64,000 nt of DNA from Nitrospira sp. (GTDB lineage Bacteria > Nitrospirota > Nitrospiria > Nitrospirales > Nitrospiraceae). The stretch covers positions 310,001-374,000 of the forward strand of contig JARFXO010000004.1 of NCBI GenBank assembly GCA_029194665.1, given 5' to 3'. The position numbers and the translations under genes were made by a program. Shown one piece after another: positions 1 through 64,000 of the stretch. The notes beneath the pieces are model-generated. The model worked only from the letters and a program-made list of their open reading frames with translations. It was not told the DNA's origin and made no database searches. How positions within the stretch are numbered: position 1 is the stretch's first letter; each line of letters starts with the position of its first letter.

Positions 1-1053
1 CCTCGAACGCAGAGCCCTGCTGACAGCTTCGGCCCACCTTCGAGTACACTCTCGTCCTACTTCAACAGGATCAACCTCGTCGCTGAAGGCAGATCTGAGG
101 GTTGCCGTCAGACTGGCGTGGGAGGCGGTCACCTCTAGTGGCTCGCGGTGTGTCATCACGACACAGGCGTCAGGGTAGGCCCCAAACATCGCCTCGAAAT
201 CGAACATGTGAGCAGGTGCCTTCAACACCCAACGCTCCCCCGGACACCGCCACTGCAACTGCTGCAAGAATCTACGGTGCATCTCGTATGAGGGGCGGAG
301 GTCCTGAGATTCAAGCCAGTCAAGATAGGACGGCACACGGTGGGTCGACGCGAACTGGTAGCTCATGAACGAATGGCTGAAGATCACCAGGCACTCCTCG
401 GGAAGCCGTGCGCCGACGGGGTGAATACGGTTGAAATCCTGAACCATTCGATGGAACCAGCGGATCTCACGATCAACCAGGGCAATGCGCCGGTCAACGT
501 GGTACGTCTCTGCCTCTGGCGGCGGGCTGGGGTATAGGGTCTCCCAGGTGCGTGGAACCCGGTTGGCTGGGTCAAGGGCAAGCAGGCCATGGAGAAACGT
601 CGTCCCGGTGCGGGGCAGGCCCGTGATGATGATCGGTTGTCGAATTTGTTGCTCAGCGATACCGGGATGACGCCTGCGATCTTCCTGCAGCCGCAAGCGG
701 TTGACGAGGAGCCTGGTCAGTTCGCGACGAGCGGCCAGTTGCCCTAAAGGGTGAAGATGAGCTTCCGCCTGAAGTGCCGAAAGGAGACGGCGGAGAGGTT
801 CTCGAAAGGATGCGTCACCAAAGTCGTCATGGCCGGCCCGGTGGCATGCCGCCCTCATGAGTTCCTCTTCCTCAAGGCTTGCCGACGTTGCCGGACTGAC
901 AATGCCGCCCAGCCCGTTGGCTGCGTGGATGAGGAAAGAGCGTCTCACCCTCCAGCGCTGTCGGGGGGGTGCTGGCCAACCGCCGTCTGTTGGAGGGAGG
1001 ACCGTGGGTCCCAGCGGATACGCGTCGACTTCTTTTCCCTGAGTCTCATTCAT
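1..1053 (-). CDS. Sulfotransferase family protein (C-terminus outside window)
   Basis: The minus-strand frame is open from an ATG at 1053 to the left edge, so at least 351 codons are present and the C-terminus is missing. About residues 115-130 carry TGLPRTGTTFLH, the P-loop-like 5'-phosphosulfate loop that binds PAPS in Sulfotransfer_3-type sulfotransferases. Further on, WVLKAPAHM and VVMTHREP fit the family's second (3'-phosphate binding) region, where a conserved Arg/Ser contacts the 3'-phosphate. The enzyme probably moves sulfate from PAPS to a hydroxyl or amine; the acceptor cannot be read from the sequence. No strong Shine-Dalgarno sequence precedes the ATG, so the start is tentative. 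No convincing neighbour lies upstream. Confidence 0.85.
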   Translation of the reverse strand, partial: MNETQGKEVDAYPLGPTVLPPTDGGWPAPPRQRWRVRRSFLIHAANGLGGIVSPATSASLEEEELMRAACHRAGHDDFGDASFREPLRRLLSALQAEAHLHPLGQLAARRELTRLLVNRLRLQEDRRRHPGIAEQQIRQPIIITGLPRTGTTFLHGLLALDPANRVPRTWETLYPSPPPEAETYHVDRRIALVDREIRWFHRMVQDFNRIHPVGARLPEECLVIFSHSFMSYQFASTHRVPSYLDWLESQDLRPSYEMHRRFLQQLQWRCPGERWVLKAPAHMFDFEAMFGAYPDACVVMTHREPLEVTASHASLTATLRSAFSDEVDPVEVGRECTRRWAEAVSRALRSR

Positions 1054-2417
1054 TAGTAAGCCCTGTTGATGCGCCGGAAGTGTAAGGATACCCCTGTCCC
1101 CGGCGCGCCGGACAACAGGGCCCACAGACCCATTCGATGAGAGATGGAACAGGAACCGATCCACAATTGAGGTTTTCCATGTGGCACTTTTTCTTCGTGA
1201 GATCGTTCAGGAGCATGGACAGGCCTTCACCGAGCGTCTTGGCGCCTGTTTCCAGAGGCACATCGGAGGCGAAGGTTTTCGTAGGGTGCTGAAGCCGAGA
1301 TTTCTGTTCAGGTCGCGGCGTATGCTGTCATCGTCCAGCACAGAACAGTTGATCACGGCCTCTTTGTAACACGTTCCCTAGGGAGTTAACTAGGGCCATT
1401 TTCCCGTAGCGGACGAGTCAGTGAATCAGATCACACAGCTCTTGTACCCGTCCTCACCTGCCGGTTCTCGGCTGATCCTGGCCGCTCATGGCGGTAGAGG
1501 TTACTTTCTCTGCGTCTCATCAAAGCCTCGGTGCATCGGTGGTATTGAGTGGGACGCCGAGCCACACCGATGCGGCGGCCGTGAGAAGGAAGGCGAGCCC
1601 CTGGGGGTGAGTATCAGAAGAGCCTTGGACCTGCTTCAGAGACCGACTCTCTGGTGAAATCTCGAAGTCCGTTGAGATGGTTCTTGAGCGACCGCTCTAG
1701 CAGAAAAACCCGGGTGATGCCGACAATACAGCTGAAATGTTCCGTCCGGTGCGAATGCCAGAATAACTTCAGGATGCTCAAAATGGCTGCTGATCTCACC
1801 CACCCAACCCCGGCGCACCAAGGTGCGCCGTTCCACGGGCAAGGCTGCAGCGAGCGAAACGGCGAGGCGTACGCTTCGGTACGTTGAGCCTCTGAGCGAT
1901 GCGAGAACGTCGCAGGCAGCTTTTTTTGAGCATCCTGTGAGGAGTTTCGGTTTGAGAAAGAGGGTCAGCTCAGGGCGACCCCTTTTCTATCCACTGTCCA
2001 GTCTTGGTTGTGCCCGCCAAATGAGCCAGAGATTGATCTTTGGCTCATTTGAATCTATCATTCCCCGCCGCTCGCTGCGGGCAAGTGATGCATAGGATTA
2101 GCTGCGGGTGATGGGTGGGTGGAACTTCAATTTATTAACCATTCAAATCGCGCTGATTGCGACCAGCACGGCAAAGTGAAATTCTTCAGATCGTTCTGAT
2201 GGTCTGGGATCGGATTGGCCGGAGCGACGGTCGGAGGTTGGCTTGATTTGAGCTGGCTCGCGGCCCTCGGTATGGGCGGGCTCGCTTGTCACTATTGGCA
2301 CGATGGGCGTGTATCTGGACACGACGAACGGTTTATAATCACGCGGCTCACGATTGCCTAGGAAGCTATCCGAATATCTATGGGCTCGGAATCGAAGCGT
2401 TAGGTAGGTAAAGGAAA
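1054..2417. other. Gene-poor stretch, no supported gene
   Basis: Six-frame reading gives only short overlapping frames without recognisable domains or ribosome binding sites. The minus-strand frames around 1614-1842 look like a decayed coding remnant but match nothing I recognise. The one clear structure is the inverted-repeat element at 1770-1937. Confidence 0.5.
1770..1937. repeat. Palindromic interspersed repeat, 168 bp, imperfect terminal inverted repeats
   Basis: The left end reads CAGGATGCTCAAAATGGCTGC and its inverse complement closes the element at 1916-1937, with three or so mismatches in 21 positions. Inside, around 1862-1895, a second imperfect palindrome is built on GAGGC/GCCTC and GTAC/GTAC around GCTTCG. 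The element carries no gene. The architecture suits a REP- or MITE-like non-autonomous element; from memory, similar palindromes are common in Nitrospira genomes, but I could not check that here. Confidence 0.7.
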
Positions 2418-3410
2418 ATGACCGATCATCTATCGAACAGGGTCTTCGTGGTGGGGGCGGGCGGTATCGGATGTGCCCTGGGCTACGCGTTGCGCGCGGG
2501 CGGTATCGATGTAATCTTTGTCGAGGCCGACCCAGCCAAGGTGTGCTGGGGGCGCTCTCATGGCGTGGGTCTTGATGGGCATCCCTTGCTTCCGGCAAAG
2601 TTCGTCCATTTTGCGGAGTGGCAGCCGCCGCAAGAGGGCGTTATCCTGCTTTGTACGAAATGCTATGACAACAAGGCGGTGCTGAATCGACTGCCCTCGA
2701 CAGTTACCGTCATTCCAGTTCAGAATGGCTTTGATCCCGACCTGATCGAACGCAGTCATATCGAAGGCATCGCCTCGTTCGTCTCCGAGTGTTTTCCTCA
2801 AAAAACGCACACGCGAATCACCCGAGGGGGGAGTCTGCATATTGGGCACACTGCCTTGAGCGAGCACCGCCGAGAATCTACCTCGGTGGAATTGCTGATC
2901 GAAGTACTGCGGCGACACGGTCACTTTCGGGTTCGGACAGTCGTAGAGATCTTGCCCTACAAGTATGCGAAATTGATGTATAACTCCGCCATCAGCCCGC
3001 TCGCGGCGGCTGCGGGACTTGATAACAGCCAGCTGTTGATCAATCGCAGGGCGCGGCAGCTGTTCTTTGCCATGTTGAGCGAGAATTACCGGATCCTAAA
3101 AGATGCCCGGGTGCCTTTGGGTAAGATCGGACCATTTCACCCCGACACAGTCAACCGTATTCTGCGCTTCCGAGCGCTCGCCTGGGCGCTCGCCTGGCCG
3201 TTTTCCGTGAGCTTGCGCAACACGTATTGTTCCATGTCGGGGGACGTTCCCAAAGGTCGCACCGAGATCGACAACTACAACGGCCATCTTCTGCACCTGG
3301 CGGGTGATCGTCCCTGCCCCCTCAATCGTCGCGCCTACGCGCTGCTCAAACGCATGGAAAGTGAAGCGCTCCAACCAGCTCTGGAGAGGTTGGAGGAGCT
3401 GATCCTATGA
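2418..3410 (+). CDS. Ketopantoate reductase-family (ApbA/PanE) NAD(P)-dependent oxidoreductase
   Basis: 330 residues, close to the usual ApbA/PanE length. The N-terminus holds the dinucleotide-binding glycine motif VVGAGGIGCALG (residues 10-21), then the ILLCTKCYDN and VIPVQNGFD segments typical of the 2-dehydropantoate 2-reductase fold. The C-terminal helical domain begins near residue 180 (YKYAKLMYNS), where the family Lys lies. The ATG is preceded by an AAGGA ribosome binding site. It overlaps the downstream epimerase gene by 4 bp (ATGA), so the two are co-transcribed. Partner and position suggest a dedicated sugar or lipid modification rather than pantothenate synthesis; that part is inference, and a true panE role remains possible. 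Confidence 0.8.
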   Translation: MTDHLSNRVFVVGAGGIGCALGYALRAGGIDVIFVEADPAKVCWGRSHGVGLDGHPLLPAKFVHFAEWQPPQEGVILLCTKCYDNKAVLNRLPSTVTVIPVQNGFDPDLIERSHIEGIASFVSECFPQKTHTRITRGGSLHIGHTALSEHRRESTSVELLIEVLRRHGHFRVRTVVEILPYKYAKLMYNSAISPLAAAAGLDNSQLLINRRARQLFFAMLSENYRILKDARVPLGKIGPFHPDTVNRILRFRALAWALAWPFSVSLRNTYCSMSGDVPKGRTEIDNYNGHLLHLAGDRPCPLNRRAYALLKRMESEALQPALERLEELIL

Positions 3411-4411
3411 AGCCCTGCAGGGTCCTCGTCACGGGCGGCGCGGGATTCATCGGCTCGCACCTGGTGCGGCAGCTCGTCGCTGCGAATCATGCGGTGCTTG
3501 TGCTCGAGAAGCCGGGAGCGCCGGTCTCGCACTTGCCGCAAGACCAGATCGAGATAGTCTTCGCCGACATCCGCGATGGAGCGGCTGTGGCGCGGGCGAC
3601 GGTCGGCTGCGACGTTGTGGTGCACCTGGCGGCTAATCCCAACCTGTGGGCGCGTAACCCGGCTGACTTCGAGCAAGTCAACCACCAAGGGACGCGCCAC
3701 GTGCTCGAAGCTGCCCGGATGGCCGGCGCCCGCCGCATCGTTCATGTCTCCACGGAATCGATTCTCGCGACGGCGCATGGTCAGGAAATGATCACGGAAA
3801 AAACCCAGACCTCACTGAGCGATATGATCGGGCCGTACTGTCGCAGCAAGTGGCTCGCCGAACAGGCTGCCCAGGAAGCCGTGGAAGCCGGACAGCCGGT
3901 GGTGATTGTTCGACCCACCATACCTGTTGGTCCGGGCGACGTGAACTTGGGGCCACTCTCCCGTTTGATCTGTGATTTTTGCAACGGTCAGGTCAAAGGC
4001 TATCTGGACGGCGGTCTCAATCTCATCGACGTTCACGACGCCGCTGCCGGCATCTGGGCTGCTGCCGAGCACGGCGAGATTGGCCGTCGCTATCTGCTGG
4101 CCGGTGAAGACTGGAGTATCCTTGGCCTTTTGAGTTTATTGGCCAAGCTGAGCGGTCGGTCCGCGCCCCAATGGCGAGTTCCCTACGCGATTGCCCTCGC
4201 CTTTGCGTATTTCGAAGAACAGGTTTGCCGTCACTTCGCCGCAACTGTGCCCATGGCAACGGTCACGGGGGTTCGACTGACGCAGAGACACTTTCGCTTC
4301 GATGGACGTCAGTCGGCGCGGGATTTGAGATTGGAACCCATGCGTGACTGCGGCGACGCTGTGGGAGCAGCCCTGGGCTGGTTTCGGGCTGCCGGTTTGA
4401 TCACGACGTAG
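3407..4411 (+). CDS. NAD-dependent epimerase/dehydratase (extended SDR)
   Basis: 334 residues. The Rossmann motif TGGAGFIGSHL lies at residues 9-19. The catalytic Tyr-x-x-x-Lys is visible as YCRSKWLAE near residues 145-153, after a STES segment that supplies the catalytic Ser/Thr. These are the hallmarks of extended short-chain dehydrogenases that act on nucleotide sugars or sterol/terpenoid-like substrates. The start overlaps the stop of the ApbA-like gene by 4 bp, which implies translational coupling. The substrate is unknown; dihydroflavonol-reductase-like or hopanoid-related activity would also fit this family. Confidence 0.85.
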   Translation: MKPCRVLVTGGAGFIGSHLVRQLVAANHAVLVLEKPGAPVSHLPQDQIEIVFADIRDGAAVARATVGCDVVVHLAANPNLWARNPADFEQVNHQGTRHVLEAARMAGARRIVHVSTESILATAHGQEMITEKTQTSLSDMIGPYCRSKWLAEQAAQEAVEAGQPVVIVRPTIPVGPGDVNLGPLSRLICDFCNGQVKGYLDGGLNLIDVHDAAAGIWAAAEHGEIGRRYLLAGEDWSILGLLSLLAKLSGRSAPQWRVPYAIALAFAYFEEQVCRHFAATVPMATVTGVRLTQRHFRFDGRQSARDLRLEPMRDCGDAVGAALGWFRAAGLITT

Positions 4412-4511
4412 GCCTGAGGCCGGCAATCGAGTCAGGCGAAGCTGAGACCATCCGATTCGGGGCGGAGAAACAATCAACACACCAGCGGGCTAGAGGAAGG
4501 TGTGGAGATCA

Positions 4512-5285
4512 TCAACATTTGCTCTTGAGCGATCGTGTTTTTCCCTCCGCATATCTGTGACGCAGTTTGATCGGTGGAGCGGTACGCGCTCGGATTCGTA
4601 GGTTAACCATCTCAACTGCGACGGAAAATGCCATCGCGAAATAGATATAACCCTTAGGCACATGGACATCGAAGCCCTCCACCATCAACGTTACCCCGAC
4701 AAGGATAAGGAACGAGAGCGCTAAGATTTTAACCGTCGGATGGGCATCGACGAAATCGCCGATGGGCCGAGCGGCGACCATCATGACGATCACGGCCGCG
4801 ATGATCGCCGTCGCCATGACGGACACCTCATCCACCAACCCGACTGCAGTGATGACGGAATCCAACGAGAAGACGATATCCAGCAGCGCGATTTGAAGCA
4901 GCATCATTCCAAGGCCGGCTGGAACGGCCGAGAGCTCCTGTTCGTCCGGCCCTTCCAGGCTGTTATGGATTTCGTGCGTGGCTTTCGCGAGGAGAAACAG
5001 TCCGCCGATGATGAGAATCAGATCCCGCCCCGAGAGGGCTTGGTTCAGCACCGTAAACAGTGGAGCCGTGAGTTCCATCATGAGTGAGATGGAAAATAAC
5101 AAGCCCAGCCTTGTGACCATCGCAAGGCCGAGCCCGAGGCGTCGCGCCAGATTCCGTTGGTGCTGAGGAAGTCGCCCCACAAGGACCGAAATAAAAATAA
5201 CGTTATCGACCCCGAGGACGATTTCGAGCGCCGTCAGGGTGCCCAGCGCGATCCACATGTCTGAATGAGTCAGCCAATCGAACAT
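4512..5285 (-). CDS. TerC-family integral membrane protein
   Basis: 257 residues with about seven hydrophobic segments. The N-terminal EIVLGVDNVIFISVLVG and the internal LDIVFSLDSVITAVGL are the two acidic membrane motifs (D in VDN, D in LDS) that define TerC/YgdQ-type proteins. Members have been linked to tellurite resistance and, more recently, to Mn2+ export and metal loading of exported proteins. The ATG has a GGAGA site five bases upstream. The gene is convergent with the epimerase operon and stands alone. A manganese or other divalent-metal role would fit the multicopper oxidase module further right, but that is only a suggestion. Confidence 0.85.
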   Translation of the reverse strand: MFDWLTHSDMWIALGTLTALEIVLGVDNVIFISVLVGRLPQHQRNLARRLGLGLAMVTRLGLLFSISLMMELTAPLFTVLNQALSGRDLILIIGGLFLLAKATHEIHNSLEGPDEQELSAVPAGLGMMLLQIALLDIVFSLDSVITAVGLVDEVSVMATAIIAAVIVMMVAARPIGDFVDAHPTVKILALSFLILVGVTLMVEGFDVHVPKGYIYFAMAFSVAVEMVNLRIRARTAPPIKLRHRYAEGKTRSLKSKC

Positions 5286-5914
5286 GCGATTCTCCAGGTA
5301 AAGAACGGATAGTGAACTTCGGAATTTTCCTCAGGGTAAGTACTCTCTTTCATCGCGATAGGTCAATCAGGGAGGTCAAGACGATCTGGACTTGATCTGC
5401 CATGGCACCGCATGATCAGCGACAAATCAACTTGTGAACCGATCCCTATTCCTTCTCGGGTATCTGATGCTCCTTGTCCAAATATTGATCGAACGGTGCA
5501 CCAAGATCACCTGTGTCTAAATGGTTAGATTCGTATGGCCCTAGCCGAGAGCCATCGAGAGGGGCCATTACGCACTAACCGTTCCTGTGAGCGTAATGCT
5601 ACTTATAGGGAGAAATGCCTGGAATCCGGTCAAACAGAACAGAGTCATCCAGAGAATTCCAGTACATGCGGAACGGTTCAGGTAGTTTTACTAGATCCGT
5701 CATGTCGATTCGTGATATACGTATAAAGCCGTCTGTAGGGCGCAATGTCCTCATTCACGCGGCATGACACTATGCCTGAGCGAGGCCTCTATTGGAATGG
5801 GGCTTTCAAGACTGTTGAACGCAGAGTCACGTCCGATCGTCTAGCGGACATACACTTCATGCAACCCAAGGTCCCAGGGACGGCACTGTAGGAATCTACA
5901 CCAGGGAGGTACCT
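5286..5914. other. Intergenic region between divergent terC and sigma-54 activator genes
   Basis: This 629-bp divergent spacer must hold promoters for both flanking genes. I see no clean sigma-54 (GG-N10-GC) or sigma-70 consensus and no gene. The frame of the activator gene is stopped by TGA at 5816, so there is no hidden N-terminal receiver domain directly upstream. Confidence 0.5.
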
Positions 5915-7027
5915 GTGGGAACCGGCGACGAAATGGTGGGAGCGAGTCCCTCCATCCGCGCAGTCTTTGATTTGGTTCGCAAAATGGCGAGCACCGAGAT
6001 GCCGGTCCTCATTACCGGTGAGACAGGCACCGGGAAGGAATTGACCGCGCGAGCGATCCATGCGCGAAGTCCCCGGAAGCACGGGTCGTTTGTCCCGATC
6101 AGTTGTGGAGCCATTCCGGAAACCTTGTTGGAATCGGAACTGTTCGGTCATGAACGTGGCGCCTTCACAGGGGCCGTTCAACAAAAGAAGGGTAAACTGG
6201 AAGCGGCGGCCGGCGGCACATTATTCCTTGATGAAGTGGGCGATCTGTTGCCCGCCCTACAGGTCAAGCTGCTGCGATTTTTACAGGAGGGCACGTTCGA
6301 ACGGGTCGGAGGACAAGAGACGCTCCATGTCGATGCGCGTGTCCTCGCCGCGACCAATGTCGACCTGAAAACGGCGATCGAAAAGAATCTCTTTCGGGAA
6401 GATCTCTATTACAGGCTCGACGTGTTGCATATTCATCTGCCGCCGCTGAGGGACCGAGGCGAGGACACCTTGCTCATGGCCATGGTCTTTCTCAGGCAGG
6501 CCGCGACGACCTATCGCAAGCAGATCCGAAGCTATACGCCCCAGGCCGTCGATGTGTTGCGTGCCTATTCTTGGCCAGGAAATGTGCGAGAGCTGAGCAA
6601 TCGGGTCCGACGCGCCGTGGTCATGGCGGAGGGAATGGACATTACTCCGTATGACTTAGACCTGCCCGTTGAGAAGCTCCAAGCCGTGGATTCATTGGAT
6701 TCTCTGCGGGCGGCTCACCGACGGATTGAGATGGAGTTGTTGGTGAAGGCGATCAGTTTACATCGAGGGAACTTAACCCGGATGGCCCGAGACTTGGAGG
6801 TGAGCCGCTCGACGTTGTACCGTAAACTTCGAGCCTATGGGCTTGAAAAATTTGTGCCCGCCGCGACGCCGTTGTTATTCGGCTCCAGATCCGAGTCCAA
6901 AAAGTCGGCAAAGCTCCCCTCTCAGGATAACCAGGGCGGGATCTCGCCTGAACCTACAGTAGGGAACCTTCCCTCGGAGCCGTTGCATCAATTTCCCCAA
7001 TCGGTCGAGCCACCGGTTTCGTTATGA
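5915..7027 (+). CDS. Sigma-54-dependent transcriptional activator without receiver domain
   Basis: 370 residues starting at GTG with GGGAGGT four bases before it. The AAA+ domain starts almost at once: Walker A GETGTGKE at residues 35-42, the sigma-54 contacting loop GAFTGA at 82-87, and Walker B LFLDEVGD near 102-109. An arginine-finger/sensor region and WPGNVREL follow. A Fis-type helix-turn-helix (MARDLEVSRSTLYRKL) lies near residues 285-305, and about 65 disordered residues end the protein. NtrC-type regulators usually begin with a 120-residue receiver; it is absent and a stop lies just upstream. The protein may be constitutively active or controlled by a partner, as in PspF. Targets are unknown. 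Confidence 0.9.
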   Translation: MGTGDEMVGASPSIRAVFDLVRKMASTEMPVLITGETGTGKELTARAIHARSPRKHGSFVPISCGAIPETLLESELFGHERGAFTGAVQQKKGKLEAAAGGTLFLDEVGDLLPALQVKLLRFLQEGTFERVGGQETLHVDARVLAATNVDLKTAIEKNLFREDLYYRLDVLHIHLPPLRDRGEDTLLMAMVFLRQAATTYRKQIRSYTPQAVDVLRAYSWPGNVRELSNRVRRAVVMAEGMDITPYDLDLPVEKLQAVDSLDSLRAAHRRIEMELLVKAISLHRGNLTRMARDLEVSRSTLYRKLRAYGLEKFVPAATPLLFGSRSESKKSAKLPSQDNQGGISPEPTVGNLPSEPLHQFPQSVEPPVSL

Positions 7028-8283
7028 ACGAGTCTTTCCTGAGAATACCCTTTACCACACCTATGACATCTATCTCGAAAATCGACGGCAACTGAAAGCG
7101 GCGTGTATCGGTGAAGAAGCGGAAATACTCCGAAGGGCAGACCGTCGAATCTCTCGATGAACGAGCTGTGCCAGCAATACAGGATTGCCTGGTAGACCTT
7201 TTATCCCGGGGAAGGGAGTAGCCGCATCTGGGATCGAGCGAGCACATCCGTTCGCGCACATGAGAGAAACGTTTCATCATGAAACACCATAATAAAACAG
7301 AAAACTGCGCCAAGCATATATATAAGTATTCAAGATGATTCGTATTCAATCTGAATCTCATGCTGCATCGATCGAGACCGGGCGGTCGTAGCACGTTCAA
7401 GAAATCGGGTCATGGTGTCTAATGATAGGACATCTTGCGATCAATCACACTCATCATGCATGGTGAAGAATAACCCTTCAGATTGTCGAAATTCCGTGCA
7501 ATTCAACTATTGTTTCCGCGTGCGTGGTCTGTTCAAGCAGGAGAGGGGAGTGTTACTGGAACATGATCCCTGTTCCAACATAAGACAAGTGAAGACGATT
7601 TCATACAATCGAGCCACTCGGCCATCACGAAATGTTTCACAACGCATCAGCAAATAACAATATTGTCTCCGGGGCACCCGAATTGCGCATGTTGCTCATG
7701 AGGAGTTGCTTGAAACCGGAGTAGGCCAATACCCCGTATGGGATGAGGGACATAGTGGAGAACTTAAAGCGGAACGAGCAAGTCTGCATGCTGCATCAAC
7801 GGACGATACCTGGGCGTCGTCAGATGGATTGTAGACCAATGAGACAGCTTCAGACGTTACCGGAGTCATTCAAGAGATGCGCAGAAGGAGAGCATGCACC
7901 AGACTGGTGGTTTCATAGATTTGAGCCGGTATGGGGATCGTTTATTCGTCGACTTTGTCGTCAGAGGGCTGTGAGTTTGTTCGAGTTCGAGCGAGCCGCT
8001 TCTCAAGCTCCTGGTCTGACAGCTATTGAGAAAGCAATTGCCGTCTCCGCGTTCCGTCAACAACAAAAGCGGGGACTGGTGCCTCGCTCGAATACGACCG
8101 CGTTCCGCAGTGAACACAACCTGTCCGCCGTTTGACCCACTCTCGTTACTGATCTGCAACGAGTATCTAGATCTTAGCCCACACTGACCTTCTCATATCA
8201 TCGCCTGCCGGCCCGTCGCTCCATTGATCGCGGAATTCAATTCTTCGCTTTCTCTTCGGCTGCTCGGGCGATGGTGTTAGGCT
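7028..8283. other. Long gene-poor region, one weak ORF
   Basis: The 1.26 kb after the sigma-54 activator is richer in A+T than its surroundings and contains no recognised gene. The only frame with any protein-like character is 7743-8135, listed separately. The frame at 7412-7657 has a biased, cysteine-rich, low-complexity translation and no ribosome binding site. Confidence 0.4.
7743..8135 (+). CDS. Hypothetical protein, weakly supported
   Basis: 130 residues, not recognised. The second half (from about residue 60, with DWWFHRFEPVWGSF and a helical stretch ending in FRQQQKRG) reads like a real soluble helical domain, but the first half does not. There is no good ribosome binding site, so the true start may be internal. 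It lies in a gene-poor region between the sigma-54 activator and a set of small membrane proteins. Confidence 0.3.
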   Translation: MRDIVENLKRNEQVCMLHQRTIPGRRQMDCRPMRQLQTLPESFKRCAEGEHAPDWWFHRFEPVWGSFIRRLCRQRAVSLFEFERAASQAPGLTAIEKAIAVSAFRQQQKRGLVPRSNTTAFRSEHNLSAV

Positions 8284-8604
8284 GTGTTTCAGCCTATGCC
8301 TCTTTCATCTCTTCAACCTCCAATCGCTGAAGCCCCGACTGCTCCTCCGCTGCACCCTGCGGTCTCACAAGCGGCTGCGACAGCACTTGTGAGAGGCCAG
8401 ATTGTCGATGCTATCAAGTTGGTTCGCTTGGAGCAGCACATCGGTTTCAATGAAGCCAAGGACTTGATCGATACGTATCTTCGATCACAACCGAACCTCA
8501 AGATTCGAATCGACGAAGCTCAAGCTGATGCGCGAGAGGGATTGCTCCGCTGGCTTACCTTTCTGCTGGCCGGCGGTGCGGGGCTTGCTTATTTTCTGAT
8601 GTGA
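8284..8604 (+). CDS. Small membrane-anchored protein with ribosomal L7/L12 C-terminal-like domain
   Basis: 106 residues. Residues about 30-67 (ALVRGQIVDAIKLVR, then GFNEAKDLIDTYL) resemble the alpha-beta C-terminal domain of L7/L12, where a conserved IKxVRxxTGLGLKEAKDLV pattern occurs. The C-terminus is one hydrophobic segment (residues 88-106) ending at the stop, so the soluble domain is tail-anchored and probably cytosolic. Small proteins of this design occur in several phyla with no established function. It opens a run of small membrane proteins ahead of prfC. Confidence 0.6.
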   Translation: MFQPMPLSSLQPPIAEAPTAPPLHPAVSQAAATALVRGQIVDAIKLVRLEQHIGFNEAKDLIDTYLRSQPNLKIRIDEAQADAREGLLRWLTFLLAGGAGLAYFLM

Positions 8605-8626
8605 GGAATGGGAGTCCGCCGGCACA

Positions 8627-8827
8627 ATGGATGCTGATCAAGTCCTGCTGGCATTGATCGGGGTTGGCGCATCATTCGTGACATTTTGTCTCATGCGGTT
8701 TCCGCGGATTCGGCGACCTCAGTTCCAACCATACGGTCCTTTCTCTCTCTCAGCCTCTCTCTTCGGTGCCTTGATGATTCTCCTCATCTCCGCCTTGACC
8801 GTTTACGCACAAGCTGTTTGGCCCTGA
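8627..8827 (+). CDS. Small two-helix membrane protein, hypothetical
   Basis: 66 residues with hydrophobic segments at about residues 5-22 and 43-63 separated by a basic, proline-rich loop (RFPRIRRPQFQP). It starts 22 bp after the L7/L12-like gene with GGGAG upstream, so it is probably in the same transcript. I do not recognise the family. Confidence 0.5.
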   Translation: MDADQVLLALIGVGASFVTFCLMRFPRIRRPQFQPYGPFSLSASLFGALMILLISALTVYAQAVWP

Positions 8828-8889
8828 TTTCTCCTTCTCCGACCTGGTGTGCAATTCCAAAACAAGTCGTTGCTTCTCGATAGACAGCC

Positions 8890-9075
8890 ATGTTCTCCAC
8901 GTCAGATAATTGGTTCGGTATGGAAATCGCCATGCTGATCGTTGTAGTTGTTGTGGCGCTTGCAACCTGTCTTGGGAAGGCAATCATCTGGACTGACTCA
9001 ACGACTCGACCTATTCACCACGTGAGAATCATTCCTCTTGACGCCCGATATGATATGCTGCATCCCGCCCCATGA
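8890..9075 (+). CDS. Small single-pass membrane protein, hypothetical
   Basis: 61 residues with one strong hydrophobic helix (residues 12-30, valine-rich). Its TGA overlaps the prfC ATG by 4 bp, which is the typical coupling of a real upstream gene and is the main support. The family is not recognised. Confidence 0.45.
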   Translation: MFSTSDNWFGMEIAMLIVVVVVALATCLGKAIIWTDSTTRPIHHVRIIPLDARYDMLHPAP

Positions 9076-10676
9076 CGACTGAGACGACTCTACTCGGCGA
9101 GCTCGCCGCCGCTACCGCGCGGAGGCGGACCTTTGCCATCATCAGCCACCCGGATGCCGGGAAAACGACGCTGACCGAAAAGCTTCTCCTGTACTCCGGC
9201 TTGATCCGAACCGCAGGCATGGTGCGTGGACGCAAAGGCGGTAAAACCACCGCCTCGGATTGGATGGGAATGGAACAAGAGCGCGGCATTTCCATCACCG
9301 CTTCGGCCATGCAGTTTCCCTATAAAGAGACCGTGGTGAACTTGCTGGATACGCCCGGCCACCAAGATTTCTCCGAAGATACCTATCGCACCTTGACGGC
9401 CGCCGACAGTGCCATCATGGTCATCGATGCAGCCAAAGGTGTGGAAACCCAGACTCGGAAACTCTTTGCCGTCTGCCGCATGCGGCGGATCCCTGTTCTG
9501 ACGTTGATCAACAAGATGGACCTGCCGGGGCGTCCGCCGCTCGACCTGATGACCGAAGTAGAGCAGGCATTGGACATTCACGCCAGTGCGATCAACTGGC
9601 CGATCGGGTCCGGCAGTGACTTCGTGGGCATTGTCAGTCGTGCCGACAGCCGGGTGCAGCTGTTCAGCAAGACGATGCACGGTGGGGCGACGAAGGTCGA
9701 CACGGACACCTTGCCGCTGACGGAGCTTCACTCAAATGGCAGAGTGTCCCAAGATACGATGGCGGAAGTCCAACATGATCTGGAGCTTTTGGACATTGCC
9801 GGGAATCCCTTCACGCGTGAGCAGTTTCTCCAGGGGGAGGTCACCCCGGTCTTTTTTGCGTCGGCACTCACGAATTTTGGGATTGAAAGCTTTCTCGACG
9901 CGTTTGTGAATCTCGCGCCAAGTCCCGGCATGCGGGCTGCTGACCGCGATGACGGATCCGAGTTCTCTGTGAATCCGATCGATATGCCGTTCAGCGCCTA
10001 TGTATTCAAACTGCAGGCGAACATGAATCCCAAACATCGAGACAGCACCGCCTTTCTTCGGATCTGTTCCGGACGGTTCGAGCGAGATATGGTGGTCAAG
10101 CATCATCGGTTGGCTCGGGATATTCGATTGGCAAGGCCGCACAGTCTGGTGGCGCAGGAACGCAGTACGGTCGAAGAAGCCTATCCTGGCGACATCATCG
10201 GAATAATCAACCCTGGGGTCTTCGCCATCGGCGATACGGTATCATTAACAGGGGGCTTCAATTTTAAACCGCTGCCGCAATTCCAACCGGAAATATTCGC
10301 GCGTCTCAGACCAACGGACGTCGGCAAACGCAAAGCCTTCGATAAGGGCCTATTCCAGATGGCACAAGAGGGGACCGTGCAGATCATGAAAAGCTTCAAC
10401 GACCAGGAGGCTCTGATCGCTGCGGTCGGTCGTCTCCAGTTCGATGTGCTGCAATATCGACTCCGCCAGGAATATCGCGTGGAAACCATCCTCGACGCGC
10501 TGCCCTTTACGTGTAGTGCGTGGCTGGATGGGGATCCCTCTACCTTCAAACCGCCATCGGCTTCGATGCTGGTGAAGGATCAACGGGACCGAGTCGTTAT
10601 CCTATTCGGCGATCCGCTCATGAAGACCATCGCACGTGACCGGAATCCCGATCACAAACTACGTGAAATGGGATAG
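9072..10676 (+). CDS. prfC: Peptide chain release factor 3 (GTPase RF3)
   Basis: 534 residues, the usual RF3 length. The G1 loop is SHPDAGKTT (about residues 25-33), switch I includes GISITASAM, G3 is DTPGHQDFSED and G4 is NKMD. Domains II and III follow, with the RF3-type IIGIINPGVFAIGDT and VGRLQFDVLQYRL segments. RF3 removes RF1/RF2 from the ribosome after peptide release and aids quality control. The gene begins inside the stop of the small membrane gene upstream. Confidence 0.97.
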   Translation: MTTETTLLGELAAATARRRTFAIISHPDAGKTTLTEKLLLYSGLIRTAGMVRGRKGGKTTASDWMGMEQERGISITASAMQFPYKETVVNLLDTPGHQDFSEDTYRTLTAADSAIMVIDAAKGVETQTRKLFAVCRMRRIPVLTLINKMDLPGRPPLDLMTEVEQALDIHASAINWPIGSGSDFVGIVSRADSRVQLFSKTMHGGATKVDTDTLPLTELHSNGRVSQDTMAEVQHDLELLDIAGNPFTREQFLQGEVTPVFFASALTNFGIESFLDAFVNLAPSPGMRAADRDDGSEFSVNPIDMPFSAYVFKLQANMNPKHRDSTAFLRICSGRFERDMVVKHHRLARDIRLARPHSLVAQERSTVEEAYPGDIIGIINPGVFAIGDTVSLTGGFNFKPLPQFQPEIFARLRPTDVGKRKAFDKGLFQMAQEGTVQIMKSFNDQEALIAAVGRLQFDVLQYRLRQEYRVETILDALPFTCSAWLDGDPSTFKPPSASMLVKDQRDRVVILFGDPLMKTIARDRNPDHKLREMG

Positions 10677-10701
10677 GCCGGAAGCCCATAAGACTCTCAC
10701 C

Positions 10702-11330
10702 ATGACAACGTTGCAAATCGGTTCGAGCGGTCCCGATGTCATGAAGCTTCAACAAACCCTCAAGGAGCGGGGGGTCGATCCGGGCAACATCGATGGTTAG
10801 TTCGGGCGTGGAACGGAAGCGGCGGTGCTTGCGTTCCAGAAGAGCGAAGGGCTTTATTCGGACGGCGTTGCCGGTCCGCGTACGCTTGCGCTGTTGGGAT
10901 TGGCGGAACCGGCGGATGTGGTGAGCGCAGTTCCTGACGTCACCGTCACGGTGGTGTCGGAAATGTTCCCCCTACGCAGATCGGCAACATCAAGGCGAAT
11001 CTTCCGCCTGTCCTCCATTCCCTCGTAGACCGCGAGCTGACGGACAAACCCATGGTGCTCGTTGCGCTTGCGATCATCCGGGCAGAGACGGAGAGCTTTG
11101 AGCCGATCGCGGAAGGCCGATCACGCTATAACACCTCGCCCAATGGTCATCCCTTCGACCTCTACGATTATCGCAAGGACTTGGGCAACCAAGGCCCTCC
11201 GGACGGCGAACAATATCGTGGACGAGGGTAGATTCAGCTCACAGCGCGCCTGACCTACGGCAAATACGGGACGACGATCGGTCTCGGCGATCGAATGACT
11301 ACGTCGGCATGGCGCTTTTCTCGACGATGA
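10702..11330 (+). pseudogene. Decayed peptidoglycan-binding / chitinase-like (GH19-type) gene
   Basis: The reading frame from ATG 10702 gives a peptidoglycan-binding domain 1 (QIGSSGPDVMKLQQTL, then TEAAVLAFQ and DGVAGPRTL) but is cut by an in-frame TAG at 10798-10800. The frame shifts near 10965-10970 into NIKANLPPVLHSLVDREL and EQYRGRG, the lysozyme-like domain of endolysins/GH19-like hydrolases. A second TAG at about 11229 sits where these proteins have Phe in RGRGFIQLT. After GKYGTTIGLGD the reading frame is lost. At least two stops and one or two frameshifts make this a dead gene; a prophage or bacteriocin endolysin origin is possible. Confidence 0.85.
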
Positions 11331-11462
11331 GTTTGGGAGTACCATGAAATCTCCCTTAGAACGTAGTGCGTCCTTTTTTTCCTGTTTGCTTTTCCCCCGG
11401 TTGGTATCCTAGACTCCTCAAGTCAAGGCCGGCGAGGAGCGTTACTTCTTCGAACAAATGTC

Positions 11463-12107
11463 GTGTTGCGCATGAGCCGGATTCTCCTTGTCCCACTCCC
11501 CCTTGCCTGGTTTCTGCTCGGTGTGACGTGTTTGTCTGCTCTTGCGAAACCTCTCCTTGCAGCACCAGGGGGAATGACAGAGACCTTCCCTGTTCAGAAA
11601 CCCGCACCAGTCGCGGTTGTGATTGAAACAACCGGGAGCGAGGCCGAACTGCGGCAGCAGATGCGTGTCAAGAATCATGTCGGTGAACTCTCGGCGGGAA
11701 CCATCCGGTTTTCAGAGGCACCGATCGGAAGCTTCGGCTTCATCGCGCCACAGTCTCTCGGAATGGCCTTGGTCACGCAAAGTCCCGATCTTGAATTGGA
11801 TCGGGTGGCTTCAACAGCTAATGCCTATGAAATCCATAAGGTCTCGGATGGCAACGGATTGTTGGTTGGATTCATGACTAGGGAAGCGGCATCGCAGATT
11901 TCCCCCAGCGAACGGCCTAAGAACCTGCGCATTGCGCTCTGCTCCAACTCCGTGGAGAAGGCGTCCACCATCGTCGCGGTCCCTTTAAGTAAGTTGATGG
12001 TAGACCGAATGCCGATCAGGCTTGACCCCAAAGAATCAGAGAGTCCGGTAATGCTGAGCATGGATTTGCTCACTACGGCCAACCGGAAGTCGACCACCGG
12101 ACGATAG
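11463..12107 (+). CDS. Secreted protein of unknown function
   Basis: 214 residues from a GTG; an in-frame ATG nine bases later (11472) is an equally likely start. Either gives a signal peptide (hydrophobic core LLVPLPLAWFLLGV, cleavage likely near LLAAP). The mature part has no motif I recognise and contains one cysteine. It lies just upstream of the large multicopper oxidase in the same direction, separated by about 235 bp, so shared control is possible but not shown. Confidence 0.6.
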   Translation: MLRMSRILLVPLPLAWFLLGVTCLSALAKPLLAAPGGMTETFPVQKPAPVAVVIETTGSEAELRQQMRVKNHVGELSAGTIRFSEAPIGSFGFIAPQSLGMALVTQSPDLELDRVASTANAYEIHKVSDGNGLLVGFMTREAASQISPSERPKNLRIALCSNSVEKASTIVAVPLSKLMVDRMPIRLDPKESESPVMLSMDLLTTANRKSTTGR

Positions 12108-12342
12108 CCAAATGAAAATGTGCAGAGAGGCAGTGCTCCGTAAACGTATTGACAGTCCATGCGGAGTTGAGTATCTTGCGACTCTTACTATCGACGAATA
12201 GCGAACGTGAACATCACATCTTTCGGTCAGGTCGGTTGGTTGTTACCGAAACTATTTTGTCTTCTTGCACATGGTTGATGGAGGCCGGCTGAGTAGCCTT
12301 CGCTGCTCACTTACACTTAATGTTATGAAGGAGGGTCGGTTC

Positions 12343-15300
12343 ATGTCTCACCGTCATTACACATTCACCCGAGTCTTGAGTGGACTCGCCGGCATCGCGC
12401 TGTTCGTGGCGCCGTCGGCCCTGCTCGCTGAGACTCCATCGCATGTGGCGATGAATCATCAACAGGCAGGTTGGGCCGAACAACTGAAGGGGCAGACGAT
12501 CATTGAAGATACAATGGAAGGCCGACCGGAGCGTACTTCCATGGTCGAGCGGCAACACCAGCGCATCATGGAACAAATGGACCATGACGCGACCGTGCAA
12601 CGCACCGGCGGGTATTACAACGATCTGAACATGATGCACCAGTACGGCGCCGGAAATCAGGACGTGCTGCTCATGTCGAACTCCGGCGTCGAACCGGTGT
12701 CGATGTCGGGCGGGCGCTGTCCGGCATCCGCGCCGGTCCGGAAGTACGACGTCTCGGCGATCAACGTCGAGATTTCGCTCAACATGTGGCTCGACTTCTA
12801 CCCTGGGTACATGTACGTCCTGACCGAGAACCTTGAAAAAGTGCGGGCAGAGGAAGCGGCGAATCGAGCGGCCCGCGAGAAGGAAGGTTATGATCCCGGA
12901 GCAGTCAAGAACGGATTGCAGAGCCAGTGGATTCAGCCGTTGGTGATCCGAGGCAATCAGGGCGATTGTGTCAAGTTGACGCTTCGTAATCAACTGGAGG
13001 GCGGCGAGGAGGTCAGTCTCAACATTCATGGCTCCAGCATGATCGTCGCCTCCACGGGCAAGCCGGCGACAACCACGAATCCGGACAGCATCGCGGCCAA
13101 AGATAAGTCCGTGGATCTGGAGTGGTACATTCCGCCGAGCCAACAAGAGGGCGGCCGGCAGTTTCACTCCTACAGCAACGATCGTGAGCTGACGGTCATG
13201 GGCCTGTTCGGGACGTTTGTCGTTGAGCCCAAGGGGTCTGAATATCTCGACCCGTTGGGAACCGGCGAGCCGACGCAGATGGCCAGTGGGTGGCAGGCCA
13301 TCATCAAGAACGGGGCAGGGCCTGACTTCCGAGAATTCGTGATTTTCTATCACGAAGTCGGAGACGAGGCGTTTCGACCGCTGAACAAGAAGGGCGATTT
13401 CATTCCCCAGCGTGATCCCTTGACCGACGTCTATCGGCCGGTGGCCCGTGCCTTAAATTACCGGAGTGAGCCCTTCGGCGTCGACAACATGCAAACGCAG
13501 CACGAGTACTTCGGGTTCGAAGACGAATCCATGGCCTACAGCGCCTATACGTTCGGTGATCCGGCGACGACTATTCCTCGCAGCTATCTGGGTGATCCGG
13601 CAAAGTTTCGCCTCGTGCACGGGGGGTCTGAGGTGTTTCACTCTCACCATCCGCACGGAGGATCGATTCGTTGGCCGCGGAGTCCGCGCGCCATCGACGA
13701 AATGCCTCTGTGGCATACAGCCAAGAACGGGCCGGTCAAATATCCCGTGATTCGGACCAAGTCCGACCGCGTGGACGTGGAAGTCATCGGACCGTCCGAG
13801 ACCATGGACCTGGAAACCGAATGTGGCTCCGGCCTTTGCCAACAGTTGGCCGGGGACTTTCTGTTCCACTGTCACGTCGCTCACCATTACATCGCAGGGA
13901 TGTGGGGCTATTGGCGTGTGTACAACACGCTGCAACAGGGAACGTATCATAATGACGTGATGCCGGATCTGCGTGAGCTGCCGGACCGGGCCGGCCGTAT
14001 TCAAAACGGTATTACTTCGGACCAGCTCATCGGTCGCACCGTGGACTGGTTCGGAAAGACCTTCACCATCGTCAAGGATGGGAAGACCAACTGGAAGGCG
14101 TCGCCTGCCGTCGTCAATCTGAAGGACTGGGTCAACATGCAGCTGCCGCCGCAGGGACAGCCTGGACACCAGAAAGATGAGCGCGCCCAGACCCGTTCCT
14201 ACGACGCAAGCGTGCTGGATTGGGCTTGGCAGGGTGATCGTGCAATGACCGAACGCGAAAACACTGTGGACAATCCGCGGTACAAATCGCCGTCCCCCGG
14301 CAACCGGCTGCCGATTCTTTTTGAGAGCGCCACCGGAAAAATTGCCTGGCCGCATTTGACGCCCCATTTCGGGCGCCGTGTGATCTTCTCTCAGAATCAC
14401 AATCCTGCTCCATGGTTGGATATGATCCATCTTGAGGAGGACGGTTTGCCCAGTTCCTATCCGGCAAAGCCTGGAGAGAATGGGCGATGGAGCATGTGCC
14501 CAGAGAATGCCGGCTCCAAGAAATACAACGTGCATTTCATTCAGACACCGATCACGTTGTCCGATAAGCAGGGCGATACGCCGGCTATCGTGGACAAGGA
14601 CGGGCTGATTTACGTGCTACATGAGGAAGAAGCGCAGACCAGGAAGAGCGACATCAAGTATCCGCTGGTGGTGCGCGCCAATATTTATGATTGTATCGAT
14701 TGGATGTTGACCAGCGAGTGGCCGGACGATGACCATGTCAACTTCCAGGCGTCGAAGATCAATACACATTGGCACTTCTTGCAGTTCGACAATCAATCGT
14801 CCGACGGCGTCATCAGCGGCTTTTCGTATGAGCAATCGGTGCGTCCGTTCACGATGCTGGAGAAGAAGTTGAAAAAGGGCCTGCCTGTGCCGATGAATAC
14901 GGTTTTCACCAAACCGGCGAAGAAGGGCGAGCGGGTCATTACGGTCAAGAACGCCGCTCAATACCATCCGAACGTGGAACTGCTGATCGGAGCAGACAAT
15001 GTCGAAGGTAACGAGATCGGTCGGGTCAAGTCGATCCAAGGCAATCAGATCACCCTCTATCGTCCGCTGAAAAATGCTCATCCGGCCAACGACATCGTGA
15101 CGGTGGAATTCGTCCGGCAGCGATTCTGGGTGGATTCCGACGTCGGGACGGTCTTTTGGCACGACCATGCGTTGGGCCGAGTCACATGGCCTCACGGAGG
15201 GTTCGGCACGATCATCATCGAGCCGGTTGGTTCGACCTATCATAATCCAAAGACCGGCAAGGAGGTCCGGAGCGGCCCGCTTGTGGATATTCGAACAGCG

Positions 15301-17166
15301 GAGCCGGTTGGATATGGGGTGAACGGCAGCTTCCGGGAGTTGCTGGTGCAGCTCAATGACACCGTGCCTCATACGGTGAACATCGTGACGGCTGGCAATC
15401 CTCCGGGTCAGCCGATTGAAGTGGCATTGGAAGCCGGGAAAACAGTATCTTTCCCCATGCCGGAAAAAATGCCGATGGTGCCGATGTCCTTCCTCAACGG
15501 AGGAACCCATACGACAGGTGGTGGGCTGAATTTCAAGGCCGAGCCCATCGCGAGTCGTTTGGCCGCCAATCCTGATTCATCCAAGTTGTTCAGCAGCGCC
15601 GTCCACGGCGATCCCTATACGCCGATGGTACGAGCGTATTTGGGCGATACAGTGGTGTTCCGGTTGCTTCAGACCATGGCGAACGAGACGATGGTATGGA
15701 CGGTTTCAGGCCATACCTATTTAACAGAACGTTATGCGGGCGATGCGAACCGGAAGAACTCGATCCATATCGGCATTGCCGAACGGTACGATCTGGTGGT
15801 GCCGCAAGCAGGTGGACCACGGCTGCAACCTGGAGACTACATCCACTTCAACGGTCGCGGGTCGAAGTTCTCGGAGGGTGCCTGGGGCATCATGCGGGTG
15901 TTAGACAAGGAGGCGCCAGACCTCCAAAAGCTCCCAGCCGGATACAGCCGTCGCAATGAGATTCCGAAGCCGATGGCGGTCTGTCCGGCAGAGGCTCCGG
16001 TGAAAAATTTCAACGTTGTGGCATTGGATTATCCTTCGATGAAGTTGAACCCGAAGGCGCCTGATTCCATCGAAGTCGACTTCGAACGGACGATCCAGAT
16101 GGTCAATCCGAACGCCAAGATTTACGCGTTGGAAGAAGATGCCACGAAGGTGGCCGCTGGTGCCCAGCCGATGCCACTGACCTTGCGGGCGAATGTCGGG
16201 GATTGTCTCAAGGTGAAGCTGACCAACCGGATGAAGGAGAGCCGAGCCTCGTTCTCCGCCATCGGATTGGTGTTCAACCCCAAAGATTCGCTCGGTGCAA
16301 ACGTCGGGAACAATCCCGGCGATCAGACCATCGCGCCGGGAGAGAATCGTACCTACACTTACTACGCGGATCCCTTCCTGGGAGAGACCGCATCATTGGT
16401 GTGGGACTGGGGCAATGTAGTCACCAATCCACGGAACGGCCTTTATGGAGCAGTGGTGATCGGCCCGAAGGGGGCCCAGTATCGCGATCCGAAGACCGGC
16501 GCGGATATTTCAACGAAGAACAGCTGGATAGCCGATGTCATCGTTGATCGGACGATTCAGGGTTATGAACATCGCGTGAATTACCGCGACGTGGCCCTGT
16601 TCTTCCAGGACGAGGACAATATCATCGGGACCAGTTTCATGCCCTATGTGCAAAACACCGCGGGCTTGACGGCCGTCAATTATCGAGCGGAGCCCTATAA
16701 ATTCCGCGAAGAGAAGGGCTGCACCCTCGGGAAGGTGTTCCAGCCTTGTGTCGTCGACAAGCCGGAGGATCCGGCGACGCCGATCATTGAGGCGCATGCA
16801 GGGGATCCCGTTAGAATCCATGTGTTCGGTGCGAGCAACGAACAGAACGGTATGTTCAGTGTCGAACGCCATGAGTGGCCGATCGAGCCGTTCATGCGCG
16901 GAGCAGACATGATCAGCGTGGTGGAGTTCTCCGGGTCGGAGACGCTGGATGCGTTCCTCCCGAGCGCCGGGGGGCCGTTCCGCATGCCGGGTGATTATGT
17001 CTGGAGCAATCAACGGTTACCCTACTCGCAGTCGGGACAATGGGGCTATCTGCGGGTGTTGCCGACTGGAGATCAACGGGTATTGCCGCTCTCCGGTGCT
17101 GTGACAGGAACGAAGAGTGCTGCTGTTGGTGAACCGGTACAGGTCGTTCCGGTAGCAACAAGGTAA
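12343..17166 (+). CDS. Very large secreted multicopper oxidase, MofA-like
   Basis: 1607 residues from the ATG at 12343, chosen because GGAGGG precedes it and it opens directly on a signal peptide (hydrophobic core VLSGLAGIALFVAPSALLA). Copper-site motifs are visible: FHSHHPHG near residue 432, HCHVAHHYIAGMWGYW near 509 (the type 1/type 3 Cys-His pattern with axial Met), THWHFLQF near 808 and FWHDHALG near 939. Three similar modules start with CP-x-x-AP/AG-x-K at about residues 126, 719 and 1214, each followed by a cupredoxin-like GDC or YDC segment. Size and layout recall MofA, the putative Mn(II) oxidase of Leptothrix. It is probably periplasmic or outer-surface. Mn(II) or Cu(I) oxidation is inference. 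A terminator follows at 17206. Confidence 0.85.
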   Translation: MSHRHYTFTRVLSGLAGIALFVAPSALLAETPSHVAMNHQQAGWAEQLKGQTIIEDTMEGRPERTSMVERQHQRIMEQMDHDATVQRTGGYYNDLNMMHQYGAGNQDVLLMSNSGVEPVSMSGGRCPASAPVRKYDVSAINVEISLNMWLDFYPGYMYVLTENLEKVRAEEAANRAAREKEGYDPGAVKNGLQSQWIQPLVIRGNQGDCVKLTLRNQLEGGEEVSLNIHGSSMIVASTGKPATTTNPDSIAAKDKSVDLEWYIPPSQQEGGRQFHSYSNDRELTVMGLFGTFVVEPKGSEYLDPLGTGEPTQMASGWQAIIKNGAGPDFREFVIFYHEVGDEAFRPLNKKGDFIPQRDPLTDVYRPVARALNYRSEPFGVDNMQTQHEYFGFEDESMAYSAYTFGDPATTIPRSYLGDPAKFRLVHGGSEVFHSHHPHGGSIRWPRSPRAIDEMPLWHTAKNGPVKYPVIRTKSDRVDVEVIGPSETMDLETECGSGLCQQLAGDFLFHCHVAHHYIAGMWGYWRVYNTLQQGTYHNDVMPDLRELPDRAGRIQNGITSDQLIGRTVDWFGKTFTIVKDGKTNWKASPAVVNLKDWVNMQLPPQGQPGHQKDERAQTRSYDASVLDWAWQGDRAMTERENTVDNPRYKSPSPGNRLPILFESATGKIAWPHLTPHFGRRVIFSQNHNPAPWLDMIHLEEDGLPSSYPAKPGENGRWSMCPENAGSKKYNVHFIQTPITLSDKQGDTPAIVDKDGLIYVLHEEEAQTRKSDIKYPLVVRANIYDCIDWMLTSEWPDDDHVNFQASKINTHWHFLQFDNQSSDGVISGFSYEQSVRPFTMLEKKLKKGLPVPMNTVFTKPAKKGERVITVKNAAQYHPNVELLIGADNVEGNEIGRVKSIQGNQITLYRPLKNAHPANDIVTVEFVRQRFWVDSDVGTVFWHDHALGRVTWPHGGFGTIIIEPVGSTYHNPKTGKEVRSGPLVDIRTAEPVGYGVNGSFRELLVQLNDTVPHTVNIVTAGNPPGQPIEVALEAGKTVSFPMPEKMPMVPMSFLNGGTHTTGGGLNFKAEPIASRLAANPDSSKLFSSAVHGDPYTPMVRAYLGDTVVFRLLQTMANETMVWTVSGHTYLTERYAGDANRKNSIHIGIAERYDLVVPQAGGPRLQPGDYIHFNGRGSKFSEGAWGIMRVLDKEAPDLQKLPAGYSRRNEIPKPMAVCPAEAPVKNFNVVALDYPSMKLNPKAPDSIEVDFERTIQMVNPNAKIYALEEDATKVAAGAQPMPLTLRANVGDCLKVKLTNRMKESRASFSAIGLVFNPKDSLGANVGNNPGDQTIAPGENRTYTYYADPFLGETASLVWDWGNVVTNPRNGLYGAVVIGPKGAQYRDPKTGADISTKNSWIADVIVDRTIQGYEHRVNYRDVALFFQDEDNIIGTSFMPYVQNTAGLTAVNYRAEPYKFREEKGCTLGKVFQPCVVDKPEDPATPIIEAHAGDPVRIHVFGASNEQNGMFSVERHEWPIEPFMRGADMISVVEFSGSETLDAFLPSAGGPFRMPGDYVWSNQRLPYSQSGQWGYLRVLPTGDQRVLPLSGAVTGTKSAAVGEPVQVVPVATR

Positions 17167-17169
17167 CTT

Positions 17170-17192
17170 GATTGCCTCTCGGAGAGGCAATC
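17170..17192 (+). promoter_or_regulatory. Perfect 10-bp hairpin after the multicopper oxidase stop
   Basis: GATTGCCTCT pairs perfectly with AGAGGCAATC across a CGG loop, four bases after the stop codon. It has no T-run, so it may protect the mRNA 3' end or act with the following terminator. Confidence 0.6.
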
Positions 17193-17205
17193 ACAACTTC
17201 GAAGA

Positions 17206-17230
17206 GGGGGAGGCCTGCGCTCCCCCTTTT
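17206..17230 (+). terminator. Rho-independent terminator of the multicopper oxidase gene
   Basis: A GGGGGAG / CTCCCCC stem (17206-17212 with 17220-17226) with a seven-base loop is followed by TTTT. It separates the oxidase from the cupredoxin-like genes, which therefore need their own promoter or read-through. Confidence 0.8.
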
Positions 17231-17291
17231 CCTTTATGACAGGCATCTGGTAGCATCAGAGAAACTGATCTGAATTGAAAGCGAGAATGCC

Positions 17292-18197
17292 ATGAAAACC
17301 ACGTTGGTTTCAGCCTTGCTCGTGATGGCCTGTGCTTCTACGGCCTGGTCCTATCAAGAAATTGAAGTGAAAGATGGAGGAACCGTCGCAGGAAAAGTGA
17401 GAATGACCGAAGGAAAGCCGATCCCCAAAGGGTTCAACCTTGTCACCTTTCCGGATCCTGTCTATTGCGGAAGAATTTCCACAGGGACCGGGTGGAGGAT
17501 TTTGGACGAGTTCAGCGTTTCGGCAGATCGAGGCCTCAAAGACACAGTTGTGTTGCTGGTCGATGCGGAGAAAGGAAAGCCGTTTAAGTTCGTTCCGCCC
17601 ACCATCGAGGCCCGCGACTGTCGGTTTTTGCCTTTTGTCAGTGTGGTGAAAGACCGAGCCGAGGTTCGAGTCGTCAATATGGATCCGGTGTTTCATGATA
17701 TTCAGGCGTATGAAACGTCGGATCTTGGTCCACGTGTGTTATTCAACACACCGCTTCCGATGAATCCCCTGCACGTGCGGGATGCCGGGTCCGAGAGTCA
17801 TGAGCATCTGGCCGGACAACCGATGGTCGAAGTCGTCAAGATGACGAAGAACCGTCGGTTTTTCGTCATGCAGTGTGGGTTTCATGCCTACATGGAAAGC
17901 TGGGGGTTCGCCGTGGACAATCCCTATTACACGGTGACCGACACGGAAGGACGGTTTTCGCTGTCAGATGTGCCTGCCGGCGAGTATACCTTGATGGCGT
18001 GGCATCCTGGAGTAGGGACGGTGCTAGAAAAGAAAATATCCGTGTCGCCGAAACAGACGCATCAAGTAGATTTCACGTTTGAATCTCCCAAAGGACGTCG
18101 AAGTGTCCATGAAATTGCAGAAAATCCGCATTACGGGTTGGAGGTGCTGGGAAAATCCGTGGAGATTCGTCCGACTCTCCAACTGCAGACCCCGTAA
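17292..18197 (+). CDS. Secreted cupredoxin-like protein with C-terminal carboxypeptidase-regulatory-like domain (copy 1)
   Basis: 301 residues with a signal peptide (cleavage near AWSYQ). A cupredoxin-type metal site is suggested by NMDPVFHD (His135) and MQCGFHAYM (Cys195, His198, Met201), the His...Cys-x2-His-xn-Met order of plastocyanin-like type 1 copper proteins. A beta-sandwich of the carboxypeptidase regulatory type follows (TDTEGRFSLSDVPAGEYTL, residues about 217-235). It is a tandem paralogue of the next gene and follows the multicopper oxidase, which suggests a periplasmic electron carrier or copper donor for it; that function is inference. A Cys pair (CGRIS near 59, ARDC at 110) is conserved in both copies. 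Confidence 0.7.
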   Translation: MKTTLVSALLVMACASTAWSYQEIEVKDGGTVAGKVRMTEGKPIPKGFNLVTFPDPVYCGRISTGTGWRILDEFSVSADRGLKDTVVLLVDAEKGKPFKFVPPTIEARDCRFLPFVSVVKDRAEVRVVNMDPVFHDIQAYETSDLGPRVLFNTPLPMNPLHVRDAGSESHEHLAGQPMVEVVKMTKNRRFFVMQCGFHAYMESWGFAVDNPYYTVTDTEGRFSLSDVPAGEYTLMAWHPGVGTVLEKKISVSPKQTHQVDFTFESPKGRRSVHEIAENPHYGLEVLGKSVEIRPTLQLQTP

Positions 18198-18226
18198 CGC
18201 CGTTCGGTGGAATAGGAGCATGGCCT

Positions 18227-19156
18227 GTGAGTAGAGTCGCCTGCATGTCCGGCTTGACCGCAGCCCTTGTCTTTGCTGTAGCCATTCCAGCACTCACGCC
18301 GGCAAGCGCGTATGATGTGGTAACGGTACGGCAGGGAGGAACCATCGAAGGGACGGTGACGCTCGATGGACCGGTGCCGGACCCGAAGGCGTTCAGTCTG
18401 ATCACGTTTCCGGATCCCGCCTATTGCGGCCGGATCTCCAATGGCAGCGGGTGGCGCTTGCTGCATGACTTTGTTGTCGGTCATCAGGGAGGACTGAAGG
18501 ATGCCATTGTGCTCCTGGAAGGGGTCGAAGCTGGAAAACCGTTTGATGTTTCTGTCCCGTTGATCGAAGCCCGCGACTGCATGTTCCAGCCGTTCATGAC
18601 CATTGTCCGTAATGGGCATGCGGTCGAGGTCATCAATATGGATCCCGTGATGCACGATATTCAGGGCTATGAGACGTCGCTGGAAGCGGGTGCGCGAGTC
18701 TTGTTCAATAGCCCGTTAGTCATGAATCACCAGCATCGTCGAGGGGATATCCATGCAACGCACGACCATGCTCCAGGTGCATCGTTGGTCGGGCCGATTT
18801 ATTTGAACAAGGGGCGACGTACGTTCTACATGCAATGTGGCTTCCATGCCTACATGGAGAGCTGGGCCATGGCCGTGAACAATCCCTACTATGCGCTGAC
18901 AGATGCCGAGGGGAAGTTCTCGATCACCGGCATTCCTCCCGGCACCTATCAGTTGGTGGTATGGCACCCGCAGACAGGACCTGGAACGACAAGGACGGTT
19001 GTGGTGCAACCGGATGGAAAGTTGCGTGAGCAACTGTCGCTACCCGCTCCCAAGGGGAATCGAACCGCGTATAAGGTCATGGATAGCCCTCGGTTCGCCC
19101 CTGAGTCGTTAGGGTACCCTGTTGACATCCAGCCGTTCGTCGAACGTCAACATTGA
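18227..19156 (+). CDS. Secreted cupredoxin-like protein with C-terminal carboxypeptidase-regulatory-like domain (copy 2)
   Basis: 309 residues from GTG 18227, 30 bp after copy 1; an ATG at 18245 is an alternative start. The signal peptide precedes AYDVVTV. The putative copper ligands are kept in the same order: His143 in MDPVMHDIQ, then Cys204, His207 and Met210 in QCGFHAYM. The C-terminal sandwich shows TDAEGKFSITGIPPGTYQL. An extra His-rich loop (NHQHRRGDIHATHDH, residues 167-181) is longer than in copy 1 and could bind metal. Divergence between copies suggests different redox partners or potentials. Confidence 0.7.
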   Translation: MSRVACMSGLTAALVFAVAIPALTPASAYDVVTVRQGGTIEGTVTLDGPVPDPKAFSLITFPDPAYCGRISNGSGWRLLHDFVVGHQGGLKDAIVLLEGVEAGKPFDVSVPLIEARDCMFQPFMTIVRNGHAVEVINMDPVMHDIQGYETSLEAGARVLFNSPLVMNHQHRRGDIHATHDHAPGASLVGPIYLNKGRRTFYMQCGFHAYMESWAMAVNNPYYALTDAEGKFSITGIPPGTYQLVVWHPQTGPGTTRTVVVQPDGKLREQLSLPAPKGNRTAYKVMDSPRFAPESLGYPVDIQPFVERQH

Positions 19157-19369
19157 TAGTCATGCACTTCTCTACTGTGAAGCGGCCTTGCCGATCCGTA
19201 TCTCTCGGCTTCCTCGGCGTTGTTTCAATAGATACCCGGATCAAGTCTGAAATGCGACAACCGCCCATCCCATGAGCCGGAATTCTCCGGCACGTCCGTC
19301 AAACGGGTAACAGATAAATACGATCACACAGGCATGAGTGCAACCGGCCGGCGGCGCGAAGGGTAGAGG

Positions 19370-20728
19370 ATGAATCCGCTGAACATGCGTCAACGTGCGA
19401 TTGTCTTGGTTGCCCTTGCCTGCTGTATTTCTCTGGCTGGGCCTGCGTTTGGCGGAACGGCATCGCAGATTCAGCAGGTTCAGGCACTCTATGACAAGAA
19501 GGAGTATCAGAAGGCTCTTGAAGGGCTGGACAATCTCGATTCTCAGACGTTGGGCGTAGTGGATGTTCGTCGACTCAAGATTCGCACACTTCTGAGACTG
19601 GGCAACCCGAAGAATGCCCTTACAAACTATGACGAGCTTGTGCAGGTCTTGAAGCATGAGGATCCGTCGATCCTTCGTGAGGTCTCACTCGGATTTGTTC
19701 TTGTCCTGACGAAGGATATGCGCGAGCAAATGCGTGGTGCGGCCTATACTGCCCTCAAGGAATGGCACAGTCCTGAGTCGATTCCATTCTTGGAAGATGG
19801 GCTCAGCGACGGATCCGGTCTTGTCCGAGCCTTAGCGGCTGAAGGGCTTGCGAAGCTGGACGAGGGACGCCGTTCGTCCCGATTCCGGCAGGCCTTGGAC
19901 GATCAGGCGGCGTTGGTGAAGGTGGCGGTACTCAAGGGTTTTGCAACGTCCGGTGATCCTTCCGTCATCCCGCTCGTCGAGCCCCTACTGAGTGATTCCG
20001 AGATACGGGTGCGAGTCGCAGCCGCCGAGGTGCTCTGTAATTTCAAACGACCCAGGGGCTGTGAACTGCTCTTTCAGTATGCGAAGGCACCAAATCCAGA
20101 TGGGCGGGCCTCGGCGATTCGTGCCCTGGTTGATCGGCGGTCGACAGAAGTTTTGCCGATTCTCATCGAGTCGAGTGAAGACAAGCAGCCATCGGTACGG
20201 GGGGCTGCCGCCACAGGGTTGGTCCATGTGCCTACTGCCGAAGCAGTCACTGTTCTGACCAGACTGCTGAGAGACCCCCTCCCACCAGTGCGGATCGCTG
20301 CAGCCGTCAGCCTGGGGCAGCTGCGCGGATTTGATGTACGCGCGCCTCTGAATAGGGCTCTCGATGATCGTGACCCGGCAGTCAGAGCCTTCGTCATCGG
20401 CGCGTTGCTGGAGCAGGGTGAACGCTATGAGATGGTAGCCGGCCCTGTGCAGGCTCTCAGGAACACGAATGAGCCGGCCGTTCGCGCTGCCGTGGCACGA
20501 GCCTTGGGGCATGCCGGAGAATCGAATCGAGAGCCGGCACGATCGGCCTCGATGCTGCTGGTTCAGGATACGGTGCCTCGAGTGAGGATTGCGGCGGTCA
20601 AGTCAATGGCAAAGATTGATGGGGTGGATGCGATCCCCCTCCTCAAACAGAGTCTGCACGACGAGGATGATGCAGTTCGGGCAACGGCCGGAGGAGCGCT
20701 GTTGAAGGTTGTGCTCCCGAACAACTAG
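19370..20728 (+). CDS. Exported HEAT-repeat protein
   Basis: 452 residues. A signal peptide (VLVALACCISLAG, cleavage near AFGG) is followed by a TPR-like segment (YDKKEYQKALEGLDNL, residues about 41-56, and LLRLGNPKNALTNYDEL). From about residue 125 to the end come roughly nine HEAT repeats with the pattern DPxVRxxAxxALG. Such solenoids are protein-binding scaffolds. AAGGG lies seven bases before ATG 19370. It follows the cupredoxin-like pair and precedes the SUMF1-domain gene, so a scaffold role for the periplasmic module is plausible but unproven. Confidence 0.85.
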   Translation: MNPLNMRQRAIVLVALACCISLAGPAFGGTASQIQQVQALYDKKEYQKALEGLDNLDSQTLGVVDVRRLKIRTLLRLGNPKNALTNYDELVQVLKHEDPSILREVSLGFVLVLTKDMREQMRGAAYTALKEWHSPESIPFLEDGLSDGSGLVRALAAEGLAKLDEGRRSSRFRQALDDQAALVKVAVLKGFATSGDPSVIPLVEPLLSDSEIRVRVAAAEVLCNFKRPRGCELLFQYAKAPNPDGRASAIRALVDRRSTEVLPILIESSEDKQPSVRGAAATGLVHVPTAEAVTVLTRLLRDPLPPVRIAAAVSLGQLRGFDVRAPLNRALDDRDPAVRAFVIGALLEQGERYEMVAGPVQALRNTNEPAVRAAVARALGHAGESNREPARSASMLLVQDTVPRVRIAAVKSMAKIDGVDAIPLLKQSLHDEDDAVRATAGGALLKVVLPNN

Positions 20729-20839
20729 GCTAGGGACGTACCGTTGCGCCGCTACGTTCATCGATGTCGTTGAACCGGAGTCGTTCCCTATGCGATGGTT
20801 CGATGAACCAGTGCTGTTCCTGTAGAAGGAGTTGTGTCC

Positions 20840-21688
20840 ATGGCCATTCGAGTCCTTGCTGTGTTGGCGCTGTTGGGCTTCTGGCTCAACGCCTCTTTTC
20901 TGTTCGCAAATGAGCCACCGGGGCACGATCCGATCGAGCCGCCGACGAGTCAAGACGGCGCGCCGATGATTGTGGTCCCGGCCGGCTCGTTCCCGATGGG
21001 TGTGCCGGCTGGAGCCCGTGACGGAGGACGCGATGAATATCCACGTCATGACGTGTTCGTCGATACATTTGCGATCGATAAATTTGAAGTCACAAACGGC
21101 CGGTATTTGGAATTCGTGAAGTCCACAGGACATCGCGTTCCACAGAATCCAAGAAATCCGACAAGAAACCTTTGGCAAGGGGAGAGCATCACCGATTCGT
21201 TGACCGATCGACCAGTGATCAATGTTGATTGGTTTGATGCCGAAGCCTACTGTAGATGGGCGGGTAAACGACTCCCCACCGAAGCCGAATGGGAAAAGGC
21301 GGCCAAGGGGACGTCCGATAGGCGATTCCCTTGGGGGAACGTTGAACCGACCTCCAAACATCTTAACTACAACCAACCGTGGATCGGGGAGAAGACTCTC
21401 ATGCCGGTCGGAAGTTATGAGGCGGGCAAGAGCCCGTACGGTCTGTATGACATGGCCGGCAATGTTTGGGAATGGGTCGATGACTGGTACGATGCTCGAT
21501 ATTATGAGAAGAGCCCGAAAAAGAATCCGAAAGGTCCGGACACAGGCACGAAGAAAGTGATCAGGGGCGCGGGTTGGCAAAACGAGACGCCCACGGTCCG
21601 CATCTTTACTCGTGTCGAGAGCGATCCAACGGTCCGAAATGAGTCCACAGGATTTCGTTGCGCGGCCAGCACACCGATGAAACGCTGA
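20840..21688 (+). CDS. Exported SUMF1/formylglycine-generating-enzyme-like domain protein (1)
   Basis: 282 residues from ATG 20840, preferred over the in-frame GTG at 20834 because GGAG at 20828-20831 is well spaced for the ATG only. After a signal peptide comes one SUMF1 domain: MIVVPAGSFPMG, DKFEVTNGRYLEF, KRLPTEAEWEKAA, YGLYDMAGNVWEWVDDWY and the closing STGFRCA. Members can be formylglycine-generating enzymes, ergothioneine/ovothiol-type oxidases or non-catalytic C-type-lectin-like binders. No sulfatase gene is nearby. A convergent paralogue follows at once. True FGE activity needs a second Cys five residues before GFRC-type Cys; here that stretch lacks it, so a classical FGE is unlikely. 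Confidence 0.85.
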   Translation: MAIRVLAVLALLGFWLNASFLFANEPPGHDPIEPPTSQDGAPMIVVPAGSFPMGVPAGARDGGRDEYPRHDVFVDTFAIDKFEVTNGRYLEFVKSTGHRVPQNPRNPTRNLWQGESITDSLTDRPVINVDWFDAEAYCRWAGKRLPTEAEWEKAAKGTSDRRFPWGNVEPTSKHLNYNQPWIGEKTLMPVGSYEAGKSPYGLYDMAGNVWEWVDDWYDARYYEKSPKKNPKGPDTGTKKVIRGAGWQNETPTVRIFTRVESDPTVRNESTGFRCAASTPMKR

Positions 21689-21733
21689 ACCGGGAATCTC
21701 TCGACTACGTGATATCGAGGGGACTCCGTTAGG

Positions 21734-22654
21734 TTAAGGGGAGTTAGAGATCAATGATCGCGCGCACCGGAAGCCGATTGTCGCAGCACGTTGGTCTGGA
21801 GGGGCACCGCCTCTGGTTGCCGTTCGAAGCATGACGCGGTGGCTTTTCCAAGAGCCACCCCGAACACTCTTGTAGCGCCCGGTGGTTGGGCCTGGCGGAT
21901 TGCGTTCCGGCATGTACGCATAGTAGTCGAACCCGAACCAATCCTGTACCCATTCGGCAATGTTGCCCGCCATATGGTGCAAGCCATAGGGACTCTTACC
22001 TTCCTCATAGGAATCGACTGCTGCAAGAATAGGAATCTCATGGACATGATGTTGCCCGAACATCGCGAGTGTGGAGCTGGGAATCGCTTCACCCCATGGG
22101 TAGGAAATCCCTTCAGGCCCCCGCGCCGCCTTTTCCCATTCGGCCTCGGTCGGTAGTCTGGCGTGCTTTGCCGCGCATAGATCGTTCGCTTCTGCCCATG
22201 TGACATAGAGCGCAGGCCAGCGGGTCAAGGTCTGGTCGGAGATGGAATGGACGGTGATGACGTGCCAGAGGAGTTTTTGCAGTTCGCCCGAGGGATGAAA
22301 CTTCTGTTGCTGCAGAAAGGTCACGTATTCTCCGAGGCTCACTTCATCTCGATCCATCTCATAGGCATCCAGCCAGACTCGATGTTGGGGCAGTTCCGTA
22401 TCGTCGAACTGGGTCCGGTTGCCATAGGGTTCGTTGTCGACTCGGTTGCTTCCGAGCAAAAACGTACCAGCAGGGATGGTGATCATCGGCGATGATCTGG
22501 CCAACCTCACGATTCCTGTTAAATGACGGGCTAGTTCTGGTGATGGCTTTGAGCCGGCCTCTCCGATGGAGGGTCTTCCCATGGTGACTACGAGCGCAAA
22601 TGTGATCATAGCCAATACACAAAGGAGGCGGAACGACTTGTCCGAGAGATTCAT
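21734..22654 (-). CDS. Exported SUMF1/formylglycine-generating-enzyme-like domain protein (2)
   Basis: 306 residues on the minus strand, convergent with the first SUMF1 gene and 45 bp from its stop. The signal sequence MNLSDKSFRLLCVLAMITF is followed by MITIPAGTFLLGSN, YEMDRDEVSLGEYVTF, ARLPTEAEWEKAARG, YGLHHMAGNIAEWVQDWF and ATIGFRCAR. It has the same fold as its neighbour but is diverged, with AGNIAEW in place of AGNVWEW. Two such genes back to back in a periplasmic metal module are unusual; a structural or cofactor-forming role is possible. Confidence 0.85.
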   Translation of the reverse strand: MNLSDKSFRLLCVLAMITFALVVTMGRPSIGEAGSKPSPELARHLTGIVRLARSSPMITIPAGTFLLGSNRVDNEPYGNRTQFDDTELPQHRVWLDAYEMDRDEVSLGEYVTFLQQQKFHPSGELQKLLWHVITVHSISDQTLTRWPALYVTWAEANDLCAAKHARLPTEAEWEKAARGPEGISYPWGEAIPSSTLAMFGQHHVHEIPILAAVDSYEEGKSPYGLHHMAGNIAEWVQDWFGFDYYAYMPERNPPGPTTGRYKSVRGGSWKSHRVMLRTATRGGAPPDQRAATIGFRCARSLISNSP

Positions 22655-22805
22655 GACGAGTCCGGATCTCGTTGCACTATAAAGCGGACATCTGTAGCTT
22701 ACAATAGTTAGGGCTGAGGATCAGGACGTTCTGAGTCATTCGACATCCTTCAAAACGGATAGTATGCGGCCCTGATCCGTACATGGCTATGGAAAGGAGC
22801 AGGGA

Positions 22806-23855
22806 ATGAGAACGGATCACCTATTCACCTCTCACTATCTGCGCCCTTCCGTGTCCTGTGTGTGGATCGTCACGATAATGCTCACCCTCCCGCTCCATGC
22901 GGAACCAACACCGCTTAGCCAGGACACGCTTCTTCGAGCAAGGCAGGTGACGGTGGGCATCCTAGCAGACACACAGGATCAACGAATGCCGGAGAAAGCC
23001 GGAAAGGTGATTATCCGAGGAACAGGATTTCATTTGCGCGAAGGCTATGTGATTACCGCGAGACATACCGCAGAGAAACACGAACTCTCGACGGGTACCA
23101 TCGTTCAGAAACAGATTCGCCTGCTCACGAATGATCTCCACGAACTTCCCGCCGATCTCGTGGGCGAGAGTACGTTCATGGATGTTGTCTTGTACCGAGT
23201 GGTCGAACAGCATCGTTCGAAATTGCAGGCAGGGACGTCCTTTGCCTCGGCCGAGGCATCATCCGGGATGGAAGTCTTCACAATCGGTTATCCGCTTGGT
23301 TGGGGGCCGACCATGGCCTTTGGGAAAATCGGAAATACCAATACATTTCTGCAAACCGTCGATACCCGTCTCATTCAGGCCGATCTTTCGACCTGCAGTG
23401 GAAATTCAGGAGGTGGGTTGTTCAACCCCCAAGGAGAAATTGTCGGCATCGTGCATGCCGTGATCCAAACCGATCAAGAAGAGACCCAGGCTCACTGCAG
23501 TCGCCTGACCTTTGTCGTTCCAGGAACCCTTGCGGAGCGCATCATTAACGCAGCTCTTTTAGGTAAGCCTCTTGCCTTCTCCAGACTCGGGGTCCACATG
23601 ACTTCGATAAAAGACGGCACGAAGTTGCGTGTTGCCGTGAAGGACGTCGCGGAACCGGCAAGATCTGCAGGTATTCAGAAACACGATATTTTGTTGGCCA
23701 TCGAGGATACGGAGATTCTTGATGCAGCCCAATTGAAGAATTTCCTCATCGAGCGGACAACCCCTGGCCAGGAAGTGTCGGTCAAAGTGCGCCGAGTCGA
23801 TGTTGATCTGACGTTCCATGTCGTGCTGGGCGGTGAGGGGAGCAAGGCCAAGTAA
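22806..23855 (+). CDS. Exported trypsin-like serine protease with PDZ domain (S1C/DegP type)
   Basis: 349 residues. After a signal segment (about residues 16-33) the catalytic triad can be read: His87 in ITARHT, Asp126 in TFMDVVLY and Ser201 in CSGNSGGGLF. A PDZ domain covers roughly residues 255-340 (AGIQKHDILLAIEDTEI). This is the HtrA/DegP architecture with one PDZ, a periplasmic quality-control or processing protease. The Cys next to the active Ser (CSGNSGG) is less common. It sits at the end of the multicopper oxidase/SUMF1 region and may mature or guard these exported proteins. Confidence 0.88.
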   Translation: MRTDHLFTSHYLRPSVSCVWIVTIMLTLPLHAEPTPLSQDTLLRARQVTVGILADTQDQRMPEKAGKVIIRGTGFHLREGYVITARHTAEKHELSTGTIVQKQIRLLTNDLHELPADLVGESTFMDVVLYRVVEQHRSKLQAGTSFASAEASSGMEVFTIGYPLGWGPTMAFGKIGNTNTFLQTVDTRLIQADLSTCSGNSGGGLFNPQGEIVGIVHAVIQTDQEETQAHCSRLTFVVPGTLAERIINAALLGKPLAFSRLGVHMTSIKDGTKLRVAVKDVAEPARSAGIQKHDILLAIEDTEILDAAQLKNFLIERTTPGQEVSVKVRRVDVDLTFHVVLGGEGSKAK

Positions 23856-23920
23856 CAGGTGAATTCATTTGCAAGCGAACGATCCTCAAGTGGATGACGA
23901 AATTTAAGGGCCTGTTACGA

Positions 23921-24922
23921 TCATTGTTCGGCACAACGGCGGAGGCGATCCATGATCGCGACTCCGAGCCCTTCCTCGTTGCACGGTTCCGTATAGATCC
24001 TATCCAGACCGAGGGAGTCCAGCCTCCGGAGTGCTGCAAACAGGTGTCGCGCAGCTTCCCTCAGATCGCCCGCAGCAGATAGCACTTCAACAGCGGCAAA
24101 GCGACTGTCTCTCCGACTCGCTTGTGAGAAAACCAGCAAGCCGGCCCGTTCGTCAGCTTTAAGGACCGGTCTAGCCCCGGCCGATGCCATGATGGTGACC
24201 GGGGTTTGCGTTGCGTAGTGACGTGATAATTGGCCTGGTGCGATCGGCTTTTGGTTCACGGACGGCGATCGGCGAATAGAACCGATGACACTGCTGAGTT
24301 GTTCGATGGTGATGCTGCCTGGACGCAGCAATTCCGGCTGTGCTCCTACCAGTGAAACGATCGTCGATTCGATCCCAACAGGACAGGGTCCGCCGTCGAG
24401 TATGAGATCCGCGTTGCTTCCAAGTCCTTCAGCAACATGTTGAGCGCTCGTGGGGCTCACATAGCCAAAGGGGTTGGCGCTGGGACCGGCGATTGGGGTA
24501 CCTGCTTCCCGAATCAACGCCTGTGCCACTGGATGATTCGGCATTCTGACTGCAACCGTCGGGAGTCCGGCGGTGACGAGATCTGGAACGATCGATTGCT
24601 TCGGCAAGACCAAAGTCAGGGGGCCGGGCCAAAACTTATCTATGAGTCTGTGACCTTTGGGAGGCAGGGAGGTGATCACAGTATCCAACTGGCTGAGATC
24701 AGCGATGTGGACGATGAGCGGGTCGAACTGAGGACGTCGCTTGGCTTCGAAGACCTTCGCTGCTGCATCGGCATTCATCGCATCGCAACCGAGTCCGTAG
24801 ACCGTTTCGGTTGGAAACGCAACGAGTCCACCTGTTTTGATGATCCTTCCTGCCGACCGGATGGATTCGGGATCTGTTGCCGAGAGGATGGCACCCGTCA
24901 AATGATTGGTCGCTCCATCCAT
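23921..24922 (-). CDS. sua5: Threonylcarbamoyl-AMP synthase, Sua5 type
   Basis: 333 residues, the long Sua5 form rather than the short TsaC form. The YrdC domain has the FPTETVYGLGCDA, KRRPQFDPLIVHI and AGPSANPFGYVSPT motifs that bind threonine and ATP. The C-terminal Sua5 domain (from about residue 215: RPGSITIEQL, APGQLSRHYAT) follows. The enzyme makes threonylcarbamoyl-AMP for the t6A modification of ANN-decoding tRNAs. It lies upstream of no obvious partner and is convergent with the protease gene. Confidence 0.95.
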   Translation of the reverse strand: MDGATNHLTGAILSATDPESIRSAGRIIKTGGLVAFPTETVYGLGCDAMNADAAAKVFEAKRRPQFDPLIVHIADLSQLDTVITSLPPKGHRLIDKFWPGPLTLVLPKQSIVPDLVTAGLPTVAVRMPNHPVAQALIREAGTPIAGPSANPFGYVSPTSAQHVAEGLGSNADLILDGGPCPVGIESTIVSLVGAQPELLRPGSITIEQLSSVIGSIRRSPSVNQKPIAPGQLSRHYATQTPVTIMASAGARPVLKADERAGLLVFSQASRRDSRFAAVEVLSAAGDLREAARHLFAALRRLDSLGLDRIYTEPCNEEGLGVAIMDRLRRCAEQ

Positions 24923-24949
24923 AGGAGTGCCTCACCGACGCCTGAGCGC

Positions 24950-25477
24950 CTACTCCTTCACGGTCATCATGATCCTGATCGGATCGAGGGGGTTGTCTCG
25001 CTCGTCGCGCGGGACCGCGACAATCTTGTCGACAACCTCGATCCCACGAAAGACCTCTCCAAACACGGAATAGCGCCGATCTAACCCGCCGTTCTCTCCC
25101 ACGCAGATAAAAAATTGTGAGCCGTTGTCATTGAAGTCGCGCGTACTGTTGCTCTCACGGGGCATTTTTGCCATGGATACTGCGCCGCGCTTGTGTGGAT
25201 GGTCGTTCGGTTCGGGCGAAAGAAAGTACCCTGGTCCACCCGTACCGTGGAGTATGCGGTCGGGAGTCTTGCTCAATGGATCGCCGCCCTGAATGATGAA
25301 CCCAGGCACCACCCGATGGAACGTCGTGCCGTCATAGAACCCCATTTTGACGAGATTGATAAGGTTCTCCACATGCCGAGGCGCTGCGTCGGAGTAGAAT
25401 CGAATCTTGATCTCACCGAATCTCGTGGAGATCGTGACGCGGGGATCTTTCTTTCGAAACTCAAGTGCCATCGTCAT
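24950..25477 (-). CDS. Cyclophilin-type peptidyl-prolyl cis-trans isomerase
   Basis: 175 residues, a single cyclophilin domain with the core motifs TTFHRVVPGFIIQGGDP and SQFFICVGENGGLD. There is no signal peptide, so it is cytosolic. It lies 27 bp upstream of sua5 on the same strand and is probably co-transcribed. The usual QFFI and FHRV active-site residues, including the catalytic Arg, are present. Confidence 0.93.
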   Translation of the reverse strand: MTMALEFRKKDPRVTISTRFGEIKIRFYSDAAPRHVENLINLVKMGFYDGTTFHRVVPGFIIQGGDPLSKTPDRILHGTGGPGYFLSPEPNDHPHKRGAVSMAKMPRESNSTRDFNDNGSQFFICVGENGGLDRRYSVFGEVFRGIEVVDKIVAVPRDERDNPLDPIRIMMTVKE

Positions 25478-25557
25478 GAATGTAGCAAGGCGATGATCGG
25501 AGTGGCAAGGTCTTCCAACAGTGCTGAGTCCTGAGAGTACTGCTCAACACTCACGTC

Positions 25558-26907
25558 TCAGCACTCAACACCGTCTTTTGCGAGTCCGTCTCCAGGCCGG
25601 ATGCGTAACCACATGATTCCACCCAGAAGAGAAATGAAGGCAGCGAGGCCGAGAGAAGCTCCCCAACCCCACTGTTGGGCGAGCCACGGCGTGAGTGTCG
25701 GAGAAATCGCCCCGCCGAGATTGGCACCCATATTCATGAGACCTGAGAGACTTCCGGCATGGGTCGATGAGAGATCGCTCGCCGAGGACCAATATGCGCC
25801 GACTGTGAAGTAGAGCCACCCGGCACCCAGTGATAAGCTGGCGAGGGCGAGATAGGGAGATTCTACGGCGGCACCGAAGGCGATGGAGCCGCTGGCCAGC
25901 CCCATACCTATCATACCCACGATCCGGCGTCCCTTGGTGATGCCATGCCGCATGGCCAATCGATCAGTGACCCATCCGCCCAGAGGACAGGACACGAGAA
26001 TCGTAAGAAACGGGGCGGCAGCAAACAATCCACCTCGTAGAACATTGAAGCCGCGCTCATTGACGAGATAGAGATAGAACCAAGACATATAGACATAGGC
26101 GACATAGCCCAAGCATCCGTAACTCAGCATCAGCCACCAAACGCTCGGTGTCCTTCGTAGGATAGCCCACGGGGTTGAAGGATGCATTGGAGCGGTTGGA
26201 GTCGTGGACGAGGCTGCTTTGCCATGAGTGTGCCATGGGTGAAGGGATGGACGATCGGCGGCCAAGAACCACCAAATGACTGCGAGGGCGAATCCTATCC
26301 CGCTCGAGAGGTAAAAGGCGGACTGCCAACCGTAGTTGACCATGATCCAGGCCGTTACCGGCGGGGTAATCGCTGCACCGATCCCGATTCCGCCGATAGC
26401 GATGCCGATGCCAAGACCGCGTTCATGAGCGGGAAGCCAGTCGGTGACTGCGCGATTAAAGGTCGGCAATGCCGCTGCCTCGCCAACACCGAGAAGAAAT
26501 CTGACAAGGACCAGTGCGCCGACGATTCCGATCGGCGCGGCCAGGAAAGAAGTGGCGGCAATCGCCGTCCAGGCGGTAAAGCAGGACCACCAGATCAGTG
26601 CGATCATGAGGACGACGCGGATGCCCCATCGATCACCGAGCCACCCCCCGGGAATCTGGAACAAGGCATACCCGATGACGAAGGCGGAGAAGATAAATCC
26701 CATCTCCTGCTCAGTAAGCCCCAACGCCGGCATCATCTGCCGTGCGGTGACCGAAATGTTGACGCGATCGATGTACGTGACGACACTGATGGCAAAGAGA
26801 AGCCCCAGAATCAGCCAACGTAGAGGTGAAGGTGGTGCGCTGGCTTCGCGATTCGTGAAGGTCTTCTCGCTCACAGGAGGTTCACTACCAGATTCATCCA
26901 GATTCAT
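25558..26907 (-). CDS. Major facilitator superfamily transporter (ACS-like)
   Basis: 449 residues with about twelve hydrophobic segments split by a central loop near residue 220. The N-terminal domain carries YIDRVNISVTARQM and the loop motif GWLGDRWGIRVVL (the MFS motif A, G-x-x-x-D-R/K-x-G). The DRVN start is typical of the anion:cation symporter family that moves organic anions such as hexuronates, phthalate or tartrate. The substrate cannot be told. It is on the same strand as the cyclophilin and sua5 genes. Confidence 0.88.
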   Translation of the reverse strand: MNLDESGSEPPVSEKTFTNREASAPPSPLRWLILGLLFAISVVTYIDRVNISVTARQMMPALGLTEQEMGFIFSAFVIGYALFQIPGGWLGDRWGIRVVLMIALIWWSCFTAWTAIAATSFLAAPIGIVGALVLVRFLLGVGEAAALPTFNRAVTDWLPAHERGLGIGIAIGGIGIGAAITPPVTAWIMVNYGWQSAFYLSSGIGFALAVIWWFLAADRPSLHPWHTHGKAASSTTPTAPMHPSTPWAILRRTPSVWWLMLSYGCLGYVAYVYMSWFYLYLVNERGFNVLRGGLFAAAPFLTILVSCPLGGWVTDRLAMRHGITKGRRIVGMIGMGLASGSIAFGAAVESPYLALASLSLGAGWLYFTVGAYWSSASDLSSTHAGSLSGLMNMGANLGGAISPTLTPWLAQQWGWGASLGLAAFISLLGGIMWLRIRPGDGLAKDGVEC

Positions 26908-26959
26908 TGGAACAGCGGTCGTTATTGGGTTCGGCAGGTGTCGGAGGATTGAAGAGCTT

Positions 26960-26981
26960 GCCGCCTCTGCGAAGAGGCGGC
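26960..26981 (-). terminator. Hairpin downstream of the FKBP gene, possible terminator
   Basis: GCCGCCTCT pairs perfectly with AGAGGCGGC across GCGA, 13 bases after the FKBP stop in the minus direction. It lacks a proper T-run, so termination or mRNA protection are both possible. Confidence 0.5.
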
Positions 26982-26993
26982 ACAGCGAAGTGG

Positions 26994-27671
26994 TCAGTTG
27001 GTGACGATGTCGAGTAACTCGACTTCAAAGACCAAGGTGGCTCCCGGTTTGATGGTCGGCGGCGACCCGCCGTCGCCATAGGCCAGATTGGAGGGACAGA
27101 CCAGCCGGCTTTTCCCTCCGACTTTTATCTGTTGAACCCCCTCTGTCCAACACTTAATGACTTTATTCAGCGGAAATGTCGCCGGCTCCCCTCGCTTAAT
27201 GGAACTGTCAAATACCGTCCCATCGGTCAAGGTACCATGGTAATGAACCTTGACCGTATCCGTTGCCTTTGGTGTGGCTCCGGTGCCGGGCTTGATGGTG
27301 GTGATGACGATCCCTGACTCCGTCTTCGTTGCTCCCTTTTCCGAAGCCGCTTTTGCCGTGAATGCAGCGCCTGCTTTCTTCTCACCCTCAGCTGCGACAG
27401 CTACTCGAGACTGTTGCAGCTGCTGAATCTTGGGCCCAAATGTTTGGAGATCAACTTTTTGAGGGCGCTTCAGTACGCCGTCGGTGATGCCGTTTTTGAC
27501 CATGTCGAGCTCGGTCTCGCTTAAGGCAAAGGTCCCCAACGATTGGCTGATGGCCAACCCAAGTGCATACAAGGTTTTCTGATCATCATTTACCGGATCT
27601 AGTGAGGCAGCCGATAGCGGGGTTGTGAGAAGGAAAAACCCTATGGCAAAACATAATAGACGAGATCTCAT
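26994..27671 (-). CDS. FKBP-type peptidyl-prolyl isomerase, exported
   Basis: 225 residues. A signal peptide (LLCFAIGFFLLTTPLSA) precedes a helical dimerisation domain (ALGLAISQSLGTFALSETELDMVKNG, split here by residues 31-56) and a C-terminal FKBP domain: VKVHYHGTLTDGTVFDSS, the bulge FPLNKVIKCW and SRLVCPSNLAYGDGG. This is the FkpA/Mip architecture for a periplasmic foldase. WTEGVQQIKVGGK is the usual hydrophobic pocket segment. A short spacer separates it from the tRNA-Ser gene. Confidence 0.93.
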   Translation of the reverse strand: MRSRLLCFAIGFFLLTTPLSAASLDPVNDDQKTLYALGLAISQSLGTFALSETELDMVKNGITDGVLKRPQKVDLQTFGPKIQQLQQSRVAVAAEGEKKAGAAFTAKAASEKGATKTESGIVITTIKPGTGATPKATDTVKVHYHGTLTDGTVFDSSIKRGEPATFPLNKVIKCWTEGVQQIKVGGKSRLVCPSNLAYGDGGSPPTIKPGATLVFEVELLDIVTN

Positions 27672-27824
27672 GGAGTAGTGGTCCTTTCTTGTGATGAGGT
27701 GTGGGCAAATGTGGTGCGTAAGAATACGATAGGCTTTCCGATCTCACAACAGAAATCTCACCGAAAAAGGTACCGATCAGCGAGGCGAGATTCTATGCTT
27801 CGCGTAAATACGAGCTGATGGCGG

Positions 27825-27917
27825 TGGCGGAGAGGGAGGGATTTGAACCCTCGGTAGAGATTTTGTCCCTACGACGGTTTAGCAAACCGTTGCCTTCGGC
27901 CACTCGGCCACCTCTCC
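27825..27917 (-). tRNA. tRNA-Ser (GCT)
   Basis: The minus strand folds into a class II tRNA: acceptor GGAGAGG with CCTCTCC, the D-arm GGCCGAGTGGCC, an anticodon loop TTGCTAA giving GCT, a long variable arm and T-loop GGTTCAAATCC. The discriminator is G and CCA is encoded (27825-27827). It decodes AGC/AGT serine codons. Confidence 0.95.
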
Positions 27918-28179
27918 ACGTCATCGTTAAAAGGATCACGCCGCATCCACGGCGGAAAGTGTCGCCAGGGCGGGAGTCACCGACGAAGCGGCATCATACC
28001 TCAGCCTAGGGGAAACGTACAAGAGAGGAGTGCTGCTTCAGCTCAATACGACACCTGATCTCCAAACGGTTTTCGATAGGCCTCGTGCTGCCGGCGGTTT
28101 CAGGAGCAACTCGTCCCATTTCATCGACAGACAGGGGTGTCAAAAGATGATGAACGGACGGACGCACGTAGGGACACTT

Positions 28180-28470
28180 CTACGGAGTCTGAGGCGGTTG
28201 TTGCGGGATAGGGGGTTGCCAGGGTGATCGATCATTCCTTGCAGGCCAGGTCATCAGCTCGAAGAATTTTTGCAGGAGGTTCGCCGATTGGACTGCAGTT
28301 ATAGGGTTTTTCTGACATGAGCTAGATTCATCTTCATTGTTCAGAAGCGGGATCGCATAGCGAAGTTCGACATGGCTTGGTCGTACGACACCGCTGAGGG
28401 CCAGCATGTGAAGGGCCTTCCGCTTTTGCCGAGTGCCCTCGATGTACGATCGCAGTTGACGAAGCGGCAT
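28180..28470 (-). CDS. Hypothetical small protein with a strong ribosome binding site
   Basis: 96 residues, not recognised. The start is well supported: GGAGGTGA lies six bases before the ATG. The N-terminal third is basic and helical (RQLRSYIEGTRQKRKAL) and the C-terminus is proline-rich. It may be co-transcribed with the zinc-ribbon gene 40 bp upstream on the same strand. Confidence 0.45.
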   Translation of the reverse strand: MPLRQLRSYIEGTRQKRKALHMLALSGVVRPSHVELRYAIPLLNNEDESSSCQKNPITAVQSANLLQKFFELMTWPARNDRSPWQPPIPQQPPQTP

Positions 28471-28509
28471 ACGGTCACCTCCGATTTCGTTAGCCCAAAC
28501 TGCTCGAAC

Positions 28510-28710
28510 TCAGATCCATAGGACGCTCTTGAAGTCCGTGTCCAGGCTTCGTGGGTGACCGCATTGGCGACAACGAACGAATAGGCTCGAGTCGTCAGGT
28601 GTCCCGGAAACTCGAAGGACAAGTTGGTAGGTCTTTCCCCCACAGAAGGGGCACGCTTTTCCAGGAAGGTTCTGTCGTACAGGTCCCAGTCGGTTGAGTT
28701 GTTTGTCCAT
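28510..28710 (-). CDS. Small zinc-ribbon protein
   Basis: 66 residues from ATG 28710; an in-frame TTG at 28716 is possible. Two Cys-x2-Cys knuckles, CPFCGG at about residues 20-25 and CRQCGHPRS near 48-56, form a likely four-cysteine zinc ribbon. Its function is unknown; such proteins often bind nucleic acids or other proteins. The three-hairpin element at 28873-28952 lies upstream of it. Confidence 0.65.
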   Translation of the reverse strand: MDKQLNRLGPVRQNLPGKACPFCGGKTYQLVLRVSGTPDDSSLFVRCRQCGHPRSLDTDFKSVLWI

Positions 28711-28872
28711 TATCAACCCCCAATCCGTTCGCTATTTTGTGATCGGTCCGGTATCAGAATAGGCCTATCCCCGGTGCGACGGAAATACCGTGAATGTATG
28801 CTCATATTGAGCCAAAGAGGACTGATCGATCGTGGCTGCACCATAGTCGTCACCGGGAGAGGCAAAAAACTA

Positions 28873-28952
28873 GGTGAAGGTAGATTTCTTCTGGAGGGAG
28901 AAGAAATCTCTTACTGCTCGCAGGTGGGCATCCGCGAGCAGCTACCTTCACC
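28873..28952. repeat. Perfect three-way-junction (nested hairpin) element
   Basis: Three perfect stems fit in 80 bp. The outer stem GGTGAAGGTAG (28873-28883) pairs with CTACCTTCACC (28942-28952). Inside, AGATTTCTTCT (28882-28892) pairs with AGAAGAAATCT (28899-28909) across GGAGGG, and CTGCTCGC (28914-28921) pairs with GCGAGCAG (28934-28941). The outer and first inner stems share two bases, so a coaxial junction is expected. It may be a structured RNA, a transposon-related single-strand structure or a protein-binding site; nothing here decides which. Confidence 0.75.
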
Positions 28953-29036
28953 CAGGTATTATTCCATCAAATGCTCTTGCTCATGACAAGCTCGTAGTTG
29001 TCCTAGTCTGACGGCCGCTGAACGTTGGAGTTACTG

Positions 29037-29393
29037 TCACGCGCGAATCATGATTTGTCCGTCCACCTTCGCTGATGCCGGCAAGGGGTTTTCTGCGGAC
29101 CCCACGAACTGCCGGAGCCGCGCTTGGTCCGTCGGTGAAACAAGAAGCAGGTCGAGCTTGATCCACTCATTCTTGACCCACTGAACCTCCGCCAGTTCGA
29201 TCGCGCTATACGCGTTGTCCTCGGGAAACCACAGGCGGAGTTTGACATAATCTCCAGGCCGTAGCTTTTCAGGATTTAGGATGACCGGATGAGAAGACGA
29301 TAATTCATACACACAACCATCGCCCCTCAAACCGTCGTGTCCCGTTGAAAGCATACAATCGATCCCAATTTTTGATAGGAGTCCTGCAGGCAT
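29037..29393 (-). CDS. PilZ-like domain protein, putative
   Basis: 118 residues from ATG 29393, chosen because GAGAGGAG lies just upstream; a longer frame extends to 29432. The body (LSSSHPVILNPEKLRPGDYVKL split by short loops, then LAEVQWVKNEWIKLDLL) has the beta-barrel rhythm of PilZ domains. The RxxxR and D/NxSxxG c-di-GMP motifs are not clearly present, so it may be a non-binding PilZ relative. The assignment is tentative. Confidence 0.5.
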   Translation of the reverse strand: MPAGLLSKIGIDCMLSTGHDGLRGDGCVYELSSSHPVILNPEKLRPGDYVKLRLWFPEDNAYSAIELAEVQWVKNEWIKLDLLLVSPTDQARLRQFVGSAENPLPASAKVDGQIMIRA

Positions 29394-29652
29394 GCTCGCT
29401 CCTCTCGTAAAAAATCTGAACAGTGAGAACACCGTAATACAGGAGTGAGAGTGAGGGCTACTATCCTGGCAGGTGGAAAGACCTCACTAAAGAGGCATTC
29501 GCCGTGATTCTCGTATATTGCAGAGTGAAGCACGCCACGTGCCCATAAACATTTTAAAAACTAATGCTTTATAAATCTCATCTGATGTTTGGGGCCTTGC
29601 TGTAATCATGTAATCCGTTTTTATCTCCTTGTCGGCAACCAGATGACATCGG

Positions 29653-29666
29653 TTGGGCTAGCTCGC
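29653..29666. repeat. Orphan copy of the IS1634-like element tip
   Basis: GTTGGGCTAGCTCG here is identical to the right tip of the IS plus three flanking bases at 33915-33928. It stands 42 bp outside the left end and suggests an earlier insertion or rearrangement at the same spot. Confidence 0.5.
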
Positions 29667-29776
29667 CTTTGTTGCATCTGATTAGAGCGAATGATCATAA
29701 CCTTCCGGCTAGCCCAACTTCCGCAGTTCGCGATGTCAGAGTGAGGGATTTCAATGGGTTGTGCAAAAAGTCGGCA

Positions 29777-30947
29777 CTACACCGGGGTGGCCATCGCAAG
29801 TGGCGGCGTCAGCCGCAATCGGTGTGGCAAGTCCAGGCCCAACCGGTCGAGCAAGGCGGCCTGGGCGTGATCCGGCCGCACCACGCAGCGCAGCCGGACC
29901 TCCCGCCATCCGTCCTCGGCAACACCACATCGGTGCTCGGAATGGTCCGGAGTTCTTCTAAGATCGTGCGCGGACTGTGGCCCAGCCCAGCCCGCTGTTG
30001 CCACTGTTCCAGGGTCTTCCACAGCACATAGGCCAAGAAGCACACCAGAATGTGAGCCTGGACCCGATCCGCTCGTTGATGCCAGATGGGACGCAGGGCC
30101 AAGTCGCTTTTCTGAATCCGGAAGGCGGCTTCGGCGTCGGCGAGTTGGACATAGGTGCGCCACAAGTCCTCCGGACTCCAGTCCGGAATGTTGGTGCGGA
30201 GCACATAGCAGCCGTCGCTGACGCGAGCCCAGTCGTCCCATTCCGGCCGGCTGGTCCACGTCACCCGAAGACCCGACGCGGTGGTCGGGTCTGCCACCAC
30301 GTCGATCACGTACCGCCCGGCGGCACGGGGATTGTGCGCGAGGAGTCGGCCGATCTGTCGCTCGATGGGGCCCCGCTCCAGGGGACGGCGCGCCCGACTG
30401 AGTCGTCGGGCCAAACGGGCCACCCCGCTCTCAATGCGCTGCCCGAAGCGCGTGTGCATCGCCCGCTCCTTCTCGCGCCGCTCGACGGATCGGACCAGCA
30501 GGAACGTTTCGGCGCCCTCGGGCCCGAGGCAGGTCTTCGCGTCCACGCCCTCCCGCACCGTCGTCCAGTCGCGCTCGTCGGTCAGCGCCCGGGCCCACTT
30601 GCGCAACTCACTCTTGGGCGTCCCGAGCAGATACCGGCGCCCGCTGGCCCGCAGCCAGGCCAGATTCTCTTCGCTCGTCATGCCCCGATCCATCACCCAG
30701 ATCCGCTGCGCGAGCCCATAGCGAGCTTCCATCGTCCCCACGATCTCCTCGACCGTCGTCACGTCGGTGCGGTTGCCGGCGAAGACCTCATAGCCCAGGG
30801 GCAGCCCCTCCCGCGTGACCACCAAGGCGATGCAGACTTGCTTGCAGTCGGGCCGATGATCCCGGCTGTAGCCCCGGTGTGCTAACGGATTCGCGGCCGC
30901 CGGCCCTTCGAAGTAGGTGCTCGTCACGTCATCGAGCAGCAGAAAAT
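29777..30947 (-). pseudogene. IS1634-like transposase, C-terminal part
   Basis: The translated frame carries [18 protein letters not shown] and [17 protein letters not shown], the first DDE aspartate region of this family, then [14 protein letters not shown] (second D) and the [18 protein letters not shown] segment with the catalytic Glu. About residue 385 onward the frame shifts (near 29920-29935) into [17 protein letters not shown], which ends at 29777. The N-terminal third is separated by the nested IS21 element. It cannot make a whole transposase. Confidence 0.85.
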
Positions 30948-30983
30948 TGCCCCAGTTATGGTCATCGAAAATTCCCCACCCCG

Positions 30984-31775
30984 TTAGGTTGTCGTTGACG
31001 CTTCTTCGACCCGCACAAGTCCGGCTTTGAGTTTCTCCTTCAGCCGGTAGGAATGGCCCCGGATGTTGATGGTGATCGCGTGGTGGAGCACCCGATCCAG
31101 GATCGCAGTCGCCAGCACCCGGTCGCCAAACACCTCGCCCCAAGCCCCGAAACTCTGGTTACTGGTCAAAATCATCGGCCCCTTCTCATAGCGGCGTGAG
31201 ATGAGCTGAAAGAACAAGTTGGCCCCGGTGCGGTCAATGGGCAGATAGCCGATCTCATCAATGATCAGCAACCGGGGAATGGTATAGAGCTTCAGCTTGT
31301 CCTCCAGCCGATTCTCCGTGAGCGCCCGAGTCAGCGTAGCGATCATGGCGGCGGCTGTCGTGAACAACACCCGATAGCCCTGGGCAATGGCTTGCAGCCC
31401 TAGCCCGATGGCCAGGTGACTTTTGCCCACACCGGGCGGCCACCCTATCGCAAGATCACGACATTCTCGCCGTGCTCGATGAAGTGGCAGGTCGCCACCT
31501 GCTGAATCTGCTTCTTATCCAACGAACTGGTAGCTGAAGTCGAAGACCTCCAGACTCTTGACGAATGGAAATCGCGCCAAACTCGTCCGCATCGCAATGT
31601 TCTTCGCGGTCTTGGACGCGACTTCTTCGCCGAGCACCTGGTCGAGGAAGTCGGCATAGGGCAGCTCCTTGACGGCCGCTTCTTGTAAGAGGGCCTCCAG
31701 CCACCGCTCCCGACTCTTCAAGAGCCGTAGGCGCGTGAGTTGGTCACGGAGCCGTTCCAGTTGCGCCGCGTTCAT
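30984..31775 (-). pseudogene. istB: IS21 helper ATPase IstB, frameshifted
   Basis: The N-terminal segment (start ATG 31775, RLRLLKSRERWLEALLQEA) runs to a frame break near 31530, continues as DKKQIQQVATCHFIEHGENV and breaks again near 31440, just before the Walker A PPGVGKSHLA. The remaining domain has Walker B LLIIDEIGYLP and the sensor segment [14 protein letters not shown], ending at 30984. Two frameshifts around the P-loop make it non-functional. In intact elements IstB assists the IstA transposase. Confidence 0.88.
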
Positions 31776-33039
31776 GGCCGCCCCTCCTGCGACGCCGTGC
31801 GCTCACACACCGCCTCGTACCAGGCCAGATCCCGCACTTCGACCTCCGGCAAGGCATCGGGGCGAGGGGACCGATCGCTCACCGTGGACCGACGGTGGCG
31901 GGCGAGACGCGCACTGGCTCCAGGGCCGTGCTCGGGCTGGATTCGGAATTGGTGCTGGCCCGGGAGCACCGGGTGCGTCGCGATCTCTTGGTCACGGTGA
32001 AAGATGTGGACCGTGTCCCCCGTCGTTGCACTTCAACCCGCTGACCAATGAGCCGGAAGGGCACGGAGTAGCGGTTCGTCGCCAGGCTGACCAAATAGTC
32101 CTCGGCCACGATCCGTGAGACGCGCGCCTCCTGCTGGAAGGCGCGCTGGTCCGCCAGCGGGACCAGGTGGTTGCGTTCTCGCGCAAACCGGACGAGTGGC
32201 TCCTCATGCGTCGTGCCATGGATGCGGCGGTCGGCAATTGTCGCGGTCCATTCGTCAAGTTGGGTTTGAAAGTCCACCAGATCGACAAACGTTCGTCCCG
32301 GCAGAAAGTTCCGTTTCAGATATTTCACGCCGGATTCGACCTTACCCTTGGTCTGGGCCCGATAGGGCCGACACACGCGCGGCTCAAAGCCCCAATAGTC
32401 GGCGAAGGCTTTGAAGGTGGGATTCCAGAGCCGCCGCCCCGTCTCATCCGCATAACAGACGGTTCGCGGTCGGTCATACAGATGCTCTCGCGTGTGGCCA
32501 CCGAAATGCGCAAAAGCCCGTTCATGGGCCTCGAGAAACTGCGCCAGCCGCTCATCGGCACAGGCGTAATAGAACCCACGTCGGCTGAACCCCAACGTCA
32601 ACACGAACACGTGCACCACCGTCGGGCCGGCGCGGAAGGGCACGGTGGCTTGGCCCCAATCAATCTGACTCTGCTGGCCCGGCGGTGTCTCAAAGCGGAG
32701 GAGGGCCCGCTCCGCCTGCAGCTGACCCTCACGCAGCGGCGCCACCCCTCGCTTCACCGTCTCATAACTGCCGATGTACTCGTGGCTCGCTCGCAGTTCC
32801 TGATAGAGAATCCGCGCCGAATAATTAACCTGCGACGCACGGGTCCGCACAAAGTCGGCATGGGCGGTCAGCAGCGTCTCCGTCATCGCCGCTCGGCGAT
32901 AGGGTTGCCACGTCGTCTGCTGCAGACTGCGCCGCACGGTCTTCCGATCCAGGTCCAACCGCCGCGCAATCCCTGAAATGGATCCCCGCTCTTCATGACG
33001 CAACCGTCGAATCTCCGCCCACCGCTCTTGATCCACCAT
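31772..33039 (-). pseudogene. istA: IS21 transposase IstA, frameshifted
   Basis: It begins at ATG 33039 (GGGAGG upstream; a longer frame starts at 33294). A helix-turn-helix (SISGIARRLDLDRKTVRR) is followed by the DDE integrase core: QIDWGQATVPF, YADETGRRLWNP and the RPYRAQTKGKVESGVKYL stretch that supplies the Glu. Near 32012-32018 one base is missing, so the true continuation DTVHIFHRDQEI lies in another frame that ends at 31772 and overlaps istB by 4 bp. The element is immobile unless helped in trans. Confidence 0.88.
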
Positions 33040-33391
33040 ACATACCTCCCGAGTGTGGTCTACCTGGGACGGTATGATCGTTGTCTCCTTGCTATCGTCA
33101 AGTTCCATCACATCCCTCCTTCGGTGAGAGGGTGGGGATGAATTCATTGACCAGTATCTGGGGATTATTGCGGGGCTTGACAAGCAGATCATAGTCCAAC
33201 GCGAACAGCTCCCGGGTCGGGCCACCACTGCGATCCAGCGGATCGGGGGCAGCTCCACCACGCGATCACCATCAACATCCAGGTCAGCCGGCACCGGCGA
33301 GCAGAAACTCCAGCCGGACTTGTGCCGGTCGGAAGCGTCAACGACAACTCACTCGGGGTTCACACAATTTTCGAGGACCATAACTGGGGCA

Positions 33392-33776
33392 TCGTGACCC
33401 TTGACGCTTCCCGGCCCGCTGGCAGCAGCGCCGCCAACGCGGTGTCCAACCGCAAGGCGCGCCACAGCGTCCAGCCCAGCCACACATCGCCGAAGCGGCG
33501 GTTGCGTTCCAGCCGCACCTGATCCAGCCGGACCGGAACGACCGTTTCCTCCGCCGTCTCCGGTGTGAACAGATCCGGTTGTGTGACCCCTCCGACGAGC
33601 ACCTGAGCCAGCGCTCTCGCACGGGCACAGCCTTGGGCATCCAATTCGCCCAACTGTGCCACCGTTTGCTGGACGACCCGGCGGCCCATCCGCACCGAGC
33701 GGACCAACCGCCAATACGTATGAATCTTGCCATCCTTGCGGCGTGTCGTATGGCGCAGATACATCCTGCGTTCCAT
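33392..33776 (-). pseudogene. IS1634-like transposase, N-terminal part
   Basis: Starts at 33776 with MERRMYLRHTTRRKDG and continues through YWRLVRSVRMGRRVVQQT and GDVWLGWTLWRAL, then runs into the IS21 end near 33391. These are the N-terminal features of IS1634-type transposases. The rest of the protein is on the far side of the nested element. Confidence 0.8.
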
Positions 33777-33989
33777 ATGGACTGAGCGCCCCGTTCACGT
33801 CAATGGGGTTGGTCGGCACTACATCGTGGTTTCACGTAGGTGGTCTTAAGTCTGTCGCGGGGTTGCGCGAACGCAGAGGGCGAAAAAAGACTCCGAGGTG
33901 ACCGAACTGCGGAAGTTGGGCTAGCTCGGCTGCCGGCCTGTCAGCGAGCCCGAACCGACCTGTTCGTACTAAACCTTTTCGACAGACCT

Positions 33990-34017
33990 GTCCTGAGCCA
34001 ATCGGATGGCTCAGGAC
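33990..34017. repeat. Perfect 11-bp hairpin with TCGACAG/CTCAGGAC-type repeat
   Basis: GTCCTGAGCCA pairs perfectly with TGGCTCAGGAC across ATCGGA. It lies 34 bp past the stop of the minus-strand heme protein gene. It has no T-run and the preceding TTTTCGACAGACCTGTCC looks like a dispersed repeat, so it may be either an mRNA 3' structure or a REP-like element. Confidence 0.6.
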
Positions 34018-34050
34018 AAGGGGGAATATCGAGAAACGGGACGCTCTACT

Positions 34051-34638
34051 CTAAAGGTTCAGCGGGACCATGATCATGATGGCGCCCATCACGTCATTCT
34101 GCTTGAAATCGTGCCTCGGACTATCCTGATGCGCGTTGTGGCATCCGATGCAAGCTTGCGAAACAGCCCTGTCGGCATAGATGGCCATAAGATACGAGTC
34201 CGGTCCGTTCATGACCACTTCGGTGTACGGACGATTCGGGTTCTGTTGGGTTGACATCAGGCCCCTTTGCTCAGATTCGGATTTTGGCCCGTTCTGCTTG
34301 TTGATGGGCCAGAGACTGATGAGCTTATAGCCGACTTTAGCCTTCGAATTGACCGATAGGCGAGCGGTTTCCTGTAGAAATTGGGCTGGAAGGGGCAAAC
34401 TTTTTTCAGAGCGCCAATTCTCTGACGCAACCGCAGCGCCTTTCGCTTGCATCCGCTCTACAACATGCTCCGCATAAAACGTGCGGTTTGACTGGATCAC
34501 GGCATATAACATATCCGCCACCTTCTCAGCAGGAATGCCCCCGGCATCCTTGGCGCCGGACGATACTCCCACATAGACAACAGACGTAAAAAAAAGTAGT
34601 AATGCGGTTCCCAGCACCAAGCTCTTCCTGATCATCAT
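34051..34638 (-). CDS. Tll0287-like (DUF3365) periplasmic c-type heme protein
   Basis: 195 residues. A signal segment (VLGTALLLFFTSVVYVGV) anchors or exports the protein. The Tll0287-like sensor fold follows, with VADMLYAVIQSNRTFY and KLISLWPINKQN. A single c-heme site CIGCH lies near residue 163, followed by NAHQDSP, where the family typically keeps its heme-domain turn. Members are periplasmic heme-binding sensor or redox proteins. It faces away from hpnH. AAGGGAG lies upstream of the start (ATGATG). Confidence 0.85.
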   Translation of the reverse strand: MMIRKSLVLGTALLLFFTSVVYVGVSSGAKDAGGIPAEKVADMLYAVIQSNRTFYAEHVVERMQAKGAAVASENWRSEKSLPLPAQFLQETARLSVNSKAKVGYKLISLWPINKQNGPKSESEQRGLMSTQQNPNRPYTEVVMNGPDSYLMAIYADRAVSQACIGCHNAHQDSPRHDFKQNDVMGAIMIMVPLNL

Positions 34639-35050
34639 GGGCTCTCCCTTCCGTTAAGAGGTTGATGGCCTGAATATTCCTCGACGAGGATGTGCTCCCC
34701 CTGGCCTGGTTGACCTGAGGGTATCGCACACCAGAATCTGAATGATTGTCCATCGACGTTTGAACAGGTGGTAGACAAGAAAGGATGGCTGCAGAGGAGC
34801 GGAATACGTCTCATACCCACCTCAGGGATGGGAACGCTGGGAATTCGGTCGGGCTGACGGTAGCAGAAAACCTGATACGGGGACAAGTAGACGCACACCA
34901 CTCTTGCTTTGACTTACTCTTTCGAAATTGACGCGCTCTGAGCAGGATGCTAGAATCCCAAAGTTCTTGCGCCTCCAGCACGGCTGTGTCTCGCCGTTGT
35001 CCATACAGGTAAGGGTCGCAAAAAAACACAGAGCGAATTAGGAGAACGGA

Positions 35051-36067
35051 ATGGCTGTTCCGATTTCCCAGATGTATACCGTGGCGAAGTATGTGCTCTC
35101 ACAGAAGCTGAAGGGAGTGAAGCGATATCCCTTGGTTCTGATGCTTGAGCCGCTCTTTCGGTGCAACCTGGCTTGCGCCGGTTGCGGGAAGATTCAGTAT
35201 CCCGACCATGTGCTCGATAAGCGGTTGACCCCCGAGCAGTGCTGGACAGCGGCCGAGGAATGCGGGGCGCCGATGGTGAGCATTCCGGGAGGAGAACCGC
35301 TTATCCATCCTGAAATCGCCCAGATCGTACAGGGGCTAGTGGATCGAAAAAAATACATCTATCTCTGTACGAATGCTATTCTCTTGGAGCGGAAGTTGGA
35401 AGAGTACAAACCATCCAAGTACCTGACCTTCAGCGTCCATATGGACGGGCTTAAGGACGAGCACGATTTGGCGGTCTGTCGCGACGGAGTCTATGACGTG
35501 GCGGTCAAGGCCATCAAAGCGGCGCTCAAACGAGGCCATCGGGTGACGACCAACACCACCTTGTTCGACGACGCGAACCCGGAGCGGGTCAGAAAATTTT
35601 TCGATGACATGATGGCGCTGGGTGTTGAAGGTATGACCATCTCCCCGGGGTATAGTTATCAAAAGGCTCCCGATCAGCAACATTTCTTGAAGCGAGCGCG
35701 GACTCAGGAGCTCTTCTCCAAGATTCTTGCTCGCCCCAAGGCTGGTTGGCAGTTCAATCAATCCCCGCTGTTCTTGGATTTTCTCATGGGTCGACGTGAA
35801 TACCAATGCACTCCTTGGGGCAATCCGACCTACAACGTGTTTGGATGGCAGAAGCCCTGCTATCTGCTGCAAGAGGGATATACAAAAACATTCCGGGAAC
35901 TCATGGAGTCGACGGAGTGGGAAAACTATGGAACGGGCCGAAACGAGAAATGCGCCGATTGCATGGTCCATTGCGGCTATGAGGCCTCGGCTGTTGAGGA
36001 TACGTTTAGTACCGTGTCGGGATTTGCACGGACTGCCAAGCTGACGCTGATGCCTACATCTCGTTAA
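35051..36067 (+). CDS. hpnH: HpnH-type radical SAM adenosylhopene synthase
   Basis: 338 residues. The radical SAM cluster motif is C38-N-L-A-C42-A-G-C45, the Cx3Cx2C pattern. VSIPGGEPLIHPE is the usual GGE motif that orients SAM. The C-terminal part (CTPWGNPTYNVFGWQKPCYL and KCADCMVHCGYEASA) matches the HpnH-associated cysteine-rich domain. The enzyme adds adenosine to diploptene in the first step to extended hopanoids. GGAGAACGG precedes the ATG. The rest of the hopanoid pathway is not in the window. Confidence 0.9.
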   Translation: MAVPISQMYTVAKYVLSQKLKGVKRYPLVLMLEPLFRCNLACAGCGKIQYPDHVLDKRLTPEQCWTAAEECGAPMVSIPGGEPLIHPEIAQIVQGLVDRKKYIYLCTNAILLERKLEEYKPSKYLTFSVHMDGLKDEHDLAVCRDGVYDVAVKAIKAALKRGHRVTTNTTLFDDANPERVRKFFDDMMALGVEGMTISPGYSYQKAPDQQHFLKRARTQELFSKILARPKAGWQFNQSPLFLDFLMGRREYQCTPWGNPTYNVFGWQKPCYLLQEGYTKTFRELMESTEWENYGTGRNEKCADCMVHCGYEASAVEDTFSTVSGFARTAKLTLMPTSR

Positions 36068-36142
36068 TCGTTCAACGTTAACCGCAATCCTCGCAACTTT
36101 TTTCGTTTCACGAATAACGATTTACGGTTACCGGCCTCCCCC

Positions 36143-36535
36143 ATGACTGACACCAAAAACCACAGGTTGACCAATCTCGGTTCTCTTGAAGGGCGAGTGT
36201 TCAAACCAGCCTCTGCGGCGGAAACAATGGAAGCCGTCGAGCTCGCGTTCGACTATCGTGGGGATGTGACCTTGACGTTAGGATCAGGCGAGTCGGTGGC
36301 CGGATATCTCTTCAATCGTCAAGCGGCAGGCGACGATCCTTACCTCGAATTGTTTCCCGTCGATCAGCCGAGTCCTCAGCGCATTTCCTACCGATCCATC
36401 GAGAGCATCGCGTTTACCGGCCAAGACACTGCGAACGGCAAGTCGTGGGAGGCTTGGGTCTCGAAGAAAGACTCCGAGCGTCGAGCAGAAGCTGCAAAGA
36501 TTGAGGCGGCTGCGCGTACGAAGGGCTATCTCTAA
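36143..36535 (+). CDS. Conserved-looking hypothetical protein
   Basis: 130 residues, not recognised. It consists of a beta-rich middle (VELAFDYRGDVTLTLGSGESVAGYLF, residues about 31-56, reminiscent of small LSm-like barrels) and an ending rich in Lys/Arg/Glu/Ala helix. It follows hpnH by 75 bp on the same strand, so it may be part of the same transcript. Confidence 0.5.
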   Translation: MTDTKNHRLTNLGSLEGRVFKPASAAETMEAVELAFDYRGDVTLTLGSGESVAGYLFNRQAAGDDPYLELFPVDQPSPQRISYRSIESIAFTGQDTANGKSWEAWVSKKDSERRAEAAKIEAAARTKGYL

Positions 36536-36862
36536 GTTCTTCTCCATTCTTCTTCGGTTGATCCCGATACTTTCGCGGAAGAAATCAGCTTTCCATCACA
36601 TGGGCCAAGGCTATGCGCTTCAACTTTTAAACGTCCCCTCACCGATCGTGAGGCCGGTTCCTCGTGCCACGCATTCCTCAGTCTCAGCCCGCCCTGCGAC
36701 CGTCGTCGAAAACCAAACGGCTCTACGTCCGGATTGAAGGGCCAGCCGTTTCGTTGACAAAGATTTGAGTGCTGTGCTAGAAACCTGTGCCCGAATGTAG
36801 AGTGCTCGTTGTACTGAGCGAGCACGACCTCGAAGGAGCAAACGACGAGTCAGCGATCTAGT
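36536..36862. other. Intergenic region without a supported gene
   Basis: No gene, hairpin or promoter stands out in these 327 bp. Short frames here have low-complexity translations. Confidence 0.4.
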
Positions 36863-37390
36863 TTGAAGCTTGGGAGCAGAATTCCAGGCGGACTGTTTTT
36901 CCTAGCTTGCTGTTTCGTCATGAATGTTGCGTTTCCACCCCTGGCTCAAGCCACGCATGAAGCGGATCATCGTTTCATGGTGGAGGGGTATGTTTGCGAT
37001 CAAAATGGGAAGGGACTTCCGAATACAGACGTTCTCGTCAAGGACACCAGGATTTCATACGGTCAGGTTGTTCGGACGGATGGAGATGGTTACTACAAAG
37101 CGATGTTTCATCTGCACAACGACAATCTTGACGATCCCCTTCTGGTAGAGGCGAGAGGTGAACGGCAAAACCTTAAGATTCAATTTGATCCGAAAGATCT
37201 AGAGAGCGAACGAAAGATTCGGGTTGACTTTGGAACTGGCTGTGAGGCGAGTGGGCCTCCCGCTTGGATTTGGTGGAGCAGTGGGGCGGTCTTTGCCACA
37301 GCCTGCGGTATTTTCGGGATGAAGTTTGTCCGTTCTCAGCGGAAGCCGGAACGGATCAAGGCGAAATCCCAGGGAAAGAAAAAATCATGA
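36863..37390 (+). CDS. Exported single-pass protein with carboxypeptidase-regulatory-like domain
   Basis: 175 residues from TTG 36863; no ATG or GTG exists between the upstream stop (36815) and there, and an ATG at 36920 would cut the signal peptide, so the start is uncertain. A signal peptide (GLFFLACCFVMNVAFPP) precedes a small beta-sandwich (YVCDQNGKGLPNTDVLVKD, GQVVRTDGDGYYKAMFHLH) and a C-terminal membrane helix (IWWSSGAVFATACGIFGMKF) with a lysine-rich tail. It probably exposes a binding domain to the periplasm. It is close to the cytochrome genes. Confidence 0.65.
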   Translation: MKLGSRIPGGLFFLACCFVMNVAFPPLAQATHEADHRFMVEGYVCDQNGKGLPNTDVLVKDTRISYGQVVRTDGDGYYKAMFHLHNDNLDDPLLVEARGERQNLKIQFDPKDLESERKIRVDFGTGCEASGPPAWIWWSSGAVFATACGIFGMKFVRSQRKPERIKAKSQGKKKS

Positions 37391-37602
37391 TCGCCGATGA
37401 CGGTCCTTGGGGCTACAAGGTATCTCGCCGAATCGGTTGATTAGGTCGGCGAGGGCCCGTGATACAAGCTGAATGGGCGACTGTAATTTCGACGCTCTTG
37501 CAGGGGCAGGTGATAGCTCTGCAAAAGCGTTTTTTTTTGCTTGTCGGTCCGTTTCTCGATCGCGTTGCCGCCCGGACGAGAATCTCTCTTAATGACAGCG
37601 TG

Positions 37603-38097
37603 ATGGACGTAATGAACATACAGGCAGGCTCGATTCGCGCTGTATTCATCATGAGCGCGGGACTATTGGCGAGTTGCGGAGACCAGGGTGGAGAGGGGCC
37701 GATTGTGCCGCCACCGCCGGCTCCTGCTGAATATGCCGAGAAGCATATGCCGGCAGATTGGTGGGCGGATGCTCAGAAGCTGGAAGAGGGACGCAAGCTC
37801 TTCATCGGTGAGACGAATCCCGACGTAAACTGTGCCAGTTGTCACGGGAAAGACGGGAAGCCCGTGAAGGCAGGCGCCACTGATTTCAGAAACCCTGAGC
37901 GCATGAAGCTGTATTCGGACTCTGTCTGGTTTTGGCGTATTTCCGAAGGAGTGCCGAATACCAAGATGAAAGGGTGGAAGAGCAAGCTCTCAGAAGAGGA
38001 TCGATGGAAGCTCGTGCTCTATGAGCGGAATTTTGGACTGGCTGGGAAGACATGGAATGAAGAAATGAAGCAATGGGCCGAGGCCGTCATTAAGTGA
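37603..38097 (+). CDS. Monoheme c-type cytochrome, lipoprotein
   Basis: 164 residues from ATG 37603; the longer frame from 37459 adds 48 residues that do not look like a leader. The short leader ends in a lipobox (GLLASC), so the protein is probably membrane-tethered on the periplasmic side. A proline-rich linker (PPPPAPA) leads to the class I cytochrome domain with one CASCH heme site and a distal Met in NTKMKGW. It opens the respiratory cluster but is separated by 390 bp from the next gene. Confidence 0.8.
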   Translation: MDVMNIQAGSIRAVFIMSAGLLASCGDQGGEGPIVPPPPAPAEYAEKHMPADWWADAQKLEEGRKLFIGETNPDVNCASCHGKDGKPVKAGATDFRNPERMKLYSDSVWFWRISEGVPNTKMKGWKSKLSEEDRWKLVLYERNFGLAGKTWNEEMKQWAEAVIK

Positions 38098-38488
38098 CTG
38101 TAGGGTAAGGTTGTCGGTGGCAGGATGCTTCGCGCCTTCCGGCCTTTCCTCTTGTGGAATCATAAGGTGAGCCTTTTGTATGCGATTTGAGGCCGTCAAC
38201 CATGTGTCGGGTTTTTTGCGGGCTACCAGGGGATTCTCCTAGCGGTAAGGCTTGGGGACTCTGGGATACTCTAGCCGGTCGATAAGGTCGTATGAAGTAG
38301 GGTTGCGGCAATCGCATGGAGCTTGACCTGTAATGGCGAGATCTTAGCGCTCTCAGGGGCTTCAGGCGCTCTGGTCGGGTGGTGGCCGAGACCCATTAAT
38401 GTAGAGAAAAATATCCTGTGGAAATTCGAGTAAGTATGAAAGCAAGATCCTTGACCAAGTTCTTAAAGTAGGGGGGCATCGAGGCATC
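38098..38488. other. Intergenic region upstream of the respiratory operon
   Basis: This 391-bp spacer probably holds the main promoter of the operon. Candidate sigma-70-like boxes such as TTGACC near 38322 and 38451 lack well-spaced partners, so none is called. No gene is supported. Confidence 0.4.
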
Positions 38489-40198
38489 GTGAAAAAACTG
38501 TCGAGCGGTCTCATGGCTCTCATTGTGTTGTTCTCCCTGTGCGCGGCAGCCACCGGTGTCTGCGCTCAGGAGGTTGGGGCGTCTTCGGTGGAGCTTCCGT
38601 ATACAGGCAATCGGACGGCTGTATGGGTCGTCGCTCAACTCCATATTTTATTTGCCGCGTTTATCCTCGGTGCACCGATCTTCGTCGTCATTTCAGAATG
38701 GTTGGGTTACCGCAAGCAGGACCCTCGGTATGATCGCCTGGCTAAAGAGATCACCAAGGTTACGGTCATTCTCTTTAGTATGACGGCTGTGACGGGCGGC
38801 TTGTTTATTTTTGTCCTTCTTGCCGCCTACCCACAATTCACGACCTCATTCATTAATCAGTTTTATATGGTGTTCGCGGTCATGTATCCGGCGCTGTTTA
38901 TCGCCGAGACGATTTTGATGTATGCCTACCTCTACACCTGGGATGTGTGGAAGGGTGAAAGGAAGGGGCGTCACATTGCTCTCGGCGTGCTCTTGAATCT
39001 TGTCTGTCTGCTCATCCTATTTGTCATCAACGGTCCCACGTCGTTCATGAATACACCGCCGAAGGCCGAAGGAGTTTCGCCGCAGGATTTCATCGCGGCG
39101 GCAACCTTGTGGGACAAGATTGCGAACCAAAGTTGGTTCCCTCTGAGCCTCCACCGAATCGATGGGAATGTGGCATTCGGTGGGTTTATCGCCGGGATGA
39201 TCGCCGCCTACATGTACATGGGGGCGAAGTCGCAGGAGGAGCGAGCCTACTACGATTGGATGGGGTTCGCCGCCATCTGGATCGCCGTGGGTGGGTCGCT
39301 CTTGCAGCCGTTCACGGGACTTTTGTTGGCCTATGAAATGTGCGATTACGATTTTTCATTCTGCCCATATATGATGGCCGATCAGCTCTCCATGTTTTTT
39401 GAAATGCAGGGCATGATGATCGGGTTGCTGTTCTTGGCCATCAACTATTACAGTTGGCTCAGCGTCAAGCGAATTGAAGGGGCCGAAAATGTTCGGATGA
39501 CGATTCTGGCTCCCATTGTCTTGGTGGTCTTGCTACCCGTCACGATGTGGGTCATGAATAAATATTGGATTCCGGATCCAATGTCGTTGGTGTTCCTTCT
39601 GCCCTTAACGTTGTCGCCCTTCTTATTGAGCCGGTTCGTTCCGAAGACCGTCTCCGCACGGACCGTCATCAAGGTCGGCTTTATCGTCATGCTCGTGAGC
39701 GACGCGGTCTGGCTTACACCCGGTGGGTTCGTGGCCACCGGCACCGATATGCCCGATGAGCTGAAATTGCCGGAAGGGTGGGATTTTCTGGCATCGATGC
39801 CGGCAAAGCTTTCTGCGATCTTGACGTTGGTGTTCGTGACGGTCGTCAATTACGTCTTGTATAACAGAACCATCAAGCAGGGCACGATCCTCTGGGGGAA
39901 AATCGATTTCGTGTCCCAGTTTGTTCTGATTTTCTTGGCGTTCATCTCCACATGGACGATGGGGTTGATGGGGGCGGTCCGGTCCCTGCTCAAAAAATAT
40001 TTCCACACCTATAGTCTGGTCTCGGACCTCAGTGCGGAGTCTTTTACTCCGACGCTCTCCTATTCGGCCTGGTGGATCACGGCGATTACCGTGTTCTTTA
40101 TTGCCATCGTCAGTGTGGCTGCCCTAGTAGCTCTTCGGCCTTCAGTTTCGAGGGTGCGAGAGCCTGAGGGGAGTCCGGTCCCGGTCGGGGCCAAATAA
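38489..40198 (+). CDS. Cytochrome bd-type quinol oxidase subunit I-like membrane protein (1)
   Basis: 569 residues from GTG 38489. After a signal-like segment there are about 12-14 membrane helices. AQLHILFAAFILGAP places His52 at the position of the CydA N-terminal heme ligand, and SLHRIDGNVAFGG places His222 near the second. The usual Q-loop and a CydB partner are absent. It sits upstream of Rieske and cytochrome b and shares its plan with the protein at 44182. I infer a membrane subunit of a hybrid bc-type complex rather than an oxygen-reducing bd oxidase, but oxygen or quinol reactivity is not excluded. Confidence 0.8.
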   Translation: MKKLSSGLMALIVLFSLCAAATGVCAQEVGASSVELPYTGNRTAVWVVAQLHILFAAFILGAPIFVVISEWLGYRKQDPRYDRLAKEITKVTVILFSMTAVTGGLFIFVLLAAYPQFTTSFINQFYMVFAVMYPALFIAETILMYAYLYTWDVWKGERKGRHIALGVLLNLVCLLILFVINGPTSFMNTPPKAEGVSPQDFIAAATLWDKIANQSWFPLSLHRIDGNVAFGGFIAGMIAAYMYMGAKSQEERAYYDWMGFAAIWIAVGGSLLQPFTGLLLAYEMCDYDFSFCPYMMADQLSMFFEMQGMMIGLLFLAINYYSWLSVKRIEGAENVRMTILAPIVLVVLLPVTMWVMNKYWIPDPMSLVFLLPLTLSPFLLSRFVPKTVSARTVIKVGFIVMLVSDAVWLTPGGFVATGTDMPDELKLPEGWDFLASMPAKLSAILTLVFVTVVNYVLYNRTIKQGTILWGKIDFVSQFVLIFLAFISTWTMGLMGAVRSLLKKYFHTYSLVSDLSAESFTPTLSYSAWWITAITVFFIAIVSVAALVALRPSVSRVREPEGSPVPVGAK

Positions 40199-40248
40199 TC
40201 ACAGCGTGAAGCATTTGGTGAGCCAATTGGAATTCGTATGAGGACAAT

Positions 40249-41058
40249 GTGTTCAAGAAGCTAACAATCGGGCTTGTGGTCGGTGGCGCACTTGTGGGTA
40301 TCACGCACTCGCAGGAGGTACCGTTCGATTTCCAAAAGTTGTTCTTTATCTTCGCGCTGATCGGGGCTGTTGTCTTTGTGATGCTTGACGCGCAGCCGAT
40401 CGGAATAATGAGCGGCGGGAAGTCCGTCTTTGCGGTCACCGCGTTCTGGGTCCTGCTGATTACGGCCTGCATCGCGGGCGCTTCCCTGTTGCCGCAGTTT
40501 AATCCCGAAGACGAACGGGCCAAAATCGACAAGCTTTTGGGAAAGGAACGGGCTGCCTCGCAGAAGGGCAAGGCTGAGGAATTGATCGCTCGGGCCAAGG
40601 CACTCGATGAGCAGGTCAAAGCCCTGGAAGAGCGCCTCAAGGGATTGGGGGGAGGTCAGGCTGCATCTGCATCACCGGCGCCTCCGGCCGGGGAGAAGCC
40701 TTCTTCGACAGCAGCCACGTCTGCTGGAGGGGGTGGGGATTTCATGAAGGTGGGCGAGGAGCAGTGGCAATTGCAAGAATGCTACAACTGCCACAAGTTG
40801 AGGGGTGAGGGCGGGAAGAAACGAGGTCCTGAATTGGATAACATCGGCTCGTTCTTGACGGTCGAGGAGATTCAACAGAAAATCTACGACCCCAAGAGCA
40901 TCATGGCTGAGGGGTATGAGAAGGAATGGCAAAAGGGCATCATGCCGGACAAGTTTAAGGACCTCATGGAGCCCAAAGAAATGCAGGCCCTGGCTGCCTG
41001 GTTGGGTACCTTCAAGAACACCTCGGTGAATACCCCGAAGCCGATCAAGAAAAAATGA
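40249..41058 (+). CDS. Membrane-anchored monoheme cytochrome c with coiled-coil
   Basis: 269 residues from GTG 40249 (GAGG five bases before). Three hydrophobic segments near the N-terminus (residues 5-20, 30-45 and 60-78) are followed by a charged coiled-coil (about residues 85-135), an Ala/Pro/Gly linker and a C-terminal class I cytochrome domain with CYNCH near residue 179 and a likely Met ligand in GIMPDKF. Its stop overlaps the Rieske start. The long stalk would let the heme reach between complex subunits. Confidence 0.85.
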   Translation: MFKKLTIGLVVGGALVGITHSQEVPFDFQKLFFIFALIGAVVFVMLDAQPIGIMSGGKSVFAVTAFWVLLITACIAGASLLPQFNPEDERAKIDKLLGKERAASQKGKAEELIARAKALDEQVKALEERLKGLGGGQAASASPAPPAGEKPSSTAATSAGGGGDFMKVGEEQWQLQECYNCHKLRGEGGKKRGPELDNIGSFLTVEEIQQKIYDPKSIMAEGYEKEWQKGIMPDKFKDLMEPKEMQALAAWLGTFKNTSVNTPKPIKKK

Positions 41059-41993
41059 TGCTGCAACCGAAGTTGAAATCCAAGGTCCGGTGCACCGACC
41101 TCGACATCGGCGAAGTCACGAAAGTCGTGCTCGATCCGCTTTCCCACGAGATCAGCCATATCGTGGTGTCTATGAATGGGAGCGGTGAGCGACAAGTCGC
41201 CATGGGTCATGTCCAGGCCGTGACGGACGACGTCGTGCAGTTGCGCGCGCCGTCAACCGATATTCTGGCCTTGCCTCCCTTCAAGCGGGAAGATTATGTC
41301 ACCACGCATGAAGTGGAGATCTCCCACCTCGAGGACAACATCCATGTGACGCCAGGCGAGGTGTTGGTCCCCTTGCCTGATCTGGAAAAAAGCGTCAAGC
41401 GCCGCACCTTTTTCATGAATTTCACGCATGTCATTGGGTTCTTGGTCGGCCTCCCCATTGCCTATCCAATTCTCCGCTATCTGATGAAGCCGATGTATGC
41501 GGATTTCGACAACGACTGGCTGAACGTGGGGAATGTCAGCAAGATCAAGCAGGATGATGTCGGAGTGCAGTTCAAGTACAAGAAAAAGGTCAAAGAAGTT
41601 TATATGCCGGAGAGCGAAATCGATAAAAACGTCTGGATCCTCCGAGCGACCCCCGAGCTTCTCGAGAAAGTTTACAACGACAAGGACATGGAGTTTCGAG
41701 ATGCCAAGGGGAAAACGATCTGGGCCAACAAGCGAGACATTCCCTATGTGGCGTTCTCCGGCAAGTGCCCCCATTTGGGATGCGCATTCAAGTGGCGACA
41801 GCACAAAACGCTCGGACAAGTGTTTCTCTGCCCTTGCCACCTCAGTATCTACGACGCAGCAGGGAAAGTGCTTGACGGCCCGGCCCCACGTGGCCTTGAC
41901 GCATTACCCGTGAGGGTTTCTGCAGCTGGGGACGTGGAGATCATCGACATGGAATTCAAGGCCGGTACAAAATCACAAATCCGGATCATTTGA
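41055..41993 (+). CDS. Rieske iron-sulfur protein with N-terminal PRC-barrel-like domain
   Basis: 312 residues. The first ~95 residues (VRCTDLDIGEVTKVVLDPLS, RQVAMGHVQAVTDD) look like a PRC-barrel, followed by a membrane helix at about 122-143 and the Rieske domain. The cluster motifs are C238-P-H240-L-G-C243 and C259-P-C261-H262, which supply two Cys and two His ligands plus the disulfide cysteines. Canonical Rieske proteins of bc complexes lack an N-terminal PRC-like domain before the helix. The start overlaps the previous stop by 4 bp, so the operon is tightly coupled. Confidence 0.88.
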   Translation: MMLQPKLKSKVRCTDLDIGEVTKVVLDPLSHEISHIVVSMNGSGERQVAMGHVQAVTDDVVQLRAPSTDILALPPFKREDYVTTHEVEISHLEDNIHVTPGEVLVPLPDLEKSVKRRTFFMNFTHVIGFLVGLPIAYPILRYLMKPMYADFDNDWLNVGNVSKIKQDDVGVQFKYKKKVKEVYMPESEIDKNVWILRATPELLEKVYNDKDMEFRDAKGKTIWANKRDIPYVAFSGKCPHLGCAFKWRQHKTLGQVFLCPCHLSIYDAAGKVLDGPAPRGLDALPVRVSAAGDVEIIDMEFKAGTKSQIRII

Positions 41994-42004
41994 AAACTGG
42001 CGGC

Positions 42005-43132
42005 ATGGATAGCAAGCAATCATCATCGACGGTAATTCCTGATCATCAGCCCAGCGCCATCGAAAAGCTCGTGGCGTTCCTTGACGAGCGGGTCGGGCTC
42101 AAGGAGATGCAAGCCAAGATGCTCAATGAGCCGATTCCCGGCGGCTCTCGTTGGGCCTACGTGTTCGGCTCCATCTTGTTGTTCATCTTTGCCATGCAGG
42201 CACTGACCGGCATGTTGCTCATGTTCTATTACGTGCCGACAGCCGACCATGCCTACGCCAGTACGCAATATATCATTCACGATGTCGATTATGGGTGGTT
42301 CATTCTGGGCTACCATTTTTGGGGATCCAGCGCCATGGTCGTCTGCGTGGTGGCCCATATGTCTCAGGTCTTTCTCTGGGGGGCGTACAAGAAGCCGCGA
42401 GAATTGCTGTGGCTTGTCGGACTCGCGCTGTTTGGTGTTGTGATCACCTTCGGTTTTACAGGCTACCTCTTGCCCTGGGACCAACGGGCGTTCTGGGCAA
42501 CGACCGTGGGTGTCGAAATCTTGGATAAGACTCCCATTGTCGGTGATTTTATAGCCCGATTTCTGAAGGGTGGCCCGACCCCCGGGCAGATGACCTTAAG
42601 CCGATTTTTCGTCCTCCATGTGATGATTCTCCCGGCGGCACTCATGGCCTTGGCCGGATTGCATCTGTTCCTGTTTCGTGTCGCCGCCCCCGCAGGACCC
42701 TTCACCGGTACGGTGGAGGAGATCAAAGCGAAAACCGACTATTTCTTTCCCCGTCAAATTTGGAAAGACATGGTCGGGATGGCGTTTGTCTTCGTAGGGA
42801 TTTGCGCCTTGGCCCTCTGGGAGCCGGTCGTCTTATTGGATGAGGCGGCGCCGGATCCAGGGGACTACCATCCCGAGCCGGAATGGTATTTTCTATTCTA
42901 TTTTCAGCTGCTCAGATTGAAACTGTTCGCCGGTGAGTCCGGTCAATTTCTCGGTGCCGTGGTGTTGCCGGCCGTCTTCATGGCATTGCTCGTCGCGCTC
43001 CCGTTCATCGACAAAGATCCCGAGCGGAATATTTTCAAGCGACCGGTCGCCCTCATCAGTTGGATTGCGATCATGGTGGTGATTGTCTTGTTCACGGTTG
43101 CATCGGTGATTAACCGAGCGTTCCTGGACTGA
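42005..43132 (+). CDS. Cytochrome b subunit of a bc-type complex
   Basis: 375 residues from ATG 42005; a TTG at 41990 overlaps the Rieske stop and is an alternative. It is a b6-like N-terminal half with four His-bearing helices (GYHFWGSSAMVV, VVAHMSQVF, FVLHVMILP, GLHLFLFR) and a C-terminal half with PEPEWYFLFYFQLLR, the quinol-oxidising PEWY motif. GYLLPWDQRAFW is the usual Qo-site helix turn. Both halves are fused in one protein of about eight helices. It is next to its Rieske partner and makes this the core of the complex. Confidence 0.95.
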   Translation: MDSKQSSSTVIPDHQPSAIEKLVAFLDERVGLKEMQAKMLNEPIPGGSRWAYVFGSILLFIFAMQALTGMLLMFYYVPTADHAYASTQYIIHDVDYGWFILGYHFWGSSAMVVCVVAHMSQVFLWGAYKKPRELLWLVGLALFGVVITFGFTGYLLPWDQRAFWATTVGVEILDKTPIVGDFIARFLKGGPTPGQMTLSRFFVLHVMILPAALMALAGLHLFLFRVAAPAGPFTGTVEEIKAKTDYFFPRQIWKDMVGMAFVFVGICALALWEPVVLLDEAAPDPGDYHPEPEWYFLFYFQLLRLKLFAGESGQFLGAVVLPAVFMALLVALPFIDKDPERNIFKRPVALISWIAIMVVIVLFTVASVINRAFLD

Positions 43133-43151
43133 TCCTTTGAGTAGGTTGGTT

Positions 43152-44156
43152 ATGGCGGAAGAACGCGAATCGATGTCTCCGACGAAGATAGGGTTCGGTA
43201 TTCTGTGGCCGGCCTGCTGGACGGGCATTCCCATTAAGGCGGTGTTTGCGGTCCTTGCCATGACGATGGGATTGGTGCATTTCGAAGGACGGTTCGGTCT
43301 TGCCTTTTTAATGCTGTTTGCCAGTCCCGTCACCGTCTTCGCCGCTCCCATCATCATGGCCGTCTTTGAGACGCAGTTTGGTGAAGGGGTCGGTTTGCCG
43401 CTCATACTCGGAATGTCCATCCCCGTCGACATCTGGGCGCTGGGCCTGGTTGGGCGAACGTTCTTCTTGGAACGACTTCGGAAAGAGCCACCCGACGATG
43501 GGCTTGGTTTTGCGATCTGGTGGAGAGCAGCGATCATTGGAACGTTCTTTCTTCCGCTCCTCTGGTGGATCGTCAGCCGTGTCACGGAGATCGCGATTAC
43601 GGCATCGCACTCCATGGCTGAAATGGACAGCATGCGACATCTCTTCGACACCGGCCTTCCGATCGCGGAACGAATCGGTCTCGAACTCACAATCTGGGGA
43701 TCCATCTCGTCGGCAGTCCTGATCGTCTTGGCGATCATCGGGATTTCCATCCTTGGACAAATCATTCGACGCATGGCGGAAAACGCTCGTCCAGCGTCTG
43801 AAAATTATCAAGGACTCGTGACTCGCTGGGATTTGATGCGTGTGCCGACCGATCAGGGGTTGTTGCTGGCCTCATTGGCGGGGGTTGGCGTGGTCCTGTC
43901 GCTGGTCTTTTGGGCTATCCTTCCGGTGACGACTCCGCATCCCCATGATTGCTGTAAGAAGCCGGAGGTCCAGGTCGAACCGGTGTTCAAACCGGTTGAG
44001 TCGTTGAACAAGACGGCGCAGCGGATCGCATCTCTTGCGGCGCAAGTTGATGCGATGGAGCACCAGAGGACAGAAACAAAAGTGCAGAAAGAAAAGGGCA
44101 AGGGAAAGGTGGAAGGCGCAACGGCCAAGAACTCCCCTGTCAACACGAAACCGTAA
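43152..44156 (+). CDS. Multi-helix membrane protein of the respiratory cluster, unrecognised
   Basis: 334 residues from ATG 43152, preferred over TTG 43137. About seven hydrophobic helices (including MGLVHFEGRFGLAFLMLF and FWAILPVTTP) are followed by a charged, Lys-rich C-terminal tail. A DCCKKPEV stretch after the last helix could bind metal. I do not recognise the family. It lies between cytochrome b and the second CydA-like gene and ends 25 bp before the latter's start, so it is probably a subunit. Confidence 0.65.
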   Translation: MAEERESMSPTKIGFGILWPACWTGIPIKAVFAVLAMTMGLVHFEGRFGLAFLMLFASPVTVFAAPIIMAVFETQFGEGVGLPLILGMSIPVDIWALGLVGRTFFLERLRKEPPDDGLGFAIWWRAAIIGTFFLPLLWWIVSRVTEIAITASHSMAEMDSMRHLFDTGLPIAERIGLELTIWGSISSAVLIVLAIIGISILGQIIRRMAENARPASENYQGLVTRWDLMRVPTDQGLLLASLAGVGVVLSLVFWAILPVTTPHPHDCCKKPEVQVEPVFKPVESLNKTAQRIASLAAQVDAMEHQRTETKVQKEKGKGKVEGATAKNSPVNTKP

Positions 44157-44181
44157 TTTGCGAGGTGATGAGGTGAGTGCC

Positions 44182-46032
44182 ATGCGACAAGAGGTCGGAA
44201 CGATTCAACGAGCTCTCCGAGCCGTCAGCGGGTGCGGCGGATCGCTCGCAACTCTCTTGTTGACGGCTGGGTGGCTTGCACTCCCTTCGATCGGATTCGC
44301 GGCGGAAGGCACAGCGGCCGGACCGACCGAATATCGCGATATTGGTTATATCGGCAGTCGGAACTTGGTCTGGATCGTCGCGCAGCTGCATCTTCTGCTT
44401 GCAGGGTTCGTCTTAGGAGTGCCGATCTTCGCCTGGTTATGCGAAGTCATCGCGTGGAGGGGAGGCGAAAAGCGTTACGACAAGCTCGCCAAGGAGTTTA
44501 CGAAGCTCCTGACTTCGGCCTATGCGACCACCGCCCTGTTCGGCGGCATTCTCTTGTTTCTCTTGGTGGCGTTTTACCCCAAGCTCATGAATTATTTGAC
44601 GGACGTTTTCTTCCCGTCTTTTCTCCTCTACTGCCTCCTGTTCTTGCTCGAAACCGCCACGCTCTATCTGTATTGGTATGGGTGGGATGCCATGCAAGGT
44701 GGAGGCAAGAAGACGTTGCATGTGTTTCTGGGGTTTTTGCTGAACTTCTTCGCCTTATTCATCATGATCGTGCCCAATGCCTGGGCCACGTTCCAGGCCA
44801 GCCCGGTTGTGATTTCAGAAGGCACGGCTATCGAGCGTGCCTGGGCGGCAACGTGGAACCCGACCTGGTGGCCGATCAATGTCCATCGCCTCATCGCCAA
44901 TGTCGTGCTCGGTGGATACATTTGTGGGGCCTATGCCGGAGTCCGGTATTTGTCGGTCAAGAGCACTGAGGAACGGGAGCATTACGATTGGATGGGCTAT
45001 GTCGGCAACTTTATCGGCGTGTTCGGCCTGTTGGCCCTGCCGTTTGCCGGCTACTGGCTCATGCGGGAAATCTACCAGTACAACCAGCAGATGGGCATTA
45101 CACTGATGGGAGGATTCCTGTCCTGGCTCTTCATCATCCAAGCCATGTTGATCGGAGTCCTGTTTCTTGGTTCGAACTATTACTTCTGGCTGGGGATTAC
45201 CTATCGCATTCCCGGATCGGAGGCAAAATATCGGCGGGCCATGTTGCTGATGCTGATCAGCTTGCTGTTCTGCCTTGCTGTGTGGATGACGCCTCACTCC
45301 CTCGTCGCCAGCATTGAAGAGGCCCAGAAGATGGGAGGAGCTCATCATCCCCTGCTGGGCGTCCTCGGCGTTATGTCTGCCAAAATGACGGTGGCGAACC
45401 TCATGATTCTCATTACGTTCATGAGCTTTGTCATGTATTGGCGGGCCGGGAAGCAAGACACGGCCAGGTGGGCGAAGTTGGGAAAGGCGGTCATGAGCGC
45501 TGTGTTAGTGTTGGCCAGTCTTGCTGTCATCGTCCTCGGGGTGTGGGGATACTTCGTGCCGGCGATCGTCCGCATCAATTATTTCTCCACGTCCCAGGTG
45601 CTGATCGTCATCTTCGTCATCCTGACGATTGCGCCGTTGACGGCACTGTTGCTCAAGAGTGCCAAGACGACGACGGAGATGGTATGGGGCAGTATGCCTC
45701 CGCGTGCAGGGTATGCTCTGGTCCTCAATGCTGTCATGATCATCCTCCTCATGGCGCTGATGGGCTACGCGCGATCCTCGTCCCGCGTCCATTGGCATGT
45801 GTACGGAGTCATGCGTGATTCATCGCCCTATGCCTATTCGCCGGCCCTCGGCAGCGCGTCGCTGATCATGGGCTTCTGCACCTTTTTCTTCTGTATCCTC
45901 GTGGCCTTTATCTTCTGGGTCGCCACCATGGGTGACAAGGCCAAGGCTGCGGCACCAACAGGGAAGGGAGAGTTGCCGCACGGCATTCCCGCGATGGCCG
46001 GAGGATCTCCAGAGGAGCGACACAGGACGTGA
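44182..46032 (+). CDS. Cytochrome bd-type quinol oxidase subunit I-like membrane protein (2)
   Basis: 616 residues from ATG 44182, chosen since GAGGTGA is six bases upstream; the frame stays open further upstream to 44035 but that part overlaps the previous gene. Its plan repeats that of 38489: a leader, VAQLHLLLAGFVLGVP with His70, INVHRLIANVVLGGY with His235, and about 14 helices. It is longer at the C-terminus. The two paralogues flank Rieske/cytochrome b and probably form a pair in one complex. No CydB-like gene is nearby. Confidence 0.8.
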   Translation: MRQEVGTIQRALRAVSGCGGSLATLLLTAGWLALPSIGFAAEGTAAGPTEYRDIGYIGSRNLVWIVAQLHLLLAGFVLGVPIFAWLCEVIAWRGGEKRYDKLAKEFTKLLTSAYATTALFGGILLFLLVAFYPKLMNYLTDVFFPSFLLYCLLFLLETATLYLYWYGWDAMQGGGKKTLHVFLGFLLNFFALFIMIVPNAWATFQASPVVISEGTAIERAWAATWNPTWWPINVHRLIANVVLGGYICGAYAGVRYLSVKSTEEREHYDWMGYVGNFIGVFGLLALPFAGYWLMREIYQYNQQMGITLMGGFLSWLFIIQAMLIGVLFLGSNYYFWLGITYRIPGSEAKYRRAMLLMLISLLFCLAVWMTPHSLVASIEEAQKMGGAHHPLLGVLGVMSAKMTVANLMILITFMSFVMYWRAGKQDTARWAKLGKAVMSAVLVLASLAVIVLGVWGYFVPAIVRINYFSTSQVLIVIFVILTIAPLTALLLKSAKTTTEMVWGSMPPRAGYALVLNAVMIILLMALMGYARSSSRVHWHVYGVMRDSSPYAYSPALGSASLIMGFCTFFFCILVAFIFWVATMGDKAKAAAPTGKGELPHGIPAMAGGSPEERHRT

Positions 46033-46105
46033 AGAGAGTTTTGAATTATGAGTTTTAGGTTTAATACGCGGTAGGCAGCATTCAGCACATAACATTCGAG
46101 GGCCC

Positions 46106-46729
46106 ATGAGTGAAGTCGCACAACTACAATTGATCTCTCTCGGTATTGTCGGATTCGGGATACTAATCCTTCTTTTCATCAGAGCCACTTTCCTCCGAGT
46201 CACGGGATTTGTTGCCATCGTGCTTGGGTTGTTTTCGCTCACGTGCCTCGCAGTGCCGCAGATGGCCTCTCTCCCTCCGGCTGAGGAAAAGATCGACATC
46301 GCCAGTATCAAGACCCCGACCGATATCGCGGCCATCGGGCAGACAGTGTTCTTCAGCAAAGGCCAATGTGCACTGTGTCATTCCATCGGCCCGAGTGAAT
46401 CGGCCCGTTGCCCGGATTTGAAGGGAATCGGTGCAAAATTGAGCCGGGGATTCCTCTATGAAAGTTTGACGGATCCGCAGGCCTTCGTGTATCACGACTA
46501 TCGGCATGGAGGGGTGCCGAAGGAATATCCGGCCACGATGCCCGCTATCAACAAGGATCCGATCGGCCTCTCGAAGAATGAAATTTTGGCCGTCATCGCG
46601 TTTCTACAACAGATGAGCGGGGAGCCGATCTCCATCAGCGCATCGGAACTCGAAATTCCGGGCCAGGCCCCATCAGCTCCAGTCAAAGCAGCCGAATCCG
46701 CACTTGTAGCCGACGCACACACGCACTAG
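46106..46729 (+). CDS. Membrane-anchored monoheme cytochrome c
   Basis: 207 residues. Two N-terminal helices (IVGFGILILLFIRATF and FVAIVLGLFSLTCLAV) are followed by one class I cytochrome domain with CALCH near residue 91 and ATMPAINKD as a probable Met ligand. The tail is Ala/Pro-rich. It ends 10 bp before the next cytochrome gene, consistent with one operon. Confidence 0.85.
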   Translation: MSEVAQLQLISLGIVGFGILILLFIRATFLRVTGFVAIVLGLFSLTCLAVPQMASLPPAEEKIDIASIKTPTDIAAIGQTVFFSKGQCALCHSIGPSESARCPDLKGIGAKLSRGFLYESLTDPQAFVYHDYRHGGVPKEYPATMPAINKDPIGLSKNEILAVIAFLQQMSGEPISISASELEIPGQAPSAPVKAAESALVADAHTH

Positions 46730-46739
46730 GGAGGAACGT

Positions 46740-47456
46740 ATGGGCGCGTTAGGTAAGCCGATCATCCTCATGGTAGCCATGTACTTGTTCTTGAAGTTTG
46801 TGCTGCCGAACATACCGGGCTCGGCGCCCCTTCCTTCCAGCTTGATTTTCCTCTACCTCCTCCTGACTGCCTCGGGTATCGTGATCTACGAAACATTGAG
46901 TGGAGAATCAAAAGATGCCTTCTGGGGACCGATGCAACGGTTCTTGACGGGAGAGGGTAGCGGAGGCTTGCAAGTGCTTCGCTACGGTGTCCTCATTCTG
47001 TTTCCTCTGCTGGTGGGGTGGGAAACGTATGGCAGCACAGCATCGAGCGATCTTCCACCGACGGAGGGCAGAACGATTCATCCTGCACCGCCTGGGGAGT
47101 ACACAGGGCTGTCGAATCCTGTTCCCAAAACCCCTGAAAATATCATGCAGGGGAAGGGGTTCTACGCGGCCTTTTGCTCTCCTTGCCATGGTGGAAACTT
47201 CGATGGAAAAGGACCAGCCGCCCGCGGCTTCAACCCTCCTCCCGCCAATTTTGCCGATCCAACCACGATCGCGATGCTGCAAGAAAGCTATTTGTTCTGG
47301 CGCATTAAAAAAGGTGGCGTCGGACTCCCGATCGAAGGGGCGCCATGGAAGTCCGCCATGCCCCGTTGGGAAGTGGAATTGCCGGACGAATGGATTTGGA
47401 AGATCATCATGGGCGAATACGATGGGGCGCATCAATCTCCACGAACCTGGGAATAA
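46740..47456 (+). CDS. Membrane-anchored monoheme cytochrome c
   Basis: 238 residues with three N-terminal hydrophobic segments (about residues 6-22, 32-50 and 78-94) and a periplasmic class I domain with CSPCH near residue 145. SAMPRWEVEL gives the likely Met ligand. GGAGG is immediately upstream of the ATG. The fold resembles the cytochrome at 37603 (both end with a W-rich Met region). It would hand electrons from the bc core to soluble acceptors. Confidence 0.85.
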   Translation: MGALGKPIILMVAMYLFLKFVLPNIPGSAPLPSSLIFLYLLLTASGIVIYETLSGESKDAFWGPMQRFLTGEGSGGLQVLRYGVLILFPLLVGWETYGSTASSDLPPTEGRTIHPAPPGEYTGLSNPVPKTPENIMQGKGFYAAFCSPCHGGNFDGKGPAARGFNPPPANFADPTTIAMLQESYLFWRIKKGGVGLPIEGAPWKSAMPRWEVELPDEWIWKIIMGEYDGAHQSPRTWE

Positions 47457-47507
47457 AGGAGAGGAACAGCGCGAGAGAGTGAGTGGTGTAGAGAGAACGA
47501 GGCCAGC

Positions 47508-48335
47508 ATGAAGCCGGTGAATCATATGATGAAGCAGGTTCTGTGGGGTGGAGCGGCCGTAATTGTGACCCTGGTCCTCTACGGAGCACCGTTCAGCTTT
47601 GCCCAAGAGAGCGTGGCGGTTCGAGCCGCGCTCGTGACCGGCGGGCTGCCCCTTGACGATCCGAACGCCGCAGCCTGGAGCAGTGTGGCACCGGCCTCCT
47701 TCCCAATGTCGCCACAGGTGCATTGGCCGAACCGGATTCAAGAAGTCACAGTCAAAGACGTGTCCGTGCGCGCGCTGCACGATGGGAAACAGGTCGTTTT
47801 TCTTCTGGAATATGCCGATCCCACTCAAGATCCGGACGATGGCGCGGCGCTCGAGTTCATGGTTGGGGACAAGAAGGCACATTTTGCCCATGGACAACCG
47901 ATGCTGCAGGTGGAAGGTGGACCGGTCAACATTTGGTTTTGGAAGAATAAGGCGAACAAGGCCGTCGATATGAGTGCGAAAGGATTCGGCACATTGAAGC
48001 CGCAAGTGCATCAAGACGTGAACGCAAAAGCCGCCTACTCAAACGGCAAGTGGAAGATAGTCTTTTCCCGCAATCTCTCGAACGAACATCCCGATGAAGA
48101 TGTTCAAATTACACCGGGGCAATTTATCAGCATCGCCTTTGCGGTGTGGGACGGCCGAAAAGATGCCGCGGGTGAGTTGGTCGAAAAGGGATCTCAAAAA
48201 GCCGTCTCGTCCTGGTGGTATTTCCGAGCCGATGCGCCGCCGGACTATTCCAGCTATATGTATGCGGCGGTAGCCGTTGCATTGGCCTTGGGGTTTCAGT
48301 TTGTCTTGATCAGAAAACTCAAGAAAGGGCAGTGA
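47508..48335 (+). CDS. Ethylbenzene-dehydrogenase-type heme b domain protein
   Basis: 275 residues. A signal peptide (VLWGGAAVIVTLVLYGAPFSFA) precedes a beta-sandwich with VKDVSVRALHDGKQVVFLLEY and the late FISIAFAVWDGRKDAAGE segment, the signature of the EB_dh / gamma-subunit domain that binds heme b in DMSO-reductase-family dehydrogenases and in nitrite oxidoreductase-like gamma subunits. A single C-terminal helix (MYAAVAVALALGFQFVLIRK) anchors it. It probably relays electrons between periplasmic donors and the cluster. The heme ligands (Met and Lys in relatives) cannot be fixed here. Confidence 0.8.
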   Translation: MKPVNHMMKQVLWGGAAVIVTLVLYGAPFSFAQESVAVRAALVTGGLPLDDPNAAAWSSVAPASFPMSPQVHWPNRIQEVTVKDVSVRALHDGKQVVFLLEYADPTQDPDDGAALEFMVGDKKAHFAHGQPMLQVEGGPVNIWFWKNKANKAVDMSAKGFGTLKPQVHQDVNAKAAYSNGKWKIVFSRNLSNEHPDEDVQITPGQFISIAFAVWDGRKDAAGELVEKGSQKAVSSWWYFRADAPPDYSSYMYAAVAVALALGFQFVLIRKLKKGQ

Positions 48336-48337
48336 GC

Positions 48338-49363
48338 ATGAAGGCGGCACGGCTGGGTGTCATTGGGTTGGTGGTTGGGGTAGTGGGGGGCGCGACCTTG
48401 ATCACGGGAGGGTGCGCGAACGAGCAAGAGAAGCGGGGACACGAGCTCTATACTCACTATTGCAGTGACTGTCATGGTGAGAGCGGTAAGCAAAACCAAG
48501 GGTTTAATTGGTCCGCCATGCCGGATCCGAAACCGAAAGATCTGTCCAACAAATCCGAAATGGGGACGTTCAAGGACGAGGACCTCTTCAGTACGATTTC
48601 ACGCGACATGTTGGACACGAGCGAGGAGGGCGGCGATCCGATCGGAGACGACGACTTTGCGGTTCCGACGATGCCGACGTTCAAATATACGTTGTCCGAG
48701 GATGAAATTTGGGCGATCGTCGGACACGTCCGCACGTTGCACGGGATGAAGATGGAATTCAATGTCGCGGGGCGCAAGACCGTGCTTGAAGAAGGGCTGA
48801 AGGCAGCCCAGGCTAAGTTTGAGCAGACCAAGCAGGCCTATGAAGCGGCAGAGAAGAAAGCGAGCGACGAAGCCGAGCGGAAGAGTGAGCAGTTGAAGAA
48901 AGATGTGGACGTAGACGAATCCGCCTATGCGGCTGAACAAGCGGCGATGGTGCAAGCCAAGAAAGAGATGGATGCGGCACAGGTTGCACTCAACAACTTC
49001 TCCACCAGGCCGGGCAAGGGGGTCAGTATCCCAAGACCGGATCTGACGGTCAAGCCCGCGGAAGCTGCAAAATTGGCCGATCGTGGGAAAAGACTCTACG
49101 AAAATAAGTATGGTTGTAACGGGTGCCACAATCTTGCCGGTGAAGGCGGCAAGATCGGCCCTGCCTTGGATCGAGCAGGATTTCGGCTGAACGCGACCTG
49201 GATCTACCGCTGGCTGAAAAATCCTCAGGCTATGGATACACACACGCGTATGCCGGCATTGGGATTGAATGACGCGGACGCAAAGGCCGTGACCCTGTAT
49301 GTCGCCACGTTACGTGCACCCAAGGCGGAGCCTGTCGTGCAGAAGCCGACCGAAAAGCCTTAG
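48338..49363 (+). CDS. Diheme c-type cytochrome lipoprotein with coiled-coil linker
   Basis: 341 residues from ATG 48338 (GAAAGGG upstream); a longer frame to 48215 overlaps the previous gene. The lipobox GGCANE marks a lipid-anchored periplasmic protein. Two cytochrome domains, CSDCH near residue 45 and CNGCH near residue 262, are joined by a charged coiled-coil (about residues 155-225). It closes the operon; a TIR-bounded repeat starts two bases before its stop ends. It adds two hemes to the complex. Confidence 0.85.
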   Translation: MKAARLGVIGLVVGVVGGATLITGGCANEQEKRGHELYTHYCSDCHGESGKQNQGFNWSAMPDPKPKDLSNKSEMGTFKDEDLFSTISRDMLDTSEEGGDPIGDDDFAVPTMPTFKYTLSEDEIWAIVGHVRTLHGMKMEFNVAGRKTVLEEGLKAAQAKFEQTKQAYEAAEKKASDEAERKSEQLKKDVDVDESAYAAEQAAMVQAKKEMDAAQVALNNFSTRPGKGVSIPRPDLTVKPAEAAKLADRGKRLYENKYGCNGCHNLAGEGGKIGPALDRAGFRLNATWIYRWLKNPQAMDTHTRMPALGLNDADAKAVTLYVATLRAPKAEPVVQKPTEKP

Positions 49364-49804
49364 CAGGCTGCGGAAAAATTGGGTGATGTCAAAAATATGG
49401 ACGGGAGTCTCCGTCAAACTCATTTCGGGCTCCTCAATAAGACGGTTGATCTCACCCTCTGACCCCTGGCGCGCGCAGACGCGCCGCTCCACAAGCAAGG
49501 CCGCAGCGCGATCCGCGGTGCGACGAATAAGGAGACGCAGGGCGCGATGAACAGAGATCGCCATGTCTGTGCGAGTCGCAGAGTTGACAGTGTCACCTGA
49601 TCCCCAGGGTCTAAAGGCGAGGCGTATTCTTTTCACCCACCTCCCCCGAGCGGGTAGAGCAGCTCTCTCGCGGTTCGGTACGTTACCCCGCTGAAGTTCA
49701 CGCCGCGCCGAATAAGGCACGGCACGCCCGTGAACGCAGCCGAGATGGTAGGACGGCTGTGTCCCCCGGGAATGCCAGAGGAGGATTTTTGTAAGCAGCC
49801 TGCT
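49362..49804. repeat. TIR-bounded non-coding element, 443 bp
   Basis: It begins AGCAGGCTGC and closes with GCAGCCTGCT, perfect ten-base inverted termini followed by partly matching T/A-rich tips (GGAAAAATT against GGATTTTTGTAA). The left tip overlaps the stop codon TAG of the diheme cytochrome gene. Internally there are RCGCGCAGACGCG-type palindromes and a GGCGAGGCGTA...GGTACGTTA motif that is also in the 1770-1937 element. It carries no gene. It probably belongs to a family of MITE-like repeats. Confidence 0.75.
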
Positions 49805-49898
49805 ACCGTTCTGAGTCTGAAGTGAGTTGGATAGGTCCAGCTGGTCGAGTGGTCGTCAATCAAACAATTGGTTGTGAAAATTATAATGTGAACTTCAA

Positions 49899-49914
49899 CC
49901 CCACGATAGTGGGG
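49899..49914. promoter_or_regulatory. Small perfect palindrome upstream of the tyrosinase pair
   Basis: CCCCAC pairs with GTGGGG across GATA, after an A+T-rich stretch (AATTATAATG). A protein-binding operator or weak hairpin is possible. It is about 210 bp from the next start. Confidence 0.35.
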
Positions 49915-50124
49915 TCATTCAACCCTAGTTAACGAAAGCGCATCCATGCTAAGCATGAAGGGCCATTTGGCTCTTGATATTTGCTCGGCTAACAGATTCT
50001 GACAGCAACAGCACCTCCCCTGGCAGCTGGCAGAGTAACGTTGGAGCGACGAGTGGGAATTTCGACATTGCGCTGGGCACGTCCTTCACGATCGAGCCCT
50101 TTGCATGAACAGGGAGTACAGATT

Positions 50125-50691
50125 TTGCGCCTCGCAATCATGGTCATGCTGACGATCACAATACACGCCGCCGCTCCTGGACTATCGGAAGCGTGTCTTG
50201 GTGGTCGGGAAGGAGATGCAGGTTTGAGTCCAGGTAGCACATTGCTCGAGTCAGCGTTGCAAGGACCGATCATGCTTCGCGCTGAAGGGGTCCGTATCGT
50301 GCTGCGTCCACCACAAGATCTCGCACGGCTCGCGCCAGGCGAATTGCTACGCCGGGCAGTTGTAAGTCGGCGCCTGATTTTGCTGCTGTGCGACCTCCGC
50401 GCTGCGGAGACTCCCGAAACGTTGTTCAGTATCTACCTCAACCTGCTGGAACGGGCTGACCAGGCCTCGCGCGCGAGTCACTTACTCGCTCAATTCAACT
50501 TCTTCTCGGCGGTACGGCCCGGTGACACGACAATGCCCGTCTGGCAGAGCTTTGACATCACTCATGCGGTCGGCACATTGGCCGAGCAGGGTGTGCTCGA
50601 TACGGAGGCTACCCTGACCATCTTGGCGGCGCGGACGTTTGATCCCGAATCCCGGCCGAGCGTCGGGCAGATCGCAATCGTCCAGCAGTAA
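50125..50691 (+). CDS. Exported protein resembling a polyphenol-oxidase C-terminal domain
   Basis: 188 residues from TTG 50125, supported by GGGAG nine bases upstream and by a signal peptide right after it (LAIMVMLTITIHAAAPGLSEA); the frame is open further upstream to 50041. The mature part, with ETLFSIYLNLLE, LAQFNFFSAV, SFDITHAVGTL and LTILAART, follows the KFDV-domain layout of plant polyphenol oxidases and resembles the last 110 residues of the tyrosinase encoded 36 bp downstream. It could act as a separate shield or copper-loading partner; that is inference. Confidence 0.65.
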   Translation: MRLAIMVMLTITIHAAAPGLSEACLGGREGDAGLSPGSTLLESALQGPIMLRAEGVRIVLRPPQDLARLAPGELLRRAVVSRRLILLLCDLRAAETPETLFSIYLNLLERADQASRASHLLAQFNFFSAVRPGDTTMPVWQSFDITHAVGTLAEQGVLDTEATLTILAARTFDPESRPSVGQIAIVQQ

Positions 50692-50726
50692 TGTTTCTGT
50701 TTGTTTAGATATAGGAGGGAATACCA

Positions 50727-52361
50727 GTGAGCTCTTTAGACCGTCGGACATTCCTCAAGGCCGTCGCAGCAATCCCATTTGCTGTATGGTTAAAACAAAA
50801 TGCCCTCGCTCAAACGAGTCCTTCATTCGTACGTTACAACGTGAACAGCTCGCAGGGACAGGCGATGTTGGCAATCTATGCGGAGGGTGTCTCTAAAATG
50901 AAAGCTCTATTTGAGAGCGACCCCCTCAGCTGGACGTTCCAGTGGTATATCCATGCGGTGCGCGGCGATCGTACTAAGACGGCGGAGCTCAACCGGATCT
51001 ATCCCGCGGCCGCAGGACCAGAACAGGTGCTGGCAAGCACCGTCTGGAGCACCTGCCTGGCACACTTCGACAGCACCAAGCGGTCGTTCTTCCTCCCATG
51101 GCATCGCATGTACCTCCTCTGGTTTGAGAGGATCATACGCAAACTCACGAACCAACCCCAGTTTACTTTGCCCTACTGGGACTATTCGGAAGCAGGACCA
51201 ACGCATGGGATCATCCCAGAAGCGTTTCGAGCATCGACTAGTTCGCTATTCATGCCAAACCGAAACTCATCGGTCAACGCAGGCAACCCAATCGACGCAG
51301 CAAGTCCTGGATCGCTCGACACGACAGCCCTTTCCCAGTGCAGCTACGATCAGCAAGGCGCAATCCCGGGGTTTTGCCGAATGCTCGATTCTGGACTACA
51401 CGGAAATGTGCATGTCCTCGTCGGCAACAGGACAAACATGGGGTCAATACCCTGGGCAGCGCGGGACCCAATCTTTTGGCTGCACCATTGCAACATCGAT
51501 CGGTTGTGGGCAAGCTGGAATAAAGGTGGCCGTAAGAACCCAAGCAGTACAGCGTTTCTTAACACGACATTTACCTTCGCCGACGACAAGGGACAACAGG
51601 TGGTGGGGAAGGTGAGCGAGATGCTTTCCATTTTGCGTCTGGGCTACAACTACAGCTATTACAACCCGGTGCCATCGTGTCAGCAGCCAAGCACGGCCCA
51701 GACAAAATCGGAGCCACTCACGGCCCAGACAAGATCGGAGCTAAGCACAGCTCAGGAAGAATTGGACTCGCGCACGGCTCAGGAAGAATTGGAGCCACGC
51801 ACGGCTCAGGAAGAATCGGAGCCAAGCATGGCTCCGGAAGAATCGGAGCCACGCACGGCCCGGGAAGAATTGATGCGAAAAGCCACGCGCGTGCTTGCTG
51901 CTGCTGCGCCTGTGCGGCTTGCGTCCGAGCATGTACGGGCCCAGCTGATGCCCGATGCGTCTGATGCCCCTGGGGCTGAAAGGGCTTTCGACAGGCGGAT
52001 ACGTAAATTGGCGCCGAGTACAGGCGTGTACCTCATTCTTTCCAATCTGCAAACAGTCGCACAGCCGAACGTCCTCTATGATGTGTACCTCGCGCCCTCC
52101 GAGGAGGCAGCGGCAAAACCACATGCGAGGCGCCGAGTCGGAACAATTAATTTCTTTGACGCCGAGAGCCATGGTGAGCACGCTCAATCCGGCGCAAACG
52201 ACGAACGCTTCATCAGCCTCGAGGTTACGGGCCGCGTACGTCGCTTGCAATTGGAAGGGCGGTTCAAGAAGGCCGAACCATCGGTGATCCTCGTTCCCGC
52301 AGGTGAGCCCGCACCCGACGCGACACCTATTATTGGGTCGATGGAACTCGTAGTCCAGTAG
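50727..52361 (+). CDS. Tat-exported tyrosinase/polyphenol oxidase
   Basis: 544 residues. The N-terminus DRRTFLKAVAAIPFA is a twin-arginine signal. The type 3 copper centre is complete by motif: CuA from His in YIHAVRG, CLAHFD and FFLPWHRMYLLWFE, and CuB from HGNVHVLVGN and DPIFWLHHCNIDRLW. A nine-residue tandem repeat linker (encoded 51693-51875) joins it to a C-terminal polyphenol-oxidase-like domain (YLILSNLQTV, VLYDVYLAPSE, INFFDAE). It would oxidise phenols in the periplasm, perhaps to make melanin. The upstream gene encodes a domain like its own C-terminus. Confidence 0.92.
   Translation: MSSLDRRTFLKAVAAIPFAVWLKQNALAQTSPSFVRYNVNSSQGQAMLAIYAEGVSKMKALFESDPLSWTFQWYIHAVRGDRTKTAELNRIYPAAAGPEQVLASTVWSTCLAHFDSTKRSFFLPWHRMYLLWFERIIRKLTNQPQFTLPYWDYSEAGPTHGIIPEAFRASTSSLFMPNRNSSVNAGNPIDAASPGSLDTTALSQCSYDQQGAIPGFCRMLDSGLHGNVHVLVGNRTNMGSIPWAARDPIFWLHHCNIDRLWASWNKGGRKNPSSTAFLNTTFTFADDKGQQVVGKVSEMLSILRLGYNYSYYNPVPSCQQPSTAQTKSEPLTAQTRSELSTAQEELDSRTAQEELEPRTAQEESEPSMAPEESEPRTAREELMRKATRVLAAAAPVRLASEHVRAQLMPDASDAPGAERAFDRRIRKLAPSTGVYLILSNLQTVAQPNVLYDVYLAPSEEAAAKPHARRRVGTINFFDAESHGEHAQSGANDERFISLEVTGRVRRLQLEGRFKKAEPSVILVPAGEPAPDATPIIGSMELVVQ
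51693..51875 (+). repeat. 27-bp tandem repeat coding for the tyrosinase linker
   Basis: About 6.8 copies of a 27-bp unit encode nine-residue repeats of the type T-A-Q-E-E-x-E-P-R. The unit is a multiple of three, so the number may vary without breaking the frame. The first two units (TAQTKSEPL-like) are the most diverged. No other repeat of this kind is in the window. Confidence 0.85.
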
Positions 52362-52444
52362 GCGATCAAAATCACGGGTTCACTCGTGAAGGAATTTGGT
52401 TCGAGTTGAACGTTGGAAAACGATAGATTGGCTGTAAATGTTGC

Positions 52445-52641
52445 TTGCCATCCTTGCGGCGTGTCGTAGGGCCTAGAACATTCTGCGCCCATATGCATCG
52501 GATGCACCACCCGCGTCAATGGGGCAGGTCGGCCATACATCGTGACTCAACGTGGATGGTCCTCGGTCTGTCACGGGGTTGCGCAAGTGCAGAGGCCGAA
52601 GAAAGCCCCTGAGGCCACTGAACTGCGGAAGTTAGGTTAGA
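52445..52641. mobile_element. Solo end of the IS1634-like element
   Basis: About 197 bp match the right-hand end of the IS at 33725-33925 (shared TTGCCATCCTTGCGGCGTG, GGTTGCGC and ACTGCGGAAGTT), with diffuse mutations. Only the start of the transposase and the terminal repeat remain. The tip (GTTAGGTTAGA for GTTGGGCTAGC) reaches into the end of ubiA on the other strand. Confidence 0.8.
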
Positions 52642-53527
52642 CCAGCAGGCCTGCAAGGAGTCCGACGAGTATCGCGAGACCGACCCAGACGTGGCTTCGG
52701 AACATATCAAATGCCTGAGCCTGTGTAACCGGCCTTCGCAGCTGGCCGACCTGGAATAGAAAAAATACCGCCACGCCCAAGAGACCCGCATAGTATGGCC
52801 ATTCCAGCTGGGCGAACCATCCTGCTGCGGTCAAGAACGTCAGCATGATCCCGAACGCTAAGCCCACTCCTCGATGGACGGAAGACCCGAAGTAGAGGGC
52901 GGACGACTTGACTCCAATGCGTCGATCATCCTCCTGATCCTGGATCGCGTAGATTGTGTCATAGGCCAATGCCCATGCGACCGTTGCTCCAAAGAGACAC
53001 CATACCGGTGCATTCAATTGTCCTCGCACCGCAGCCCATGCCATGACCGTTCCCCAGCCAAACGCAATGCCAAGCATGGCTTGAGGGATGTGGATCCATC
53101 GTTTGGAGTATGGGTAGAGGGCTGCGAGAAAGAACGCGATTGGCGCGAGCCAGGTCACGATAGGCCGAAGGAAGAACAGGAGGCTTGCCGCCACGACAAG
53201 GAGTAGGGCCAGTAGTATAGTCGCCTGGCGTCGCGATACCTCACCTGAGGCCAGGGGACGAGTTTTGGTACGAGTGACCTGCTGGTCGAATGATTGATCC
53301 GCCAAATCGTTCATGATCACACCCGCGCTCCGCATTAAGAACGATCCGCCGATGAAAATCGCTAATAGGTGGGCTGGGGGAATTCCGCGGGCGGCCAGTA
53401 CTAACCCCCACATCGTGGGCAGCAGTAGGAGATAGGTACCGGTCTGGTTCGGCAGCCGGATCAATCGGGCAAGAGCAGACCAAGGAATCTCCGAGGAAGC
53501 AGAGGATGATACCGCCGGATTGGACAT
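52637..53527 (-). CDS. ubiA: 4-hydroxybenzoate polyprenyltransferase-type (UbiA family) prenyltransferase
   Basis: 296 residues, about nine membrane helices. The first Asp-rich motif is NDLADQSFDQQVTRTKTRPL (residues about 73-92) and the second is DTIYAIQDQEDDRRIGVKS, which bind the prenyl diphosphate with Mg2+. PYSKRWIHIPQ is typical of UbiA. It attaches a polyprenyl chain to an aromatic acid for quinone synthesis; MenA-like use is not excluded. The stop TAA lies inside the IS remnant, so the insertion may have replaced the original end. Confidence 0.92.
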   Translation of the reverse strand: MSNPAVSSSASSEIPWSALARLIRLPNQTGTYLLLLPTMWGLVLAARGIPPAHLLAIFIGGSFLMRSAGVIMNDLADQSFDQQVTRTKTRPLASGEVSRRQATILLALLLVVAASLLFFLRPIVTWLAPIAFFLAALYPYSKRWIHIPQAMLGIAFGWGTVMAWAAVRGQLNAPVWCLFGATVAWALAYDTIYAIQDQEDDRRIGVKSSALYFGSSVHRGVGLAFGIMLTFLTAAGWFAQLEWPYYAGLLGVAVFFLFQVGQLRRPVTQAQAFDMFRSHVWVGLAILVGLLAGLLV

Positions 53528-53629
53528 GAGGCGACCTTAGCCCAGGGCAAACAGGCTGTCAATGCGTCATCTCCGGTTGTGACGTCCGGGCGAATTCGGT
53601 ATAACCTCAAGGTGAACAAGCTGCAACCC

Positions 53630-55618
53630 ATGCTGATCCTCAATTTTTCGCCATGGCGACGCTTCATCTCTTTCTATCTTGTGATGGCACTCGCCCTGTC
53701 AAGTGTTGGCTGTTCCTTACTCAAGCGGGGGAAGGAGCCGGCCAATTCCCAACCGATTCCCTTAAGACCGGTCATCTGGTTCTCTCCGAGCGTAACCACG
53801 GCTGAGGTGCCATACCTCGATGGTTGTGGGGAGGCGAGATCGTTCGCTCTGGCGGACATGCTTGTCGCCTCTGTCCCTAAGAAGTTGACGGAAGTGTTTA
53901 CCGGCGTCACGACCCAGGCTCAGACTGATGATACCATCGCGTCGGATGGCGTGATTGAGGTCGGAGTAGGACTCAGGCGGATGGAGCTTGCGGCTTCAAA
54001 GAAAACGCAAGGAACATACCCGGCGACGGCCACGGTGGGAATCGAGATGGCGTTCTTGGCAAAGGAGCGAACGGTGCTCTTTAGTAAGAAACTCGAAGGT
54101 GCCGGCCGTGGTACGGTGAAGGTCGGGGAACAGCCGTGTCAGGTAGTGGGGTTGGAGGGGATTGTCCAGGACGCGATCGATTCGGCGAACAACGAGTTGG
54201 TTCAACAGATCGCGCAATCCGTGCAGATCCGAGAATACGCGTCTCAAAGAGGCGCTGGGGCTCCAATGGCGGCACCGGCAACAGGAGCCGCGACGTCGCT
54301 TTCTACAGCGGTCGAGACTGCGGCGGAACCGCCGCAGGCCGCTTCCACCACAACGGCTCAGCTGAGTTTCCGTGCCATCATACGGGATGAGAATCGAGAC
54401 CAATTCCTTCAGCCGGACGAATCCCTCACGATCGAAATCGAAGTGAAGAACGAGGGAACGGGAGAAGCAAAGGACGTGACCGTCACGGCTGAAGGAAAAG
54501 CTCAGCTGGCTTCCTTGTTTCCCCCGGAAGTCCACATCGGCATCCTCAAACCGGGAGAGAGCAAACGCACCTCGATCACCCAACGGGTGACGGCATCCCA
54601 AGAAGACCCTCATGGAGAATTGACGTTGAATGTGCGGACGAGCAGTCCGGTGGCGTCCGTTCCCCCGCCCAAGACATTCACGTTTGGAGTCAAACCAAGA
54701 GGCATCGACCCGCTGTTGGTTCCGGATGTCGACAACATGCCGAATTCGTTGCCGGCGTTTACTCAGCCGAAAGCCGTCATTATTTCGATCGGTGTCGGGA
54801 CGTTTCGAGACGCACAGGTCCCAGCGGTCAAGTATGCCCGCCATGATGCGGAAGTCATGGCCGAATATTTGCGCATCATCGGCGGTGTCCCTGGCGAACG
54901 CATACGAATACTGCTCGACCGACAGGCTCTCGTACGGGATTTGGAAGACACGTTTGAACGATGGCTTGGAAAGAAGGTGGACCGGGAGACCGTTGTCTAT
55001 GTATTTTTTTCCGGACGAGCCCTGGTGGAGGCAGGGACCGGTGCGATCTCGCTCGTGCCGTATGATGGGACACTCTCCGGGGCAAATCAGCTCTATTCCC
55101 TCGTCCGGCTACAGGAAGTTCTCTACCGGCTTCCGATCCGACGGGCTATTCTGATGTTCGACGTCTCGATGGATCCCTCTCCAGGTGCCGCCCTTGCCGA
55201 CATCCCCTCGCCTGCCTGGGAATCACCCATCAGCGAGGGAAGGAAGGATGTGGAAATGTGGATGGTGGGCAATCGAAGCCTGCAGGAAGCACATGCGTAT
55301 GACGAAGGTAAGCACGGGTTGTTTACCTACCATCTGCTCAGAGGGTTGCAAGGTGTTGCCGATGTGGATCGAGACGGGACCGTCATTGCCGGCGAACTCT
55401 GTACCTATGCTCGAGGCCAGGCGGCGCGTGTCGCTAGTGAACAATTCGGCAACAAGCAAGAGGCGCTCTGTTTTCCGGAAACCGGACGGGGAGGCATGGT
55501 GCGAATACATCCGGTGGCGAGGGGCAATAACCCAAAGCCGGTTCCGACGCAGAAACCACCAAACCTTCCAGCCGACTCATCAGGACCGGCCCCCAATCCG
55601 ATGCAGATCGGGCCATAA
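53630..55618 (+). CDS. Lipoprotein with a caspase-like domain lacking the catalytic dyad
   Basis: 662 residues from ATG 53630; the frame is open to GTG 53579. The lipobox is SSVGC. A first domain (residues about 30-195) is unrecognised, the middle (about 250-355) is a CARDB/DUF11-like beta-sandwich (LTIEIEVKNEGTGEAKDV), and the C-terminal part (about 380-640) is caspase-like: KYARHDAEVMAEYL, VYVFFSGRALVEAG, ISLVPYDGT and AILMFDVSMD. The catalytic positions read SGRA where caspases have SGHG and DVS where they have DxC, so it is a pseudo-enzyme. A binding or scaffolding role in the periplasm is inferred. Confidence 0.75.
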   Translation: MLILNFSPWRRFISFYLVMALALSSVGCSLLKRGKEPANSQPIPLRPVIWFSPSVTTAEVPYLDGCGEARSFALADMLVASVPKKLTEVFTGVTTQAQTDDTIASDGVIEVGVGLRRMELAASKKTQGTYPATATVGIEMAFLAKERTVLFSKKLEGAGRGTVKVGEQPCQVVGLEGIVQDAIDSANNELVQQIAQSVQIREYASQRGAGAPMAAPATGAATSLSTAVETAAEPPQAASTTTAQLSFRAIIRDENRDQFLQPDESLTIEIEVKNEGTGEAKDVTVTAEGKAQLASLFPPEVHIGILKPGESKRTSITQRVTASQEDPHGELTLNVRTSSPVASVPPPKTFTFGVKPRGIDPLLVPDVDNMPNSLPAFTQPKAVIISIGVGTFRDAQVPAVKYARHDAEVMAEYLRIIGGVPGERIRILLDRQALVRDLEDTFERWLGKKVDRETVVYVFFSGRALVEAGTGAISLVPYDGTLSGANQLYSLVRLQEVLYRLPIRRAILMFDVSMDPSPGAALADIPSPAWESPISEGRKDVEMWMVGNRSLQEAHAYDEGKHGLFTYHLLRGLQGVADVDRDGTVIAGELCTYARGQAARVASEQFGNKQEALCFPETGRGGMVRIHPVARGNNPKPVPTQKPPNLPADSSGPAPNPMQIGP

Positions 55619-55716
55619 GGATGACAAGGCTCGGTCTGCTTCGTTGACACACTCTTCGGTCGTCGTTATCATGCCGAACTGGGCCCTGTCTCGTCTTTCT
55701 TCAGTCTCACCAAGGT

Positions 55717-55792
55717 GCCGGCGTAGCTCAGTTGGTAGAGCAGCGGTTTCGTAAACCGCAGGTCGCCCGTTCAATCCGGGTCGCCGGCTCCA
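55717..55792 (+). tRNA. tRNA-Thr (CGT)
   Basis: A 76-base cloverleaf with acceptor GCCGGCG/CGCCGGC, D-arm TAGCTCAGTTGGTAGAGCA, anticodon loop TTCGTAA giving CGT, T-loop GTTCAATCC and an encoded CCA at 55790-55792. Two further copies of its 3' part follow within 1.4 kb (see repeats at 56946 and 57120). Confidence 0.96.
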
Positions 55793-55954
55793 AACCGCCA
55801 AACCTCGATCTGTTCAAACATCTGCCAAGGGATGCGTAAGGGACTCCAGCTAGCGTGGAAGAACGGGCGATCTGCGGATTCGAAGGGGATGAGCCTTCTT
55901 CGTGGGGATCGTACAAGGGGCTGGCCAATGTTTCAGGCGGACAAATGCTGAAGC

Positions 55955-56479
55955 TCAGGGGCGCCGCGTGTCCGGCTGCGCTGCTTTTGCCAGAATGGGA
56001 TGTTTGCCCATGGCTTCTTCAATGGCGCGGAGGACCATCAGCGGGCTGGCGTCATCAGGCGACACGAGTGACGTGTAGCGGTCTTGGACCATGGAGAAGA
56101 ACACCGGCTGATCCTCCGGTGCGATGCCAAGCAGGGTAGCGAGTGAGGACAGATGCTCGCCTTGCCCCTGTGCCATTTCCTGTTTCAGGCTATCAAACGT
56201 CGTTGCCGCCAAGTTGATACGTTTGTTCTTCATCACCACGCCGTCGTTCGTGCATCCTGAGGTGCCAAACGAAATGCCGAAGGTCTGGCTTCCAAATGTC
56301 CCATTCGTCGTCGCCATGAAGACTTGCGGAGCAATCTGCTTCTGGCCTCCGTAGTCAGACCAGGCGAGCTTTCCTAGTCCACATCCAGGCCCTTGGTCTG
56401 AATTTCCCATCGCGGCCGCGATGCCGGTATGGGTGATTTCCGCGCATACCGTGAGGCAGACAATGATCAACGCTCTCAT
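55955..56479 (-). CDS. DUF3015-family secreted protein
   Basis: 174 residues with a signal peptide (LIIVCLTVCAEITHTGIAAA). The mature start GPGCGLGKLAW is the family signature, with a second Cys in TSGCTNDG for a likely disulfide, and QVFMATTNGTFGSQTFGISFG. The C-terminal helical part ends in a short Ala-rich tail. GGAGGGATCC precedes the ATG. DUF3015 proteins are periplasmic with no known function. It sits between tRNA-Thr and its first downstream fragment. Confidence 0.85.
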   Translation of the reverse strand: MRALIIVCLTVCAEITHTGIAAAMGNSDQGPGCGLGKLAWSDYGGQKQIAPQVFMATTNGTFGSQTFGISFGTSGCTNDGVVMKNKRINLAATTFDSLKQEMAQGQGEHLSSLATLLGIAPEDQPVFFSMVQDRYTSLVSPDDASPLMVLRAIEEAMGKHPILAKAAQPDTRRP

Positions 56480-56945
56480 GGATCCCTCCTATTTTCTGTG
56501 ATTAAGAGAGGTACGATGAGCAGAACATGAACGCTCTCATGGTTCATCGCCTAGCTGAATAGTATCGCGATCCCGCACATCGTCAAAGCTATTCGGTAGA
56601 TGGTGGCGAACCTATCATCGACGATAATGGAGCGGATCGGTACCTGTTCCGTTGCGATTCAGAAAGCACTTCCCGAAGTTATGAAGGTCATGAGTCGGCT
56701 ACGGGACAAATGAGCCAACCATTGGCCCCTCACCTGTAACCACAGCATATTCTTCTAGGTCTGCGGTCGAACGGCGAGTCTGGTTGCGAAGTATTTCTAA
56801 AGTTGGTTGGCTTGGAATGATTGTCCAACAGTCCCATGGCCATCATGACGGAATTGGCCTGGGAGCCGCTCAGCAATGGGGTTCGGGCATTGAGCGCTAC
56901 CGACTTTCTGGTAAAGCGGAATCAGCTTTGTTCTTCCGGTTAGCT

Positions 56946-56990
56946 TTCGTACACCACAGGTCGCTGGTTCGATCCCAGTCGCCGGCTCCA
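56946..56990 (+). repeat. tRNA-Thr 3'-end fragment 1 (putative attachment-site remnant)
   Basis: 45 bases align without gaps to the real gene from the anticodon loop (TTCGTA) to CCA, with a compensated T-stem (GCTGG/CCAGT). The 5' half is missing, so it is not a tRNA. Its divergence suggests it derives from a different threonine tRNA or is old. Confidence 0.75.
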
Positions 56991-57119
56991 AAAAAGAAAA
57001 TTGAACCAGCGACCTGATGGGATTCCAAGAGGATGTGTCCGCTTCGTGTGGATTATCCAAGGGGGCTGGTCCCCTTCGTAGGAATCGGTTGGGCAGGTTT
57101 CAGGGCCGAACCGATGACT

Positions 57120-57151
57120 GGTTGCCCGTTCAATCCGGGTCGCCGACTCCA
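57120..57151 (+). repeat. tRNA-Thr 3'-end fragment 2 (putative attachment-site remnant)
   Basis: About 31 bases match the end of tRNA-Thr (GCCCGTTCAATCCGGGTCG), with one change in the acceptor (CGCCGAC) and the final CCA. Nothing of the D- or anticodon arm remains. Confidence 0.75.
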
Positions 57152-57578
57152 TACCTCCCACCACTTGCGATAAAAACCGCTGCACAAGACCCACATTTGC
57201 GTTTAGGTTGCCCCTTCCCATGGCCCTCCAGGTCCTTGTTCCATCAGATGCTGCTTCAAGACGTCCGCCAATAGGGCTGAAATATCCAAGAGCCGGCTCT
57301 TCCCGTTCTGGGCTCAAGTCAGTGGCAAGCTCGATCCAAACCGGCAATTCGTCGTTCTGTCTCTTGCGGGCTCGTTGGATTCTACTTAGAATGCGTTCTT
57401 CGTATAAGTCAGAGTCGATAGCATATGCCTCACTATGACTTGGCAGGAATAGTCGCTCGTTTGGCAGCCCAAGCACGTTGGAAGTAAACAAAGCGCAATA
57501 GGCGTTTTCTTCTTGTTTAGCCTCAAGAACCGTTTCTGAAATGCAGAAGAAGGGGAACCCTGACAAAGTGCGTTAGAT

Positions 57579-58505
57579 ATGAAGAAAATGGACTTCTCCC
57601 CTTCCACAGTAAGCAGAGTATTTCGGACCTCCTCGTTGATAAACGAACTGAAGCAAGGCTGTCTTTGGGCAAATCTTGAACGGGGACGAGCAACTCGCTA
57701 TGCGAAGCTTATCGGCGAGTATTTTGCTGGTGCAGGAACCAGCCGCGAGCATGTTTTGGCATATCACGATGCCATGGAGATTGCCGAGATTTACAAATTG
57801 TGGGTGGGTAGAGTTGATAAATTCCCAGGTCTCAAAGAGAAGATTGCAGAAGCCCTAGCAAGTGGGCCGACCATTCAGGATGATGAAACCCCGCGCAATA
57901 GCGGACCTCGCAACTACGCATTTAGTTATTTTGTAGCCGGCAAACTGCTGGCGGCAGGATGCGATGTCGTTTGTGTTGATGGCATCAATCGCGAAGATGA
58001 GTCGGGACGGTGGTTTGGTGACGTGACACTTCGTCATGGCGATATTCTCCTAGACGTACAATGCAAGCGACCTCACCTAGCCGACACCGTGGAAAGGAAT
58101 GTCCACCGAGCTCAAAAGCAAATCTTGAACGTCTCTCCCGGCGTTGGGATCATTGCCATGGATGCTTCGGTGTTGATCAGACCACAAGGCACTCTGGTAC
58201 CTGCTAGTAGTGACAGTGCTGCCTCTGAAAAGCTAAGCAATCTCATTCAACCGCATGCCGAACGTATGGCTGTCCGAATGAAGACTCCAGAGATCGCTGG
58301 CCTTATTTGGTTCGGGCGGCTCCCGTCTGCGGTTTCTCAACTTAGTCGCATTCTTAAACCAACTGGCGGGCGATATGAACTTCCCACCAGGCTATATAGT
58401 GCCTATGAAGTTGCTGCTGTCTTAAACCCTTCTTCACCGATGGCGCACGTTTTATACGACGTGACAGATCGCTTGAAAGTCTGGATGCAATCATCGCAGA
58501 ACTGA
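57579..58505 (+). CDS. Unrecognised protein with a PD-(D/E)xK-like motif
   Basis: 308 residues; no named family is recognised. In the middle, GDVTLRHGDILLDVQCKRP has the look of a PD-(D/E)xK nuclease core, where VECKRP-type strands are common, but Gln stands in for the Glu. The N-terminal third is helical (LGY-free, KLWVGRVDKFPGLKEKIAEAL, residues about 72-92). Its G+C looks lower than its neighbours'. It directly follows tRNA-derived attachment-site fragments, which suggests arrival on an integrating element. A defence-related nuclease is one reading; a non-catalytic relative is another. Confidence 0.55.
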   Translation: MKKMDFSPSTVSRVFRTSSLINELKQGCLWANLERGRATRYAKLIGEYFAGAGTSREHVLAYHDAMEIAEIYKLWVGRVDKFPGLKEKIAEALASGPTIQDDETPRNSGPRNYAFSYFVAGKLLAAGCDVVCVDGINREDESGRWFGDVTLRHGDILLDVQCKRPHLADTVERNVHRAQKQILNVSPGVGIIAMDASVLIRPQGTLVPASSDSAASEKLSNLIQPHAERMAVRMKTPEIAGLIWFGRLPSAVSQLSRILKPTGGRYELPTRLYSAYEVAAVLNPSSPMAHVLYDVTDRLKVWMQSSQN

Positions 58506-58529
58506 TCTCACATTACCGAATCCTAACCA

Positions 58530-59528
58530 TTAACCGGCCACCCGCACCACTACTTTCCCCATCGGTCCCCGTGCCAATCGTGCGAATCCTTTCTTGACCT
58601 CTTCGAATGAAACGATGCTGTCTACCAATGGGTGGCGTCCGATCTTCTCCAGCCGACGAACGATCTCGTTCCATGCAGCCTGGGCGGCTTGAGCCGTATA
58701 GTCTCCGACCGAGACACCGCCCATACGAATGCGGCGGAACAACAACGTCGCCGTATTGAACTCCGGGACCAGGCCTCCACTCCTGCCGACGATGCTGATC
58801 TTTCCACCATAACCGAGAAGGGCAATGACTTGAGGTAAAAGCTTGCCACCAACGCAGTCGATGGCCAGATCCACTTTCCTCGGACTGATCGAAGCAGAGA
58901 CAGACTTCGCTAGATTCCTATCTTCCGGATCAAACACAAAATCAGCTCCGAGCGCTTTCAGTTTGGTTCTCTTCCGCGCGTCACGTGATAACGCAACCAC
59001 GATCAAGTCCAGCGATTTCCCCAGTAAGACTGACGCCACACCGACTCCACCTGACGCGCCGGTCACGAGAAGAATTGATCGTTCCGGTGGAGGAGCGGGT
59101 GGATCGTTCCACTGAGTCAAGGCCTGCCAGGCGGTTAAGAAAACCAACGGCGCGCCGGCCATTTCTTCGAGAGACCAACCAGCAGGGAGACGGACGAGAC
59201 TTTCCGCAGACACCACGACTTTCTCGGCCAGTGTTCCAGGCTTTTCCACTCCCGCGTCACAGCGAAGAATCCCGACTGTTTCACCTGGGCGGATGTCTGC
59301 CACGCGCAATCCAACGGCTTCGACATCGCCCACGCCATCACGCCCAAGAATATGCGGCAGAGCTGGTTTGGCCGGATAGAGTCCTTGCGCAAGAAACGCA
59401 TCAGCTGGATTGAGCGCGGCATATCTTACTTTTAGCCGCACCTCGGTCGGGCCTGGTTGAGGATCCGGGACCTCGCCAAGCTGCAACTGTTCAACTCCGT
59501 CATAGGAGCCCATCAACCAGACGCGCAT
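58530..59528 (-). CDS. Zinc-independent quinone oxidoreductase-like MDR dehydrogenase
   Basis: 332 residues from ATG 59528, which has GGGGGTGA upstream; a longer frame to 59579 is less likely. The medium-chain dehydrogenase plan is clear: GroES-like N-terminus (LKVRYAALNPADAFLAQGLYP, residues about 28-48, where the NPAD motif sits), HILGRDGVGDVEAVG and the NAD(P) loop TGASGGVGVASVLLG. The structural-zinc cysteines are absent, as in quinone oxidoreductases. Substrate unknown. It is convergent with the unrecognised gene at 57579. Confidence 0.88.
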   Translation of the reverse strand: MRVWLMGSYDGVEQLQLGEVPDPQPGPTEVRLKVRYAALNPADAFLAQGLYPAKPALPHILGRDGVGDVEAVGLRVADIRPGETVGILRCDAGVEKPGTLAEKVVVSAESLVRLPAGWSLEEMAGAPLVFLTAWQALTQWNDPPAPPPERSILLVTGASGGVGVASVLLGKSLDLIVVALSRDARKRTKLKALGADFVFDPEDRNLAKSVSASISPRKVDLAIDCVGGKLLPQVIALLGYGGKISIVGRSGGLVPEFNTATLLFRRIRMGGVSVGDYTAQAAQAAWNEIVRRLEKIGRHPLVDSIVSFEEVKKGFARLARGPMGKVVVRVAG

Positions 59529-59682
59529 AGACTCACCCCCTCTTGGGGAGGCCCCGTGGCGGTCACAGTCATTACCCATGCGTCCGCAATGATATTACAA
59601 CACACGCAACAACTGTGGCGCATAGACAATGAAGCGATTCTCAGCTAGGCTACGGTCTGAGTGGAGACCCTGGGAGCGTGAA

Positions 59683-60114
59683 ATGAGCGAGGAAGCCAAC
59701 ACAGAAGCAGTGTCGAGGTTGAGAGAACTCGCCCAGCGTTTCAGGGTTCGCTTGATCCTCCAGTTTGGATCAACGGTCACAGGAACAACCCATGATCGCA
59801 GCAATCTGGACCTGGCGGTTCAATTTGAGTCCTCTCACGCGTCGTTTCAGACCGTTCTGGAGATGCAAGAGGCCTTGCAGGCGCGGTTCCCTGGATCGAA
59901 AATAGATTTGGCTATCCTCAATCGGGCGGACCCCCTCTTCCTCAAGAAAATCGTTGAGTCCTGCCGGATCCTGTTCGGGATGCCCCAAGACCTCGCCCGT
60001 CTGCGCCTCCATGCCTTCAAAGCGCACCAAGACTTTCGGCCTTACTTGGAATTGGAGCGCCGGCATGTCGCCCGGCGATTGTCAGCGCTGGTCGCGGAGC
60101 CTTCCCGCTCATGA
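59683..60114 (+). CDS. MntA-like nucleotidyltransferase antitoxin with altered active site
   Basis: 143 residues from ATG 59683 (GGGAG upstream), not the longer frame from 59629. The minimal nucleotidyltransferase motif reads G29-S30-x10-N41-L-D43, where MntA antitoxins have GS-x10-D-x-D; the first metal-binding Asp is replaced by Asn. A third acidic residue is in SKIDLAIL. It overlaps the HepT gene by 4 bp. MntA normally adds AMP to a HepT tyrosine to silence the toxin. With Asn41 the catalysis may be weak or lost, and inhibition would then rest on binding. Confidence 0.85.
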   Translation: MSEEANTEAVSRLRELAQRFRVRLILQFGSTVTGTTHDRSNLDLAVQFESSHASFQTVLEMQEALQARFPGSKIDLAILNRADPLFLKKIVESCRILFGMPQDLARLRLHAFKAHQDFRPYLELERRHVARRLSALVAEPSRS

Positions 60115-60542
60115 TCGACCGCGAGCTTATCATCAGAAAGATGAGCCTCATTCTCGAAGACGTAGCCGCGATGACCAGGCTGTCCCGATTGTCACGCGCG
60201 CAGTACTTGGAGGATTCCACCAATGAAACCCTGGCCGAGCGGTATCTCGAACGGGCCATCGGCCGCATGATCGACATCAATTTCCATCTGATCACCGAGT
60301 CCGGTCACGCGCCGCCCAAGGACTATCACGAATCCTTTATACGCCTTGGCAGGCTCGGCGTGATGACGTCCGATCTTGCCAAAGAGACGGCCATGGCCGC
60401 CGGGCTCCGCAACCGGATTGTGCACGAATACGATGACATCGATCCTGAGCGAGTGTATGAAGCCTTGCCTATCGCGATCCGCCGGATTCCTGTGTACTTG
60501 GACCACATTCAGCGCTTCATTGAGAAGTTGCCGCAGGGATGA
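60111..60542 (+). CDS. HepT-like (DUF86) toxin, HEPN RNase
   Basis: 143 residues, all helical. The HEPN active-site motif R100-N-R-I-V-H105 followed by E-Y107 fits Rx4HxY, with the Tyr that partner MntA enzymes modify. RNA cleavage is the accepted activity of this family. It is coupled to the nucleotidyltransferase gene (ATGA overlap). Its stop overlaps the convergent acyl-CoA dehydrogenase gene by about 34 bp. Confidence 0.88.
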   Translation: MIDRELIIRKMSLILEDVAAMTRLSRLSRAQYLEDSTNETLAERYLERAIGRMIDINFHLITESGHAPPKDYHESFIRLGRLGVMTSDLAKETAMAAGLRNRIVHEYDDIDPERVYEALPIAIRRIPVYLDHIQRFIEKLPQG

Positions 60543-62449
60543 TGAGGTGATCGTCCAAGCGAGTAGTCTTGAAGATCACGCCGGATGATTCCACTGGTAA
60601 GCGAAGAATACCGACCGCTGAGGGCTCTTTCCCCAACCGCCGCCACCACGGTATCCTGATTGCGGATCAGTCCCTTGATGGCTTGTTCGACACGTTGCTT
60701 GGCTTGCCGAAAGCATTCTTCTGCGAGCTCCCACACTTCCGGATGCGCAGCAATCCGCTCCTGTGTCTCGGCATAGAGAGCGGTCGCTGCGATCACCAGG
60801 AGGTCTTCTCCGACCATCTCGATCCGATTTTGTCGGCCTTGATCGTCTCGAAGCGTCTGCCGATGGAGGAGCATCGCATAGAAGATCGTTCGTGCCAGGC
60901 GACGACTCGCACGTTCGACGAACAGCAATTGAGAGCGGACCTTTGGATGTTTGAACTCCGAGCCGGAGGGCAATCGGCCACCTGCCCATTGGCTTCTGAA
61001 CCAAGGAATGTAGAATTTTGAGAGTTGCCACAACTCGGTCAGCTGGCGACCAGCCGTGGCCTGTTCGTCGAAGAGATGTCTCGTCCGCTGAAGATGCATG
61101 TCGAGCCCCTCGCGCGCGACGAACGGTCTTAAGATATCGGTGGCGCCTTCTCCGATTCGGTACATCTCCGCGTCGCGGACCAGTTGTTCGATGCCGAACG
61201 CAGGCTCTCCACGAAGCCACTTAGAATGGGCTGTTTCGTACCCCATCCCTCCGAAGATGACTTGGGCGTCTTTCAAGAACTGAATGGTCCTCTCGGAGCA
61301 GAAGAGTTTCGCCAGGGCCGCCTCGATCCGGACATCGTAGGTATGCTGATCCGCCATTCGCCAAGCAGTGAGCGCGAGAGCCTCCATAGCGAAGAGGTTA
61401 GAGGCCATACGGCCTAGCCTCATACGCTGTGTCTGTCTGGTACCGAGAGGCTTCTGGAAGGTGACTCGCTGATTGGCCCGATCGAGTGTGGGTTGCCACG
61501 CTTGTTTGGCCATGCCCAAGCAAATGGCAGGGATACTGACCGCCCGACCCACATTGAGGATGGTCAAGGCGTACTTGAGTCCACGACCTATTTCCCCGAT
61601 GACATTCCCGGCCGGGATGTGCACATCCGTGAACGTCATATGAGCATTCTCGATGCCCCGGCAGCCTTCAAATTGACATCGTTGTCGGACATGGACACCA
61701 GGGGTCCGCATATCAAGGATGAAGGCGGTGTGAACCAGCTCGTCTGCTCCTTGCCCCTTGGGAATCGGTTCCCATATGGTTTGCCCCTTCTGTTGTGTCC
61801 TCTTGGCCGGTACCCGTGCGATCAACGTCACGTAGCGGGCGATGGGACCGTTCGTGCACCACAGTTTTTCGCCGTTCACGACAAACGTCGTCCTGGTGGA
61901 ATCTAAAGTTGCCTCTGTCGCAATGTTTGCGGCGTCAGAACCAGTCATCGGCTCCGTGAGTGCGAACGCCGAAACGGCTTCCTGGGCTACAAGGGGGAGG
62001 TATGTGCGCCGCTGTTCCTCATTCCCGAACAATAGGATGGGCATGGCGATGCCGATCGATTGTGGCACGGCGACGGTCAAAGCCAGGATGTTGCTCCAAC
62101 TGGCCATCAGCATAAGCGCCCGACCGTAGTTCGTGTAGGAGAAGCCGAGTCCTCCATATTGGGGTGGGATTTTCATGCCGAATGCGCCCAGTGCGAAGAG
62201 CCCCTTCAATACAGAATCGGGGATCTTCGCGGTCCGTTCGATTTCATCGGGATCGACCTGCGTCGTGAGGAATGTCTCCAGTCGTGGGCGGAATTCCTCC
62301 CAGACAGCCTGCTCTTCGGGTGACTCCTTCGGCATGACGAGGAGTGAAAAATCGGGCCTTCCGGCAAATAGCCCCGCCATGAAACTGTGGCCCGCAAGCG
62401 ACTCTCGGGCTTCTTCGATCCGTTCGAACCCTTTGAACAGGGTGGCCAT
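60509..62449 (-). CDS. Acyl-CoA dehydrogenase family protein
   Basis: 646 residues, longer than classical 380-residue enzymes. The FAD-dependent core is seen in FALTEPMTGSDAANI and WCTNGPIARYVTLIA, then FTDVHIPAGNVIGE, and the late YRIGEGATDILRPFVA with the active-site region; QVIFGGMGYE precedes it. About 200 C-terminal helical residues are extra, as in long-chain/VLCAD-like or FadE-type enzymes. It oxidises an acyl-CoA at the alpha-beta bond. GAGGGAA is ahead of the ATG. Its 3' end overlaps hepT. Confidence 0.9.
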   Translation of the reverse strand: MATLFKGFERIEEARESLAGHSFMAGLFAGRPDFSLLVMPKESPEEQAVWEEFRPRLETFLTTQVDPDEIERTAKIPDSVLKGLFALGAFGMKIPPQYGGLGFSYTNYGRALMLMASWSNILALTVAVPQSIGIAMPILLFGNEEQRRTYLPLVAQEAVSAFALTEPMTGSDAANIATEATLDSTRTTFVVNGEKLWCTNGPIARYVTLIARVPAKRTQQKGQTIWEPIPKGQGADELVHTAFILDMRTPGVHVRQRCQFEGCRGIENAHMTFTDVHIPAGNVIGEIGRGLKYALTILNVGRAVSIPAICLGMAKQAWQPTLDRANQRVTFQKPLGTRQTQRMRLGRMASNLFAMEALALTAWRMADQHTYDVRIEAALAKLFCSERTIQFLKDAQVIFGGMGYETAHSKWLRGEPAFGIEQLVRDAEMYRIGEGATDILRPFVAREGLDMHLQRTRHLFDEQATAGRQLTELWQLSKFYIPWFRSQWAGGRLPSGSEFKHPKVRSQLLFVERASRRLARTIFYAMLLHRQTLRDDQGRQNRIEMVGEDLLVIAATALYAETQERIAAHPEVWELAEECFRQAKQRVEQAIKGLIRNQDTVVAAVGERALSGRYSSLTSGIIRRDLQDYSLGRSPHHPCGNFSMKR

Positions 62450-62458
62450 AATATTCCC

Positions 62459-62569
62459 TCAGGTGGTCATCGGCTTCGCCTCGCGGAGCAACCGCTCTCG
62501 CTCCTCGCGCGTGGTTCGGCGTATGGGTTCCACGACCTTGGTCTTGAATGGCTCGGAAGGAAATCTCAT
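62459..62569 (-). pseudogene. N-terminal remnant of a tryptophanase / tyrosine phenol-lyase-type gene
   Basis: 36 codons from ATG 62569 to TGA at 62459 encode PSEPFKTKVVEPIRRTTREE, which matches the conserved start of tryptophanase and tyrosine phenol-lyase (PEPFxIxxxEPxxxTxR). The other ~430 residues, with the PLP lysine, are gone; the acyl-CoA dehydrogenase gene starts 9 bp later. The ATG overlaps the stop of the upstream regulator by 4 bp. A deletion seems to have fused the operon, leaving a short leader peptide. Confidence 0.75.
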
Positions 62570-63528
62570 CGGACGGATCTCTGGAATCGTGTCAGTTCCG
62601 TCTGGAATGAATGGGGTCCTCCGTATTCAAACACATACCGGGTCATGTCGAAGAGCGGGGCCGGATCGAGATCCCGCAGCAAGTCCGGTTTCCACGTGAT
62701 CTCCAATTGGTTGATCATCGTAATGGGTGTCGGCGGGCCGACCACGCCCAACTGCGCTTGGCCGTAGGATTGAGAGAAAATGAGAATCTCCCCGTCAAAC
62801 ATGGCGGCATTGAGATCTCTCGCTGCACCCTGTCGCCTGTAATCCTCCTCAAAGCGCTGGAACGTGGGAGCGCGTTCCAGCTCTTCCCTGAACGCGTAGA
62901 ATATCTTGATCCCGGCTCGCTGCTGATCCTCCATGACCTGTATGGCATCCGCTACATCCGGTTCCTGCCTCATTTGCTCTTGCGCCAACACCAACAGACG
63001 TCGAACGATGACGCCGCGTTTCACTGCCTCCTGGTTCGCCAAGAGATAATTCGGATAGAGGGCCTCGCCTTTCTGCCAGATATTCCAGCGTTCCATCAAC
63101 GCATCGATCGAACGTTCGGCGGTTTGGACCAGCCGGACCGCCTCGGCGTTGGCTTCCGCCCCTTTGTACGTCAGCGTTTGCGTTTCAAGCTGGCGGAGTT
63201 CTTGTCCGATGGCTGCCACCTTCCGTGGGATGTATTTCGGGCTTTTCGGGACATGAAGCATGACATCGACGGCCGTCTGCGCGAGGGTCCAGTATTCCTT
63301 GGCCTGCCGAGGAGCCTTGTCTTTCTGCGCCGCCAGCAAGAGCTCCACCGGATTCTTGTCGAGCAGTTTGGCGATTCTGATGCACACTTCCGGTTTGGGA
63401 ACTTTCAGCCCGCGTCGCATGAGGTTGGCTTCCGGCTGGGCGATTCCGAGTTTCTTTGCCAAGGCGTAATCGCTGCTCAATCCATACCGACCCTTGACCA
63501 ATTCAAAGTATCCTGCAATTTCCGTCAT
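62566..63528 (-). CDS. XRE-type helix-turn-helix protein with C-terminal unknown domain
   Basis: 320 residues from ATG 63528, which has GAGG five bases upstream; a TTG at 63606 overlaps the preceding stop and is possible. An N-terminal helix-turn-helix (DYALAKKLGIAQPEANLMRRG, split at residue 20; VPKPEVCIRIAKLLDKNP) is of the phage-repressor type. The remaining ~240 residues, with AEAVRLVQTAERSIDALMER and FDGEILIFSQSYG, recall phosphatidylserine/PLD-like regulators with a sensor domain but lack an HxK motif. It probably controls the operon downstream. Confidence 0.65.
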   Translation of the reverse strand: MTEIAGYFELVKGRYGLSSDYALAKKLGIAQPEANLMRRGLKVPKPEVCIRIAKLLDKNPVELLLAAQKDKAPRQAKEYWTLAQTAVDVMLHVPKSPKYIPRKVAAIGQELRQLETQTLTYKGAEANAEAVRLVQTAERSIDALMERWNIWQKGEALYPNYLLANQEAVKRGVIVRRLLVLAQEQMRQEPDVADAIQVMEDQQRAGIKIFYAFREELERAPTFQRFEEDYRRQGAARDLNAAMFDGEILIFSQSYGQAQLGVVGPPTPITMINQLEITWKPDLLRDLDPAPLFDMTRYVFEYGGPHSFQTELTRFQRSVR

Positions 63529-63602
63529 GCTGACCTCATCGGGAACTGCTCCCCCCGTCTGGGTGCGCTCGGGATGAAACGACTCACCCCTTCTTACGTC
63601 GC

Positions 63603-64000
63603 TCAATGCTTCATTGGAAAGTCCGCCAACTGTTCTTCCATCGTGGACGCGAGCCGGTCATCACGGCTATGTCCGTCCTGGTGCCAGGGAAGAATTCCCT
63701 CTTCCAGCCACTCAGCCTTGCCGGCAAGAATATCCTGCGCTAAGCGGAACACATGCGAGTCGTCCTGCCAGAGGGATTGCCTGAAAGAGAGTAAGGGCTT
63801 CGGATTGAACTCGTCTTCGATCTGTGAACCAAAGTGCTGCAAGAGCCTATCGGCCAACGGATGAGTCCGTATGGGCTGTTGCGCTACGTACCACAATAGC
63901 GATTCCACCGCAAAGAGTTGCATCCCGGCTTTGACCAGGTGTGTCGTCAAGAGTTGCTTACGCGCCAGGCTTTGACGATGACGGGCAGCGGCCCACAGCG
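63603..64000 (-). CDS. Partial protein, N-terminus beyond window; possibly the end of an acyl-CoA dehydrogenase-like protein
   Basis: The minus-strand frame is open from the right edge to TGA at 63603 (132 residues seen). There is no credible internal start: a TTG at 63950 sits in a helical run (ARKQLLTTHLVKAGMQLFAVESLLWYV) that continues to the edge. The text is all-helical and resembles C-terminal extensions of long acyl-CoA dehydrogenases, such as the one at 60509, but the match is weak. It overlaps the longest form of the regulator gene. Confidence 0.45.
   Translation of the reverse strand, partial: LWAAARHRQSLARKQLLTTHLVKAGMQLFAVESLLWYVAQQPIRTHPLADRLLQHFGSQIEDEFNPKPLLSFRQSLWQDDSHVFRLAQDILAGKAEWLEEGILPWHQDGHSRDDRLASTMEEQLADFPMKH

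Follow-up and report, generated by a model that had tools for sequence, protein, structure and literature searches.

A giant multicopper oxidase (MCO) belongs to the core gene set of the class Nitrospiria, and nearly throughout this class its gene is followed by genes for putative blue-copper proteins of its own (Cups). The main nitrite oxidizers and the first Mn(II)-oxidizing chemolithoautotrophs belong to the class of Nitrospira, and so do the comammox bacteria. A class-core oxidase that is genetically linked to blue-copper proteins of its own, and that lies beside NXR in some lineages, is therefore a concrete target for two questions, namely manganese oxidation by Nitrospira and the route by which Mn(II) electrons reach the respiratory chain in Ca. 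Manganitrophaceae. The oxidase and its possible role in manganese oxidation have already been published. Two features described below appear to be new, the oxidase-cupredoxin unit that spans the class and the nested cupredoxin; no description of either was found in the searchable literature (most subscription journals lay outside the search).

Gene organization of the locus

The window, i.e. the whole stretch of DNA that was analyzed, comprises 64,000 nucleotides (G000:C4:310001-374000) of a 4.8-Mb Nitrospira genome. Its open frames and gene order were found as given in a preliminary description of this DNA, except that in the gene series after the oxidase the second SUMF1 gene lies on the minus strand. 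Pfam also returned the domains listed there, with Cu-oxidase_3 in MCO, CarboxypepD_reg in CupA and CupB, HEAT, FGE-sulfatase in both SUMF1 proteins, and Trypsin_2 plus PDZ in the protease. The features of the locus are as follows.

11463–12107, plus strand: 214-residue protein of a family without a name, just 5' of MCO and kept in close relatives (17 loci)
12343–17166, plus strand: MCO, exported multicopper oxidase of 1607 residues; modules at approximately residues 120–560, 713–1205 and 1208–1590
17292–18197, plus strand: CupA, exported, 301 residues; predicted type-1 cupredoxin nested within a CarboxypepD_reg-like domain, with the ligands H135, C195, H198 and M201
18227–19156, plus strand: CupB, paralogue of CupA (46% identical) with the same ligands
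19370–20728, plus strand: exported HEAT-repeat protein, a frequent neighbor of MCO-Cup in f1, the family to which the window belongs
20834–21688, plus strand: SUMFa, exported, with an FGE-sulfatase domain
21734–22654, minus strand: SUMFb, second protein with an FGE-sulfatase domain, a lineage-specific neighbor
22806–23855, plus strand: HtrA/DegP-like serine protease with PDZ, a lineage-specific neighbor

The five plus-strand genes from MCO to SUMFa are separated by intergenic gaps of 29–213 bp, a spacing that is compatible with a single transcript. Since SUMFb is encoded on the minus strand, one transcript is possible only for MCO-CupA-CupB-HEAT-SUMFa. A sigma-54 activator is encoded upstream of the unit (window positions 5915–7027), and related activators occur at 42 of the 116 oxidase loci analyzed. 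A scan for the sigma-54 promoter pattern gave no hit ahead of the unit, nor were matches clearly more frequent than expected by chance.

Architecture and copper sites of the oxidase

As had been suggested, MCO consists of three mutually similar modules of about 400–500 residues each (HHalign probability 99.6–99.9). Its closest solved relative, and the sole close one, is MnxG from the MnxEFG complex of Bacillus sp. PL-12 (PDB 9bxa; phmmer E 5e-80, profile E 1.6e-122). The homology extends over most of its length, and the proteins agree in a multi-domain metal-oxidase architecture and in the placement of the type-1 motifs, the C-terminal-type motif preceding the N-terminal-type motif in MCO. However, MCO reaches only 141.7 bits with the NCBIfam MnxG equivalog NF041487, for which the cut-off is 3100. 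Since this cut-off is far from reached, MCO represents a distinct MnxG-related lineage and not an established Mn oxidase. It also differs from MnxG in its size (1607 versus ~1220 residues) and in its putative partners, which are cupredoxins and not recognizable MnxE and MnxF proteins. Judged by Pfam domains, neither MnxE nor MnxF was recognized among the neighboring genes.

The copper ligands were assigned from sequence only, by the canonical MCO pattern. All four motifs, given here with their window positions, are invariant in 25 homologues.

13639–13656, plus strand: H433-x2-H436-x-H438, predicted T1/T2/T3 copper ligands
13867–13902, plus strand: H509-C510-H511-x3-H515-x4-M520, predicted T3-T1-T3 and T1 ligands with the axial Met
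14767–14775, plus strand: H809-x-H811, predicted trinuclear cluster
15160–15168, plus strand: H940-x-H942, predicted trinuclear cluster

These 12 residues, predicted to bind four coppers, are unchanged down to homologues of 51% identity, and show complete predicted ligand sets for the type-1 and the trinuclear copper sites. The order of the canonical motifs is permuted, with those starting at H433 and H509 in the first third of the protein and those at H809 and H940 further on. In an AlphaFold2 model of residues 120–1215 (pLDDT 60) the type-1 region is of low confidence.

The nearest named oxidase is that of Nitrospira sp. LK70, which is 98% identical. A second, diverged oxidase of the window genome (G000:C1:1122261-1128334) is 55% identical to MCO and has its own, shorter Cup downstream.

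Cup proteins are predicted to contain a nested cupredoxin

The His...Cys-x2-His-x2-Met pattern that had been noticed in the two tandem proteins downstream of MCO was confirmed in both, and 196 of the 205 unique Cup ORFs show it in full. The C-x2-H-x2-M spacing occurs in all 200 unique Cup ORFs with a readable motif. Moreover, H135, C195, H198 and M201 are invariant across 27 homologues, and Cups show complete predicted sets of type-1 ligands. In amicyanin the copper ligands Cys92, His95 and Met98 are arranged in the same C-x2-H-x2-M spacing. The earlier view of this spacing as unusually tight consequently does not hold; amicyanin and plastocyanin are themselves among the best structural matches.

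Cupredoxins were among the top Foldseek matches of the CupA model, which has a pLDDT of 88. Residues 98–208 align to cupredoxins (4hcg, Z 10.3; plastocyanin 7pcy, Z 9.8; amicyanin 1mda, Z 9.0), and beta-sandwiches of the Cna-B/rhamnogalacturonan-lyase type align to residues 28–266. The Pfam match to CarboxypepD_reg comprises residues 212–263 of CupA, corresponding to profile positions 30–81 only. Taken together, the split fold matches and the partial Pfam match indicate that in the modeled CupA the cupredoxin is inserted within a carboxypeptidase-regulatory-like domain. Cups share the cupredoxin fold and the His-Cys-His-Met type-1 ligands with amicyanin and plastocyanin, with the spacing of the former, but unlike these proteins they have about 300 residues, the cupredoxin being placed inside a CarboxypepD_reg/Cna-B-like domain. 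Weaker Cup homologues were found in 25 Nitrospirota genomes outside the class Nitrospiria as well as on rhizobial plasmids. Hence, Cups as a family are not confined to the association with the oxidase.

Conservation of the oxidase and its neighbors

The oxidase was found (E <= 1e-100) in 184 of 186 genomes and in 44 of 45 genera of the class Nitrospiria, usually in two copies. In a survey of the whole phylum, matches outside the class were obtained in three genomes only, all of them weak. Linkage was determined for 118 non-identical oxidases with at least 3.5 kb of downstream sequence, which are not an unbiased sample of loci, some genomes contributing both copies. Within 3.5 kb downstream, 93 of these 118 copies have a Cup on the same strand, with a median gap of 189 bp, and 55 have two or more downstream Cups; an opposite-strand Cup within 3.5 kb was found for none of the 118.

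The proposed link between the oxidase and the cupredoxin-like pair is borne out by the same order in other Nitrospirota, down to an oxidase identity of about 58%. In the oxidase tree the linkage extends across nearly all clades, other families and orders included. Since Cups lie beside the oxidase in nearly the whole class, the association of the two is genuine and old. Most of the oxidases without adjacent Cups fall in a single subclade, which contains copy A of N. moscoviensis and of N. defluvii. Because of this loss, the oxidase may not always need Cups in cis. MCO of the window falls in the broader type-A clade of this subclade, yet it retains its Cups.

The proposal that all genes of the series form one system is only partly supported. 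It is borne out for the oxidase-Cup core, but its HEAT/SUMF1/HtrA part is less general: among the 105 oxidase copies for which at least 7 kb downstream were available, a HEAT protein is linked in 48, a same-strand SUMF1 protein in 26 and HtrA in 13. The HEAT protein is a common but narrower neighbor, and SUMF1 and HtrA are local additions. SUMFa and SUMFb share the FGE-sulfatase domain with the formylglycine-generating enzyme (FGE). In an alignment of SUMFa with solved FGEs, both catalytic Cys residues are absent, so that SUMFa is probably not a formylglycine synthase. For SUMFb, judged from its own sequence, the catalytic Cys pair was not found either. A role of both proteins as true formylglycine synthases was therefore rejected. 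The HtrA-like protein contains Trypsin_2 and PDZ_2 and scores below the NCBIfam subfamily cut-offs. In the PADLOC defense library, the HEAT protein and the HtrA-like protein gave matches that were discarded as generic repeat or protease similarity.

Proposed function and alternatives

We propose, tentatively, that MCO is a copper oxidase that reduces O2 and that Cups are its dedicated partners for the transfer of single electrons; a protective oxidation of metals in the periplasm would be the likeliest task. The core of this putative periplasmic copper redox unit would be the MnxG-related MCO together with one to three amicyanin-type Cups encoded directly downstream. Its type-1 copper would accept electrons singly and its trinuclear site would reduce O2 to water, while Cups would exchange electrons, or copper, with MCO. 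The likeliest substrate of MCO would be a periplasmic metal ion, e.g. Mn(II), Cu(I) or Fe(II), and its oxidation may shield NXR as well as the respiratory chain against reactive forms of oxygen or metal. The HEAT, SUMF1-like and HtrA proteins could assist in assembly or quality control, in a set that differs between lineages. It is the clear homology to MnxG that suggests a metal-oxidizing function of MCO.

For the oxidase of N. defluvii and N. gracilis, a Mn(III)-based protection against ROS is proposed by Lücker et al. 2013 (PMC3578206), who also report a linkage to NXR genes for Nitrospina. The two N. defluvii copies are included in our dataset (G055); the accessible part of that paper describes no class-wide MCO-Cup unit, nested cupredoxin or genomes lacking nxrA. 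Later, MnxG was reported in MAGs of nitrite oxidizers, without activity data (PMC12070406, PMC11995701). Ca. Manganitrophaceae carry two novel MCOs per genome, as stated in the accessible part of PMC9040806, which presents them without their gene neighborhood. They match the oxidase described here in GTDB class and in copy number, and are probably the same oxidases.

Since the oxidase lies beside nxrAB or bd-like genes in relatives, respiratory electron transfer is suggested at least as much as metal oxidation. Cups would then act as soluble carriers between the oxidase, NXR and the bd-like membrane proteins, and electrons from nitrite or metals would enter or leave the chain via copper proteins. 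An oxidase beside nxrAB was found in N. moscoviensis and at loci L070/L071 and L186-L190. The order is nxrA-nxrB-regulator-NirK-like-MCO in N. moscoviensis (L079), and in L070/L071 nxrAB is followed by MCO-Cup-HEAT. In the f2 family genomes (L187, L188), nxrA-RR-nxrB lies 5' of MCO-CupA and a second nxrA downstream. The common version of the cluster reads MCO-CupA-CupB-(214-aa protein)-HEAT-Cup3-O-methyltransferase-DUF420-PCP_red-(363-aa protein)-Cyt_bd_oxida_I-like. Together with the periplasmic carrier that, according to PMC9040806, Mn lithotrophy through the two Manganitrophaceae MCOs would require, these neighbors make the respiratory reading a close rival. In the window genome, however, no oxidase was found beside nxrAB, and both NXR and the bd-like gene that usually ends the cluster are encoded far away from MCO-Cup, the part from Cup3 to the bd-like gene being split off to another contig (G000:C6:106593-122215; L183, L185). 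Furthermore, a good nxrA match is present in 96 of 136 genomes and 19 of 36 genera of the class, and the oxidase is also present in the absence of an nxrA match, both in other orders and in a closed genome of the same genus (G110), which has both oxidases and may belong to a Nitrospira-group bacterium that perhaps does not oxidize nitrite. The unit is thus not simply an accessory of nitrite oxidation, and a dependence of the oxidase on nitrite oxidation was rejected in view of its wider distribution compared with nxrA. On balance, we regard a respiratory role as possible, but rather doubtful. A bolder version, in which the MnxG-type oxidase and the nested cupredoxins form a hitherto unrecognized periplasmic copper electron-transfer branch of the class Nitrospiria and pass electrons to or from bd-like oxidases or NXR, appears improbable. 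If true, MCO would be an energy-linked metal oxidase, and the branch might provide the carrier that Manganitrophaceae lack for electrons from Mn(II).

Multicopper oxidases are known to occur together with small copper-binding proteins of the periplasm, and with this agrees a function in copper handling, in which MCO would detoxify Cu(I) in the manner of CueO or PcoA and Cups would buffer or deliver copper. The nearest MCO homologue found outside Nitrospirota, on a Streptomyces plasmid (31% identity), is indeed followed by a copper resistance gene annotated as CopC. Beside the unit, however, CopB/CopC/CopD, CusF and a copper ATPase were not recognized, three further Cu-oxidase_3 genes of the window genome could act as ordinary copper oxidases, and the full type-1 sites fit electron transfer better than copper storage. 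We therefore consider copper handling unlikely. Ceruloplasmin, a six-domain oxidase, oxidizes NO to nitrite, and a corresponding reaction of MCO beside NXR and NirK would suit N. moscoviensis and L190, where nxrAB and a NirK-like gene adjoin the oxidase; according to PMC6478695, it is not known which enzyme serves as NO oxidoreductase in comammox bacteria. Given that the oxidase is class-wide and extends beyond genomes with NXR, NO oxidation is very unlikely.

Further observations on neighboring genes

At L187 (509–15698), near-identical nxrB genes and response regulators flank MCO-CupA, i.e. the nxrA-RR-nxrB unit is duplicated. A NirK-like two-domain copper oxidase is encoded directly 5' of a type-A oxidase in N. 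moscoviensis (L079, 8995–9912) and in a relative (L190, 7760–8761). The C6 segment of the window genome contains Cup3, the methyltransferase, DUF420, PCP_red, the 363-aa protein and two bd-like genes, and is interrupted by an opposite-strand gene for a protein of 821 residues. A supposedly stop-containing Cup on the same contig proved to be the intact Cup3 of 264 residues. Within the window, a respiratory cluster at 37459–48335 encodes two Cyt_bd_oxida_I-like proteins, a Rieske protein, cytochrome b, four cytochromes c and a protein of the ethylbenzene-dehydrogenase type (EB_dh); it resembles the bd-like oxidase and complex III genes described for nitrite oxidizers.
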